Positions 1 to 64,000 of a stretch of 64,000 nucleotides of DNA are shown piece by piece. The notes under the pieces were generated by a model. That model made no database searches. It had not been told where the DNA came from and worked only from the letters and a program-made list of their open reading frames with translations. How positions within the stretch are numbered: position 1 is the stretch's first letter; the number at the start of each line of letters is the position of its first letter. The stretch spans positions 15,537,977-15,601,976 of the forward strand of contig OW203989.1 in NCBI GenBank assembly GCA_934047225.1, read 5' to 3'. Both the position numbers and the translations under genes were made by a program. The stretch comes from Ypsolopha sequella. Its lineage: Eukaryota; Arthropoda; Insecta; Lepidoptera; Ypsolophidae.

Positions 1-706
1 ATTAAGGGCCTTAAGCATTGAAACGGTTACCGATAAAAGGTTATAACGTCGATAAAAAAAAACATTGTATTTGTATCTTAAACATTTGATAAAGTTCGAT
101 TTCCTCCAAATTGTATTTTTGTATCCTTCACAGTTCGCTTGTACATTTCATATTGTTTTATTTATACCGACGCGACGTATGATTATAGATACTCCTATAA
201 TCCTTTATAATTCCAGGAATAGATTTTTTGTCTTCCTTCTACCATAAAAGATCTGGGGCTTCCGTTAATCGTTTCAAATCAGAAATCCGCATATTTATAG
301 AGTTCCCGGAGATGCTACATTACCCTGTCATTTCGCTGATATAAATCTTTACTCTGGCGCCACAGATGTCAGTTACCAAGAGAAACCATCGTCATAAGTC
401 ATTACACTATCACGTTCCATAGGGCAGAACACCGACAGTATCCCAGCTTTCGATATTCGGTCACACCAGTGACCTTCAAGTGAAAGCGTTGGCTGATCGA
501 CGCCAGCAAAAAGTATTAGGAACAAGCTGACACCTATACATTTTGCTTTAAAACAAGGCAAAACAACATCTACTCAAATAGCAATAAAGTTGTCAGTATC
601 TGCAATTTATGCGTGTAAAAATAACCGACCGGTTTCGCTTGATCAGTCAAATCTGATACACATAAAGTTGTTGACGTATTATTGTAAGTATGTTATCCCA
701 CCAAAA
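1..706. other. Unassigned AT-rich sequence
   Basis: I see no gene, RNA or clear repeat here. Open frames of about 60 codons on both strands have no recognisable motif and are treated as chance. Confidence 0.4.
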
Positions 707-957
707 ACATTTCATGTAAAGTACGTTGCCAAGACTCGTAAGCTCATAACGCTTTCACTGTTAAAAAAATTATCAGATCTCATGTAGAGCCTAGCCTCTA
801 ATTCTACAAACCCTAAATCTACAAGCCCTAACTCCACAAACTCTACATCGCACAGGCACTGCCATTATGGTAAGAAATGAAGGTTATGCAATAGTTCCAT
901 GAAACGGCCAAGTCATACTTTTTGAACAAAATGCAGCGTTTGTAGAGTTAGGGCTTA

Positions 958-1110
958 GAGATTTACGTCTTGTAGAGTTAATAATAATAATAATAAACAC
1001 TTTATTGCACACAAAAACACAGATAAATACAGATTTAAGAGAAATACAGGGCAAAGGCGGACTTATTTCAGAAAGAAATTTCTTCCAGTCAACCATAAAT
1101 GACAGAGATG
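958..1110 (-). mobile_element. 3' end of a non-LTR retrotransposon with TAA-repeat tail
   Basis: On the minus strand the sequence runs through VDWKKFLSEISPPLP-like codons into a short 3' UTR with an aataaagtg polyadenylation context and then a (TTA)n tail. A homologous copy with a (AATC)n tail is at 46565-46690. Short simple-repeat tails and 5' truncation are typical of LINE ends. The clade was not determined. Confidence 0.55.
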
Positions 1111-1739
1111 AAGAAACATTTTACATTGGCTTATTGAAATTTAAAATGAGTGCATAATGAGTGATATAAATATGTATGTAAGTTAGAGCTTTCGCTCTAC
1201 ATGAGATCTGATAACCATTTAAGACTTTACCTGAGCCTATAGCATGACCAACTCCAGGCTATCTAGGATTCGTTTGAAGAAATTCGGACTCTCCTTGTAT
1301 TGAAAAAAATATATTTGGTTTATTAATCTTTTCTCTAGGGATCTTACGTATAAACAATGTACTAAGATTTATACTTTTGTCAAAAAAAAATGTTTTGCAC
1401 CCTCTTTTTTTTTTGGTTTTCAAACGTTCGCTTCAAGAACGCAGTTAAGAGAACAACTTAATTTTTTTGTCATAAAATAGGTAATAGAAATATGAAGGTA
1501 TATCACCTAAATTCAATATTTTTTCCCTACAAAATAGTCATTATTAGCTAAAACACACCAATTTGTTGTTTCGCTGCGTGATCAATCACTAGTATTACGC
1601 GTCAAAGAAAAAGAGGCCAAAGAGCCAACATTATAATCACCTCTATGAAAAGCAAATAAAGTCTTTGCCATTAGACTTATTGTTCTGTACGGGTAATAAA
1701 AAAAGTTGCTAGAGTATGCCATCTTCTTAAGAGGCTATG

Positions 1740-2100
1740 CGAATTTTATTTTTGTCACTGTCACTCCAAGCGAAAAATCGTGCAGTGCTAGAGGGGCGGA
1801 TTCAGGGCAAAAGGGAAAAAAGTTGGTTTTATATTTTTATTAAAAAAACTAAAATAGCTAGCAAAATTTCAAATATCAAATCTGTAGATATTATTGAAAC
1901 ACACATAATAAAATATGTTTGAGTTCTATATAATTATGGTTCCTATTTGTCAAACGAGGAGAAAAAGTGTGTTTGAAGACCTCATTTCAACAATTATTTC
2001 TATCGAGGAAAATTTATCCAAACATGTTTTCCAATTCCAAAACCCTAGATTATATAGTCAAAATGAATATACCGGAAATGTATTGAAATTTTTTGTGTAT
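1740..2100. repeat. Dispersed repeat shared with 37.93-38.24 kb
   Basis: Blocks such as gacctcatttcaa, atttctatcgag and ttgtcaaac.aggaga occur in the same order and orientation at 37930-38240. The two copies are strongly diverged, so this is an old non-coding repeat family of unknown class. Confidence 0.5.
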
Positions 2101-2207
2101 TTCATGAAATACACAGAAAAGAAACACCCGTATTTTTTTCGCATATCGCCTTAACAGTGAAAGCGTTATTGAGCTTATGAGTCTTGGCAACCTGAAATTT
2201 ATGAAAT

Positions 2208-3051
2208 GTATGAAATTATTAAATTAAAAGCAATAAAACGGAAGGTATTTTATAATTACAAAGCTCGTTTCCATTTCCCGAAACCACTGAAATCTACGAG
2301 TAATTCGTGCAGACCGAGCAAATTCAACTCTAACCACTTCACGTCTTTAGCGCGGAATACGTGAATTATTGCGTGAATTTAAATTTTGAATATTCATTAA
2401 TAATTTCCCCGAACACTGTGGTTAACAAAATGTTATCGGATCGTTTCTTAGTTTTGTTAGGCAACTTCGATAAACTCTAGAACAAATAAATAAATAGACA
2501 TAAAGACACGCAGTAAAGTTCAACGGATGATGGATGATGATGAGTTTCCTATGGAATACCAAGGCATTTGAAAAAAAATATTCTCTTACATCGTGAACAA
2601 TAAATACTCCTTATAATATATATTTATTAAATACCACTGTCCGACTTTTAAATTTCTTATTGTTACATATAAACAATTTAATTTAAACAGGTACAATGAA
2701 AAAAAAACTTTTCTTTGTGTCATATTTTAAGATCCTACGTCAATACATCTCGTACTCGACGTATATTTTACGTTTTAAAAGTGAGTTATTTTATATGAAA
2801 CAAGTGATTTGGAAGGTAGTGCCCTTTTGTGCATTGAATTGGAATACCGCCTGGTGAGTGATGGATAAGTGAACATCAAAATAGAAAAGTCGTTCGCGTC
2901 TGAACTAAAACGTGCTGTTGCCGTTTACAGGACATAAAAAGTAATAAAGTACCATCAAGAAAAGTGTTCCCGACACACTTTCGTCTCATAATACGATTGC
3001 AATACGAGCAAAAAAGGCTCAGCTGGTTTATAGCTGGTAAATTTACTTCCA
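2208..3051. other. Unassigned sequence
   Basis: No gene or convincing repeat was seen. There is one short GATGATGGATGATGATGA stretch near 2526. Confidence 0.4.
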
Positions 3052-3417
3052 TCAGTCGCTCGGTACAAAGTGCACAACTTAACTTTGTTGTTCTTGTTAA
3101 GAAGTTAAAAGTTTAAAAGATATTAGCCCACGGCAATTCACGCCCATAGTTCAGCATAAGTTAGGTTTATAAATCAACAGCTTGAAACTAATGCACAATT
3201 AGACGTGATTTAGTCGAAATAAACTTAAAACAGTATTTTAAAAAAGCTTGTTTGGACAAAATCGTGACTAATTGTGCATTTTATTTAAAACTGTTGATTT
3301 ATAAACCTAAGTTATACTAAACTATTGGCGTGAATTGCCGTGGACCAAAAGCTTTTTTATATAACTTCTTAAAAAGAAAACCAAAGTTAAGCTTTGCAAT
3401 TTGTACCGAACGACTGA
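3052..3417. mobile_element. Foldback MITE, ~366 bp
   Basis: The left arm (cagtcgctcggtacaaa... from 3053) is mirrored by the right arm ending ...tttgtaccgaacgactg at 3416. The arms cover nearly the whole element, including matched blocks such as cacggcaattcacgcc and aggtttataaatcaacag, with only a short loop near 3225-3250. This is a non-autonomous DNA element that would form a long hairpin. No coding capacity. Confidence 0.75.
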
Positions 3418-4070
3418 CGTTTAATGTCGTCGCATGCTATCATTTGTAATTTGCCGAATATACATTTTGAAGAATTTCCACAAAACTCTCATCGCAATGC
3501 CAAGTTCCCTTTGTTGGAAAAAAATCTCAACAATAGATTACGGAAGTTGGAACAAAAATGAAAGTGAATTCACTTGTTATTTTTATAAAGCTGACAATCT
3601 TGTTTCTTTCCAGCGCTTGGCCATTAGCATACGGCTTAGATATTGAACCATATTATTGTTCCATGTCGAAACCCTTATTGCGTTGATATACGTGACAAAA
3701 TGGTACAATCGTGGACCCAGTCCACGAGCTACGAATGTAGACCGGATGACCATAGCGTCCGAAACGAGGAGGTTGCTCTACTTTCCGAAGAAACTTTTTT
3801 TTTTCTTAACAACTCTCAAGGCTGCGTGAAGTTATGTAGGTTTTTTTTTAATGATTCCAATTATTTAACTTTTATTTCTTTTTTTATTGGTTTCGCCATC
3901 CAATACTTGAAAGTCCTTCAAGCTTTTCGCTATTCTTGAGTACGAAGTTTTAAAAATTACAGAGTACTTTAAAATTGAATCCCCTTTGCGTTCGATGTAA
4001 GTTTATTGTGGCTGTCATAAGCAAATAACTATTTAGCCGATTGAGCTTGTAAGCATTAGTTAGATAATAA
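3418..4070. other. Unassigned sequence
   Basis: A 98-codon open frame at 3643-3939 shows no known motif and is judged to be chance. Nothing else was recognised. Confidence 0.35.
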
Positions 4071-4222
4071 AGCCGATTCTAAAGGCTTTAATTTAGGTTT
4101 TAGTGCTGTCAAATCTAAATTTTCTTGATTGCAAAATAGTCCTTAAGTGTTTGGAACAAAAGCTAAACTACTTTGGAAAATATTAAGCTTTGACATCACT
4201 AAAACTAAAATTAGAATATCGA
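4071..4222. mobile_element. Short MITE (~150 bp)
   Basis: Terminal inverted repeats read agccgattctaaaggcttta on the left and, inverted, cgatattctaattttagttt on the right. A relative with the same aggctttaattttagtttta core is at 45487-45654. No coding capacity. Confidence 0.55.
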
Positions 4223-5828
4223 ATTTACATTTTCCAAGGATAATATATACCTATATATCTATGTAGGTATGAAAATATCGAATTTACATATTCCAAAGTT
4301 CAATGGCGCAAAGTTATTGTCACTTTGCATTTCTAATTCAATTTCCCAATTCATTACAAGCAACAGTGCGTCTTATAATCGTCATATATTTATATATGTC
4401 TATAGAAATTGCTGTTAAAAAGGGTGCAAATAAAGTAACTATTAGTAAGTAATTAGTTGAAAACTTGTGATAACGTTTATCAATGCAATGTACTGCAAAT
4501 TAGCAATTCATTTAAATCTGACTGATTAAAAATTAATGAAATTAATTATATTTAATCCTTCAGTTGTCCTCATCACAATAATAGAAGTACCTATATATTT
4601 TTATATTTAAAAATCTTTTGTGCTTAATTTCGCTCAGGCCCAACACCGATTTAAACCTAAAGCGGAAAAACTATCGTTTCAAATTTCAAATTTTGTTTTT
4701 TTTTTGTTTTGGACCGCAACACCTTATGGTTAAGTTATATTATAAGATTAATACATAAAATATACAGTAAATAAAGCCAATAATAGTTGTCCACCAGTGA
4801 TACAATGAATAGAGTGGCGTTTCAACTATTTCTGGTGACAGTTCAGTTTAAAGATGTGAGCAGGATAAACTATGTAAAATGAAAGCATTGGAGCAGGATT
4901 GACCTCTCTGAATACCGTGGCCTTAATGTTATATTAAAAAAATGTATGAAACAAATATGTGATAAACTCTACAAAATAACTATACTATACTTAATTAGTA
5001 TTTTAAAATTTTAGTGATAAATTTAACCAAATAGATATAAAAACATGATTGCATATAAAATTTTTCACATAGGTATTTATGAACGCAGAACAGTGTGTGG
5101 CTCCAGGTTACCTTTATTATCACCCGGCAAAGACTCGCACTGAACCGCTATTTCAGACAGATGCTAATCAAATTGGCAGTAATTGAATCAAGTCAGGCAG
5201 ATATGCATCATCCTGAATCCTATCTAGATAATACACGGACGAATGGTTACCTGGCTGGTAGCAACCGTGATTTGGACTTTAATTGCTATTATTATTGACC
5301 AATGAGTCTTTGTGTCATCGAAAATTTTCTTTAATTTTCCTGAGGTTCCAATGTATACGCAATATATTTATTAAATTTAAACAATCTACTCTATGTTTTA
5401 GTTAAATTCTGATAGAGAACAGAAAGATCTTTCAACATTTTTGTTGTATTTATCACAAGTGAAGAAAATCCAAATGGAATGTGACCCTTATCTCGTTGGG
5501 ATCACATTTCGATCTTTCTCTCCATAAATCATACTAATGTATCCTTTCATCACGCCATCTATCTTCTTTTCATATTATACCTTATTTTCAACCGATTACC
5601 ACTTCATGCTCCTTCCTTTTTGTGTCTTTCTTACTTAGAAGAGTTAAATTGATGGATAGATAGTATAAAAGCATTAAAAAGGTTACGACTGCACGAATTT
5701 AAGCAATGCTTGGCAAGGTCTGTCCTTGAATATGTTGGTGTATCACTTATAGCTGGGTCTCTATGTGCCTTGAAAAGTACATAATGCCGTTAAAGACACA
5801 GTCCCTGCTATCGAAAGTTACTTGCAAC
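4223..5828. other. Unassigned AT-rich sequence
   Basis: No gene, RNA or clear repeat was recognised in these 1.6 kb. A 67-codon open frame at 5095-5298 lacks any motif and is treated as chance. Confidence 0.35.
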
Positions 5829-5830
5829 TA

Positions 5831-7342
5831 CACTGGTGGACATAAAAATCGACTCAAGCATTGTTGTTCTACATTTAAGGAAATAACCCAATCATACAAA
5901 CATAAACATAATGAAATATATATATCATTTTAAAGGTATAGGCCTCCACCTTTGATTAAATGCATTTTTGTCTTAAAGTATTTGCTATACAGGCTGTAAT
6001 TTTTTTTCAAGTGATGTATTACAAAATATTGAAATAATCAAATAGCGAAAAATTAAAAAAAAACCTTCTTTTACAAAATCATTAATTTATTCATTAAGTT
6101 TAACATTAGTACTTCGTGTTCCCCCCTCTAGCCCTTATAAATGCTTGCAGCCGGTTCTTCATTGACCTAATAAGTTTTTTGACTGCTGTCTGTGGAATGG
6201 CATCCCATTCTTCCATCATCGCAATCTTCAAGTCACTGAGTGACGCAGAGCTGGATTCCGCTTTCTTACTCTTATCTTAACCTCATCCCACATGTGCTCA
6301 ATGGGATTAAGGTCGGGGCTTCGCGCTGGCCAGTCCAATGTGGGTATCCCCACCTCGGTTAGATATTGCCGCACCGTTGCAGCAACATGTGGCCTCGCAT
6401 TATCGTGCATTAACACGAAGCTATCGCCGACAAATCCTGCATAGGGCACGACCGTAGGCAACGGTTTCAGTGATGCAGCACTGCGCATAGCGTTCCCCAG
6501 GCCTCCTGTAGACCCGTGCTCTCCCGTCGTTGCAATGCAAGCACATTCGGGACTCGTCAGAGAACAAAATGGAGCGCCATTGGTCCAAGGTCCAGTTTAC
6601 GTGTTCTCGGGCAAATTGAAGTCGCGCTTGCCGATGAGCTGTGGTCAGTTGGGACCCGGTTGCTGGTCTTTTTGGTGTCAGGTTAGCTTTCTTTAGTCTT
6701 CTAGCGATCGTTCGCCGACTTACAGCCCGATCTCGTACTTGTCTGAGTTCTTGTTGGATCTCAACTGCGGTCATGTGACGATTTCTTAAAGAACTTGAAA
6801 CGATGAAGCGGTCATCTTGCTCAGAAGTGCATCTTGTTCTGCCAGATCCTGGCCTCCAAATGACGCCGCCGGTCTCCACGAAGCGCCTGAAGACTCTGGA
6901 GACAGCTGATTGGCTTAGGTGTAATTCTGCAGCCACGCTTCGTTGGTTCCGCCCCAATCGCAATAGGGTAAGCACTTGAGTGGCCTCTAATGGCGTGGTG
7001 TCCATTTTCGGATGACGTAATCACTGGGTAATTAGGGTAGGTGTTAACAGGTTGAAATTGTGTAAGCAAGTGAGGAAAAAAAATTATTGCACGTCCTTTT
7101 AACGGGATAAAGGGACCTTAACGCGTACGTATCTGTATACGAGGTAAAAACTGTTCAAATACGGTAAATGAATTTCACGTCCTGTATAGCGAATACTTTT
7201 GAACCAAAATTAATTTATTCAAAGGTGGAGGCCTATACCTTTAAAATTATATATATATTTCATATGTTTATGTTTGTATGATTGGGTTATTCCCTTGAAT
7301 GTAGGACAACAATGCTTGAGTCGATTTTTATGTCCACCAGTG
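5831..7342 (-). mobile_element. Tc1-like DNA transposon, 1512 bp, full length with long TIRs
   Basis: The element starts CACTGGTGGACATAAAAATC and ends with its reverse complement. It is flanked on both sides by TA (5829-5830 and 7343-7344), the target duplication expected for Tc1/mariner. The inverted repeats are about 169 bp (5831-6000 and 7174-7342), longer than in classical Tc1, with few mismatches in the outer ~125 bp. A broken transposase lies between them on the minus strand. The copy is structurally complete but cannot move itself; it could still be mobilised in trans. Confidence 0.93.
6106..7005 (-). pseudogene. Tc1-family DD34E transposase, inactivated
   Basis: Read from 7005 downwards. 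A helix-turn-helix segment (SVAAELHLSQSAVSRVFRRF) is followed by a second DNA-binding part and the first catalytic Asp in LFSDESR. The second Asp is in MHDNARPH and the Glu in DLNPIEH; 34 residues separate them, the Tc1 signature. The gene is broken twice. Between ...GERYAQC (about 6500) and VVPYAGF (about 6440) an expected catalytic-core stretch of some 50 residues is missing and the frame changes. Near 6250 the frame shifts again, apparently by loss of one base. The original C-terminus continues as ...MMEEWDAIPQ... and ends in ARGGNTKY with a stop at 6106-6108. The start at 7005 (MDTTPLEATQ) gives the expected N-terminus. Family membership is certain; it cannot be functional as read. Confidence 0.93.
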
Positions 7343-7344
7343 TA

Positions 7345-8238
7345 TTTATTACCTATTAAATATGTGGTATAATGCACGTTAAACTATGTCTGGAGCCTGC
7401 GTTTTATACTCTATGGCGGTCATACCCGATAAACAAAAAATATATGAATTTTATACGCTTGCATACTAATTTTAAATATTAACCACAGCAAAAATAGACT
7501 TGGAATAAAAACAACGCAGGCGTTTCAGTTAAAAATGTTGAATCATTTTTAAGAACATATATTGACAAAATCCGATTCGGTTAAAAAAATTAACTCTAGT
7601 CTAAACTGTCCGAACCAAAGTCGGACGTTTCAATAAAACTTCGAGCGACACGGGCCAACTAAACCCATCCTCTAGCCACCCCGGGGTGCATAAATAATTT
7701 AGCCGGGCAATCCGCCGCCTGTTTGCATGGGGATTATCATATTAAACGGATATCAGGGTCGGCGACCTGTCCCGATACAAATGCTAACAATTCATGCAAC
7801 ATTTATAAGGGCCAGTCGATCCTGAATCTCGGAAAAATCGCTTTTGAGAGATTTATTGGGAAAGTTAAGCGGACGAAAAAGTTCAGTGTTTGTTAGAGTT
7901 TGTTGAGCAAGATAAACACCTAAAAACACATTTTAGGAAAGCTTTAAAGACTCACGCCGAGAACCCCCGAGGAAACCCGAGAAGCGTGAATGTGATAGGT
8001 TTCTCACCGTCTCGTTCTCGCGCTCGCCTAGCCTCCGCTCTGTGTCGGTTTTTTTGCCCACTTCAAAGGGTTTTCTCGGGTGAGAAATCACATTCTCATT
8101 CGGTTTAGTGTGACGTAGGAAGCGGTCGTGTGTGCTTTGTTTCTTTTGCCTTGCCAAATACGAGTATAAGTATTTTGCATTATTTAATAGTTAGATTAAA
8201 AAACAATAAAAATTACAAACCTTGTTCTATTTCGATGA
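7345..8238. other. Non-coding flank of the retrotransposon insertion, partly GC-rich
   Basis: 7640-7830 is noticeably richer in CpG than its surroundings and contains homeodomain/POU-like words (ataaataattta, gtttgcatgg). From 7950 to 8105 there is a weak inverted pair (gaatgtgat..tttctcacc against ggtgagaaatcacattc) with CTCGG..GAGA-like motifs resembling those at 23.1-23.3 kb on the other side of the insertion. No gene was recognised; the 7890-8157 open frames overlap these repeats. Confidence 0.3.
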
Positions 8239-8242
8239 ACCT

Positions 8243-11200
8243 TGTGACAGATCGGACCTCATCTGTTCACGTCTCAATTCACAAATAAATGTTCTTATAA
8301 TGGACAGGAAGATTGTTGTATGTAATCAATTAAATCACGTTTAAATAAATAAAGCAAATTGAAATCGATCGCGTCAAATTACTGATTTAAATAATAAATA
8401 CAGTAAACTAAACCTCCGGCCAAGCAATCGGACCAATATTAAATAGATTAAAAACAAACTTTCAATTTCAAACATGATGGTTTCCATTCATGCGTGAACC
8501 CTAGCAAGCTGTAAGTTATTACAATGTAGACGAGACGGCGGCATTGGCAGTTGCTGTATACACATCTCACTCGCTCTTATATCTGTTATCATTTTGTCTC
8601 TTTTGGTCGATTTCTTGCTGGCGTCAGGAGGACTGCGAGGATTTCGTAACTAAATGGATCTTGTGACTATATGCATTAGGTTGATTCCAATAAGGAGCGA
8701 ACGCAGCGAACGAAGCGAACGCAGCGAACGAAGCGAACGCATCGAACGGAACGAACGGAACGGAGTATATAAGGTCATGGAGAAGCGGATTGGGGATCAG
8801 ATATTTTTATACCATCGTCGAAGTGCTGTCAAGAAGTCTCAAGGTGAAGTCCCAAGTTCAGAGTATTGTTACGGGGTGGGTTTTCTTTGCTTCAATAGTA
8901 ATTTTGTTTTCGGAACTTGCGATTAAAATACGGAATGTGTCAATCTATCTGTTCGTTTGATCACGGGGTCATTTCGCGTTCGCGTTAGCTTTTAGGTGGC
9001 TGTATGCCCTTTTATCGTAAATAGATTCGGTTATGGTCAATAGTTTTTGACTTTTCCGACTCGGAGATTGACACAGACGCGTTTGAATTCGTATAGGGTG
9101 AACGAGGAACGAGCTAGATTCCGCGATGTGTAAAGGGTTCGATAATCGTCTTTTCAAGTTCCGAAATTAAAGTACGTACTTAAATAATGTAGTAGTGCAT
9201 AGGTCGATTCAGGGGTTGATGGGGAGGGCAGGGAGTATGGTCTCTTCTTAGTATTGCCGGACGTGGAAACGGGAAGATGTACCAGGGTGACAATGTGGCA
9301 TAGGGCTAGTCGCTGGGATATCTTGAAGAGTCAGGCAGGGAGCTTACAGAGCGGATGTCGCACTGGGCTAAAGCTCGGGTCACCTACTGGTGTGAACGAC
9401 AGAGCCTAGTTTTAACCTCCTCTGGAGGGAAGCAAGCGTCTGGGATGGCCTTGCGCCAGTTTTACATACTGGAAACACATCCCCCATGAAAGGCGATGTT
9501 TATGGCAAAGTGTCCGTGCCGTGAAGAGGTTGCGATTTGTTCTAACCTTTGTCATCTGACTGAGCTGGTCATGGTCTCATATCTATATATTTATATATAC
9601 ACATGATCATATAGGATATCCCAGCCAGCGGGGTGAAGTCCTTTTTACTGTATCACCTCCTGTCTGAGTAGGGCAAAGTTTTAGGGTGTTAGGCACACAC
9701 AGGGGTTCCAACTTGCCCCGCGTCTTTCTGTCGATTAGTTGAGGGGTTGTATGGTGTTTGCTAGCACAATATACAACCACACACACGTTTAATTGTAAAT
9801 GTGAGGTGACGGACCTCTAGCCTTGAAATCCACACATTTGAAAGCCTAGGAATACTTGATTTTAGGGCCAAATGTTAGGCAGGTAAATTCTAAAATAAAG
9901 TCTACTGTTAGGGTATTAATAACTTATTTTTGAGAAATTATACATAGTGGGAGGTATCAGGTAACCTTCATCATTGTTTAGGAAAAATAGGTCAGTAAAT
10001 TTAGGTTGGTTTAGGTTATAAGGTTCCAAGTACATAGGGATCTCTGAAACTTACATTTTAGTGGTTCAGGAATAAGTGTCGTTTGTTGACTAGTTTCATT
10101 ATTTATTTAAGATGGTTTTATAAACCCACAGAACCCTAATTTTTAATACTAAAGCATAAGGCTTTGATATTGGCAGTAAATATGAAATGATATCAGTATT
10201 AGAAAACATTTGAGTTTCACCACCTAAGGATCTCTAAATATGATGTACTTACTTAGGTATTTCTTTAAGAAATAAGGAGGCTTGAGGTTGGCACAAGAAT
10301 ATGCCTAAATAATAGAGGGAGCATAAATAAGTCTTGATTTTGAATTTAGGTTGATTCTGGACTATAAAAGGTCATAACTGTAGTACCTACCAAACCCTTC
10401 TTAAGGTCAGTTCTTAGTGAAACTAAGTTGAAATAATTTTAATTTATATTTATCAAGAAATATGAGCCTTTTAAGAATCAAATCAAATAATCTGATTGTA
10501 AGAGTCCAAAAATAGAGTGCAGTGACATGACAGCATTGTTTTGCTAGTACTTACTACCCAGAAGAAAGTTCTTAGGTGAAATAAGCAATGGCTTTGATTT
10601 TAATACCCATTTGACTGTTAAATTATTTACTTACTGTGGAAATAGCTCTGGGAGATTTTATTCAAGAAATAAGAATAATTTCAATCTTTATCAATATTCA
10701 ATAAACTTAAAATACAAATGATGTATTTGTTTGCATAAAAGTTTTCCATTGTCTGGCAAACAAGGCCTTAACTATTACTATACACCAAATATGGGGTAGT
10801 AAAAGTTGTATCTTCGTCATTGGAAATAAATAAATACATCTATGGAACAAAAACTAAGTTCTATTAGTATTATTATTACCACTTTACCTAGAGCAGGTTT
10901 CTCAATCAAAAGTACTTACTTATATTGAAATTATTCCATTCAGTAGTTATAAAATGGACTACATAAATGGCTGTGATTTGTGAAGGATTGAAAGGAATTC
11001 TTACCCATCATTTACAATTATATAAAGATAAAACTACTAGTATAAAGTAGCTAGTTGCCTATTAAATTCATTTATATAAAGTAATTTATATTGGCTAATT
11101 TTCATGTAAGGGGTTCATTAAATGAAACCTATGTACACATGAATGAAGGTACGGTAATTAGGTAACTGGTATTGATTCTGGTAATGGTATAAAAAGATGT

Positions 11201-12129
11201 CCAAATGATGAATTGTGTCTTTGGTATGATTAAGACACGTGCTGATGGATTCAACATCTTTTCTAATTTATTTTTAGTAAATTATCTTTATAATATTTTA
11301 TAAAACATGTACCTTAATTCAAAGAACAAAGTTTCATTTAAAACAAACAACCGTCTAACTTTGATACTATGGTTTTGTTCGTACTATATTAGGAACTTTA
11401 CATCTCTAGTTTGGAAAGCCAATATTAATTACTGTACATTATATTTGCTGAGAAATGCCTAAATGAGATTAAATAAAACACCAGTTATTCTAAAATATAT
11501 TCAACCAAATATTTTTCATAAATTACAGCTGTTAATTCCTCAGCTAAAGATCACTCTTTAGCTATCTAACTTTCTCAAGACACTAAAAGTTAATAGTGCT
11601 AGGGACTAAAATTGTTTCTGAGAGCAATCATATATTGTACTTAAAAGACAGACAGATAAACACTCTTTATTTGGATTCATGCTCATAAGTTCTGAAGTTT
11701 GAACTCTTAAATTAGTCTTTCAGTATAATGTGGACTACGGATGAGAGCACAGCTCTTAAATATTATTTCAAGTTAATGTTTATTCATTCAATAAAGTGAA
11801 GTCTCCTGGCTAGAGCACAGCTCTTAAATTGCTTCAAGTTAACGTTTGTTTATGATTGATAATAGGTAGTTATTATTAAACAGAATAGGCCTTTTAATAA
11901 GTTTTTTTTCTAACTTCATCTCTGAATCACTCTTAAAGAATCTAGGTTACTACTTAAGGCACGACGTAAGGTTCTACTCTGACGATCACACTTTGGCCAT
12001 ATATCTGTTAAAATCATTTCTATTAAGCATCAAACGTTAAGCTATGTAGGTTGTAAGTGGTTTGTTATTGGGAGGATTCGACGGAGTTCAGTGTGAGCAG
12101 TAGTGGTTTTTACAGGAGGTGTTAGTACA
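8243..12129 (+). repeat. 5' LTR, 3887 bp
   Basis: It matches 18988-22901 almost base for base. Differences seen by eye are near 10322 (c/g), 10938 (c/t), 11065 (a/t) and 11088 (a/g), plus a 27-bp gap at about 11533. It is several times longer than ordinary insect LTRs. The promoter lies about 520 bp in, so most of its length must be R and U5, transcribed leader rather than promoter. Open frames at 8654-8926 and 8969-9157 are by-products: the first is a translation of the 9-bp repeat (SERSERSER) and has no domain. Confidence 0.93.
8697..8772 (+). promoter_or_regulatory. LTR promoter: 9-bp repeat array plus TATA box
   Basis: About seven copies of a 9-bp unit, GCGAACGCA alternating with GCGAACGAA and decaying to CGAACGGAA, run from 8697 to about 8763. 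TATATAA follows at 8766-8772 with only a few bases between. By the usual TATA spacing, transcription would start near 8795-8800. The same array and TATA are at 19442-19517 in the 3' LTR. The array looks like repeated sites for a sequence-specific factor; which factor is unknown. Confidence 0.7.
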
Positions 12130-12132
12130 ATT

Positions 12133-12150
12133 TGGTGCCGTGACCAGGAT
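12133..12150 (+). other. Primer-binding site for tRNA-His
   Basis: TGGTGCCGTGACCAGGAT lies three bases after the 5' LTR. Its reverse complement, ATCCTGGTCACGGCACCA, reads as the 3' end of animal tRNA-His (T-arm, acceptor stem ending GTCACGGCA, plus CCA). All 18 positions fit the tRNA sequence as I know it. This marks the start of minus-strand DNA synthesis and fixes the element's plus orientation. Confidence 0.85.
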
Positions 12151-15100
12151 AGGTATTTTGGGCTTATTTTAAGTAATTTGGTGCTTTTAGAAATGGTTTG
12201 ATACAGTAATGTCACCCAGTTTTGGGTACAATTTGTTGCTCGTGTAAATAGGAGAAGTGATTTAGAGATTTACTACTTTTTTAGGTAAATATGTTTAGTT
12301 ATAGGTAGTACATAGTGTATTGTAAATTTAGTGCTATGGGTAAATACAAAATAAACTTTAAACATTCACTTCTTTGGTAGAATAAAGTTGACTCTCGAGG
12401 GTTGAATTGATTGCATCATTTGTCTTGAACTTAGGGGGAAGTGCTGCCATGCAGTTTCCTTCTTGTTGGAGTTTACTTTAGAAAGAGCCTGGCACTCGTC
12501 TCTGTGAGCCGTTGTGTGGTGTTTATGGCATTTACAGTAGATGGTAACAGATCACTTTTACACGAGAGTGTGGGGAGATTTTGTCCAATATGTAGGTAGC
12601 GATCCAACTCTGTACACTCTTTTTGAAATTATGTAGTAGTTTTCCTTGAGGTTGATACCTGTAAATCAAAAGGTTTATGAAATTTTTGAGAATAAAGGTA
12701 CCTCAAGAAATCTTGTATTTGTAAGAACATAATTCAATAATATTAACGCTAGCTCTTGGAAACAGTGTCTATCGAAAAGCTTTGGTTTCGTGTATTGATT
12801 AAATATCACGGACGTGATGGAAATTTATTAATTTCTAAGTAGAATCTTACTCGAAGTGTTTACATTTGGAAAACATTATGTACATACCTTTCTTGTGGGA
12901 AATCTTGCGTACGAATTACAGTATTTAGATACGCCCATGAATCACCTTGGTTAATTTTGCTTTTTAGCCTATTAGTCTTGTTTCCTTGTAATTAATTGTA
13001 GTCGTCTTGTAAAAAGTAGTTTGAACTTTTAAAGGTAGAATTCGTTCGTTCGTCACACACCATCGAAATAATTATAAATATTTAAAAAGATTAAAGAGCT
13101 AAATGAATGACAAGTGATAACCAAGCAGGAATGTAAAAATTACAGAACGTAATTTATAATTCATAGACAAATATTTGAGAACGTAACCTGAAAGCTGTAT
13201 TCCGTTTTGTTGACAATGTTCATTGAATACCGGGTTTGCAGTTGCTCTGAGTTGGAATAATAAATAGTAGGTATATAAATAGTATATATTATATGTTTAG
13301 TATATATAGTATATGAATAGTTTATTGTGAGAATAACAAAAACGGATAAATTAATTAATTTGATTTGCATTATGTCAGTTTATTTAAATTATGAGAGGGT
13401 TAATGATCGTGTCGCCTAACTTTAAATTAATTTCAAATGTTTGATTGTTTAGACAGATAGCGTTTAAAGTAGTGGCTAGTAAGCGTACTAGAAGATCGTA
13501 ATGCTTAAAAGGAATGGGGGAAGTAAGAAAATTACGGGAGTAAAGTTTAATCAGTGTGTAGGAACACCCTTTGTAACATTGTACACTGTGTTGATGTGTC
13601 ACATAGGGTTTTGTAAATTTATTTGTCATTTTCTTAGTTTTTAGATAGAGAAACAAAATAAGAAGATACAGTACCTATCCGTTTCATGTGTGTGATGCTG
13701 CAAAACCTAGTACATACAATAAAACCGACCTGTTTTATGCGCTTGTCTCGTTTGCGCTACTGTTGAAACTCGCCGCTTTATCTCTGTCTTTCGGTGGTGT
13801 TTGATCAAGCAACAAGTTCGATTTTCAGTTGACGATTTATGAATGTGTAGCATCTTTCCTCTTTATGTCGATAGTTGTAGTATGGAGCTGAGTTTTTTAT
13901 TAATAATTAGTAAGGTATCTACAGTTGTTTATTCACGTTTATTTTCCATTAAATACTAGCAGTACCATCTGGTGCATAAACTATCGGGTCGTCAGAAATT
14001 AGGTTACCTTCTTATTGACGAACAAGCGTAACGAGGAGTTACTGAATTAGATTGATAGATGGCGATAGTTCAGTCTGGTAATAATGCGGTCGTACAATAA
14101 GTTTCATGACGAGGTTAAAATGTTTCAAATTCTTTTTTAGCAAATTTTTGTATTAATTTGTTCTTATTACTACAGATTTATGTTAGCTTTGCAAGTAAAG
14201 TCATTTCGAGATTTGCTACTTGCCAAACAGTTAAGTTTAAACAAACTATTGACTTTATTTATGGTTTCATTTATGTTGAAATAAATTACATAATATTCAA
14301 GTATATTTACTTTACTTTAATATTTAGAAAAAATTTATGACGGGAGATAATAGGGGGGGGGGGGGGGAGGGTGACTGTCAAATGTCGGATTTCAATATAA
14401 CAAGAGAATTTTATTTATGATGGAAGTTATTTATTTACACTACATATCTTATCTTATCTGTTGATTTAGAATTCTGGATAAACCATGGTGAGAACCACAT
14501 GGAATTTAGTTCAGTAGGTATCTAGTGCAAATGTTGATGTGTGAGTTACAAATAGACAACGTGTAAAATATAGACGACGCTATCTATAATTGATTGGAAA
14601 TTAATTGTACGTAATATACATATTAGTGTGTGATATGTCTATATAATGTATTTATATGTTTTATGATTAATTATCGATTCGCATTTGGCAGGGTTCCGTG
14701 CGCGAGGTTTAGATGTATTGTCTTGCTTTGTAAGCATAGACCGCCTCCTTCTTTAGGCAGTTTTGGTGATCCTTAGTGAAAACATAAGTAGATGCATGGG
14801 TTTCTGACCATTGGTTCTCAAACTTAAGGTTGACAGTTACGTGGGTAAATAAACTGAAGCTTTTTTATTTTAATAATTGTTTTCTTTTTGGTTATCCTGA
14901 AGGTAAATATGGATGTGTTGTCTGACATATGTACTGTATGAGTGTATTGTGTGTTTAAGAATGGGTAGCCAGTTGTGTAGTTTTTCATAACATGTTTTGA
15001 AAAGGAGTTACAATTAATATTATGTCAGTACCAAACAAACAATTATGGAAAATAGTATTTATTTTAGTTAGTTAAGAATGGGGGAAGGTTAAATATAGCA

Positions 15101-15684
15101 GGTTTAGTAGTAAAAAAAATATTTAAATTTAATTAATGTACTATTGATGTGATCATACACACAGTAAATACCTAGCTATAATGTTTGGACTTTGGATTTT
15201 ACAAATAATAGATACGGGATGAAGAATGAATTGGTAATGGGTACTTAATAGAATCAGGGTTCTGTATGTAAAGTCTCATTTTCAATTAGAGGGTCCAGTA
15301 TGAAAAGTAATAAGTGATTATAAATCAAATAAGAATCTAAAGTGTAAATTTAGAATGGGAATAAGCTATTAGTAGAAAATTGGGCGTCAACCGATTAAGA
15401 GGTTTTGCTGATTTATTGATGGTCCAAAATAATGATTTCTGATAAAAATTGAAAAAAATATAATGTTAGGTGAGATATGTAAGTACGTTGTTTCAAATAG
15501 AAAATAAATAATACTGTCAAAACTTTATTTTATTAAGGGGAAGTAATCTTTCATACGAAAAAGAGAGAGGAGTAAGTTATTAGTATGACAAGGGATGTGT
15601 TAGTAGTAGTATAGAAAAGGTTATTGATCGCGTGTTAGTGTATTTATAGTTTTGGACTAGAACTTCAGGGTGGTGTATTCAAAT

Positions 15685-15752
15685 GCATTGTGGCAGAGTG
15701 GTTGAATGTTCACATAGGAAGTCGGAAGCCGGGAGTTCGAGAATCTGATGAC
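15685..15752 (+). other. tRNA-like segment inside the LARD
   Basis: The sequence tggcagagtggttgaatg resembles a tRNA D-arm/A box, and gggagttcgagaatct a T-arm/B box, spaced roughly as in a tRNA. Acceptor-stem pairing is poor and I see no good anticodon loop. It is therefore a tRNA relic, a SINE head or a tRNA-like structure of the element rather than a functional tRNA gene. Confidence 0.4.
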
Positions 15753-16879
15753 GTTTACGTATTCCGAATTAATCTTTTGTGTTTTATACTGTCTTCTTAT
15801 TCGTAAAGGTTGTTTTATTTATGTAGATGTTATGTTAGTAATAAGTTATTCCTTATTTATGTTTGGTACCTATAATAGCTTTTATTTTACGTTTAATTTC
15901 ACAAGTGGATGAATGCATGACGTCAATATTTATTTACTAAGTTTGAGCTGTACATGCAACCAGTGTCTATGTACTATTAAACTTTTATAAGGCTGAGGGT
16001 CCAATTAAATTATATCTATCTTGTAAACGAAATATAACTGAACAACCTACATTTTAGATTAAGTACATAGCTAGAACTAAGCGGTTGCACAATTTAAAGG
16101 TTTAGTCAATGAAAGTAGGGTTTCCTGATGATATCTACTGAAATCAATAGATTGCTATTTTAAAACAATTATTACTGCTGTTAGTAAAGACTAGAATAAC
16201 TTAAAAATATTCTAAATTATTTAGCAATTGTCTGGTTATAATTAGTAGGGGTGTCAATATTAATTCTAGTATTATACTATTTTTGTTTACTTACAGGGAA
16301 AGAATACCTTCGGTTTTTGATATTAGACAGGATTTAATAATTAAATGAAAAAAAAACTGTTAATGACTTTCATTGGTAGTTAGATTTTTACTTTAAGGAA
16401 TTAAATAAAATCTATTAAATTACAAAAAAGGTCTTGTATTATTTAATGAAATATTTAAGAACAAATGGAGAAGGAAGTAGACAGTACGCCACTGATGAAG
16501 TTTTATATTTTACAGGTAGATGAGGAAGAACTTACTTATTAAGTACAAAGGAAAGTAAGATTGGGGAGAAGTAGAGAAGAAAATTAAAAATTGACGAAAT
16601 TTAATATGTTGACTGTGTAAATACTTTGTCAATTGATAGTAAATTAAATAAAAATAAAAAAAAATAAAGTACAAGATCGTATTTTACTAAATGAATTTAT
16701 TAAGAAGAAATTAAATGTAAAAATATTCGGAAGGTTATTAAAAGCAGTTTATTACAATTTCTCGTTGTCTTATTGAAATAAAAAAAAAAAAAAGAATTAA
16801 ATTATAAAAATTAATTTGGGTTTTATTTTAGTTAGTGGTAGTTAGTTATGTTATAAGTTAGTTTATAAGTTAGCTCAAA

Positions 16880-17655
16880 AGGTATTAGCTTAAGAGGTAT
16901 TAAAGGATGATAGTTTTAAATGAGAGGTACTTAAATCATTTAGATTTGTCCATATTTGTTGAGCTGGTGGTTCGTTAGAGAAAGTGTTAGAGAGAATGAG
17001 GAAGGAAGTATGTTGTCGGTGGAAGATATAAAAAGATACGACCATGACAATTAACTTTGTCTTTGGCAAAGAAAAGGGCTCTAGCGAGACAACAGTTTCG
17101 GGAATGTGGACTCATGTTTATTGTTGTGTTATCCTGGAGACATTACACTACACAACAAACTATTTAGTTGAAAAGGAGTTAGGTTAGAGTCACCTTGACT
17201 AATCAGCAGTATAAACTGCGATTCTAAATAGTTTCACTACACACGCAGCTAATGCATATTTCCTCGGCAACTATACATTCTCCGAATGGTTGATTAGAAT
17301 TTAACATTGGAAGAGATTCTGGACTGGAGAATTAGTTATTTGGGTGCTTATCTTGAGAGCTATTAAAGTGATCTCGATTCAAGAAAGAGACACAAAGGCG
17401 CATCTATTGTTCAAATTGAAAGAAATAGAATTTGGCTTGAAGGTCATTGTGTTACCACTAGGGTAGAGTTAATTCACAACTAACTTCTTTGAAGGATTGA
17501 GATCTCCTTGTTTGATGGATATTTATTTGTAATTAATAAACCTATAGATTAGAATTTCAACTGATTTAATTTTTGATTAACCGTTTGGTATAAAAATTAC
17601 ACCACACATATTCATTCTGGGAGGAACATGATAATAAATACCGAATTTATTTAGA
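16880..17655 (+). repeat. Internal direct repeat A (~775 bp)
   Basis: It is matched in order by 18120-18895, with about 1.24 kb between starts. Shared blocks include gagctggtgg/gggctggtgg, ggagttaggttagagtca, acacgcagctaatgc, tacattctccgaat and gataataaata near the end. The similarity is clear but imperfect, so this duplication is older than the LTRs' last common copy. Confidence 0.75.
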
Positions 17656-17660
17656 TATGG

Positions 17661-18074
17661 TTATTCTTTATGTAATTGTGAATGGGCATATTTGCCAATG
17701 TTGACAATTGGCGTATATGACAGTTTATGTGTCTAGCACTCTGCGTAATTAACTTTGTGTAGATATGCACTCAGGAATAAAAGCGTAGTTGAAAATCAGC
17801 GAATGCTTGCATTTTTGCGTTTAAAAGGGCTTTGCGTATATTTAAAATAAGTTATATTTTATTTTTGTTATTCTTTATGTAATTGTGAATAGGCATATTT
17901 GCCAATGTTGAAAATTGGCGTATATGACACTTTATGTGTCTAGCACTTTGCGTAATTAACTTTGTATAGATATGCATTCATGAATATAAGCATAGTTGAA
18001 AATCAGCGAATGCTTGCATTTTGGCGTTTAAAAGGGCTTTGTGTACATTTAAAATAAGTTATACTTTAAGTTAG
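17661..18074 (+). repeat. Two tandem ~207-bp repeats
   Basis: Unit 1 is 17661-17867 and unit 2 is 17868 to about 18074. They are nearly identical (ttattctttatgtaattgtg, tttgccaatgttga, aatcagcgaatgcttgcatt). They sit exactly between the larger direct repeats A and B, giving the order A-t-t-B just upstream of the polypurine tract. Confidence 0.85.
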
Positions 18075-18119
18075 TTTTAAAAGGTATATAAAGGTAATGT
18101 TAAAAAGGTAAAAAAGGTT

Positions 18120-18895
18120 AAGGAGGTATTAAAAGGTAATGGTGGTATTTAAAAGATAGTCATGTTAAATGGAGGTAATTAAAATTAAATAGGTTCATAT
18201 TTGTAGGGCTGGTGGCTTGTTAGGGAAATTGTAAGAGCGGACGAGGAAGTCAGAGTGTGTTGGTGGAAGGAATGGAATGAAACGACTCTGACATATGACT
18301 ATGACGTTGACAACAAAAAGGGCCCTAACAAGACAACAGTTCGAAGGTGTGGACTTAAATTTATTGTCATCATATCCTGGAGACTATATACTTCACATAA
18401 ACTTTTAAGTTGAATTGGTGTTAGGTTAGAGTCATAAAGACTAAAAGACAGTATATACTGTGATACTTAAAGGTTTAACTCTACACGCAGCTAATGCTAT
18501 CTTCGGCAACAATATACATTCTCCGAATAGTTGGTTAGAATTTAATGCTGGGAGAGATTCCGAGCTGAACTATTGCTCATTTGGGTATCTGGATGGATAG
18601 CTATTAAAGTGATCTTGGTTTATGAAAGAGGCGCAAAGGTGTGTCTACTTAAATTGAAAAAATAGAATTTGGCTAGAAAATCTTTGCGGTGTCACTAGGA
18701 CAAGGTCGTCTCACAAACGATCTCTCTGGGAATTTCAGATCTCCTTGTTTGAAGGACGGATTATTCGTGAACAATTAAGCCATGGATTGGAGTCTCGATC
18801 GGTTAAGTTTTGATTAACTACTTGGTATAAACACACACCACACGTGAACGGTCTGGGAGAAAGATGATAATAAATATTAAACTCATTTAAATTTC
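18120..18895 (+). repeat. Internal direct repeat B (~775 bp)
   Basis: Second copy of the segment at 16880-17655, ending about 80 bp before the polypurine tract. Open frames at 18735-19089 cross the LTR boundary and are not genes. Confidence 0.75.
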
Positions 18896-18976
18896 TGTAT
18901 TTTGTGTTTTGTGTGTTTGTGAATGATGGAAGAGAAAATTTCCTTCGGTTAAGGCATGCTAATCTGCGTAAATTTT

Positions 18977-18986
18977 GGGGGAAGAG
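18977..18986 (+). other. Polypurine tract
   Basis: GGGGGAAGAG, preceded by a T-run and one base before the 3' LTR. This is the expected primer for plus-strand DNA synthesis of an LTR retrotransposon. Confidence 0.85.
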
Positions 18987-18987
18987 C

Positions 18988-21900
18988 TGTGACAGATCGG
19001 ACCTCATCTGTTCACGTCTCAATTCACAAATAAATGTTCTTATAATGGACAGGAAGATTGTTGTATGTAATCAATTAAATCACGTTTAAATAAATAAAGC
19101 AAATTGAAATCGATCGCGTCAAATTACTGATTTAAATAATAAATACAGTAAACTAAACCTCCGGCCAAGCAATCGGACCAATATTAAATAGATTAAAAAC
19201 AAACTTTCAATTTCAAACATGATGGTTTCCATTCATGCGTGAACCCTAGCAAGCTGTAAGTTATTACAATGTAGACGAGACGGCGGCATTGGCAGTTGCT
19301 GTATACACATCTCACTCGCTCTTATATCTGTTATCATTTTGTCTCTTTTGGTCGATTTCTTGCTGGCGTCAGGAGGACTGCGAGGATTTCGTAACTAAAT
19401 GGATCTTGTGACTATATGCATTAGGTTGATTCCAATAAGGAGCGAACGCAGCGAACGAAGCGAACGCAGCGAACGAAGCGAACGCATCGAACGGAACGAA
19501 CGGAACGGAGTATATAAGGTCATGGAGAAGCGGATTGGGGATCAGATATTTTTATACCATCGTCGAAGTGCTGTCAAGAAGTCTCAAGGTGAAGTCCCAA
19601 GTTCAGAGTATTGTTACGGGGTGGGTTTTCTTTGCTTCAATAGTAATTTTGTTTTCGGAACTTGCGATTAAAATACGGAATGTGTCAATCTATCTGTTCG
19701 TTTGATCACGGGGTCATTTCGCGTTCGCGTTAGCTTTTAGGTGGCTGTATGCCCTTTTATCGTAAATAGATTCGGTTATGGTCAATAGTTTTTGACTTTT
19801 CCGACTCGGAGATTGACACAGACGCGTTTGAATTCGTATAGGGTGAACGAGGAACGAGCTAGATTCCGCGATGTGTAAAGGGTTCGATAATCGTCTTTTC
19901 AAGTTCCGAAATTAAAGTACGTACTTAAATAATGTAGTAGTGCATAGGTCGATTCAGGGGTTGATGGGGAGGGCAGGGAGTATGGTCTCTTCTTAGTATT
20001 GCCGGACGTGGAAACGGGAAGATGTACCAGGGTGACAATGTGGCATAGGGCTAGTCGCTGGGATATCTTGAAGAGTCAGGCAGGGAGCTTACAGAGCGGA
20101 TGTCGCACTGGGCTAAAGCTCGGGTCACCTACTGGTGTGAACGACAGAGCCTAGTTTTAACCTCCTCTGGAGGGAAGCAAGCGTCTGGGATGGCCTTGCG
20201 CCAGTTTTACATACTGGAAACACATCCCCCATGAAAGGCGATGTTTATGGCAAAGTGTCCGTGCCGTGAAGAGGTTGCGATTTGTTCTAACCTTTGTCAT
20301 CTGACTGAGCTGGTCATGGTCTCATATCTATATATTTATATATACACATGATCATATAGGATATCCCAGCCAGCGGGGTGAAGTCCTTTTTACTGTATCA
20401 CCTCCTGTCTGAGTAGGGCAAAGTTTTAGGGTGTTAGGCACACACAGGGGTTCCAACTTGCCCCGCGTCTTTCTGTCGATTAGTTGAGGGGTTGTATGGT
20501 GTTTGCTAGCACAATATACAACCACACACACGTTTAATTGTAAATGTGAGGTGACGGACCTCTAGCCTTGAAATCCACACATTTGAAAGCCTAGGAATAC
20601 TTGATTTTAGGGCCAAATGTTAGGCAGGTAAATTCTAAAATAAAGTCTACTGTTAGGGTATTAATAACTTATTTTTGAGAAATTATACATAGTGGGAGGT
20701 ATCAGGTAACCTTCATCATTGTTTAGGAAAAATAGGTCAGTAAATTTAGGTTGGTTTAGGTTATAAGGTTCCAAGTACATAGGGATCTCTGAAACTTACA
20801 TTTTAGTGGTTCAGGAATAAGTGTCGTTTGTTGACTAGTTTCATTATTTATTTAAGATGGTTTTATAAACCCACAGAACCCTAATTTTTAATACTAAAGC
20901 ATAAGGCTTTGATATTGGCAGTAAATATGAAATGATATCAGTATTAGAAAACATTTGAGTTTCACCACCTAAGGATCTCTAAATATGATGTACTTACTTA
21001 GGTATTTCTTTAAGAAATAAGGAGGCTTGAGGTTGGCACAAGAATATGCCTAAATAATAGAGGGAGGATAAATAAGTCTTGATTTTGAATTTAGGTTGAT
21101 TCTGGACTATAAAAGGTCATAACTGTAGTACCTACCAAACCCTTCTTAAGGTCAGTTCTTAGTGAAACTAAGTTGAAATAATTTTAATTTATATTTATCA
21201 AGAAATATGAGCCTTTTAAGAATCAAATCAAATAATCTGATTGTAAGAGTCCAAAAATAGAGTGCAGTGACATGACAGCATTGTTTTGCTAGTACTTACT
21301 ACCCAGAAGAAAGTTCTTAGGTGAAATAAGCAATGGCTTTGATTTTAATACCCATTTGACTGTTAAATTATTTACTTACTGTGGAAATAGCTCTGGGAGA
21401 TTTTATTCAAGAAATAAGAATAATTTCAATCTTTATCAATATTCAATAAACTTAAAATACAAATGATGTATTTGTTTGCATAAAAGTTTTCCATTGTCTG
21501 GCAAACAAGGCCTTAACTATTACTATACACCAAATATGGGGTAGTAAAAGTTGTATCTTCGTCATTGGAAATAAATAAATACATCTATGGAACAAAAACT
21601 AAGTTCTATTAGTATTATTATTACCACTTTACCTAGAGCAGGTTTCTCAATCAAAAGTACTTACTTATATTGAAATTATTCTATTCAGTAGTTATAAAAT
21701 GGACTACATAAATGGCTGTGATTTGTGAAGGATTGAAAGGAATTCTTACCCATCATTTACAATTATATAAAGATAAAACTACTAGTATAAAGTAGCTAGT
21801 TGCCTTTTAAATTCATTTATATAAAGTAGTTTATATTGGCTAATTTTCATGTAAGGGGTTCATTAAATGAAACCTATGTACACATGAATGAAGGTACGGT

Positions 21901-22901
21901 AATTAGGTAACTGGTATTGATTCTGGTAATGGTATAAAAAGATGTCCAAATGATGAATTGTGTCTTTGGTATGATTAAGACACGTGCTGATGGATTCAAC
22001 ATCTTTTCTAATTTATTTTTAGTAAATTATCTTTATAATATTTTATAAAACATGTACCTTAATTCAAAGAACAAAGTTTCATTTAAAACAAACAACCGTC
22101 TAACTTTGATACTATGGTTTTGTTCGTACTATATTAGGAACTTTACATCTCTAGTTTGGAAAGCCAATATTAATTACTGTACATTATATTTGCTGAGAAA
22201 TGCCTAAATGAGATTAAATAAAACACCAGTTATTCTAAAATATATTCAACCAAATATTTTTCATAAATTACAGCTGTTATGTCACCTCAAAGTTCTTTTA
22301 ACTTTAATTCCTCAGCTAAAGATCACTCTTTAGCTATCTAACTTTCTCAAGACACTAAAAGTTAATAGTGCTAGGGACTAAAATTGTTTCTGAGAGCAAT
22401 CATATATTGTACTTAAAAGACAGACAGATAAACACTCTTTATTTGGATTCATGCTCATAAGTTCTGAAGTTTGAACTCTTAAATTAGTCTTTCAGTATAA
22501 TGTGGACTACGGATGAGAGCACAGCTCTTAAATATTATTTCAAGTTAATGTTTATTCATTCAATAAAGTGAAGTCTCCTGGCTAGAGCACAGCTCTTAAA
22601 TTGCTTCAAGTTAACGTTTGTTTATGATTGATAATAGGTAGTTATTATTAAACAGAATAGGCCTTTTAATAAGTTTTTTTTCTAACTTCATCTCTGAATC
22701 ACTCTTAAAGAATCTAGGTTACTACTTAAGGCACGACGTAAGGTTCTACTCTGACGATCACACTTTGGCCATATATCTGTTAAAATCATTTCTATTAAGC
22801 ATCAAACGTTAAGCTATGTAGGTTGTAAGTGGTTTGTTATTGGGAGGATTCGACGGAGTTCAGTGTGAGCAGTAGTGGTTTTTACAGGAGGTGTTAGTAC
22901 A
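18988..22901 (+). repeat. 3' LTR, 3914 bp
   Basis: It matches the 5' LTR apart from about four substitutions and 27 extra bases at 22280-22306. The extra segment starts and ends in TTA-type sequence, so the difference could be a microhomology-mediated deletion in the 5' copy or a short duplication here. Its promoter array (19442-19508) and TATATAA (19511-19517) are intact, so it could transcribe outward into the flank at 22.9 kb. Confidence 0.93.
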
Positions 22902-23094
22902 ACCTGTGTCATCCATCATCGTCTGGGCCTTCCTTTTTTATTAGTTTTATTTCTGTATGTAATATTTACGAGATTATAGTATGCTAATGCACACAATACT
23001 AAAGCCACTGCACTGTCAAAGTCGTCCATTCCGGATAACGATCGAGAACGCAAGTGAAAAGTCGCATTGAGTGTGAATACCTTCTCGGTTCTCG

Positions 23095-23275
23095 AGCAAT
23101 GTCTCGGCGAGACTTCTCGCGTGAGTCTGTAGGCCGTATAAAAGACTTAAGGCCGCTCCAGAATCTCGGCGAGACTCTCGCCATAAAGGGGACAAAGCTA
23201 CGTGAATAAAGGGCACTATTGCGTTTCGGCTTATTCGTATAGCGTTGTCACATTCTCGGTGAGACTCTCGCCTGA
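23095..23275. repeat. Three CTCGGYGAGA hairpin motifs
   Basis: gtctcggcgagacttctcgc (23101), aatctcggcgagactctcgc (23163) and attctcggtgagactctcgc (23252) are three close versions of one word. Each contains a GTCTC/GAGAC-like inverted pair. Related words are found at 7950-8100 on the other side of the LARD, so the retroelement may have landed inside an older repeat. Confidence 0.5.
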
Positions 23276-23483
23276 AGGGCCTTTAGTCGATAAGACTGTC
23301 AATAGTAGAGTGTGGATTCGAACTCTTGCGGTCAAGCATGCACCAGTTACTGAACAGGAAAAGGAAAGACCCCCTATGACATGGAAAGTAAAAAATCACG
23401 TTAAAACGTGGGTGTACTAAATTTTATTATAAATCGAACAGTCAACACTCTTATACGTCTTCAAAAAAAGAATATAAAAAAAC

Positions 23484-23760
23484 CAGTCAAGTACGAGTCG
23501 GACTCGCGCACGAAGGGTTCCTTACCATTATCTATAAAAACGGCAAAAAAACATGTCTGTTGTATGGGAGCCCCCTTAAATATTTATTTTATTCTGTTTT
23601 TTTATTATTTGTTGTTATAGCGGCAACAGAAATACATCATCTGTGAAAATTTCAACTGTCTAACTATCACGGTTCATGAGATACAGCCTGGTGACAGACG
23701 GACAGTGGAGTCTTAGTAATAGGGTCCCGTTGGTTACCCTTTGGGTACGGAACGCTAAAA
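23484..23760 (+). mobile_element. Lepidopteran dispersed repeat (gagtcggactcgcgcac family)
   Basis: It begins accagtcaagtacgagtcgg and ends ttaccctttgggtacggaac. An inverted relative lies at 25845-26105; related fragments are at 30021-30066, 44665-44715, 47947-48716 and 48716-49185. I know this sequence as very common in moth and butterfly genomes but cannot assign a superfamily. The similarity to recurrent cagacggacag and ggttccg words supports one family. Confidence 0.6.
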
Positions 23761-23764
23761 ACAG

Positions 23765-24185
23765 AATAGGCTACGTCCACGCAATTTGCCACTAGCCGGA
23801 ACATACGAGTCGCTTGATGACATGATTTCATTATGAGGGTGGTGACATGCCATAGCCGAAGCCATAAAGGATTTTTTTCCTCTATGGCCGAACCCTACCA
23901 CCAATTAAAGTGAAAGGATTTGTCTGATAGTTGGGCTTAGGACTAACAGTCTATGGCGCGCTCGGCGTTGTTGGAGTAATCTTTGCTGTACCTTAGTTAA
24001 CGTCATCCGGGGAGGCTCCGTTTATGCAAACCACCCATTTTTTTAATGCATACGATACAAGACTTCTCTCTGTACCTATACGACCTGTGTAACTGCACAA
24101 AACCATGACTTAATCATAATCACCGAAGCCGAAAAATCTCATTGCATTTTTATATTGTCTAACATACATATCCTATTTGAAGAAA
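23765..24185. other. Unassigned sequence
   Basis: No gene or clear repeat was recognised. Confidence 0.35.
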
Positions 24186-24249
24186 GTTGTTCTATACCAT
24201 TGACTAAATAAGCTCTTCAAATATGGTTACACCTTTCTGTTACACGTTG
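24186..24249. repeat. Fragment of the MITE at 61.8-62.1 kb
   Basis: gttgttctataccattgact and atatggttacacctttctgt match the right arm of the inverted-repeat element at 61834-62080. Only that arm is present here. Confidence 0.65.
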
Positions 24250-24266
24250 TATAACTATTTCTAGTA

Positions 24267-24505
24267 TCCATCCATCCATCCTTCAGCCCGTATTCGTCCA
24301 CTGCTGGACATAGGCCTCCCCAATATTACGCCACTCTTGGCGGTCCTCAGTCATCCTCATCCATCCGCCACCCGCAACGTCCTTCAGATCGTCAGTCCAG
24401 CGGCCACGAGGGCGGCCTATGCTGCGCTTTGCTGTACGTGGTCTCCATTCCAATGCCTTACGGCCCCAACGGTTATCACGTCGGCGACAGATATAGCCAC
24501 TGCCA
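24267..24505 (-). pseudogene. C-terminal end of an RTE-type endonuclease/reverse transcriptase (5'-truncated LINE)
   Basis: On the minus strand, from about 24494 down to a stop near 24290, the frame reads RRRDNRWGRKALEWRPRT, then GRPRGRWTDDLKDVAGGGW and EWRNIGEAYVQQWTNTG-stop. This is the well-known C-terminal tail of insect RTE-like LINE polyproteins, which copy their own RNA into DNA at nicked target sites. The stop is followed by (GGAT)n, the short tandem tail of this group. Only about 65 codons remain; reverse-transcriptase and endonuclease domains are absent, as expected from 5' truncation during insertion. The remaining frame is undamaged, so the insertion may be fairly young. Confidence 0.8.
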
Positions 24506-25320
24506 CTTCTAGTATTAATAGAATATATTAAAAAGTTAGTAAATTAAGTATAATCTATATCAATAAGATTAAAATAAAACCAAAGACATATAGATATTAT
24601 AAACAGTACGACGGTGGTTTTTGTGGTGTTATTAGCTTAAGTTATTAACTTATTATATATCTGTCAATAAATAAACCAAAGTTATTATGGAGCCTTAAAA
24701 AACGGCACCACGGACAAACCTTCGAGGTTTTTGTGGTGCTATCAACAATATCAGTTAAATTAATTAATTTAAATAAAGCATGTAATGCACATACTGAACG
24801 CTCATGAGAGCGTTATGTGATTACACGCCTTGCATTCTGAACAGGAGGCGCTGTCGTCGCAGTCGGTAGCGCGCCTCTCATGTAAGCAGGAGGTCGTTAA
24901 AATCATGGCCGGAGGAATTTTTTCAAAAATATTTGTGCTTTTAAATTTGTTTCTGATTGATTTCTAGCTGGTAATGCACTCTAATAATTATAAGAGTATT
25001 CAAAGCGATGGATTTCGCAATAAAACATAATCTTAATTTAAATAAAACTTAAATACTTCAAGAAATCGGTAAATTCTATGTTAAACCAACTTGACCAATC
25101 TACTTGACCTACTATTAAATTAAGCTTTCTATTCAACCATTCACCTAAGAACTACTTATTTAATTTTCCTAAGTAAAGACGTAGCAAGCATCCTCTCTAG
25201 ACGTATTTAGGTCGTGGCAACCGCAAATCAAGTAAAACATTTCAAGGAAATGGAAAATCTGGTCCACATTTTTATTCAGCCCAAGGAATCGGACAATTTG
25301 CTTGTTTTACTTCCGGTGGA
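24506..25320. other. Unassigned AT-rich sequence
   Basis: Two direct repeats of gtttttgtggtg (near 24617 and 24728) are the only pattern noted. No gene was recognised. Confidence 0.35.
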
Positions 25321-25668
25321 ATGTTTACGCCACAACATTTTGTATGCATAAAGCTCGACACAGTCTGTTCGGTTACAGACTTATTACAACATTACAACCT
25401 GACCAATATATCTAAGCACTTACCCTCCCCCTTCCCAATGGCATTTTCTTATCTAAGAAGGGAATTGTTAGTGTACAGTTATGTTGGTCGGGTTGTACAC
25501 AAACACAAACACGGTGACTGGGACTCAATTTTACAATTTTGCTCGTGCGGAAAAGTACACGTCTCTTTTACAAAACGTGAGGAAAACGCTCCAAGTTGGA
25601 TGATTCCCATTTCGAATACATTTGAGTATATCCCCATTGAATCTGAAATGGAGTTGTTACATTTGTGA
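25321..25668 (+). CDS. Unrecognised 115-codon open frame
   Basis: The predicted product (MFTPQHFVCIKLD... to ...SEMELLHL) has no signal peptide, transmembrane segment or family motif that I know. It contains a Cys-rich patch (FCSCGKVHVSF) but no complete zinc-binding pattern. It is among the longest non-transposon open frames in the window, yet it sits in AT-rich repeat territory with no visible promoter or splice partners. A chance frame is more likely than a gene. Confidence 0.12.
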   Translation: MFTPQHFVCIKLDTVCSVTDLLQHYNLTNISKHLPSPFPMAFSYLRRELLVYSYVGRVVHKHKHGDWDSILQFCSCGKVHVSFTKREENAPSWMIPISNTFEYIPIESEMELLHL

Positions 25669-25844
25669 ACCAGCTTCCGTTTTAATTTTCCAAATCATAC
25701 AAGCAATCGGGAATGGTGAGAATTAGGAGGAACATAAATAATTTTACGAGATTTTGTAACTTACACAGGGAAACAAAATCTCTGTTGTTGTTTGTTGTTT
25801 TATCGTTATGAAGAAAGGTACGAGAATTGTATATTCTTTTTAGG

Positions 25845-26105
25845 GTTCCGTACCCAAAGGGTAACCAACGGGACCCTATTACTGCTGTCCGTCTGTCACC
25901 AGGCTGTATCTCATGAACTGATAGTTAAACATTTGAAATTTTCACAGATGATGTATTTCTGTTGCCGCTATAACAACAAATACTAAAAACAAAATAAAAT
26001 AAATATTTAAGGGGTCTCCCACACAATAGACATGTTTTTTTTGCCTTTTCTATAGATAATGGTACGGAACCCTTCGTGCGGGAGACCGACTCGCAGTTGG
26101 CCGGT
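25845..26105 (-). mobile_element. Inverted copy of the 23.48-kb dispersed repeat
   Basis: It runs from agggttccgtacccaaaggg to cgtgcgggagaccgactcgc, the reverse of 23484-23760. The two copies bracket about 2 kb. As the family is abundant, the inverted pairing may be coincidental. Confidence 0.6.
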
Positions 26106-26129
26106 ATTTTTGTTTATACCAAACTAGTG

Positions 26130-26546
26130 GACGCCCCTCAGCATTGCCCGCGTGGATCCCGTTTTACGCGAGGGCCACAGCTTTAGGCTTCTGACGGCGC
26201 TTCTTGCTGCGCTTTTTGGCGGTTTTTGCGACGGGCTTTTCCCTGCCACGGCACTCGCCGGCGCCTTAGACCGCATCGGATGTATAGCGCGCTCTCTCGC
26301 TCAAAGCGCTCGACGCTAGGTTCGTCCTGTGCGCTCGATCACTGTTTCAACCACCCGCCTCCCCACACACCGCCGTCGAAAGAGCGCAAGTCACTCAAGC
26401 GGCAACCCATGGCCGGCTCTATACAACTTCATACATTTGTTCTCTCCGCCGGCGCCGCGCGCCGTCGCAAGAAGAACCGCTTGGTGCGCCTTTCGAAGCC
26501 TGAAGCTGTGGTCGAGGGGTTACTAGATTCCATGGGAATTTCCTAA
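26130..26546 (+). other. GC-rich island with 106-codon open frame
   Basis: This stretch is much richer in G+C and CpG than anything within several kb. An open frame at 26226-26546 encodes a basic protein ending RRRKKNRLVRLSKPEAVVEGLLDSMGIS. The basic C-terminal part could be a nuclear-localisation-like cluster. I recognise no domain. It may be a fragment of a retroelement gag-like gene, a captured exon or an unrelated CpG-rich repeat. Confidence 0.25.
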
Positions 26547-26660
26547 CATGCCTTATTAGCGGATGTCTATGTCATAGAAAGGAACCTACTCCAGACTTTA
26601 GGTCAAGGCGTTGAAAGATCGGTCAAGTCAGTCAGTCAGGGTATTATTTTAATATATGTA

Positions 26661-26830
26661 CAGTAGAATCCGGATATAACGACAGTCAAGGGACCGATGA
26701 TATTACGTCGTACTAACCGGACGACGCACAAAACGAACCGATATCCCTTCATAGTAAATTGTATAATAACCTAACTTAAGGTTGCGTCTACGTCGTTAAA
26801 AACGGTTGGTCGTTTTAAACAGAGTCGTAC
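26661..26830. mobile_element. Possible pogo/Tigger-like element end
   Basis: CAGTAGAATCCGGATATAAC directly follows TA at 26659-26660. It has the shape of pogo-like terminal repeats, and the following sequence repeats acgtcgta and aacgac words. No matching right end was found, so this is probably a truncated MITE. Confidence 0.4.
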
Positions 26831-27512
26831 TAAATGGATTTATTCCCTGTTTATTCAACTCTTGCAGCAGCGCACTCATGTCTAATGACACTACCTGAAC
26901 TTACAGGATTCAAGTAAGATAAGCAGAATCTACCAATATACTTAATTAGACATATATTTACTTGCCCACTTTAACGACAAGAGAAAATTCTATGAAGATT
27001 TGTTGATAAGTTTTGTGCCCTAAGAAGCGTTTATTTATGCTTGCGTTGTAGTTAATTGAATTACTCTATAAATTGGTAATTAATTGAATTTCTCTAAAAC
27101 GAAATATATGTATATTCATTGGAATACCTCTGACGCCGCCGTCATTACGTTATTTTACACAAACTTCTTACATTGTATTGTTACTTTCTCAAAGATTTTC
27201 TATCTGCCAAAAAATTACTTTTATTTGGACCCAAGCTGACCTTAACAAGATCCCAAATAAATCCAAGGGCTTTAATGACAGAAATATCCCCTTCCGTACA
27301 CACACACGCACATTCGTCTCTAAGTTTGCATTTGTGTAACCACAATCTTTGATTGTGAAAAACTCGCCTTTTTCTAATTAATTGGTACAAAACACTTAAA
27401 TTCAAAATTCACTCCTTATTACCTATGTATTGTGTATGCTGCCATAGCAAAGTTTCCATTGGTTTCTGTAAATTAGAATTTCAATTTATTTTAATTCAAC
27501 TGTATTAAAAAT
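26831..27512. other. Unassigned sequence
   Basis: No gene or clear repeat was recognised. The minus-strand open frame at 27181-27405 has no motif. Confidence 0.35.
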
Positions 27513-27840
27513 GGGCTCGACTGTGGAGGTATCACCATCTTACTTGGAGACCCCCTCGAATTAATTCGGGGGAGAGTAAGAGGACAGCTCACATGCAAAA
27601 AACCAGGAGGCCCACCATGCCTGGGACCGATGGATGGCGGTATATTCATCCCTAATAGCCTAATAATATATGGAACAGACTGGTGACGGGCAGCGGCGTC
27701 ACTGGTTCCGGCACCGCGCTCACCAACCCGTCTGCCCAGCGTGTGTGAGTATGGGCAATTCTACCAGGATGACCGCCGGGAGTGGCAAAGTCCTGGAAAG
27801 GCTTATGTCCAGCAGTGGACGAACTAGGCTGATGGATGAA
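27513..27840 (+). mobile_element. SINE-like element with RTE 3' end (copy 1)
   Basis: It starts gggctcgactgtggagg and ends with codons for DRREWQSPGKAYVQQWTN-stop and a gatggatga tail, so its 3' end is that of an RTE LINE. The copy at 51107-51424 starts at the same point although the flanks differ. A fixed 5' boundary is unlike random LINE truncation and suggests a short non-autonomous element using the LINE's 3' end. I see no clear A/B-box promoter. Confidence 0.6.
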
Positions 27841-28179
27841 ACAAAAATAATTGTTTATTTACCATATCATAGTGAAAAGGACCTTCCAAGATAAAAAATA
27901 TTATTTCAAACAAAATGTCCGTGTTGAAAGACCTAAAGAATCTGCATATGCAATCTGCAATTGTAGTTTGGAACTTGACTGTTTAGGTATGTATGTATAA
28001 TGCAACAAATTCAAAAGTCGCGGCATTAGACGTGACGATTGGCAAAATTGTGAAGTTTTAATTTTATTGGATTATTGTGTCATCTCGTTTTCTCTCCAAC
28101 ACGTGTCACGATTTGAAATGGTCGCTGGCCAGACTCGGCAGCGGCGTCTAAATAGTAGGAAGTCTATAGTAAAAAAATT

Positions 28180-29160
28180 AACTTTTAACAAAAAAATAGC
28201 AACCGACTTCAATAGTCTTCTAGATAACATAATGTTTCAGGAAGAAAGAAGTCGGCAAAAGTGTTGCTTCGGTACCATCGGTCTTTATAGAATTATTATT
28301 AACTTTTTAGTGAATGACTGCTGTTACTATTGAAGTCGGTTGCTATTTTTTTGTTAAAAGTTTATTTTATTTCACATTTTTTAGTGTTGCTGGGTTAAAT
28401 TGTGAAGTATGGGTAGTTCTTGCAAACGTGGTGTTAATATGAAACGAAGTTCAAGTGAGTATAAGTAGCCATGTTTGAGTAGCTTCCTGCTATCAGCACC
28501 CTAACACAACATGATTACCGTAATCTCGAGTTATGTGCTGTCATCCGTTGAAGAGTTCTACGGTGATGAAGCCAAGATCGAAATTCAGGTGGGTACACTG
28601 GCAATTTTCAGCAATGCCCTGCAATGAGCACCCTAACACAAACTGGTTGCCGCAATCTAAAGTTATGTGCTGTCATCCGTTGAGGAGTTCTATGGTGATG
28701 AAGCCAGGATCGAAGGTCAGGTGGGTATTCTGATAATCTCCAAGTAATACCCTTGAATCAGCACCCTAACGCAGTGATTGCCGCAATCTCGAGTTATGTG
28801 CTCTGATCCGTTGAAGAGTTCTATGGTGAATATGTTGATGAAGCCAAGATCGAAGGTCAGGTGGAAGAATGTCGATTTTCAAGTAATACCTTGTAATCAG
28901 CACCCAAGTACATAGCGATTGCCTCAGTTTTGAGAGATATGCTGTCATTTTCTGAGGAGTTCCACTGCCTATCTCTGAAGACCTTCATCAGATCATGACC
29001 AAACCCAAAATGGGACCTACCTGGAAGTATACTCTTTCAAACAAAAAAAGAATTGTTCAAATCGGTTGGGAAATGACGGAGTTATGGAGTAACAACGCCA
29101 AAAAAAAAAAAAAAATACAGTCGAATTGAGAACCGCCTCCTTTTTGAAGTCGGTTAAAAA
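28180..29160. mobile_element. Composite element with ccgacttcaa termini, ~980 bp
   Basis: The left end carries a hairpin: 28180-28214 (aacaaaaaaatagcaaccga) is inverted at 28327-28363. The right end reads gaagtcggttaaaaa. The terminal words ccgacttcaa and ttgaagtcgg are therefore inverted across the whole unit. The 3' part (aaatgggacctacctgg, cataactccgtc reversed, aaccgcctcctttttgaagt) is a sequence I know to be widespread in Lepidoptera. It encloses the tandem repeats at 28492-28985. Confidence 0.6.
28492..28985 (+). repeat. Four tandem ~133-bp repeats
   Basis: Units start at 28492, 28624, 28757 and 28896, each with atcagcaccctaac..., gttatgtgctgtcatccgtt and gatgaagccaagatcgaa themes. The last unit is the most diverged. 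They lie inside the composite element and inflate short open frames at 28533-28733 and 28766-28948. Confidence 0.8.
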
Positions 29161-30020
29161 GTAGGCCTTATTTCAGACCACAACTAGGAAGGCTGTAGTA
29201 ATTACTTAATACTAATATAATATTACAAAAAGTGCATGGTGCGCAAAGGTTTCGAAACCCTGCTTCTGTCGTCTTCTTTTTTTAGGGCGTATGACTACGC
29301 TAAATAAGCAACTCGATGTGTGTCGGTACAAATATCAATGGAAACGACATTAAAATAATGTTCATTTCAGCGTGCCTTGAAAAGTGGCTGTTACGACAAC
29401 CACTGCGTCTCCGGCTAGCGCAAAATAGGAGAAAATAATACTTTTCACATGGACGCCATGAACGGAAAAAAAAATTTGAACTTAAATTTTTTAGATCTAA
29501 AAGTTTCCTATAATTTCGTAAAATAATAATGAAAATCGCTGCAGGCGTTTTAAAGGAGTAAGAGAATTCTTGTGTTAATCATGTAAAACTTTCGATGACT
29601 TTCGATTTTTTTTGTCAAAACTTACAATAGAAAAACAGTTTATGAAACTTAAAATTGATTTTTTGTCTCTATATTGCCTATCATATATTTTTATGAAAGT
29701 TTTTGGACCACCCGTGTGGGAGGAGTAGGCCTTCATAGACAGGTCCAAATTGCAGTTGGCGTATAATGGAGTGTAGGTACATGTAAAGTATAATTTGAAG
29801 AGGTACCCCTTAGAATTATAAAAACTTATTTTATATAGTTTTTGGTCAAGTGGTGATAATATAGCTCAGCATTTACTAGAAATTATGTTCTTCTAGGTTT
29901 TTTAAGAAAGCTAAAATTTAGATTTTAATAGGCAGATTACCGTAAAACTGCAGGATTTTTCGAAAATGAAACAGAAAAAAAATTATATCAAAAAAATATG
30001 TTTGTTGACTGTGTAGTATT
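29161..30020. other. Unassigned sequence, probably repeat-derived
   Basis: No gene was recognised. It ends at a fragment of the dispersed family at 30021-30066 (tggtacggaaccataatttt), so part of it may be the body of that repeat. Confidence 0.3.
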
Positions 30021-30066
30021 GGTACGGAACCATAATTTTGCGACCTTGACTCGCTCTTGCCCAGGT

Positions 30067-31571
30067 TTATCTCTGGACATATTATCGTCATAGATATCCT
30101 CTGACGTGACACACGTAGGTTGACATATTAAGTCACGTCTGACGCCTTATAGAATTCTTATAGCCGACATTTGCACCAAAAAAGCTGTGCTATGATTTCG
30201 GTGAAATTAATTCCTAAGCCGTGATGTTTGATCAACAATGTTGTATATTGTTGATCGAAGGCCGTGAGTATCAATAAATTTTTATCAGTCAGTAAGTACT
30301 TTCAAAACGACTGTCTTACCAAACCATGAACTTTCTCATTATATCAGTGACAAAGTTCAGAGATGCATAGGTAAAACTTTTTCCGATTTCATTCCGGTAC
30401 ATTGACTATGCATGCATTGAGTGTGTGTGTGTGTATGTACTGATACACCTACACACACCTCGACGGTATCTCGCACTCTCAAAATATTCGGCATCAACAG
30501 CAGGCTTTATAACCAGGGTATAAGAGTCAATAAAACATGGTTCAAAAGTTTCCAGTTAAGATGGCAGATCTGTACTCGTAGTTCTTTCCGCTTCAGTAGT
30601 TTTTAGCACCTGACCGGACTTGGGAACTGTATTTGGCACGCTAAAAGTTGCCAACTCCGCCGAAGCGCCTGAATTAATGATTGTAGCAAAGAGATATGTA
30701 GTTTCGTGCAGTTGGGCATTCTTTGCCGTGTGAATCGCAAAAGATTCCGTACCCGAAAGAAAAAAGAAAAAGGAGATTCAATTACTTTTAATATTACGTG
30801 CAGAACGCAACAATTCGTATTCATGACAATTTATTACTTAAAATTTGCTACATGACGAAATAAGTTTTGTTTTCCGAAAGTCTAACTTCAATAGGAAACC
30901 GGCGCTTAAATTCAATATAATATTTAAACAGGAAATCGTATTTTTGTTTACTTTTTTGGGAATGTAACAAACCCTTTTTTTGGCTTTTGCGGCAGTGTCC
31001 TGATAATTAATAGTAATAGTTGGTACCTCTAGCATGGTTTCTGTCTTTATTTAATAGAAGAGCTCACAACAAAGAAGTCGGTTGTTTCTTTAGCTGTATA
31101 ATAAGTTTTTAATGTACTATTAATTAATATTATTTGGATTAATTTTCAATTAAAGCTTATTTTTGTTTACTTAATAATTTCTCTAGCAAGCTTTTCTTTA
31201 ATCATTTCAGGCAAGGACAACGTTGAATCGCCATCTTTATTCTTATAGCCTGTAAAGAATTATCATTTCGTTTTTTATTCAACCGACCATAGGACATAAA
31301 TAGACGCATGCGCATGCATTTGACGGTAACATTTCGAAGTAGTCCAGTACCCACAAGGGGACCGGTATCGCCAATTCGAAGGAAATTCGTCCATAAATCA
31401 CATATGACATCCAATTGGCCTATAAGCATCGAGAATTTCCTTTGAATTGAATGAAGAGCGCTTTCTGCATTCGGATCCGAAAGCATTCAGAATTCTCGAC
31501 TGAGCGAGCAAGTCGTTCGGAATGTTCGTTCGGATCGACATCTCCCGATCTCTCAAGGGGGCGCTTTTACT
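30067..31571. other. Mostly unassigned sequence
   Basis: A perfect short hairpin word (gatcaacaatgttgtatatt, arms GATCAACAAT/ATTGTTGATC) is at about 30229-30255, and a GT microsatellite at 30419-30436. The open frames at 30421-31486 show no motif. The 94-codon minus-strand frame at 31202-31486 is not recognised. Confidence 0.35.
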
Positions 31572-32466
31572 AGAGATGAAACGGATAGTGATTCGGCCGG
31601 ATACCGGATACCGGATATCCGGCGAGGCACTAGGCCGGATAGCCGGATATCCGGCGGCCGGATATCCGGCACAAGATATGCGTTTCGCACTAATTGAGCA
31701 AGTCTAAATATTACGCACCAAGGCGCGTGCGGGTGCAAGTGGGCGAGATTATACGTGCATTTTTTAAATGAAGATCATTTCTAAATTATCGTATCACAAT
31801 CATACAAATGCTGGTTTGCAAACGCGAAACAATTTCCGATCCTAACGAAATTTGTAAATATGTATCTTTTGTCTCCTTGGAGTGGTGTATACTGTATATA
31901 AATGGACAGGTATCTTTAAATGAAACCGCGTAATATACTGTTCATACTGAACAAATTTTCCAAAGTAACATATTGAAAAAACAAAATTGAACCTGCCCGC
32001 CCAGTGCCTTTTCAAAATTTAAAGTAGGTTTTCAAAATGAGTATGGAAACATGAAAATATTTTTTCATTTCCACAAGCATGTTTCTTTTGAAAAGTTGTT
32101 TAGTATGATTTCAGTATGACTATGTGTTTTTATTAAAAGATACATGTTGAGTTACATTCGGTATATTGTGAGAGCAAAAGAAGCTGGTGTAATGTATGAA
32201 GAAAAGCATAAACGTTTATTCCCAACAATTGATGTAAAGCTTGTCTTTATCTACCATAGCTCAATTCTTATTCACTTTATGTATTAGAATTTAGATTATT
32301 CAAACATTAATACAACTATTTTGTGATTTAAACGACTTTTTGTATGTTGAGTTAAGTATCCGGTATCCGGCCGGATACTGACTACTATCCGGCCGGATAC
32401 CGGATACCAAAAATATGGCCGGATAGGCCGGATACCGGATAGTAACCGGATATCCGTTTCATCTCC
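31572..32466. mobile_element. ~895-bp element with CCGGAT-repeat inverted ends
   Basis: The left end reads agagatgaaacggatagtg and the right end, inverted, ggagatgaaacggatatccg. Next to each end are clusters of CCGGAT(A)/ATCCGG words (31593-31675 and 32356-32455), themselves palindromic, so the ends could form elaborate foldback structures. The interior is AT-rich and non-coding. The AGAGATG start is hAT-like, but no 8-bp target duplication was found. Confidence 0.65.
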
Positions 32467-34026
32467 TCGATTGCAGTTCAGAAACGAACGCAGTCTCTCG
32501 TTCTGAAGTTTAACCGAACTTGATCGACAAACGCTCGATAGCCAACCGTTCAAACTTGTCAACAAAGCTCTAGTTGAAAAGCATTCAACCAATCTCTACA
32601 AATACGAGTTCTTGAAATGGAAAAGAAAACTTCAAGGTTTCTTTTTCGGCTCCAAAGTTTTAATTAATCCCTTTGATGTATAAATTCGGTCCTAAATTCA
32701 TTTTGACAAATTTAGCCAAATAAGTTTCGTAATTAAAAAGTTTAATTAGTAACAAGCAACGATGGCACCGTACTCTGATATCCTCCGATAGTTTAGTTTT
32801 GAGGTGAACTAACTGTTTGAGAAGACAAATAGTGTTCCATAAAATATAGGGATGTTATGGTAATGAGTTCAAATGTGTTCATTTTGTTAATTTACATAGG
32901 ACTGTTCAATATTTGGAAACTAATTCATTATTACATTTTGCCTTGGTATATATTCATGTAAATCACATTTCGGTGGCTCACTATTAGCTGTTGAATTTGA
33001 AATTTTTGACGTAATATTGTATACATAGTAGCCTTATTTTATGCTTATAACATATTAAATATCCTAATGTAGGACTACATAATGCTTCTTAAGAACAAAA
33101 AATTGGCTTTTTACTTTTATATTCTAAAATATTATGGAAACTTTGTGACGAAAATATTTATTTATTTATTTAAAACCAGAACTTTAGGACTTTGAATCTA
33201 TATTTTTTTGTTATATAAACTATTATCATGTCTCAGTAGCATAAAAACATTATTTAGTACTTTAATATTATGTATGACGTAGAATTAACATAGAATAATG
33301 CCATCCTAAATTTCAATGTAAAAAAATTTAATGGTTCTGTCCTTTTTTTTTATGCGTTTATTGATTAAAAACAATATAATTTTACTGTTTATAAACTGAC
33401 AAAGCTGACGGATACCAAAAGAGTTTTATGTGTCGCTGCAAGCTACCAACTAAGTTATACTTATTTAATTATATTAAGATAATAAGACTTCAAAATAGTT
33501 TTTATTTTGTGTGGATTAAGACTCAGTTGACTTATAATTTGACTTGGTAGTTAATTTAATATACTTGGGAGCATATTTTTAGTGCGAGTTCCATAGTTAT
33601 TTATTATTAAAAGAGGGTAGTTTATGTGTCGGTAAGTATGTCAATTTACAAATCTGATTTGATCTTGTTTTTTTTGTATTAGGTTAATTTTGTCGTATTC
33701 CTCACAAATAGTTTCCATTTTCACTTTTTTTAAAACATTTATGACTTTGCAGTGTTTAAATAATTTTTCTTCTTCTTTATACTTGTGCCTAATAGACAAA
33801 GGCACAATAATTTTAAGTAAACGAAGTTGCAGTGAATAAATGTTTTCAATACCTATATGTTTTGTAGGTTCTATCGTAACTACTAAGGCTATATATAACT
33901 AATTACAGAGTCAGCAAGTGACATATATAACATTCGGAGTGTATGGTACGGTAATTTATACTATATATTAAATATAATTTATATTTTTAAGAATAGACAA
34001 TTTAGACACAAATATATATATATATA
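32467..34026. other. Unassigned AT-rich sequence
   Basis: About 1.5 kb without recognisable gene, RNA or repeat. Confidence 0.4.
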
Positions 34027-34414
34027 ATAGTAGTTTATGCTACAAGGGCGCAAAGGAATAAATTACGAGGACGATTTAAAACACGAGCGTAGCGAGTGTT
34101 TTAAACGTAACAGAGTAATTTATTGCTTTTACGCCCGTGTATCATACTACATTTTTCAATGCATAGTGTGAGTAAATGAAAACAAATATAATCTTGTGAA
34201 CTTTAAATTATAATTGGCTCAAAAGGATTGTATCCAGAGCCGTTAAAAGTGGAAAAAAAATTATAAAATTTATGGTACACAGGAAAGGCTGCAGGTTAGC
34301 CAACCTTTGTAAATAAATAAATAAAATAATAATAATAAAGCCCTAGGGCAAAATAATCGACTTTCTGTTCGGTTTTGATGCATAAAAAGTGGGCTTTTAC
34401 GAGCACTTGCATTG
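34027..34414 (+). mobile_element. ~390-bp dispersed repeat, copy 1
   Basis: It is matched over its whole length, inverted, by 60354-60741. Shared features include the palindromic gagcgtagcgagtgttttaa core, an internal inverted pair ending aataaattac, and the blocks gccctagggcaaaataatcg and gctgcaggttagcc. No coding capacity is evident; the class is unknown. Confidence 0.75.
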
Positions 34415-35402
34415 AATTTTTTTTTAATTTTATAAATGTAAGACTCAATATGCAATATGCAATATACAATCAGGGTTCTCTGTTTAAACATGAAACTTCG
34501 TTAATTCATTTTGTAATGAAAAACAACATAAGATGTAAATCAATAAGTGCCAAAATTGTGACATACCTAGAACTTTGTAATAGTGAGCCAACGATTTGAT
34601 GCCTGTCTGTAGCAGCAACATAGACGTAGCAGGCACCAAGTACCTGGTAGTAAGCGCATAACTGAAAAAGTTTTCCCTTTTCGTAGAGGTGCTACGGCTA
34701 CGACGTAGTATCATTGATGTTTATCATCTAAGGATGGTACAGGAGGAAAGCATTAATGTGGCGAACTAGGTCCTTGGACCTAAAATTAGTACTTATGAGT
34801 ATACCCTAAAATATTGACAGAGGTGATAATAAGAGGCCGATGAGTAATAAATATCCGAAAAATTACAAACCTGCCCAGTAATTTATAAAAAAAACTTTAT
34901 TTTTTTATTTTTTGCACGTAATTTTTAGACATGGTTGTAGTATAAAATTATTTTCTTTGCTAGTTAGGATTTGTAAAAGGCTCTAGAAAATGCTTTACAG
35001 CGAAACCGGTCGGGCATAATAAAGTTTACTGTATATGTGGATAAGTACAAGTGTTTTTTAAACAATCTTTAAAACAAAAAAAAAACAAAAATCTACAATT
35101 TGGCTTTTATATCTTAAATAAGTAAATTACGCAGCAATAATTACGATTTTATAATATGTAAATATATCCTATGATATTTTTCATGAAAAATGTTAAATTC
35201 TTGAACAATATCATACAAGGAAATATCGAGAGGAAAGGACCTACACACCTACTTTACTTAAATAAGGAGAAAGTTAATGTTATGTTATGTCATATCAAGA
35301 GGTCAAATCATTAGCAAAAGAAAGAGAATAATGGCGTTACCCCAACCAATAAGAGCGTAGCTCTTAATTCATAAATAGGCTCACCTCAATATGATCTGGT
35401 CT
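34415..35402. other. Unassigned AT-rich sequence
   Basis: No gene or clear repeat. Short open frames at 34375-34714 overlap the end of the preceding repeat and are not genes. Confidence 0.35.
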
Positions 35403-35643
35403 TCTAAAAAGGCCGCTTTGGATGAATCATTTTATGATTCCGTTCTAATGCCGTCTCTTTTGCACGTGTGAAAAAACTCTGCCTCCATCCTATTTTCAAA
35501 TCATTTTATGATTCACCCAAGTCGGCCTTTTTAGATCCCCTGATCTGTGTACTGTGCTACGATCGAGATAGCCGACCAGTTCCAGCAGATTCAGACTGCC
35601 TTCATCTGGGCGAGTGAAGATCGGCTATCCCGATCATAGTACA
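35403..35643. repeat. Two adjacent hairpins
   Basis: Hairpin 1 pairs 35403-35440 (tctaaaaaggccgctttgga, with tcattttatgattc) with 35498-35536. Hairpin 2 pairs 35548-35575 (tgtgctacgatcgagatagc) with 35621-35643. Both have short loops and look like small MITEs, one beside the other. Confidence 0.6.
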
Positions 35644-35716
35644 TATTGTGGTGAGCGGCTTTATTTAAATCCTGAATTATAAAGAAATATATACTATACA
35701 CTTACACATAATGTAT

Positions 35717-36121
35717 AAGACGCCTGCACGGCGATTTTGGCGTGTGCGAAAAATTGCGAAAGCAGGAAAATCAATAATTTAAGTAGAAAATCCTGTGTAA
35801 AATCACCCGATGCAAATTTTTTCACCCTTGCCAGAATCGCCGTTTTGCGCCCGTTGCATAAGGTTTAATCGCGCGCGACGCAACTTAGTTGAATCACAAG
35901 GGCGAGGAGCCTAACACGATGTTTTTGCGATTAAACAGTATGTTACGCTCCTCGCACTTGCGGCGCACGTATTAAACATTATGCTACGGGCGCTGGACGG
36001 CTATTCTGGCAAGTGTGAAAAATTGGAAAAGCAGAAAAATCGATCATTTCCGTAGAAAATCCCTTGTAAAATCACCCGATGGAATTTTTTTCGCACTTGC
36101 CAGTATCGCCGTACAAGACTT
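35717..36121. mobile_element. 405-bp palindrome containing two 114-bp hairpins
   Basis: 35729-35842 and 35998-36111 are direct copies of one 114-bp unit. Each unit is itself an inverted repeat (cggcgattctggcaagtg-type ends). The middle also pairs (gcgcccgttgcataaggttt against its inverse ending at about 35993), and the outermost bases pair too. The whole is a hairpin made of hairpins, richer in CpG than its surroundings. Confidence 0.75.
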
Positions 36122-36474
36122 TATTAGTAACATTTAATTTTGTAGTCAATTTGTAGTGGCAATTTTAATTGAGAATACAAACACATAGAGCATACAAGAA
36201 ACAGACATGAACTAGATAATTTATTCCGGCACTTAGAGTAGCAAAAAGTTTCCCTCGTTAGCTAAGAGACAACTGCTGTAAATCACGGCCGAACTTGAGT
36301 CCTATCTCAGATCGCTATCTACAAATTAAGTAGAGGGTAGAACAGCAAATTGGTATAGGCCGTGGATGCTTTTGGCGGGCAAAATCTAACTTTAGCTACA
36401 TTCTTATCAAGAAAGAGATTAAGCGGGATAACATGCTACGTTTGGTAGAAAGCTGTAACCTGTATACAATAATG
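36122..36474. other. Unassigned sequence
   Basis: No gene or repeat was recognised. Confidence 0.35.
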
Positions 36475-37132
36475 TACTCTGTGGCTGTAACACAGTATAG
36501 ATAAGTAAAACAGTATTATATCTTCATAGCAAACGGCCGAAACGCGCGCTTCCAAATCTCGATTCACACCTCATAGTAGGAGTGCGCCGCAGTTAAGGAG
36601 CTGCACAATGCTAAAATTCGGCCCTGCTCTAACGCTTCTGTTTTTTAACTATCTATCCTGCTCTAATGAGATGCCGCGCACGCAAAACTTCAGTTATTTT
36701 GAAATCACGACTACATTATGACATTAATTATAATTTCTTTACGTATTAAAGATGTTATTTTCTAGTAAGTATCTGCGTGTGTTGGTTTTGTTTCAATCGG
36801 TTTTGAAATATGGAAACTAAATCGGTTTTTTCGTGAAATTCATGCTTTTTTTAAAGTAATTTAATTAAAAGAAGATTTAAAGTATGTTTATTTATAAAGT
36901 GTAATTAATAATTGTATTGAGTCAATAAAACAAGCCATATTTATTTCGAATTTTTATCATCTACGTTGAAGGAACTGAATCCAATGCAAAACTGATGTTG
37001 AAGAGTGAGTGTAAGAAGCCACCCGATTCCCGCGCATTTATGTGGGCAGCCCTAATGCGTGCGTCTACCGAGCATGGTTTCAAGGACTCTGCCCCAGATG
37101 TAATACTGTTACTTATCTATACTGTGGCTGTA
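36475..37132. mobile_element. ~660-bp element with inverted ends
   Basis: gtggctgtaacacagtatag at 36481 recurs inverted at 37101-37132 (tacttatctatactgtggct). The middle is non-coding. No target duplication was established. Confidence 0.5.
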
Positions 37133-37188
37133 GTTTGCTAAAACATGCAAAAGACGCGCTCTAATTACAAGATATTATCCATCCATCC

Positions 37189-37305
37189 ATCAGCCTAGTT
37201 CGTCCACTGCTGAACATAAGCTTTTCCAGGACTTTGACACTCCCGGCGGTCATCCTGTGAGAATTGCCCATACTCACACACGCTGGGCAGGTGGTAAAAA
37301 ATTAC
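37189..37305 (-). mobile_element. RTE 3' end, heavily 5'-truncated
   Basis: On the minus strand it matches the last ~115 bp of the SINE-like element at 27513-27840, from about cgtgtgtgagtatgggcaat to the stop after the QQWTN codons and a (GGAT)n tail. Confidence 0.75.
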
Positions 37306-37696
37306 AAGATAGGGTGACAATAATTGTCCTAGATCGAAAAAGTATAATTCCCAGTTGTTATTATTCTACGCTCTCGTTTTCTCCCTTTTATAGGTACTTT
37401 GAATAATCCGTTTAATATCGTAAAGTCCAAAGTTCGTGAGGATGAATATAAACTATGAAATTTTAACGCCTCGAACAATATGGGCGCGTGGTAAGGGCTC
37501 TTTGAAAGGCGTACCCGATGTCCAGTTGATTAATTCTCTAACACGGCTCAGTAGTCTAAGACAATCTTCGGGAGACCAGATTAATGCTGCTATACCCATC
37601 TATCTCCGCACCCGCACTTTGAAAGGTCCTTACAGATTAAGGGCGTTTTCTCGGATTGCTCATATCGACCTTGTAATACCCGTAAAGTCAATATTG

Positions 37697-37800
37697 GTAT
37701 CGATTCGGCGCAACACAACTTAACTAATTTGACAGGACCAACCTTATTTTGAGCGTTCTGTCTTTGCCTTTTCGATACAGAAAGAAAAAGACAGTACACT
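37697..37800. mobile_element. Hairpin MITE family M1, copy 1 (partial)
   Basis: gtatcgattcggcgcaacac, gacaggaccaaccttatttt and a central tcgatacagaaagaaaaaga turn match 46970-47114 and 60763-60900. The right arm is lost or diverged here. Confidence 0.6.
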
Positions 37801-37929
37801 CGTGACTTATCTGATGTTTCGACAGTTCTGTCAGACGAAGCTTTTGGACTTAAGTCTCGCTGTCCGTCTGTCCGCAACCCAAATTAAGGCAATATGTAAA
37901 AGTTTTAGCGTCTCCATATGCGAAAAAAC

Positions 37930-38240
37930 CCTCAGTGCGAGAAGGACGAATTCGTGTAAAAGTAGAAAAAAAGTTTTTTTTTTAATTTATATAAAATGTA
38001 CTAAAGTTGCTATCAAAATTTCGTTTAACCTGCCTAAATACCGTTAAAACCCATCTAATAAAATATAATTGTAGTCTATGTGTCGTTCTAAATTGTCAAA
38101 CTAGGAGAATTGGTGTCGAAAAAGACCTCATTTCAATAAATATTTCTATCGAGCTGAATTTCTCCAATCGCGTTTCTGTTTAACAGATCCCTAGAAAAGA
38201 TTCCAAAAATAATATACTATTTTATCAAAAAGTAATCAAA
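37930..38240. repeat. Second copy of the 1.74-2.10 kb repeat
   Basis: Same order and orientation as 1740-2100, with the blocks gacctcatttcaataaatat and tttctatcgagctgaatttc. Confidence 0.5.
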
Positions 38241-38636
38241 GTAGATATGCAAGTTCTAAAAGTGTCGATTTTTTTCCGTAACACCAAGACCCCTGCAAAA
38301 ATACGGAAAATCGTAACATTTTCAGAGTATTTTTCTCTTGATGAAATCAGGAAAGTGTATTTTTAGGCAGATTACTTTGTACCATTGACGGAACCTGCTA
38401 TTATGTTTGACGGGACTTCTATTTCATTACTTAATTTTAAAATATGATGCTACTTTGTGAAGAACTTTCTACTATACCTCAGTCGGTATCTAAACAGATT
38501 TTTGACATTTCATTTTAACACGACATTTAGGGCATGAATTGTATCAAATTGGTCTCTATCACTTGTCATTAAAATTCAGGGCAAGGTCGTTCAAATTTTG
38601 GTAGCATTTCGTGGCTGATCAAAATTTGGCTCTAAA
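38241..38636. other. Unassigned sequence
   Basis: No gene or repeat was recognised. Confidence 0.35.
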
Positions 38637-39187
38637 AGTTTGCCGGTGAGTGAGGGCGCCTGGTAGGCTGGTACAACCAAAGACATTGTGTTATTGGGTG
38701 CAACGCGGCGAACTGTCAAAATGTGACGTTTGATATGAAGACGGACGCGCCGCGCGTTAAGGCTGCGCCGAGCGTAGAACGATTAGACACCTCGCTTGTT
38801 CTCTCGTGGTCATTTTTATCGTGGTGGATTTTATTGAATTTAACAGAAATAATCATATTTAATTTACCAGACAAAATTTTAAAAATGTGAAACGGCCTAG
38901 TTGTATTTTATAACGTTTGTGATTGTCTTGAATTGTGGTTGAGACAAAAAATGACTAAATCCCCAATATCTTTTTTAGATTTTGGGCCTACTTTAGATAG
39001 ATTTGTTTCTTACACCTTAAGTTATTTTTAATATTCTCTGTGGCGGAAGTGTAGATACATTTTCTGTGATAATAAATATATATTTTATTTATTTATCATT
39101 GAAATATTATTCAATAAATCAATTTAACAGTGACTGTCGTTTTAGATTATTTTGCTCGGCGCCCTCTTAATACGCCACCAGCAAACT
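38637..39187. mobile_element. ~550-bp element with imperfect ~30-bp TIRs
   Basis: The left end agtttgccggtg...gagggcgcc is mirrored by the right end ggcgccctc...cacca.gcaaact. The first ~180 bp are CpG-rich (cgcgccgcgcgttaaggctg), the rest AT-rich. No gene. Target duplication not resolved. Confidence 0.5.
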
Positions 39188-39821
39188 TATACGTGTAGAA
39201 CTGTAATAAGAGTTACACAATGAAACTTCAAAAAACTGTTAAGATACCTACTTTAGTATAATACTCTAACAACTCCGGACATTCAAATGATCTCCGTGAA
39301 ATCTCGCCTCGGCTTTATTAAAACTGGCCGCTATGTCACTCTTAAAAAGGTACTCGAAACTTACCAAATAAAACTAAGAATATCACCGCTCTTGGCTCTT
39401 TCATGATAATTTCCTCGCAAGTTTTCCTTTATACGTTTTATTTTTCTCGTTTAATATCATGCAAAATGAAAGGTGGAGTGAGGGGGGGTGCGGGCTGTCG
39501 GCTCATTGCATTCACCCCGTAAATCCTGCGCCATTGTTGGTTTGCGCGGGAATGGAGTGTCGTTTTTTCTTGGCACCGGTCGACTGACAGCCATTCAGAG
39601 CCCGGTGCGGGTTTTATTACTGTAGTAGGGTTCGCGAGTTTTCAGGAAGCACAGAGTTGAACTCGGAGTAATGGGGTCTTGGGGTTATTTTATTATGTTC
39701 AATACTCGTATCTTTATCTAGTTATTGTACTGTTTGTAGATTGTTTGCACAAAATGACAGCTTCAAGGACAAATCCACAGCTCCACTTTTAACCAATATT
39801 GAGATATGATAGATAATTTAT
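39188..39821. other. Unassigned sequence with a GC-rich patch
   Basis: 39470-39680 is richer in G+C (ggggggtgcgggctgtcggc and following) but holds no open frame or motif I recognise. Confidence 0.3.
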
Positions 39822-40328
39822 GATGATCGGATCGATATATACCTAAAGTTGGAAAAACTGAGAAAGTTTGTAGGTGTAGCGTCGGCTTCTTATAATATTA
39901 TTTTGATACAAAAACCGTTACGATAATGTAATACTTAATAGATATGTTACCGGCAATCCAAATAAATATAATAAAATATAGGAATTCAACACAATTCCTA
40001 GACAATTTATAAAATGCCAAGCTTATTTAGGCCGAACAGAGCTAACGGCAAAACAGAAGGCTGATCAGAAATAAAATAAAATAAACAAATAGATAAATCA
40101 GCTTGGCATTTTATAAATTTCCTAGGTATTGTATACAATTTCTTAATAATATAAATTCACGGTAACATCTATGAAGTATAAGGTACATTATCATAACGTT
40201 TTAAGCAATGCCGTAATTTCCGTAATATTCACTATCAAAATAAATACAATTTTAAGAATCCGACTCCACACCTACAAACTTTTCCAAGGATTTTTCCAAC
40301 TTTAAGTATAATATCGATCCGATTATCC
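39822..40328. mobile_element. ~507-bp foldback element
   Basis: Two arms of about 200 bp pair with several small gaps: gatgatcggatcgatatata against its inverse ending at 40328, gaaagtttgtaggtgt against acacctacaaacttttcc, and aatttataaaatgccaagct against agcttggcattttataaatt. The loop is about 60 bp. No coding capacity. Confidence 0.75.
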
Positions 40329-40965
40329 TTTCTCTGTTTATGAGTTAATAATTATTATTTCTTCAGTCGTCGACTGATGACGGCCCCCAAATATATCGAG
40401 CAAAAAGTACTTTATTGTTTTAATATTAATAAGGAAACGAAAGAAATAAATAAAGCTTAAGAAAGCACAATGTACATTTATTAACCTAATAATAATTTCA
40501 TTAAAAGGGTATTAAGAGCAAAAGGTGGATCAGCGGCAACGGCTTCGTTGGTATCCGCCTACTATAGTCATAGTACTATGTTCTACGCTATTCCTTATTT
40601 AGATCTGTCGAGTCCTCATTGTCGGATATCGCGTCACATCTCAGTGTCGTCACACAACCAGTAGCCATTAGTTCTATCGATCCATTAGCTCTCGCAAGCT
40701 CTAAGAGCCGTTACATCGTGAGGTAACTTTCGATTCTACTGGAAGTAGCCTAGTTTCTAACTTAATTTATTGTCATTGAAAAGTTCTTATGTAAATCGCT
40801 TGAATGTCTCGTGTATAGGTATGTAAAAATAGATTTGTCTAAAGCTACGGTTACCAGTTAACAGATGCAGAAAAAGCACTGAGCTCTTAATTAATATCTA
40901 TATACATTTTATATAAATGAATAACTTGACTGACTGATCTATCAACGCAGACCAAACGTGTTGTA
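40329..40965. other. Unassigned sequence leading into the minisatellite
   Basis: 40920-40965 (cttgactgactgatctatca) is the start of a dispersed lepidopteran repeat I recognise, in which the minisatellite is embedded. The rest shows nothing. Confidence 0.4.
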
Positions 40966-43340
40966 CCTAAGAACGTAAAGTAGACATCCGCCAAACCAAA
41001 CCTAAGAACGTGACGTAGACATCCGCCAAAGGAAACCTAAGAACGTGACGTAGACATCCGCCAAAGGAAACCTAAGAACGTGATGTAGACATCCGCCAAA
41101 GGAAACCTAAGAACGTGATGTAGACATCCGCCAAATAAAACCTAAGAACGTGACGTAGACATCCGCCAAAGGAAACCTAAGAACGTGATGTAGACATCCG
41201 CCAAAGGAAACCTAAGAACGTGACGTAGACATCCGCCAAATAAAACCTAAGAACGTGATGTAGACATCCGCCAAATAAAACCTAAGAACGTGACGTAGAC
41301 ATCCGCCAAAGGAAACCTAAGAACGTGATGTAGACATCCGCCAAAGGAAACCTAAGAACGTGATGTAGACATCCGCCAAATAAAACCTAAGAACGTGACG
41401 TAGACATCCGCCAAAGGAAACCTAAGAACGTGATGTAGACATCCGCCAAAGGAAACCTACGAATGTGACGTAGACATCCGCCAAAAGAAACCTAAGAGCG
41501 GGACGTAGACATCCGCCAAAGGAAACCTAAGAGCGGGACGTAGACATCCGCCAAAGGAAACCTAAGAACGTGATGTAGACATCCGCCAAATAAAACCTAA
41601 GAGCGGGACGTAGACATCTGCCAAATGAAACCTAAGAGCGGGACGTAGACATCCGCCAAAGGAAACCTAAGAACGTGACGTAGACATCCGCCAAATGAAA
41701 CCTAAGAGCGGGACGTAGACATCCGCCAAAGGAAACCTAAGAGCGGGACGTAGACATCCGCCAAATGAAACATAAGAACGGGACGTAGACATCCGCCAAA
41801 TGAAACCTAAAAACGTGACATAGACATCCGCCAAATGAAACCTAAGAACGTGACGTAGACATCCGCCAAAAGAAACCTAGGAGCGGGACGTAGACATCCG
41901 CCAAATGAAACATAAGAACGTGACATAGACATCCGCCAATTGAAACCTAAGAGCGGGACGTAGACATCCGCCAAAGGAAACCTAAGAGCGGGACGTAGAC
42001 ATCCGCCAAATGAAACCTAAGAACAGGGACGTAGACATCCGCCAAATGAAACCTAAGAGCGGGACGTAGACATCCACCAAATAAAACCTAAGAACGGGAC
42101 GTAGACATCCGCCAAAGGAAACCTAAGAACGTGACATAGACATCCGCCAAATGAAACCTAAGAACGTGACATAGACATCCGCCAAATAAAACCTAAGAAC
42201 GTGACGTAGACATCTGCCAAAGGAAACCTAGGAACGTGACGCAGACATCCACCAAAGGAAACCTAGGAGCGGGACGTAGACATCCGCCAAATGAAACATA
42301 AGAACGTGACATAGACATCCGCCAATTGAAACCTAAGAACGTGACATAGACATCCGCCAAATGAAACCTAAGAACGTGACGTAGACATCTGCCAAAGGAA
42401 ACCTAAGAACGTGACGCAGACATCCACCAAAGGAAACCTAAGAGCGGGACGTAGACATCCGCCAAAGGAAACCTAAGAGCGGGACGTAGACATCCGCCAA
42501 ATGAAACCTAAGAGCGGGACGTAGACATCCGCCAAAGGAAACCTAAGAGCGGGACGTAGACATCCGCCAAAGAAAACCTAAGATCGGGACGTAGACATCC
42601 GCCAAAGGAAACCTAAGAGCGGGACGTAGACATCCGCCAAAGAAAACCTAAGAGCGGGACGTAGACATCCACCAAAGAAAACCTAAGAGTGGGACGTAAA
42701 CATCCGCCAAAGGAAACGTAAGAGCGGGACGTAGACATCCGCCAAAGGAAACCTAAGAGCGGGACGTAACATCCGCCAAAGGAAACCTAAGAACAGGGAC
42801 GTAGACATCCGCCAAATGAAACCTAAGAGCGGGACGTAGACATCCGCCAAAGGAAACCTAAGAGCGGGACGTAGACATCCGCCAAAGGAAACCTAAGAAC
42901 GTGACGTAGACATCCGCCAAATGAAACCTAAGAGCGGGACGTAGACATCCGCCAAAGGAAACCTAAGAGCGGGACGTAGACATCTGCCAAATGAAACATA
43001 AGAACGGAACGTAGACATCCGCCAAATGAAACCTAAAAACGTGACATAGACATCCGCCAAATGAAACCTAAAAACGTGACATAGACATCCGCCAAATGAA
43101 ACCTAAGAACGTGACGTAGACATCCGCCAAATGAAACCTAAGAGCGGGACGTAGACATCCGCCAAATGAAACATAAGAACGGGACGTAGACATCCGCCAA
43201 ATGAAACCTAAAAACGTGACATAGACATCCGCCAAATGAAACCTAAAAACGTGACATAGACATCCCCCAAATAAAACCTAAGAACGTGACGTAGACATAC
43301 GCCAAAGGAAACCTAAGAACGTGACGTAGACATCCACTAA
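40966..43340 (+). repeat. 35-bp minisatellite, about 68 copies
   Basis: Consensus in two pieces: cctaagaacgtgacgtagac then atccgccaaaggaaa. Variation is concentrated at three sites: gaacgt/gagcgg, gacg/gatg and ggaaa/taaaa/tgaaa. In the first ~500 bp the units often follow the order gacg-ggaaa, gatg-ggaaa, gatg-taaaa, a 105-bp higher-order repeat. From about 41490 the gagcgggacg type dominates and order is looser. One unit lacks a base (near 42768) and two have an extra one (near 42013 and 42791). 35 is not a multiple of three and no frame stays open, so it does not code for protein. Confidence 0.95.
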
Positions 43341-43732
43341 GGCGTTTTAGGAAATTCGTACGGGATCAGGAGAAACGGGATCCACTGAACAACGCCTCGG
43401 GGCGACCAAAGCTTTATATGCGGAACTATTTCATTGCGCATACAAGGTTAAATTAATTTATGTAGCCAAATTCATACAGACAACTCTGTAAGTGCTCATA
43501 GTATCAAGGTTCAAAAAGCCCCGGGTCAATTACTGTGGGAGGTAAACATTATTTTGCGAATTAGCAAAATATGTTACCGATCCGTGATACTGATTACTTA
43601 CCAAGTCTCCAGTATGAATTTGGCTGCATAAATTATGTCACCTTATATAAGATCCAATTCAACCTAAGGCCAACGAGTTAACTAGACATCATGAAACCCA
43701 CTTCAAGCTATAGCTACAAAATGGCCTAGTTA
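43341..43732. other. Tail of the host repeat, then unassigned sequence
   Basis: 43330-43430 (catccactaaggcgttttag and on) appears to be the 3' half of the dispersed repeat that holds the minisatellite. Nothing else was recognised. Confidence 0.4.
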
Positions 43733-43740
43733 GCCTAGAT

Positions 43741-44076
43741 CAGGATTTCTCAAAGTGGGGTACGCGAACCTCCAGGGGTCCGCCAGTTGATCGTAGGGGG
43801 TTCGTGGCAAGATTTATGTTATGGTGGCTGACTGGCTAGCTCGCGCGGGCAACAGGCATGTTGAACAAAATTGCTCCGAAGATCGACTCAATTTGCGACA
43901 AGAAACAAGCCCACCTATCACATTACCTAATTAACAACATTACTTTGTATCTTTTGTCTTTATTATCTTTTATATTTAAATAAAAATCCTTCTATGGCAA
44001 TTGTGTTCTAAAGGGGTTCGCAGTCGACTGGGAAATTGTATAGGGGTACGTGGGGCTATAAGTTTGAGAAACTCTG
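43741..44076. mobile_element. hAT-type MITE, 336 bp, with 8-bp target duplication
   Basis: It starts CAGGATTTCTCAAAGTGGGG and ends, inverted, CAGAGTTTCTCAAACTTATA. The 8 bases gcctagat stand on both sides (43733-43740 and 44077-44084). CAG-type ends with a perfect 8-bp duplication are diagnostic of the hAT superfamily. No coding sequence; it depends on a hAT transposase elsewhere. Confidence 0.9.
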
Positions 44077-44084
44077 GCCTAGAT

Positions 44085-45309
44085 CCTCAGTCTCAGTTCC
44101 TAGTTTGTTTAATTACTCACAGTTTGTAATTGGCTCTCGAGTCCAAAGCTAACTAAAGACGCCATTACTCGATTGCTTCAACTTGGCTCCACCTGCAGGG
44201 AATTAACTTGCTAAACTGAACCTGTTACAGTGCTTCGTTATTAATTACATATATAGTCACGACATGAATCTCTGAGGGGGTGTCATAGGTGTTCTCGAGT
44301 GTGAACTGTGAAATGCAAGTCACTGTCAATACTAAGTACCCCCGTTTTTACCGACAATTATTACGTCCCAAGCGTGATGGGTGGTGAGCCCCTGTCGAAG
44401 GGGAAACCACGGGCGAAAGCTGGTCAGGAGAAAATACTAAACTTATTATTATACTAAACGTATTATTTATCATATTATATGAAAATCTAAAAGTTGCTTT
44501 GTTTGTTTGCCTGCTTTATTTTTCGACAAAACTCGTGAAACTTAAGCGTAACAACAGAGGGGGCTGAGGGGGACTAGGCGCCCCTGGCGGGTTCGAGGTC
44601 CCCCCTGGTGGCTAGGTATCCCATCTATTCACAAAAAGAATAAATTTGTGTATTAAAATTGAACAAACTGGTCAAGTGGTCTCAAGGTCTCACCCCCCGA
44701 GGGTTCCGTAGTATTCTAATAAGTTAGTAGACCTGAATAAAATTTTACGAAAAGTTAGAAACTTATTTTGGAGTTATGTTTCGTACATTTAGCTACAAAG
44801 CGTATGAAATAATACTACAAAATTAAGTTAGTTACTGTTTTCTTCTTTCATAATTAAATTTCAGTATTTGTTGTATAAAAAGAAAATAAAATACAAAATT
44901 ACACATTAATTCCCAATTCCTAATTACCCTGTTACAAAAATGGTCTCAAACTGACCATTTTGATGCCCCCACCATCAAATTTCTTTATTTTTGGAGATAA
45001 AAAAGAATAAATTATTCTTTTACTCTACTCAATGAGTAGACAATGACAAATTTATTACAAATTATTATATTTTTCAACCGTATTAATATTATTTGTTATT
45101 AATTTATTAATTTTCATTTATTTACAGATATTTTCATTAAATTTAATTACTTCATAACCGTGTCGGGTAAAGTTGTGCCACGATTCGCTGTACAAATTCA
45201 AGTACATACTCGTACATATACTATCTTTTAGACAAATACTTGAATTTTTCTAGTAGGGCTAGGCCCCTTCCTAGACAAAAATGCTAGTTACGCCAATGAT
45301 AGCTTCGGA
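44085..45309. other. Mostly unassigned; one dispersed-repeat fragment
   Basis: 44665-44715 (aactggtcaagtggtctcaa ... gggttccgta) belongs to the 23.48-kb dispersed family. No gene was recognised. Confidence 0.35.
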
Positions 45310-45480
45310 CAGGGATGAGCAAACTTTTTCCTACGCGGGCCAATATTTACAAAAACAGTATCTATGAGGGGCCAGATCTTTTAATTTTTTGCTGTTTCTT
45401 TATTGAAATAAAAACATTTCTATTTTACGTGTAAGCGTGCGCAAAGATCAAATTTAAAATCTATATATCTATTGTACTAA
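45310..45480. mobile_element. Left end of a hAT-type element
   Basis: cagggatgagcaaacttttt with a gcgggcca block just inside is typical of a group of hAT ends. No right end was found before 46 kb, so this copy is truncated or interrupted by the MITE at 45487. Confidence 0.45.
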
Positions 45481-45486
45481 TAATAA

Positions 45487-45654
45487 AGCAGATTTTAAAG
45501 GCTTTAATTTTAGTTTTACAGCAAAATTATAAATTTTCCAAAGTAATTTAGCATCTGTTATATAACATCTACATATATAATAGTCCCATTTTGCAATGAA
45601 TAAAATTTTGTTTTGAGAGAACTAAACCTAAAATTAAAGCCATCAGAATCTGCT
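45487..45654. mobile_element. Short MITE (~168 bp), relative of 4071-4222
   Basis: agcagattttaaaggcttta on the left is mirrored by taaagccatcagaatctgct on the right, with about 35 bp of inverted repeat. Confidence 0.7.
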
Positions 45655-46564
45655 ACAGTAAAATAGTTTAAAAAAATTGCGAATTGTTCATGAAATGTTT
45701 ATAAAAATTGTACTGGGGCCAAAACTAAAATGTTTAATTATTTTTTCTATTTGTCTGTCTGTCTCTATGTTCCGTTTTAACTCGACTACCACTCAACAGA
45801 TTTGGATGCAGTTTTATAAATGCGGATATAGGCTATAAAGTGGTGTTGATAAAAGAACCGCTAAGCTGATAACGGAGCAAAGATTAAATAAACGCGAGCG
45901 GAGCGGCGGGCCAATAGGATAGTAATATTATAAATCTAAATGTTTATCTAGATCACTGATCAACAGTCAATTCTGATAGAAAGTAATTCAACTAAACGCT
46001 CAAACTTGTCTTGATTGAATCGAAGTTCCTCTCGTAATACTCTCAACCAGTACAAACAACCAATATCCTGAAGTCTCGAAGTCTCGACCAAACTAGTGTT
46101 AAGTTATTGGAGAATGGGCAACTACCTACGAATATATTGCCGGGATTGTGGAAATATATGTAAAGTTAAAGTAAAACAGTAGCTCAGTAGTCCTTAGAAC
46201 CAATCTTAAGACCCAAGTTTCAAATCATTTAATTTTGACAGAAAAATAATGAAGCAATTATGTTTTCGGAATACTCTTGCACTTTCGATGTCGTGTACAA
46301 TTGCAGAGACCCACTTTTCGGCTCTATTACGTTTATTATAAGAAGAAAAATTGTGCCTGCGGTATTTTTCCTGATGGTACGTTACCTTAGGGTGCACCTC
46401 ATCTAGACACACAGTAATAAATTGTCTTTATAAACAATTTAAACTATGTTAGGTATTTCTAAAGTTTGAGGGAATTAAAATACAACTTGGATCCACTTAG
46501 ATCTCAATTCTTTTATCGGCGAAGCTGACAGAATATTTCACATTTTTAAATGAAGATTAACATA
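45655..46564. other. Unassigned sequence
   Basis: No gene was recognised; a minus-strand open frame at 46206-46412 has no motif. Confidence 0.35.
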
Positions 46565-46690
46565 ATCAATCAATCAATCAATGAACATTTTATTGCACAG
46601 AAAATTCAAATAAAAACACAGTGAACAGGATAACACAGAAGGCAAGGCGGACTTATTCCTTAAAGAAATTTCTTCCAGTCAACCGAATAT
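46565..46690 (-). mobile_element. LINE 3' end with (CAAT)n tail
   Basis: Homologous to 958-1110: on the minus strand it runs from gactggaagaaatttcttta through gcaataaaatg to a simple-repeat tail. Two copies with different tails (TTA and ATTG repeats) point to one retroposon family. Confidence 0.6.
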
Positions 46691-46969
46691 ACTTAAATAC
46701 TTAATTAGTTGCATAATAATCTTAATTAAAATAATATAAGAAAATTCAGTGAAATATATTTCGAACTCTATCCTGGTCACGGATTGTGATTGATGCCGAA
46801 TCCAGGGCAGGGGTCGAAACTTGTTTTAACATAATTTTATTTAGTATATTGTACGTTATTTATTGAACAACCATTAAAGACGAGGAAATTATTTAATCAT
46901 ACTTATATTAATACTTTTGGTGGGTTTTAATTTACAGTTGCATACTGAGGTCAATCAAAAGATTAACAC

Positions 46970-47114
46970 TAAACACAACTTAACTAATTTGACAGAACTA
47001 ACCTTATTCTAAGCGTTCTGTCTTTGTCTTTTCGATACGGAAAGAAAAAGACAGAAGGCTCAGATTAAGTTTAGTTCTATGAAATAAGTTAAGTCGTGTT
47101 GCACCGAATCGACA
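46970..47114. mobile_element. Hairpin MITE family M1, copy 2
   Basis: A near-complete inverted repeat, from aaacacaacttaactaattt to aagttaagtcgtgttgcacc, with the turn at tcgatacggaaagaaaaaga. See also 37697-37800 and 60763-60900. Confidence 0.7.
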
Positions 47115-47144
47115 CAATTAGGATTAAAAGAATATATGTCAGCT

Positions 47145-47270
47145 CGATATTGTAAAATCCGATAGTTTATAACTGCACTAGGTTAGGTTAGATAAACAAC
47201 TGTAAAACAATCTATCGTTAAATTATAATTTCACTTGTCAAACTATAAACTACCGGATTTTACAATCTTA
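47145..47270. mobile_element. Small hairpin MITE
   Basis: tattgtaaaatccgatagtt at 47148 is mirrored by actaccggattttacaatct at 47249, with a ~70-bp loop. Confidence 0.65.
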
Positions 47271-47330
47271 CGGTGACAAAGTAGTAATTTTGTAACAAGT
47301 AATTTGAACAAGTAATAAGTAATAAAAAAC

Positions 47331-47545
47331 AAGTAATTTTGGAGGTGATTCAGTAACGTTAATACATCACATTCCACTGCAAAGCACTTTTTTTTGCGCG
47401 AACTTTTTTTTCACTTCTCAGTACAAAGTGGTCCGATCAGCTGACTCAGTTTGTATGGACAAGTGAATAAAAAGTTCGCGCAAAAAAAAAGTACTATGCA
47501 GTGGAATGTGATGTATTAACGATACTGAATCACCTCCTAAATTAC
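47331..47545. mobile_element. 215-bp near-perfect palindrome (MITE)
   Basis: The arms of about 95 bp pair almost completely: gaggtgattcagtaacgtta against its inverse ending at 47537, gcgcgaacttttttttcact against agtgaataaaaagttcgcgc. The loop is under 30 bp. The arms differ at only a few positions, which suggests a recent origin or arm homogenisation. Confidence 0.8.
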
Positions 47546-47946
47546 TTTCCATTTAAATTGAAAGACCTTTTATATATTTTACGCTACAATCCTAAAAACT
47601 GAAGAAGAGGTCTTATAAAAGAAACGAAAAAGTAGACACCTCTTCAGCTAAGTGAATAGAATTAATTACCTTAGAAAACGTTCAGACAGCGTTAGCCGAT
47701 AGCTTGATTGATGGATCGACGTGATAGATTAACCAGAAATCTACGCCATCCAACCACTTAGTACACAGTGTAAAGTAACCTTTATTCTCTTGTGTGTTAA
47801 AAACCACCATAACAGCAAAAACGTTTCGTACTTGCTTCATGTGTTTAACTTAGATCTGAATTATTTATGTCCTACTTAGGAAAAATTGCACCTTTTCATC
47901 CATCTAGCATGGGTTCCCAACCAGTGGGGCACGCCACAAAAAAAAA
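47546..47946. other. Unassigned sequence
   Basis: No gene or repeat was recognised. Confidence 0.35.
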
Positions 47947-49185
47947 ACTGGTCAAGTGAGAGTACCTAGGGTTCCGAGGGTTCCATAATGCGACAGTTTT
48001 GGGAATGTTGTCATTTTTTTTGTGAATTTGCTCAACCTCTATGTTTTTTCTGTTATCTTTACGTAAGCACATATTACCATGATTTTATATTTTCGGTGCA
48101 CCAGTTTTGGAGATAAAGGAGGGTAATACATTTTTTATGGTTTTTCGAGGACTTCTCGAAATAGATGCAAGTAAATGTAGTCAAACTATGTATTTGTAGA
48201 ATCAGCATCTTAATACCTACAATTTGATACTAATAACGAATTAAAAAAAAAAATTGTTCGTTTTTTTTTTAATAATCATTTTAAATTTTAAATATCATCG
48301 ACTTTTTTGTTTTTCTTATTTGTTTTCAACTTTTTATGACCTATAATGATGGATGCAATTAGGTTTATTTTTGAGTGTTTATTTAATTTTAGTAAGCAAT
48401 TATTTAAAATTGCTGCAACCTATAATATCTACAAATTAATATCTACAATTTGATACCCGTATTGTATTTTTAGGATATTTTTTTATTTTTCTGTCTTTTG
48501 TACTGGAAATATTTTAAACAATTTAAAATTCAATAAAAAAAAATTACGCCGTGTTATGTGGGCAGATTAATGCTGTTTTTGTGCAAATTTCAAGTCTTTA
48601 CCTTTAACGGTGCTAAAGTTATGAGGCTGTGACATACAGACGGACAACGGATCCGAGTCTCACCATAAAGGTTCCTTTTGTACCTCTTAGGTACTACAGT
48701 ACCCTAAAATCCAACCAAGTGCGAGTCGAACTTGCGCACTAGGGTTCCGGACCACCACACAATACGGGTACAGAACATTATGGTAACTCGACACTTACGA
48801 TCTATTAAACTTTGTGTATCTAAAGGGTCTTATTAAGTTGGTCATTGATAACTGCCAAAATAATAAAATATTTGTAATTTTCTCATTTTCAACTGTGTGC
48901 TGTAAGACCTTCTCGTAAACGAAATTTCAAGTTCCTTAGTCAACTGGAAGTTTTGATTCTCTTTCGAGTGTCAACATTTATATGAAATTGATTGTGTAAA
49001 GTACAATAACTTTTTCAGCGTCGATTTAGAAGCCTGATTTTTTTTACATCACCATGGGGCCGTAGACTTCTGTAAGAGGTATCAGTTTCAACTTGATAAG
49101 GCCCTGACAGATAGACAGACGGACAACAAAGTGATCCTATAAGGGTTCTGTTTTTTAATTTTGAGGTACGGAACCCGAATAAACT
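47947..49185. mobile_element. Two dispersed-repeat copies in tandem
   Basis: 47947-48716 (ctggtcaagtgagagtacct ... ggtactacagtaccctaaaa) is followed at once by 48716-49185 (ccaagtgcgagtcgaacttg ... ttttgaggtacggaaccc). Both show the cagacggacaac word near the 3' end. They are subfamilies of the repeat at 23.48 kb. Confidence 0.55.
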
Positions 49186-49297
49186 GTATATTACTTGATT
49201 GCGATAATTATGTTTTCCTTTCGTCTGTTGATTAGGCCTACTGTCATTTGATAAAAAAAATGATAATAAATATTTTTACTTAATAAAAGCTTTTTTT

Positions 49298-49476
49298 AAC
49301 TGTTTTATTTTATATAAATATACAGACTTTTATGAATATTGTAGTATAAATTAAATAAAAAAGAAAACTTTCTATATATATTTCGACCCACTCGAATATG
49401 GAACATATCATATTTATCATTATAAGATACTACAATATTCATAAAAGTCTGTATATTTATATATTATAAAACAGTT
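49298..49476. mobile_element. ~179-bp palindromic MITE
   Basis: aactgttttattttatataa and atacagacttttatgaatat on the left pair with their inverses at 49430-49476; the loop is about 75 bp. Confidence 0.75.
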
Positions 49477-50498
49477 GATAAAAAAATAACACACCCATTT
49501 ATATTCTAATCGCTTGTATAATATACTTTAAAAAAACGTAGGTAGTCGTGGGGGCTGCCGATAGAAGTGAAAACTTTACTGTCAAAATAGCATGTCGGTG
49601 ACGGTGACGCGAACCCATAACATTTTCCCCTGCCAAAAATCGCTCAACGTAAAGAAGTTTTCACTTCAAAAATTGTTCTAGAACAGCTGTAAAACACAAG
49701 ACATAACGTACCTACATAGAGTTCAGTGGTAAAATACGTAAAATAGTTAACTGCTAAAAGGTTCCACAAAACCCCAGTCAGCATCAATCGAATCTTAATT
49801 GAAGATTGCTAACGTTCGAGCGCGACATGAGCCTACAAATCCCTTTTCGCTAGGTACGTTATTCAGGGTTTTCAGGAAGCGGTAACTGCATTCGGTAAAT
49901 GGCACTCCGCATTCAACACAACGCTGACGCTGCAGCCTATTTTCTGAATGACAGTGGGGAATCAAAGCATTTTCTTTTTAGGGTTTCATCATAAATGAGA
50001 ACCCTTGCATAGTAAAGTCTCTATGTCTCTCCATCAACGGAATTTGTTATACCTTACTCCGTAATGGTATGCTATGCTAGAGTTTCATAAAAGGGATATT
50101 TATTTTGCACCTCAAAAATACAATTTTTCTACTACCTATATGAAAAATTTCCATTTAATACTCGAAATTAGTTTTGAAAATCGAACTTTCCAGGCCCAAC
50201 AAATCCCATTTATTGCAAAATTAAGTTCTTTTTGAAGTTTGTCTTCATTTCATGCTAAATTAGGTTCTTTTTGACGTCCTTAGTTTGTCTTTACAATCGA
50301 AATTCCCTGCGTTCTGATTCACGACACAATCGATTATATCGCGTCTGACACTCTTGTTTCACAACTGGCCACAAATAAAAGCCGCCGGCCGAAGCCTGAA
50401 AAAAAAAGGTAAAAACGGCGCCGCGCTTTGCAGTCATAAAATACATTAAATTTGAAAGGAAAAAATTAATATTTAAATACATAAATCAGGTAGTAGAA
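49477..50498. other. Unassigned sequence
   Basis: A weak inverted pair (gaagtgaaaactttac near 49566, gtaaagaagttttcacttc near 49651) is the only pattern seen. Confidence 0.35.
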
Positions 50499-50642
50499 AA
50501 AGTATTGTTCGCAACGAGTAAAATGGGTTTTCTTACCCTCGGAATGTAAGCTTTCGCCGTTCGCCTTCGGCTCACGTCGAAACTAGCTTCATTCCTCGGG
50601 TAAGAAAATCCGCCATTTTATACTCGTCACGAAATATACTAT
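50499..50642. mobile_element. ~144-bp hairpin MITE
   Basis: agtattgttcgcaacgagta and gggttttcttaccctcggaa on the left pair with ttcctcgggtaagaaaatcc and actcgtcacgaaatatact on the right. Confidence 0.7.
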
Positions 50643-50669
50643 TGCACACTAAATTTGCCACCAGAAATC

Positions 50670-50735
50670 CTTCAGCGCAGAAGAGAGCCGGTAGGTTAGG
50701 TTAGAACGTTAAATATGGCAAGTCGCGGAACGTAG
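50670..50735. repeat. Repeat shared with 61.10-61.16 kb
   Basis: ccttcagcgcagaagagagc and cggtaggttaggttagaa followed by tatggcaagtcg recur inverted at 61095-61155. The second copy lies inside the GTCAAAA palindrome element. Confidence 0.65.
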
Positions 50736-51106
50736 TACCACGACCGTCGTACCTAACATTCGTGGTAATTTTTTATGAGAACCCAGAAATCCTAGAAATC
50801 CTATAAAATAAATAATTAGCAAAGTTAGTATTTTAGTGTGCAAATCAGTCTTTTTTGTATGTGCAGTTAGTATTTTGCTTTTAAATACATACCTTCATAA
50901 AATAATTCCAATACCGTTATGTTGGTAGCAAATAGCAATGCTATCCGTTTGAATGCAAATAGCAATAATGCTCTCCAGTTTGAATCATCAAATCATAGAC
51001 ACGCAATTTTGTAATATACAATCATCTCGTTTAGACGTCGTTTCAACTATCATAGGAACTATTATTATAAACAGGGACTATTTAATCAGATGGTAGAGCT
51101 GATGCC

Positions 51107-51424
51107 GGGCTCGACTGTGGAGATACCACGATTTTACTTGGAGACCCCCTCGAAGTAATTCGGGGGAGAGTAAGAGGACAGCTCACAGGCAAAAAACCAG
51201 GAGGCCCACCATGCCTGGGACCGATGAATGGTGGTATATCCATCCCCAATAGCCGGGCCTTATATGGAACAGACTGGTGACGGGCAGCGGCGTCACTGGT
51301 GCGAGGGTTCCGGCACCGCACTCACCAACCCGCCTGCCCAGTGTGTGTGAGTATGGCCAATTCTTCCAGGGTGACCGCCGGGAGTGGCAAAGTCCTGGAA
51401 AGGCAGGCTGATGGATGGATGGAT
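51107..51424 (+). mobile_element. SINE-like element with RTE 3' end (copy 2)
   Basis: Starts at the same base as 27513-27840 and matches it throughout, except that about 25 bp around the codons for AYVQQWTN are deleted near 51404. It ends in (GATG)n. Minus-strand open frames at 51082-51461 are artefacts of this element. Confidence 0.7.
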
Positions 51425-51639
51425 TTAATGAAATGACAGGACGTCTATATCTTTGTAACATGTGTTGTGTACCTAACTAACGGAACCCTCAGTGCGCGGA
51501 TCGAAAAAGGACTTAGCTGGTTTTATTTTTCTTACTCGTGACAAATTGCAAAGCTGACAATGTCGCATGCTTTGTTACGAGCCGCTACTGTAGTTAAACC
51601 ACGCTCCTAAACCTGTTACGTCTGCATCGTTACTCGGTA

Positions 51640-51649
51640 TAATATATAT

Positions 51650-51687
<38 letters not shown>

Positions 51688-51702
51688 CATATATATTATA
51701 AC
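51640..51702. repeat. AT microsatellite
   Basis: About 60 bp of (TA)n with two taacata interruptions. Confidence 0.9.
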
Positions 51703-52924
51703 ACCGAATTAGCCTTTACCCTGAAATTCCGGATACGAAACCAATCGAACCAAATCGATACTGAAATCAAGCGACTTGGAATATGTCAGCTGAATGCGGC
51801 TTTATATCGTACCGTCGCAATCAGAGCAATTAAAGAATAACAAAGAGAGCAAAAGATTATTTTTTCTCCCGCGTGCCGTGAGGGAGATTACCCGCCCGCG
51901 CGCCTAGGGCAGGGTGGGGGCACTAATTGCGGTCAAAGATTATTGTCGAACAGATGAGGCGGGGAATTGGTTTGACGTTTTCAGTACACGCCTTTTCGCT
52001 GGCTGGAGTTGTAGTACATCGTTTACATAGTTTCCACTACAAAATAAAAATACAGAATAAAATGAAGATAATAGACGTAATAAAAAAAACTATAATCCAA
52101 GAGAAACAAAAACATAAAACACAAATAAGGATGGAAAATAATTGTTACTCGTATTTCTACAAAGACGAAAAAAAAATTTTAGATCATCAAAAAATTTATA
52201 TCCGAAAGTTCCCTTGAAAACCATTCAGGCAACATGACTGGTATCCTAGGAATAACACACCCTATTTGGTAGTATTATACCACTCAGTGTAAGTAAGGTC
52301 GCATATTCTTTGAACGGTAGTCGACAATAGTGAAGTCGATCACACTTCGCGGTGTTCGGCATTTCGCAAACCATTTTCTTTGATGGAGGAGATAGGAGAA
52401 CTGGTTTGAATATAAAACAGTGTCACTAATGGTATAAACGATTATTGAACCAAGCGCGACGTCCATTTAAATAGAAAACCACCCCGTGTTCCGTCCGTAT
52501 TGATTAAATTGGTGACTTGGTATACACTATACACGTGGTCGAGTTATCAATCAGCCTGTATTTCGGAGACAGGAATTCAACTGCGTTAAAAATCACTTAG
52601 TAGTTGAAAGCTAATTTAGGATTGCGCTTTGCAGATTTAAAATCAGTTTTTTGTAGTTAGACTTCGTAAAAAATTCACAAGCTCTAAACAACTTTCACCA
52701 ACAAAAAGAGAATTAAACGCGTATCGGAATTTGTAACATGTTCCGAACGGGTATGTAGCAAGCAACCACCGCGCCGCGTGGCTGAAGTTTTCCAATAAAA
52801 GTTGTCGGTTGCAACGCTGCACTGTGCAACGTTTGGTGCGGTTACCCTGTTGCGCGGCTACCTGCCTACCTACCTTCAACACCTAGATTAAACTAAAACT
52901 ATTCAAATATTTTAGTTTTAACAC
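51703..52924. other. Unassigned sequence with GC-richer patches
   Basis: 51865-51925 (cccgcccgcgcgcctagggc) and 52760-52860 are GC-richer than average. Open frames at 51927-52217 and 52643-52882 show no domain. Possibly regulatory or exonic host DNA, but nothing is diagnostic. Confidence 0.25.
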
Positions 52925-53140
52925 CCCCTCTGTGGTCTAGGGGTTCGAACGTTTCGAGCACTAACTCGGAGGTTAAGGTTTCAATACCAGTAGGGACACA
53001 TTTGTGCCTTCCAAGGAACAATAATTATTGTTATGTGGTGGCTCCAGCCCAGCTGTGGGCCCACATTTGTGCCCAAAGTTGGGAGTTAAGGCTCTCGTAC
53101 TAGGCTGGCTGGAATGTTATAGTCGTCGGTAAAACGTGGA
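52925..53140 (+). mobile_element. tRNA-derived SINE
   Basis: The first ~65 bases look like a tRNA: tgtggtctaggggttcgaac gives an A-box-like block and ggttaaggtttcaatacca a B-box-like block at the right spacing. They are followed by an unrelated ~150-bp body (ggctccagcccagctgtggg) ending near gtcggtaaaacg. This is the usual SINE build: pol III promoter head plus body. No poly-A tail or target duplication was pinned down. Confidence 0.6.
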
Positions 53141-53949
53141 TGTACAAAATTTGGATTGTGACTGTGACTCGCATTTCACTGCGGAAAATATCTCTGGCAC
53201 CCCCCCGGGGTGAAATGTCGTGTCGGTGTAGGTATTTTTATATATTTATAACCTTTAAATGCATGAGATTTTATTTTTGTATGAAACTAAAAAAACTGTG
53301 AGGGAAACATACCAAAAAAAAATTAAAAAGAAATACACATTTATTTCATTGATAGGGGGGATAGTTTTAACAAATAAAGATAAGAAAAAAAATATTTGCT
53401 ATAAGTATATAATTAATATTTTTCTTCTTTTTGTTAGATATTTGTAATTTGACTTTAATATAAAAAACTATAAAAATATATGCTAGCAGAATATTTATTA
53501 CATTTTTTTTCAAAAGCTCTCTTTATACATTTTCCCGCCTAAACGCGAGAAATTACAAACAAAACAAAGAAAAATAAATAAATGATTTTAATTTTTTTTA
53601 TTTAATGCTGTTACCAAACATATTTTTAGCTAATATAATTATAATTTTTAACATAAAATTATGTAAATAATAAATAAAAACCTACCTTTGTGCCGTTTTT
53701 GACCCAGGATGCATTTAAGGGTTAAGACAGTTACTCAACCCACACAGCAGACGTAATGTTATTTTAAAAAATCCAGCCAAGCCTGTTTAGACCTCAAAAT
53801 AACGGAAGGAAATATAAACATTGTTTTATATTACATTAATCTTTTTAATTTATTTCCACGTAAACGTTTCCGCCTTCATCCTGTCAAGCCCAATGCGATA
53901 GCCCTGTTCCACTTTAGTTCCCGCCGCATGTTAGCTGCGACCTGCGGGC
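53141..53949. other. Unassigned, very AT-rich sequence
   Basis: No gene, RNA or repeat was recognised. Confidence 0.4.
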
Positions 53950-54171
53950 CTATTGTGTATCTCTAGTTGCCTTCTGGACTGGGTGTCTATCATCAAAAAC
54001 ATAGATATACTATCGAATTCCGATTTCCTAAGGATATGTTCGCACTTGAAGTGACGACACAGTTCGTAAATAGTTCAATACCCACTAAAGGCAATTTTGA
54101 AATTTCAGTTTTTGCTATGTTTTTGATGATAGGCACCTCGTGCAGTTGGCAACTGAAGATACACAATAGGG
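53950..54171. mobile_element. ~222-bp MITE with ~50-bp inverted ends
   Basis: attgtgtatctctagttgcc and ctatcatcaaaaacatag on the left are mirrored at 54115-54171 (ctatgtttttgatgatag, gatacacaataggggggc). The loop is ~110 bp. The overlapping open frames at 53967-54197 and 53993-54190 come from the inverted structure. Confidence 0.75.
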
Positions 54172-54762
54172 GGGCTGGCCACCTGGGCAAAACCTAAACT
54201 TTCCGTACGGCCATGCAATGTGGAGCAATGCTATTTTACTTTGCACCGAAAGCGGTAACCAGCCTAGTTATTGTTCCATTAGAGACTTCCCTGATGTGGT
54301 TACCGTTGCAGAAGGTAAGCTTGATATTTTATTTACGGATCGCATTGTGTGTAACTTTGTTCTAGCTAGCATATTGAGTACAATAGGGAACAAGCCTTTG
54401 TGAACCTGGCTACAGGTTGCTACTGTTTGCGACATCAAATAGCAGGCAATATGTGATTGTGCGTCGAACAGCCCTCCTCTGTTAAAAAAAGAGCAATGAA
54501 GTTATTAAAGACCTACTCAAGACCTGTGAAGTCAAAGTCGTCCTGTTGTAGTGATGCAGTGGATTTCAAAATATCTTCTAAGGGAATTATTGTTTATTTA
54601 TGTTTTAATTAAAATTTGTTCTGTAATGTGATGTGATGTGGAATTGTTTAGGTTTTTACTTCAGGCAGTCAGGTTTGGTGCGTTTAAAAACCCATAACAA
54701 CAGCACCTTCATTTTTTACAAGCTTTTATTTAACTCACGTTTCTTTTGGTCACAATGCATGA
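54172..54762. other. Unassigned sequence
   Basis: No gene or clear repeat was recognised. Confidence 0.35.
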
Positions 54763-55020
54763 TAAGCTAAGTGACGTCATTTTAAATTCAATATGGGAGA
54801 CGCGACCGAGACGCACGTGGTGGCGATTTATTATTTCCATAACAACTCTCTTGACATAGGTACAAAAATAGAATATGACTAGGAGAATAAACAATAAGCT
54901 AAATGACGTCATTCTAAATCCAATACGGCGGCGGACGCTGCAAGATGGCGGACTCAATTCTTTTACTACCCTCTCGACATAGGTTTTGACGAGCAAAATA
55001 ACGTTACTCACTAAATAGCA
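54763..55020. repeat. Two 133-bp tandem repeats, each with a CRE palindrome
   Basis: Units start at 54763 and 54896 (aagctaagtgacgtcatttt / aagctaaatgacgtcattct). Each carries TGACGTCAT (54772-54780, 54904-54912), the full CREB/ATF palindrome, and a cgacataggt-like block near its end. The second also has caagatggcgg. The 109-codon minus-strand frame at 54730-55059 is a read-through of the repeats, with FRMTSFS/FKMTSLS in both units, and lacks a known domain. Confidence 0.65.
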
Positions 55021-55050
55021 CAAAATAAAATAATAAATAAATATCCTTTT

Positions 55051-55340
55051 GAAAAACAAACTTCATGTAAGCCATGGACAAAACAAATAAAATAAGTTAT
55101 GTTAAGCAAATTATTTGTTTTCAAAAAGCTTCTGGCGTGAAATGTTGATAAAAGTACATACAAATTTATTTCATTGTACAGTGATTGATTGGTTAGTAAG
55201 TTTTACTTGCCGAAGAATGTATTTTCTTTACGTTCACGATTTAAAAAATAAAACAAATATTTCAACATAAAATATTTAATCAGTTTCAACGCTCTAAACT
55301 TATTTTATTCGTCCATGGCTTAAATAAAAGCTTGTTTTTA
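55051..55340. mobile_element. ~290-bp element with inverted ends
   Basis: aacttcatgtaagccatgga and aaaataag on the left pair with cttattttattcgtccatgg and cttaaataaaagcttgttttt on the right. Confidence 0.6.
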
Positions 55341-56812
55341 AGAAGGTTTTTTATTTATTATTATATTTTCTAGATTAAAGAAAGCAAGCAAGAATAGTGT
55401 GAATAACAAACACCCAGGTACATTTATAACATCTGTTTTCGAAGGCACCCTACTGAATCAGACAAAGTTACCAAGAACTGATTCCTAGATTTTCCTGCCT
55501 TCAAATAAAGCCTATTTTCAGTCGCACCAACGGCATTGTAGATACGTTTATAAAGGGGAAGAAAGGCTAATCGAGCGTACAGTTAAATGAAAAAAACAAA
55601 GCAGCTCGTCTTTTACGGCACAAAGAAAATAAACTCGAGTCGGGAGACACTCAGCCTCGACTGTTCGCTGAAAATGAAGTATCGAGGATCTGAATTAAGC
55701 TTATCCTATTTGCACGTACGGCGGGAATACCTTTAAAAGGAGTTTTAAAATTCCTTTTAGTTTTATGTTCTTTAGTTAATCGACCGTATTTAAATTACCC
55801 GAACATTTTGTATCGATTTGTAGTAGATGTTTTTGGTCAGAGTATTAATAGCACGGTATTGAATTCATACCTGTCAAGTTAGTTGATAAACTACGAATGA
55901 TAAGCCAAGGCACAAATTCCAAACAAATCACTCCACTCGAGAGATGATATGCGGGGCTGGAATATTGTTACGTGTACTACATACCTTCGTAGGTACTAAC
56001 AGATAGGTAAGTTTGTGTGTCGCATAGTGTTAGTCGAGATACAAGAATGCCAACTGAAATGTTTCAACGATACCTTTATACTTTCTATTATCCCGGAGAA
56101 AACAATCATATTTTCAACGTATACAACAAAATATGGACAAGGAGCTGCGGTGTGATGTTTATTATTACTTGTAACCACAGATTATTTCTATACTTGTGTA
56201 TACATATAGTAATTGTAACATGTTTATTCACTGCACTTTAAATTATTTTATCTACTCCCATACTACAATAAGGCAATCGCAACATCAAAAGCAGTGTTAT
56301 AAGTACCTACATTGTTTATCCGACAACACCGCGATTCTGCGCTACGATTGGCCCAATTTATTATAACACCGCTAGTGAGCCAATCAAGAACAGAGGCGAG
56401 AAATAGTCCTGACATTATTTTTTAAGCCAGGCCCCCTAAATCCTGATTGGCTTTCAAGTTAGGTTCATGAACGAGTGTTCTTCTCATTTTTCGTGAACTC
56501 GTTAGTTGAAAATATTATAAAAAAGACGATATTTTTTATGGTCGTAGACAAAGTACTTATTGTGTGCAACTTAGTGTGTACTTACTGTACTATGTATTAA
56601 TATATAATATATATTTTAATATATATATCTTTGATATGCATATATAGCTACGTATATATAAAGTTATCTATATATGTAGAAATTTCAGGTTATGTAATTT
56701 AGTTTATCTATACATATTATCAGTATGTAGTTAGTTAAGTTTTGTAGTTTAAGTACACACATGGTTACCGTTTTTTTAAACACTCGCGTACTCATTCGGT
56801 TTGCTATAAAAA
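55341..56812. other. Unassigned sequence
   Basis: No gene was recognised. 56340-56465 has several attggc/gccaat words (CCAAT-box-like), and 56590-56680 is a run of tatata-rich sequence. Confidence 0.3.
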
Positions 56813-57360
56813 ATCTCTTCGAGAGATAAGCTCGCCGATGTACTAAATTTTTTTGTGTAGAATTGAGAATAAAGAATAATGATAAGAAAAAAACGAATAA
56901 GATTCATTTTTTATTTGGAGTGTTCCAAATTCAAAAGTCATTTCGTCACTGTTATTAAGTGCGCCGGAATGATCCATTTTGCTCGCACTTATCGAGGAAC
57001 CCTCCGCCTCTTTTCGGATAGTTGGGATAAAAAAACGATTTTGTACGAAGAATATTTTTTTATTTATTGAATACCTATACTGAGCAATTTTTTTTTCATA
57101 GGTTTTATTTTATGAGGACTAGTCTCTCCACTTTACATCATCGCATCGCATGGCATTCGGGTCGTTCTCTTTTTTTACCGACAATTTGGGAGCAAATTTT
57201 GTGACTTTCAAAAATAAAAAAAATGTTTTAAATGTTATATGTTTTGATTTAATATGGTTGACAAGTTATTATATTTTGCACTGAAATACTCAGCAGCGAA
57301 GATTTACTGCGTTTTATGGTAAAATTGCTTAAATGGATAGGTATGTGGTGTAAAATGTAC

Positions 57361-57746
57361 ACCTCTGTCACGATTAAGCTTTAATTTTTTTAAGCATCAT
57401 GCACAATCATAATCATTTTTAAAATTCTCTTATGAAAAATGACATTGAAGACATTTTAGGAATCAATTAAGGACCTCTTTATAACCTCAATAACAATTAA
57501 TAATGACATATTGAAAACCCCTCTGTCACGTTTCATTCAGATATGAGAAGAATTTTTAATATAAATTGTAGTTCGGAACTATTTAGCATTTTGTGTTTAA
57601 ATATATATATAAACCAGATAAATACAAATCGATTACCAACACATTTAAACATTATACTACAATTAATTATTGGAATAGATTACTAAATCTGTTGCCCGCC
57701 CGGGAGACATAGTTGTGACGGAGGATTAGGATATGTGACAGAAGGG
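57361..57746. repeat. Left cluster of CCTCTGTCACG-like motifs
   Basis: Four copies: acctctgtcacg (57361), cccctctgtcacg (57518), inverted gtgacggagg (57715) and inverted gtgacagaaggg (57735). They lie downstream of the minus-strand gene's stop. Repeated subterminal words in both orientations are typical of transposase-binding regions in several DNA transposon groups. Confidence 0.6.
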
Positions 57747-57858
57747 TTTACCTTTGATAACAATGTGTTTATTATACAATTTATAAATCTTGAAACTTAC
57801 AAAAAAAACAGTTCTTTATAATTCTTAGGTAACTAATATACCTAGTGACATGTCATAC

Positions 57859-59131
57859 TTAAATTAATAATACTTTTGTGAATAATAACATTGATAATAA
57901 ATCAGTCTGAAAGTCAGTCTTAAACTTACTACGATTTTTGTACTTTTCAAACACTTCTAACGGCTTTGCAAACTCGTACAATATACGCCTTCCTTTTTTG
58001 ATAACATTTGGTTTGGGGACGATTTTCAGCAAATTTTCGTATGCCACATAGGAAACATCTATTTCAACTAATGTGAACAGTTTTCCGCTTTTATTTATTG
58101 CTCTGAAAAATATCACTTTTATATCGCCTTCTTCATCAACATTACTCATTGCAACGCCGACGTATATGTATTCAACATTTCTTTTGCTTGTTACTCTAAC
58201 TAAAACATGGACATCTTTCTTTATTTTTGTTGGATGAACATCATCTACAATTAAGTCATATTCATGTGATGTCCCAGGCACAGCTTCATCAGGCTTTGAA
58301 AGATTTTTATAATTCAAGCCGATTAATAAATCATTATTTTCTTTGAGCACTGCGTTAGGCTCTTTGGGATCATTCTGACTCACAAATGTCTCGTTATCTT
58401 CTTCTGACCTAGAACTCGGGGAATACACGATATCATAAACGCTTTCTCGAGGAGCAATTACAATGTTTATTATATCACGCAACGGGTCCTCAATATCATC
58501 GTGACTGCTGTTGTTATTTTTGAGACCCCTTTTAGGTGTTTCTGATACAGGGCGATAAGTTTTAGTTCTGTGACAAGAACATGATTTTTTGCAGAAACAA
58601 CTTAACACCCGATGCTTTAATGACCCCGGACTCTCAGTAAAAATTTGATGGACTTGCATTGTGCCCTGCAACGGAACAACATTCTTTGGAATGATTGCGG
58701 CAACCCTTGCGATGTCATCATCAGTCACGTAAAAGCGCTTTATCTTAGTGGAGTCTTTAAGAGCCATTAAAAACTGAGCTGCATCAGCAATGTCATGTCC
58801 AGTTACAACTTTATTGTCTGTTTGCTGTTTTAAGGGTCCCCCAACTCCATCTGCTGCGCCTTTTCCGTGTCCTCCTTCAAAGAAGTTCCAGGTTATATTC
58901 TCAAATCCGTAATTCTCAAAAAATCTTGTTGATATGAGGTAAAAGTAATTTTTTTGTTTGTTTGGGTAGCTGGCCCATCAGAGAACACGTGAACAGTCTT
59001 GACGCGTGGTAGGTCTTTCTGAACGAGATCTAGGATAGGGTGCAAATGTGCCCAAATTGCAGCAGATTGCGTGATTTGTTTTTTCGCTTTTCGCGACAGC
59101 GACGCTGTCTCTCAGCAGCTGTTAATGTCAT
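57859..59131 (-). pseudogene. Uncharacterised TE-associated protein (SDGP/GHGKG family), frameshifted
   Basis: Read from 59131. It begins MTLTAAERQRRCREKRK, a basic start common in insect transposon-type proteins. The frame then breaks near 59080; a new frame gives QSAAIWAHLHPILDLVQKDL and VHVFSDGPATQTNKK (to about 58956). An A-run at 58949-58955 shifts the frame again, leading into NYFYLISTRFFENYGF, WNFFEGGHGKGAADGVGGPL and the long open part. That part runs from codon ATG at 58767 for 302 codons to a stop at 57859. It contains a Cys/His cluster (SCFCKKSCSCHR) and a strand-rich C-terminus (VLVRVTSKRNVEYIYVGVAM...). Conserved Asp in SDGP and acidic/His residues in EGGHGKG..DG would suit an RNase-H-like catalytic core, but that is inference. 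Most of the N-terminal half appears to be missing. I know similar proteins only as uncharacterised multicopy genes. Confidence 0.6.
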
Positions 59132-59161
59132 TTATAGATTATTACTTAATCTTTGCGAAAC

Positions 59162-59529
59162 CTAAAAATATAATAATATTTTAATTGATGTTCGACGCGG
59201 AAATAACTAGAAACGTAATTATATTAAAATTGGTTTCATTTAGGTGCAAAAAATAAAAAGTTTGTACAATTTGGGATCGTAATCGTTTTGAAACCTGGCA
59301 ACGTCAATGAAAAGTTTACACCTCTGTAACGACTCTTTCCCCTCGGTCACGTTAATTGTTACAGAGGGGTACCGTGACAGGGGTGTAAAATATCTATGTT
59401 CAAGTTACTTACATCAATACTAAAATAAATGCTGTAAAAATAAAAGATTTCTGCGAAAGGTGAACTAAAGACAGTTAAGGTTTAGATAAAACAATGATAA
59501 ACGACACCAATTTAAAACCTAAAACTTAC
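59162..59529 (-). other. Predicted 5' intron of the SDGP/GHGKG gene
   Basis: On the minus strand a donor CAC|GTAAGT at 59530/59529 and an acceptor tatttttag|G at 59162/59161 frame a 368-bp intron. The acceptor lies 30 bp upstream of the ATG at 59131. The proposed first exon (59530 to about 59640) is the only GC-rich, CpG-rich part of the unit, as expected for a promoter/5' UTR. The intron carries four of the CTCTGTCACG-like motifs. Confidence 0.45.
59318..59386. repeat. Nested palindrome of CTCTGTCACG motifs
   Basis: Four motif copies in two nested inverted pairs: ttacacctctgtaacg (outer left) with cgtgacaggggtgtaa (outer right), and cccctcggtcacgtt (inner left) with aattgttacagagggg (inner right). 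Three more copies lie to the right, at 59706 (inverted gtgtgacagagg), 59941 (ttctgtcac) and 59960 (acttctgtcacg). Confidence 0.7.
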
Positions 59530-60353
59530 GTGACCGAGTGGCCGCCGAATAAACACACGCACCTCCTCTGATCACATTCGGGCGATTGACTCGGTTTGTT
59601 TGGGCACAGGAACGCGAAGCACGGCGGGAGGAGGAAGGGGGGTCCACTGGGCAATGTCACGGTCAATGAAAACCATTTAGCGCATAATACTGTTGGTCTA
59701 CTCATGTGTGACAGAGGATAGCAAAAAAAAACACCAGCATTGGAGACATGGCTAAAGTATTTTTTTTCTTTTCGTAATTTCTGTTTTTAATTATAAATAT
59801 TGAGTGTTTAATTAAATTTGAAATCTAAGCTTTTTAATTAAAATTTTAGTAACTTCAGTGTCATACGATTTTTTTTTACCTGAACAATACAAATGCGGCG
59901 TGAGGTGATGGGAGACACCTTCATTTTGTATGAAAAACGCTTCTGTCACACTTTTTGTCACTTCTGTCACGATAATTTTGGTAGATTTAAACACAAATAA
60001 AAATTAAATACCGACAAAGATCTGTCATAAAAATGTTCATAAGCGCTACTTAAAGCCCATTTCATCCAATCACGCAGGAATAAGAAAAAACAATTTTTTT
60101 CTAGCGGGAGACCGGTTATTGTAGGTAAAAAAAAAGAACTACCCATTCATCATACTGTAAAGAAAAGCCGAATGACTGTTATTTCGTGTGAAAAATAAAG
60201 CCAGAATAGCATTCCAGGGAGTTTGGGTCCAATAAGTTGGCGTACAATATTTTGTATAAGAATATTATACATACATACAAGGGCGTTGTATTTATAATTT
60301 GTCGTATTATCTAGTATCGACGCCTAAATTAAGGTTAGGCCTAATGTACCTTT

Positions 60354-60741
60354 TCAATGCAAGTGCTCGTAAAGGCCCACTTTTTATGCATCAAAACCGA
60401 ACAGAAAGTCGATTATTTTGCCCTAGGGCTTTATTATTATTTTATTTTTAATTTATTTACATTGGTTGGCTAACCTGCAGCCTTTCCTGTGTACCATAAA
60501 TGTTATACTTTTTTTCCACTGTTTAACGGCTCTGAATACAGTCCTTTTGAGCCAATCATAATTTAAAGTTCACAAGATTATATTTGTTTTATTTCCTCAC
60601 ACTATACATTGAAAAACGTAGTATGATACATGGCCGTAAGAGTAATAAATTACTCGGTTACGTTTAAAACACTCGCTACGCTCGTTTTTTAAATCGTCTT
60701 CGTAATTTATTCCTTTTCGCTCTTGTAGCATAAACTACTAT
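60354..60741 (-). mobile_element. ~390-bp dispersed repeat, copy 2 (inverted)
   Basis: Full-length inverted relative of 34027-34414, with scattered substitutions and the same palindromic cgctacgctcgt core. Confidence 0.75.
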
Positions 60742-60762
60742 AAATACACAAATTTTAAAGTG

Positions 60763-60900
60763 GTGTCGATTCGGTGTAGCACATCTTAACTTATTTGACA
60801 GGACTAAACTTTATTTAAGCGTTCTGTCCTTGTCTTTTCGATAAAGAAAGAAAAAGATAGGACGCTTAAAATAAGGTTAGTCCTGTCAAAGAATCGACAC
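60763..60900. mobile_element. Hairpin MITE family M1, copy 3 (best preserved)
   Basis: gtgtcgattcggtgtagcac at the left and gaatcgacac at the right end, with gcgttctgtccttgtctttt against aaaaagataggacgcttaaa around the turn at 60838. It would fold into one long hairpin of about 138 bp. Confidence 0.75.
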
Positions 60901-60960
60901 AAGTATCCGTTTATTTAACATTTCTTATGTTAACTCACTGTAATGATATTATACATATAT

Positions 60961-61275
60961 GTTGCAGTCAAAACTCATAGCCGGTCAAAAGTAGTTTTGA
61001 CTGCAAAAATCAGTCAAAACTGGTTTTGACTAAGTTGGTCTGAAGTAATTTTGATTAAAAAGTATTTCTGGGTTGTCATAAAAAAATAACCACGACTTGC
61101 CATACCTAGCCTTCTAACCTAACCTACCGGCTCTCTTCTGCGCTGAGGGTATCCGAAAAACTAATTTTGCCTGCGAATATCAGTCAACACTACGTCCTTA
61201 GTCAAAACTATTTTTGACTGACTCATTCTCGCAGTCAAAAGTAGTTTTGACCAGTTAAGTACGACTTCTGACTGT
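60961..61275. repeat. Element with four 18-bp GTCAAAA palindromes
   Basis: GTCAAAASTAGTTTTGAC-type palindromes at 60984-61001, 61013-61030, 61201-61218 and 61234-61251, two at each end, plus several half-sites (agtcaaaact, ggttttgact). The middle (61095-61155) is the repeat shared with 50670-50735. The symmetric pairs suggest the ends of a small mobile element. Confidence 0.65.
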
Positions 61276-61468
61276 GACATATACATCACTACTCGAGCTT
61301 TGTTATTAACTAATCTAATCACTCATCTGTGTTACTTATGACATGTGTATTTTCTCATATACCTTCAAGAACACAAATCTATTGTACCTGTTCCATAGTA
61401 ACTATTTGGCGTAGTCAGTGATTGATGTAGGCAGCGCAGATTACCGCGAAGTGCGGAGTCGCTCTAGT

Positions 61469-61481
61469 CCCCCCCCCCCCC
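61469..61481. repeat. Poly-C tract
   Basis: Thirteen consecutive C, next to tcccttcaccgcacggctct. Confidence 0.9.
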
Positions 61482-61660
61482 TCCCTTCACCGCACGGCTC
61501 TCAAGCTCTAATCGTCTCCTTTCAAATGTGAGACGTACACTAATTTAATTAAACACGCTTTGACACTGCTGCAAGGCTAGCACGAATCAAATGCTTAATA
61601 CTTGAGATTTTATTGTTCCGTGTAATAATAATAAAAAGCGTATCTAAGTCACGATATATT

Positions 61661-62741
61661 CAGGCCTGGACTTAAAGACCCAGGGCCCCTACCTTAGGCA
61701 CGTGATATTTGGGGCCCCCTCATCCCAAAGCCAGTTTGGAAGTTTAGCAAATAAAACGCACTAGTACAGAAAATATAATTTTTATCCGACTTTCATTGCT
61801 ATAAATAAACATCAGAAATAATGTAGTCGATGCTAACGTGTAACAGAAAGGTGTAACCATATTTGAAGAGCTTGGTTTAGAACAACTTTTAATATGGAAC
61901 AAATCCTGTAAATAAAAAAAAATTACTCGCTTCATAGAAAAATGCAATGCCGCTCGGCCGAAATGTGTGGAAGGGCAAATTTTTTTTTGAGATTTCATGA
62001 TTGTCTCCATAGTAAACGTTGTTCTATACCATTGACTGAATAAGCTCTTCAGATATGGTTACACCTTTCTGTTACACGTTGTATATGTCACTATAGTTAC
62101 GTCAACGATTGTCATACGTAGCGTATAATTAGTCAAATAATAATAAAAAAAAACAATAATTCGCTTAGATTAAATTATCTTAAGGTATGTTAATTCGAAA
62201 ACCATTTCCAGATTTTGGTTTAATAAGCCGTATTTTCGAACTTGTGGTCTAAAAAACCTCATGATGATGAATATTTTTATAAAAAAGCCACAACTTCCAT
62301 TTGCCTTCGTGTGACGTCACTTGAAAAATGACTGTTTAGAAATGTGTCCTTTGCTATCAAGATAAATTTATAATAATTTGCTTCCGACTAATTGGACAGA
62401 TGGATGACAGATGAGTCGACAGACAGAGACAGGCCACTTTTTTTATAAGCAATCATACATCACAATTAGTAAAATGTCTAAAATTCCCAAGTGACGCCAA
62501 ATCGGACATTTCTTTAAAAAATCATAAAAAAATAATAGTTAATTTATATACCAAAATAATGAAAACTATGTCCTAAAATGGCGAATATTTTCTGAAAAAA
62601 AAAACTAACTTTTTAAAATTAAGCTATGGGAATTCTATTATACCCTGGTCTGGGTAGCTGGGTGGTTGGGGCTTGGGGTCCCTAGGCTGGCTGGGCCCCT
62701 AGGCCAGGGCCTTGTAGGCCTATAGGGGAAATCCGGGGCTG
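61661..62741. mobile_element. hAT-type non-autonomous element, 1081 bp, with 8-bp duplication
   Basis: It starts CAGGCCTGGACTT and ends, inverted, CAGCCCCGGATTT. The 8 bases gatatatt stand on both sides (61653-61660 and 62742-62749). Both ends are GC-rich (gggcccct / aggggcccag-like), the middle AT-rich and non-coding. CAG ends plus a perfect 8-bp duplication fit hAT. A second MITE (61834-62080) is nested inside. Confidence 0.75.
61834..62080. mobile_element. Nested MITE, ~247 bp
   Basis: aacgtgtaacagaaaggtgt at the left and acacctttctgttacacgtt at the right, with further pairing inward (gtaaccatatttgaagagct / agctcttcagatatggttac). The right arm alone is also at 24186-24249. The minus-strand open frame at 61744-62010 spans it and is not a gene. 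Confidence 0.8.
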
Positions 62742-62749
62742 GATATATT

Positions 62750-63300
62750 TTCAATAATTAGTCCACAGGATGAAGAACTAGATGACGCAAAAGCCAGTTT
62801 ATGTATTAAAACGTTGTCGGTCATAATGACGACATATCTAAAGTCACCGTCTTAAGAAGCAATAAATCATACGAAATAGGGTCTTGAAATCTTTCTTAAA
62901 ACTTTAAATAAAGATATATTTAGGTATGTACTATTAAACTAAATGTAGTCCAAATAAACATATACATAAAAGTATATACTTACCAAAAGAAGTATTGTTA
63001 TATTTAAATTTATTACACATACAATACGTATAATCTGTGATTTTGTAAAACTCGAATATACTTCCAGATATGGTAGAAATGTGAAATTTCGCACATGTGT
63101 GAGAAATCTGATATAATTTTTAATTTTCACACTCTTCACTGGGCATGCAGAGAACGCGCGCAGCAATACTCCTTTATTTTAACATTCTTTTCAAAGTTAG
63201 GTGACAAGTTCCTGCCTTCATGTCATATCCCTTTTAACTTGATGGATACAATGCAGGCACCAGTTACGCCTGAGAACTTCGAAAACTGCTCTAATGAATA
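62750..63300. other. Unassigned sequence
   Basis: No gene was recognised. The 68-codon open frame at 63095-63301 runs into the LINE relic but shows no clear match. Confidence 0.3.
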
Positions 63301-63655
63301 AGAGTATATTTTGTATGGCGCCAAAAATATTTAACAAGATTCCTAATTTTATTAAAGATTTAAATTTGATACAATTTAAGAATTAATTGACTAAATTACT
63401 TATAAAAAATGCTACTATAAGATCGAAATGTTTTTAAATGATAATATTTTTAATAATTAATTTAATTTAACTTTGTATTCATTAAAATTTTTGCATGAGC
63501 GTGTCATTCAATACTTATTTAAAATATTTGGATACCTTAGAACATAGCGTTCATAACATAACCCATAATGTATCACCACCTAAGTATAATTTTATATTTA
63601 GTTTAAAATACCTATGTTCACAAATAAAGCTTTCTGATTTCTGATTTCTTGTGGG
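63301..63655 (+). pseudogene. C-terminal relic and 3' end of a jockey-type LINE
   Basis: From about 63317 the frame reads MAPKIFNKIPNFIKDLN then ends at a stop, continuing as LTKLLIKNATIRSK. The PKIFNKIP...IK pattern followed by a K/L-rich stretch is the familiar C-terminus of insect jockey-like reverse-transcriptase proteins. At least two in-frame stops have accumulated. The 3' UTR ends with aaataaagctttctgatttc and repeated tttctga words, a polyadenylation signal plus short repeat tail. 5' truncation has removed the catalytic domains. Confidence 0.55.
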
Positions 63656-64000
63656 ATATACCGTATGAATACCCATATACTTAGCTGTTATTGAGGTCAT
63701 TATAACACCAAAAAGTAGATTTGACATAAAGACTGTTCTAAAACTGAGTTGGCAAGAGTTTAAAATACAACCCAAGAGGGGTCGGTAGCCGTCAGACATT
63801 ATCGTGCTTAGAAACTTCGCTGAAAGGAGTCATTATAATTATTTTTGGCTTTCACTAATTCATCAGACGGTTATTTCTATTGCTACATACAAATATCAGG
63901 ACTTTACATATGAAATTGCCGTTTTCTATAAAGAATTTGAAGGAAACTCAATTTTCAGTACTAACATTTCTGCATTTTTTTTAGGAATGACAAATCCATA
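63656..64000. other. Unassigned sequence
   Basis: No gene or repeat was recognised before the window ends. Confidence 0.35.

What the first reader, a model, noticed from the sequence alone, without database searches (positions are those of the whole stretch)
8243..22901. A 14.7-kb protein-less LTR retrotransposon with 3.9-kb LTRs
Seen: TG..CA LTRs of 3887 and 3914 bp, acct target duplication, PBS, PPT, TATA promoter, and no coding sequence in 6.86 kb of interior. Known: LARDs are best described in plants, and insect LTRs are usually a few hundred bp. Inferred: an insect LARD mobilised in trans, young enough that its partner may still be active.
Basis: partly seen in the sequence, partly recalled or inferred. 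Interest (0 to 1): 0.88.

Follow-up and report, generated by a model that had tools for sequence, protein, structure and literature searches.

The report
Protein-free insect retrotransposon with RNA fold
An insect genome, probably a moth or butterfly, carries recently inserted copies of a large jumping element that encodes no protein but keeps a roughly 700-letter RNA fold that selection appears to protect, which suggests that it travels on machinery borrowed from another element.

Summary
The window holds an LTR element with LTRs of 3887 and 3914 bp (4 mismatches, one 27-bp indel), TSD acct, PBS, PPT and 6858 bp without recognisable coding sequence. It is not an assembly artefact: other copies in the same 867-Mb genome have their own 4-bp duplications (4 of 4 full-length copies with both ends read, 8 of 8 solo LTRs), and six LTR pairs differ at 0 to 6 sites. 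The PBS is the exact complement of the host's tRNA-His 3' end. A sister subfamily and a more distant family are also non-coding where read. New here: a module of about 715 nt, present twice in the 3' interior, has a sense-strand RNA fold kept through compensatory change; adjacent sequence of similar divergence does not. Only three lineages are independent. The element meets the LARD features I could test, apart from the gypsy link and the helper. The protein-coding partner was not found; trans-mobilisation and a packaging role for the module are inferences.

The parts
8239..8242 (.). target site duplication acct, left copy
   Evidence: same 4-bp pattern at other copies
8243..12129 (+). 5' LTR, 3887 bp, TG...CA
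8766..8773 (+). TATA box TATATAAG (LTR position 524); transcription start inferred about 30 bp further
   Evidence: and sequence; start site is inference
12130..18987 (+). non-coding interior, 6858 bp
12133..12150 (+). primer binding site TGGTGCCGTGACCAGGAT, complementary to host tRNA-His(GTG) plus CCA
16944..17660 (+). structured RNA module, copy A
17157..17234 (+). branched stem-loop in module A closed by AAACTATTTAG/CTAAATAGTTT; compensatory differences in copy B and family 3
17660..18068 (+). 207-bp tandem repeat, two copies, between modules A and B (overlaps the end of A by one base)
18190..18905 (+). structured RNA module, copy B (72.5% identical to A over the 800-bp duplication)
18399..18476 (+). 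the same stem-loop in module B, closed by AAACTTTTAAG/CTTAAAGGTTT
18977..18987 (+). polypurine tract GGGGGAAGAGC
   Evidence: same place in other copies
18988..22901 (+). 3' LTR, 3914 bp
22902..22905 (.). target site duplication acct, right copy

Best explanation
A young copy of a multi-copy, protein-free LTR retrotransposon lineage in an insect (probably a lepidopteran), of the LARD kind. Shown: LTRs, PBS matching host tRNA-His, PPT, 4-bp target duplications, no recognisable coding capacity, recent insertions and solo LTRs, related families that are non-coding where read, and a sense-strand RNA module whose fold has been kept. Inferred: transcription by RNA polymerase II from the LTR TATA box; uptake of the RNA by particles of a protein-coding LTR retrotransposon (4-bp duplications and tRNA-His suggest a Gypsy-type partner); tRNA-His priming, reverse transcription and integration by that partner's enzymes; the module acting in cis as the part by which partner Gag or RT recognises, dimerises or stabilises this RNA. 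One module seems enough: copy C6b has a single A/B hybrid module and two identical LTRs.
For: Anatomy. No coding. Family, duplications, solo LTRs, low LTR divergence. tRNA-His. Related non-coding families. Module; 26 doubly changed pairs against 13.0 +/- 3.2 in 120 column shuffles; a fold predicted from one sequence has fewer broken pairs in another than any of 2000 permutations in all 6 sense comparisons; the adjacent 72%-identical stretch shows no such effect. C6b single module.
Against: No partner found; six of seven sampled tRNA-His sites scanned with Pfam gave no match. Only three independent module lineages. A against family 3 alone has no excess of double changes (5 against 5.5), and antisense joint folding also beats shuffles (z -5.0; double changes 20 against 12.0, 2 of 120 shuffles reach it). 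One antisense comparison of six also has few broken pairs (12/2000). Single-sequence fold z-scores are modest (-2.8 and -4.5) and inverted repeats elsewhere in the window score lower. Column shuffles do not keep dinucleotides. No expression data. Several copies carry a PBS that does not match tRNA-His exactly.
Confidence: 0.8

Rival explanations
1. An ordinary deletion or decay derivative of one autonomous element whose coding copies share these LTRs; the non-coding interior is incidental.
For: Non-autonomous elements often arise this way (general knowledge). Only part of the copies was read.
Against: All 6 two-LTR regions fetched carry the same non-coding interior; family 2 and family 3 copies are non-coding where read; the interior is not a remnant of gag-pol by Pfam; a fold is selected within it.
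Confidence: 0.12
2. The module is a captured host structured RNA carried as a passenger, not a signal for mobilisation.
For: It is compact, structured and shared by diverged families.
Against: No Rfam family matches; persistence through family divergence suggests use by the element; the 40 best-scored genomic matches are 97-100% identical, as expected of element copies, but a count of copies outside elements did not complete.
Confidence: 0.2
3. The two 3.9-kb copies are an assembly artefact or a segmental duplication.
For: Long near-identical repeats are prone to misassembly; one tandem array exists at C22.
Against: Independent copies end at the same bases and are bounded by 4-bp duplications of differing sequence: 4 of 4 full-length copies with both ends read, 8 of 8 solo LTRs.
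Confidence: 0.02
4. It encodes an unrecognised protein, for example the 90-101 aa frame in the LTR.
For: That frame is open in 19 of 22 LTR pieces; on the plus strand alone only 4% of shuffles reach 90 aa.
Against: It starts about 110 nt upstream of the TATA box, shifts frame at its C-terminal end between copies, and has no homologue. The LTRs compared are closely related, so openness is weak evidence.
Confidence: 0.03

Closest known systems
LARDs (large retrotransposon derivatives; Sukkula in barley)
   Same: Long LTRs, kilobases of non-coding interior with priming sites, many uniform copies and solo LTRs; [quoted passage not shown] The barley paper itself was not held; its LTR length near 4.4 kb is recalled.
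   Different: Insect host; fold shown by compensatory change in a bounded, duplicated module shared by diverged families; PBS varies between copies; no proven link to gypsy.
Non-coding LTR families of Culex quinquefasciatus
   Same: Insect, no coding sequence, 38 families without a known master copy (passages of PMC3286476).
   Different: In the table rows I saw, LTRs are 208-337 bp and the duplications that are given are 5 bp; the interiors are marked by tandem repeats; the passages shown describe no conserved fold.
Helenus (TRIMp3)
   Same: Non-autonomous; animal Helenus makes 4-bp duplications, some use tRNA-His, with Gypsy elements as likely partners (abstract, section 3.3 and passages of PMC10886601).
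   Different: Helenus is at most 1263 bp there and carries a tRNA-like sequence in its LTR; none was detected here.
LARD entries of Drosophila melanogaster
   Same: Annotated as LARD in an insect (passages of PMC9005704).
   Different: Described there as among the oldest elements; this one is young.

Membership tests
LARD | Two long LTRs with TG...CA ends | tested here: met
   3887 and 3914 bp
LARD | Interior of several kb without gag, pol or env | tested here: met
   other copies
LARD | PBS and PPT next to the LTRs | tested here: met
LARD | Multi-copy, structurally uniform, with solo LTRs and target duplications | tested here: met
   (16 regions read)
LARD | Well-conserved RNA secondary structure | tested here: met
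   for the 3' module only; other interior parts tested show none
LARD | Mobilised by proteins of an autonomous partner | tested here: inconclusive
   partner not found in a small search; the BEL/Pao family search did not complete
LARD | Kinship with gypsy elements | tested here: inconclusive
   4-bp duplications and tRNA-His fit; no coding sequence to classify by
TRIM / Helenus | Very short element (under about 1.3 kb); tRNA-like sequence in the LTR | tested here: not met
   14.66 kb; no tRNA or Rfam match
Autonomous Gypsy or BEL/Pao | gag-pol | tested here: not met
Retrozyme | Hammerhead ribozyme in the LTRs (definition recalled) | tested here: not met
   no Rfam family at gathering score in the window

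The most novel reading that the evidence does not exclude
The element is one branch of an old, self-perpetuating lineage of protein-free retroelement RNAs. Its families have diverged until only the priming site, a leader patch, an LTR patch, the element end and the 3' interior still align, so the lineage has been kept without coding through family divergence, and the roughly 715-nt folded domain is the trait under selection: a key that lets the RNA ride in the particles of other retrotransposons.
Probability: 0.4. Interest if true: 0.78.

Novelty: new variant of a known kind. Interest (0 to 1): 0.6.

Why it matters
How protein-free retroelements get copied is largely assumed rather than shown. 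Young copies, diverged relatives and a bounded RNA module with compensatory changes, beside control sequence that has none, give a specific candidate for the signal such a parasite uses and a definite RNA to test for expression, folding and binding. It also shows a plant-style LARD way of life, with 3.9-kb LTRs and a conserved fold, recently active in an insect.

Tried and rejected
Encoded protein: six-frame Pfam scans of interior and LTR. The LTR frame of 90-101 aa, open in 19 of 22 LTR pieces (start not found in 3), is judged spurious: it begins upstream of the TATA box and has no homologue.

Known structured RNA: no Rfam match in the window at gathering score, none relevant at E up to 5 over 8243-19000. 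A 150-nt fold scan gave few low windows, since the fold is long-range. A 720-nt scan gave -2.8 and -4.5 for the modules on the plus strand, exceeded by inverted repeats elsewhere in the window; hence the test that predicts from one copy and checks another.

Copies outside this genome: the 16-base LTR start hit 7 viral contigs without extension beyond 19 bases, taken as chance; the PBS 20-mer gave none in viral contigs; a 40-base module pattern gave none in viral or prokaryote contigs. These collections are viral and prokaryotic, so this says nothing about distribution among insects. A text search for the PBS letters found one unrelated paper (listing only).

Partner: 4 of 23 LTR-end-plus-PBS sites are other sequences (L053, L055, L059, L060); L053 shares little beyond the PBS stretch and shows no frame over 68 aa in 1.5 kb further on. 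Of the 37 exact PBS sites outside one search's list, 7 were sampled at +2.0-2.8 kb; 6 were scanned with Pfam in three frames, no match. L064 has a 134-aa frame that looks Gag-like to my eye, with no Pfam support, and no Pfam match 1.3-2.3 kb further on. The protein search with that fragment found nothing, but by the tool's length rule it could not find full-length relatives.

Papers: one search returned only unrelated virus papers. Whether an animal LARD with a covarying fold is in print was searched only; I saw none.
Full report
WHAT IS THERE. The element spans 8243-22901, bounded by acct. Its LTRs (3887 and 3914 bp) differ at four positions and by one 27-bp indel. The PBS lies three bases after the 5' LTR, a purine tract abuts the 3' LTR, and a TATA box lies about 520 bp into the LTR. 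Six-frame Pfam scans find no protein family in interior or LTR, and the longest interior frames are no longer than in dinucleotide shuffles. The host is most likely a lepidopteran: an unrelated frame at 57859-58977 has its best match in Plodia interpunctella (49% identity over 88%), with weaker matches in Parnassius and beetles.

IT IS A REAL, RECENT FAMILY. The window's own assembly has 866.8 Mb. The first 758 bp of the LTR give 40 scored matches at 94-100% identity, the scoring limit, out of 381 first-look candidates; two are the window's own. Six have two listed LTR starts (three in the C22 tandem) with the same non-coding interior between, two have one LTR with interior attached (C4, C1), and eight have a single LTR with no interior on either side. 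All four full-length copies with both ends read (window, C18, C6b, C6c) and all eight solo LTRs are flanked by 4-bp duplications; the ends of C12a, C12b and C22 were not both read. LTR pairs differ at 4/3887 (window), 3/3723 (C12a), 6/3275 (C18), 0/3933 (C6b), 3/3921 (C6c) and 1/3578 (C12b) sites; three of these compare part of the LTR. With a mutation rate near 2.9e-9 per site per generation (Heliconius, recalled) the window copy would be of the order of 180,000 generations old.

PRIMER. TGGTGCCGTGACCAGGAT occurs exactly at 55 places in the genome, the reversed control at none. The tRNA pattern gives 13 places, 11 exact, control none; three of the 11 were fetched and ARAGORN calls each tRNA-His(GTG), ending GAATCCTGGTCACGGCA. 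With the added CCA this is an 18-nt exact complement of the PBS. Other copies carry a different site: TGGTTAAGCCGTGACAAGGAT in C18, C6b, C6c and C12b, and further variants in C22 and C1. C6b has identical LTRs, so the variant has not stopped recent movement. Its primer is unexplained.

RELATED FAMILIES WITHOUT GENES WHERE READ. LTR-end-plus-PBS gives 23 sites, control none: 11 window-like (including the window and C12a), 5 of a sister subfamily, 3 of a more distant family, 4 unrelated. In the subfamily only about the last 250 bp of the 1.5 kb of LTR examined align (84-86%); at the other end of one copy (L061) LTR stretches 1-261 and 563-1442 align at 90-92%, its interior aligns at 83-91%, and the only frame of 110 aa or more in 8 kb has 119 aa and lies in the LTR. 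One copy of the distant family (L058, L062) has no frame over 95 aa in 8 kb; its interior aligns mainly from position about 3860 on (73-74%), besides the first 136 bp (70%) and an LTR patch (68%). Its end TGTGCCGGATCGGAC resembles the window's TGTGACAGATCGGAC.

A CONSERVED RNA MODULE. The interior holds two copies of an 800-bp segment, 72.5% identical. The distant family has one, nearer to A (82%) than to B (74%). Thirteen aligned module sequences fold into 186 pairs, 23 with changes on both sides and pairing kept. The stem AAACTATTTAG/CTAAATAGTTT of A is AAACTTTTAAG/CTTAAAGGTTT in B and AAACTATTAAG/CTTAGTAGTTT in the distant family. Against 120 column shuffles of A, B and the distant family the joint energy is -167 against -86 +/- 6.5, and doubly changed pairs are 26 against 13.0 +/- 3.2. 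Because a fold drawn from an alignment favours itself, I predicted the fold from one sequence alone and checked it in another: in all six sense comparisons fewer pairs were broken than in any of 2000 permutations; the six antisense ones gave 271, 12, 1423, 1163, 257 and 1011 of 2000. Double changes were in excess in sense for A/B and B/A (12 and 0 of 2000) and B to the distant family (15), not for the other three (409, 687, 187). The stretch just upstream, 72% identical between window and distant family, shows nothing (1322 and 1013 of 2000); two mid-interior stretches show no lack of broken pairs in sense, though one has more double changes in one direction (43/2000); an LTR patch is suggestive in one direction (17/2000 against 243/2000 in the other). 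Across 16 windows of window against subfamily, 2 reach 5% on either strand around the module region (29/1000 sense at 5614-6301; 4/1000 antisense at 5264-5963) and one elsewhere (24/1000 antisense at 1871-2545). There the module is too alike to test; it lies in the least diverged part (94-97% identity, against 84-93% further 5' up to about position 4560).

LIMITS. Only three module lineages are independent. A against the distant family alone shows no excess of double changes in the joint fold (5 against 5.5). Antisense joint folding also beats shuffles (z -5.0; 20 doubly changed pairs against 12.0). Column shuffles do not keep dinucleotides. Single-sequence z-scores are modest.

HOW IT PROBABLY WORKS (inferred). 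Transcription from the LTR, tRNA-His priming, and reverse transcription and integration by proteins of another LTR retrotransposon, with the module as recognition or stability element. That one module suffices is suggested by C6b, which has a single A/B hybrid module and two identical LTRs. The deficit of C on the plus strand of the interior (C 11.4%, G 20.3%; flanks 18.3% each) could mark long passage through RNA.

PARTNER. Not found. Animal Helenus elements with 4-bp duplications are thought to depend on Gypsy elements, some with tRNA-His sites (PMC10886601: abstract, section 3.3, passages), which makes a Gypsy partner the best guess. Sampling 7 of 37 other tRNA-His sites gave no reverse transcriptase in the stretch read for the 6 scanned. 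The one coding-family search of the genome that I tried did not complete.

COMPARISON. [quoted passage not shown] the barley original was not held. LARD terms occur in genome papers on whitefly, honey bee, bumblebees, a flea beetle, an aphid and a stem borer moth (search listings), in Drosophila as old elements (passages of PMC9005704), and Culex has 38 non-coding LTR families without a master copy (passages of PMC3286476). This is therefore a known kind; what I did not see described is a covarying, duplicated fold shared by diverged non-coding families in an insect. My searches for that were only.

Noticed in passing
L020, L022/L023, L024, L027, L016, L035, just after the 5' LTR: PBS variants among closely related copies: TGGTTAAGCCGTGACAAGGAT and two others instead of the tRNA-His site. 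A copy with the variant has identical LTRs; the primer is unknown.
   Followed up: partly
L065/L070 and L066/L068/L069: Two further repeat groups 2.0-2.8 kb downstream of exact tRNA-His PBS sites (93-95% alike within groups), without a Pfam match where scanned; possibly more non-coding LTR families.
   Followed up: partly
L064:1-402: 134-aa open frame downstream of a tRNA-His PBS that looks Gag-like by eye; no Pfam support.
   Followed up: partly
G000 C22:18027674-18063595: Three LTR starts of this family at equal spacing of 17,581 bp: a tandem LTR-interior-LTR-interior-LTR array; only the first unit was read.
   Followed up: partly
window 12130-18987: Strong strand asymmetry: C 11.4% and G 20.3% on the plus strand, flanks balanced.
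   Followed up: no
window 40965-43335: 35-bp tandem repeat, 67.7 copies, 92% matches, with strong AT skew.
   Followed up: no
window 6228-7020 (-): Tc1/mariner-like transposase remnant in two overlapping frames (HTH_Tnp_Tc3_2, E 7e-17).
   Followed up: no
window 57859-58977 (-): 372-aa open frame with homologues in Plodia, beetles and others, no Pfam family above cut-off.
   Followed up: no
window 35601-36320 and 46601-47320: Very stable folds on both strands (z -7.6 to -11.0), with self-inverted matches nearby, as in palindromic repeats.
   Followed up: no
window 28486-28829: 132-bp tandem unit, 2.6 copies, 83% matches.
   Followed up: no
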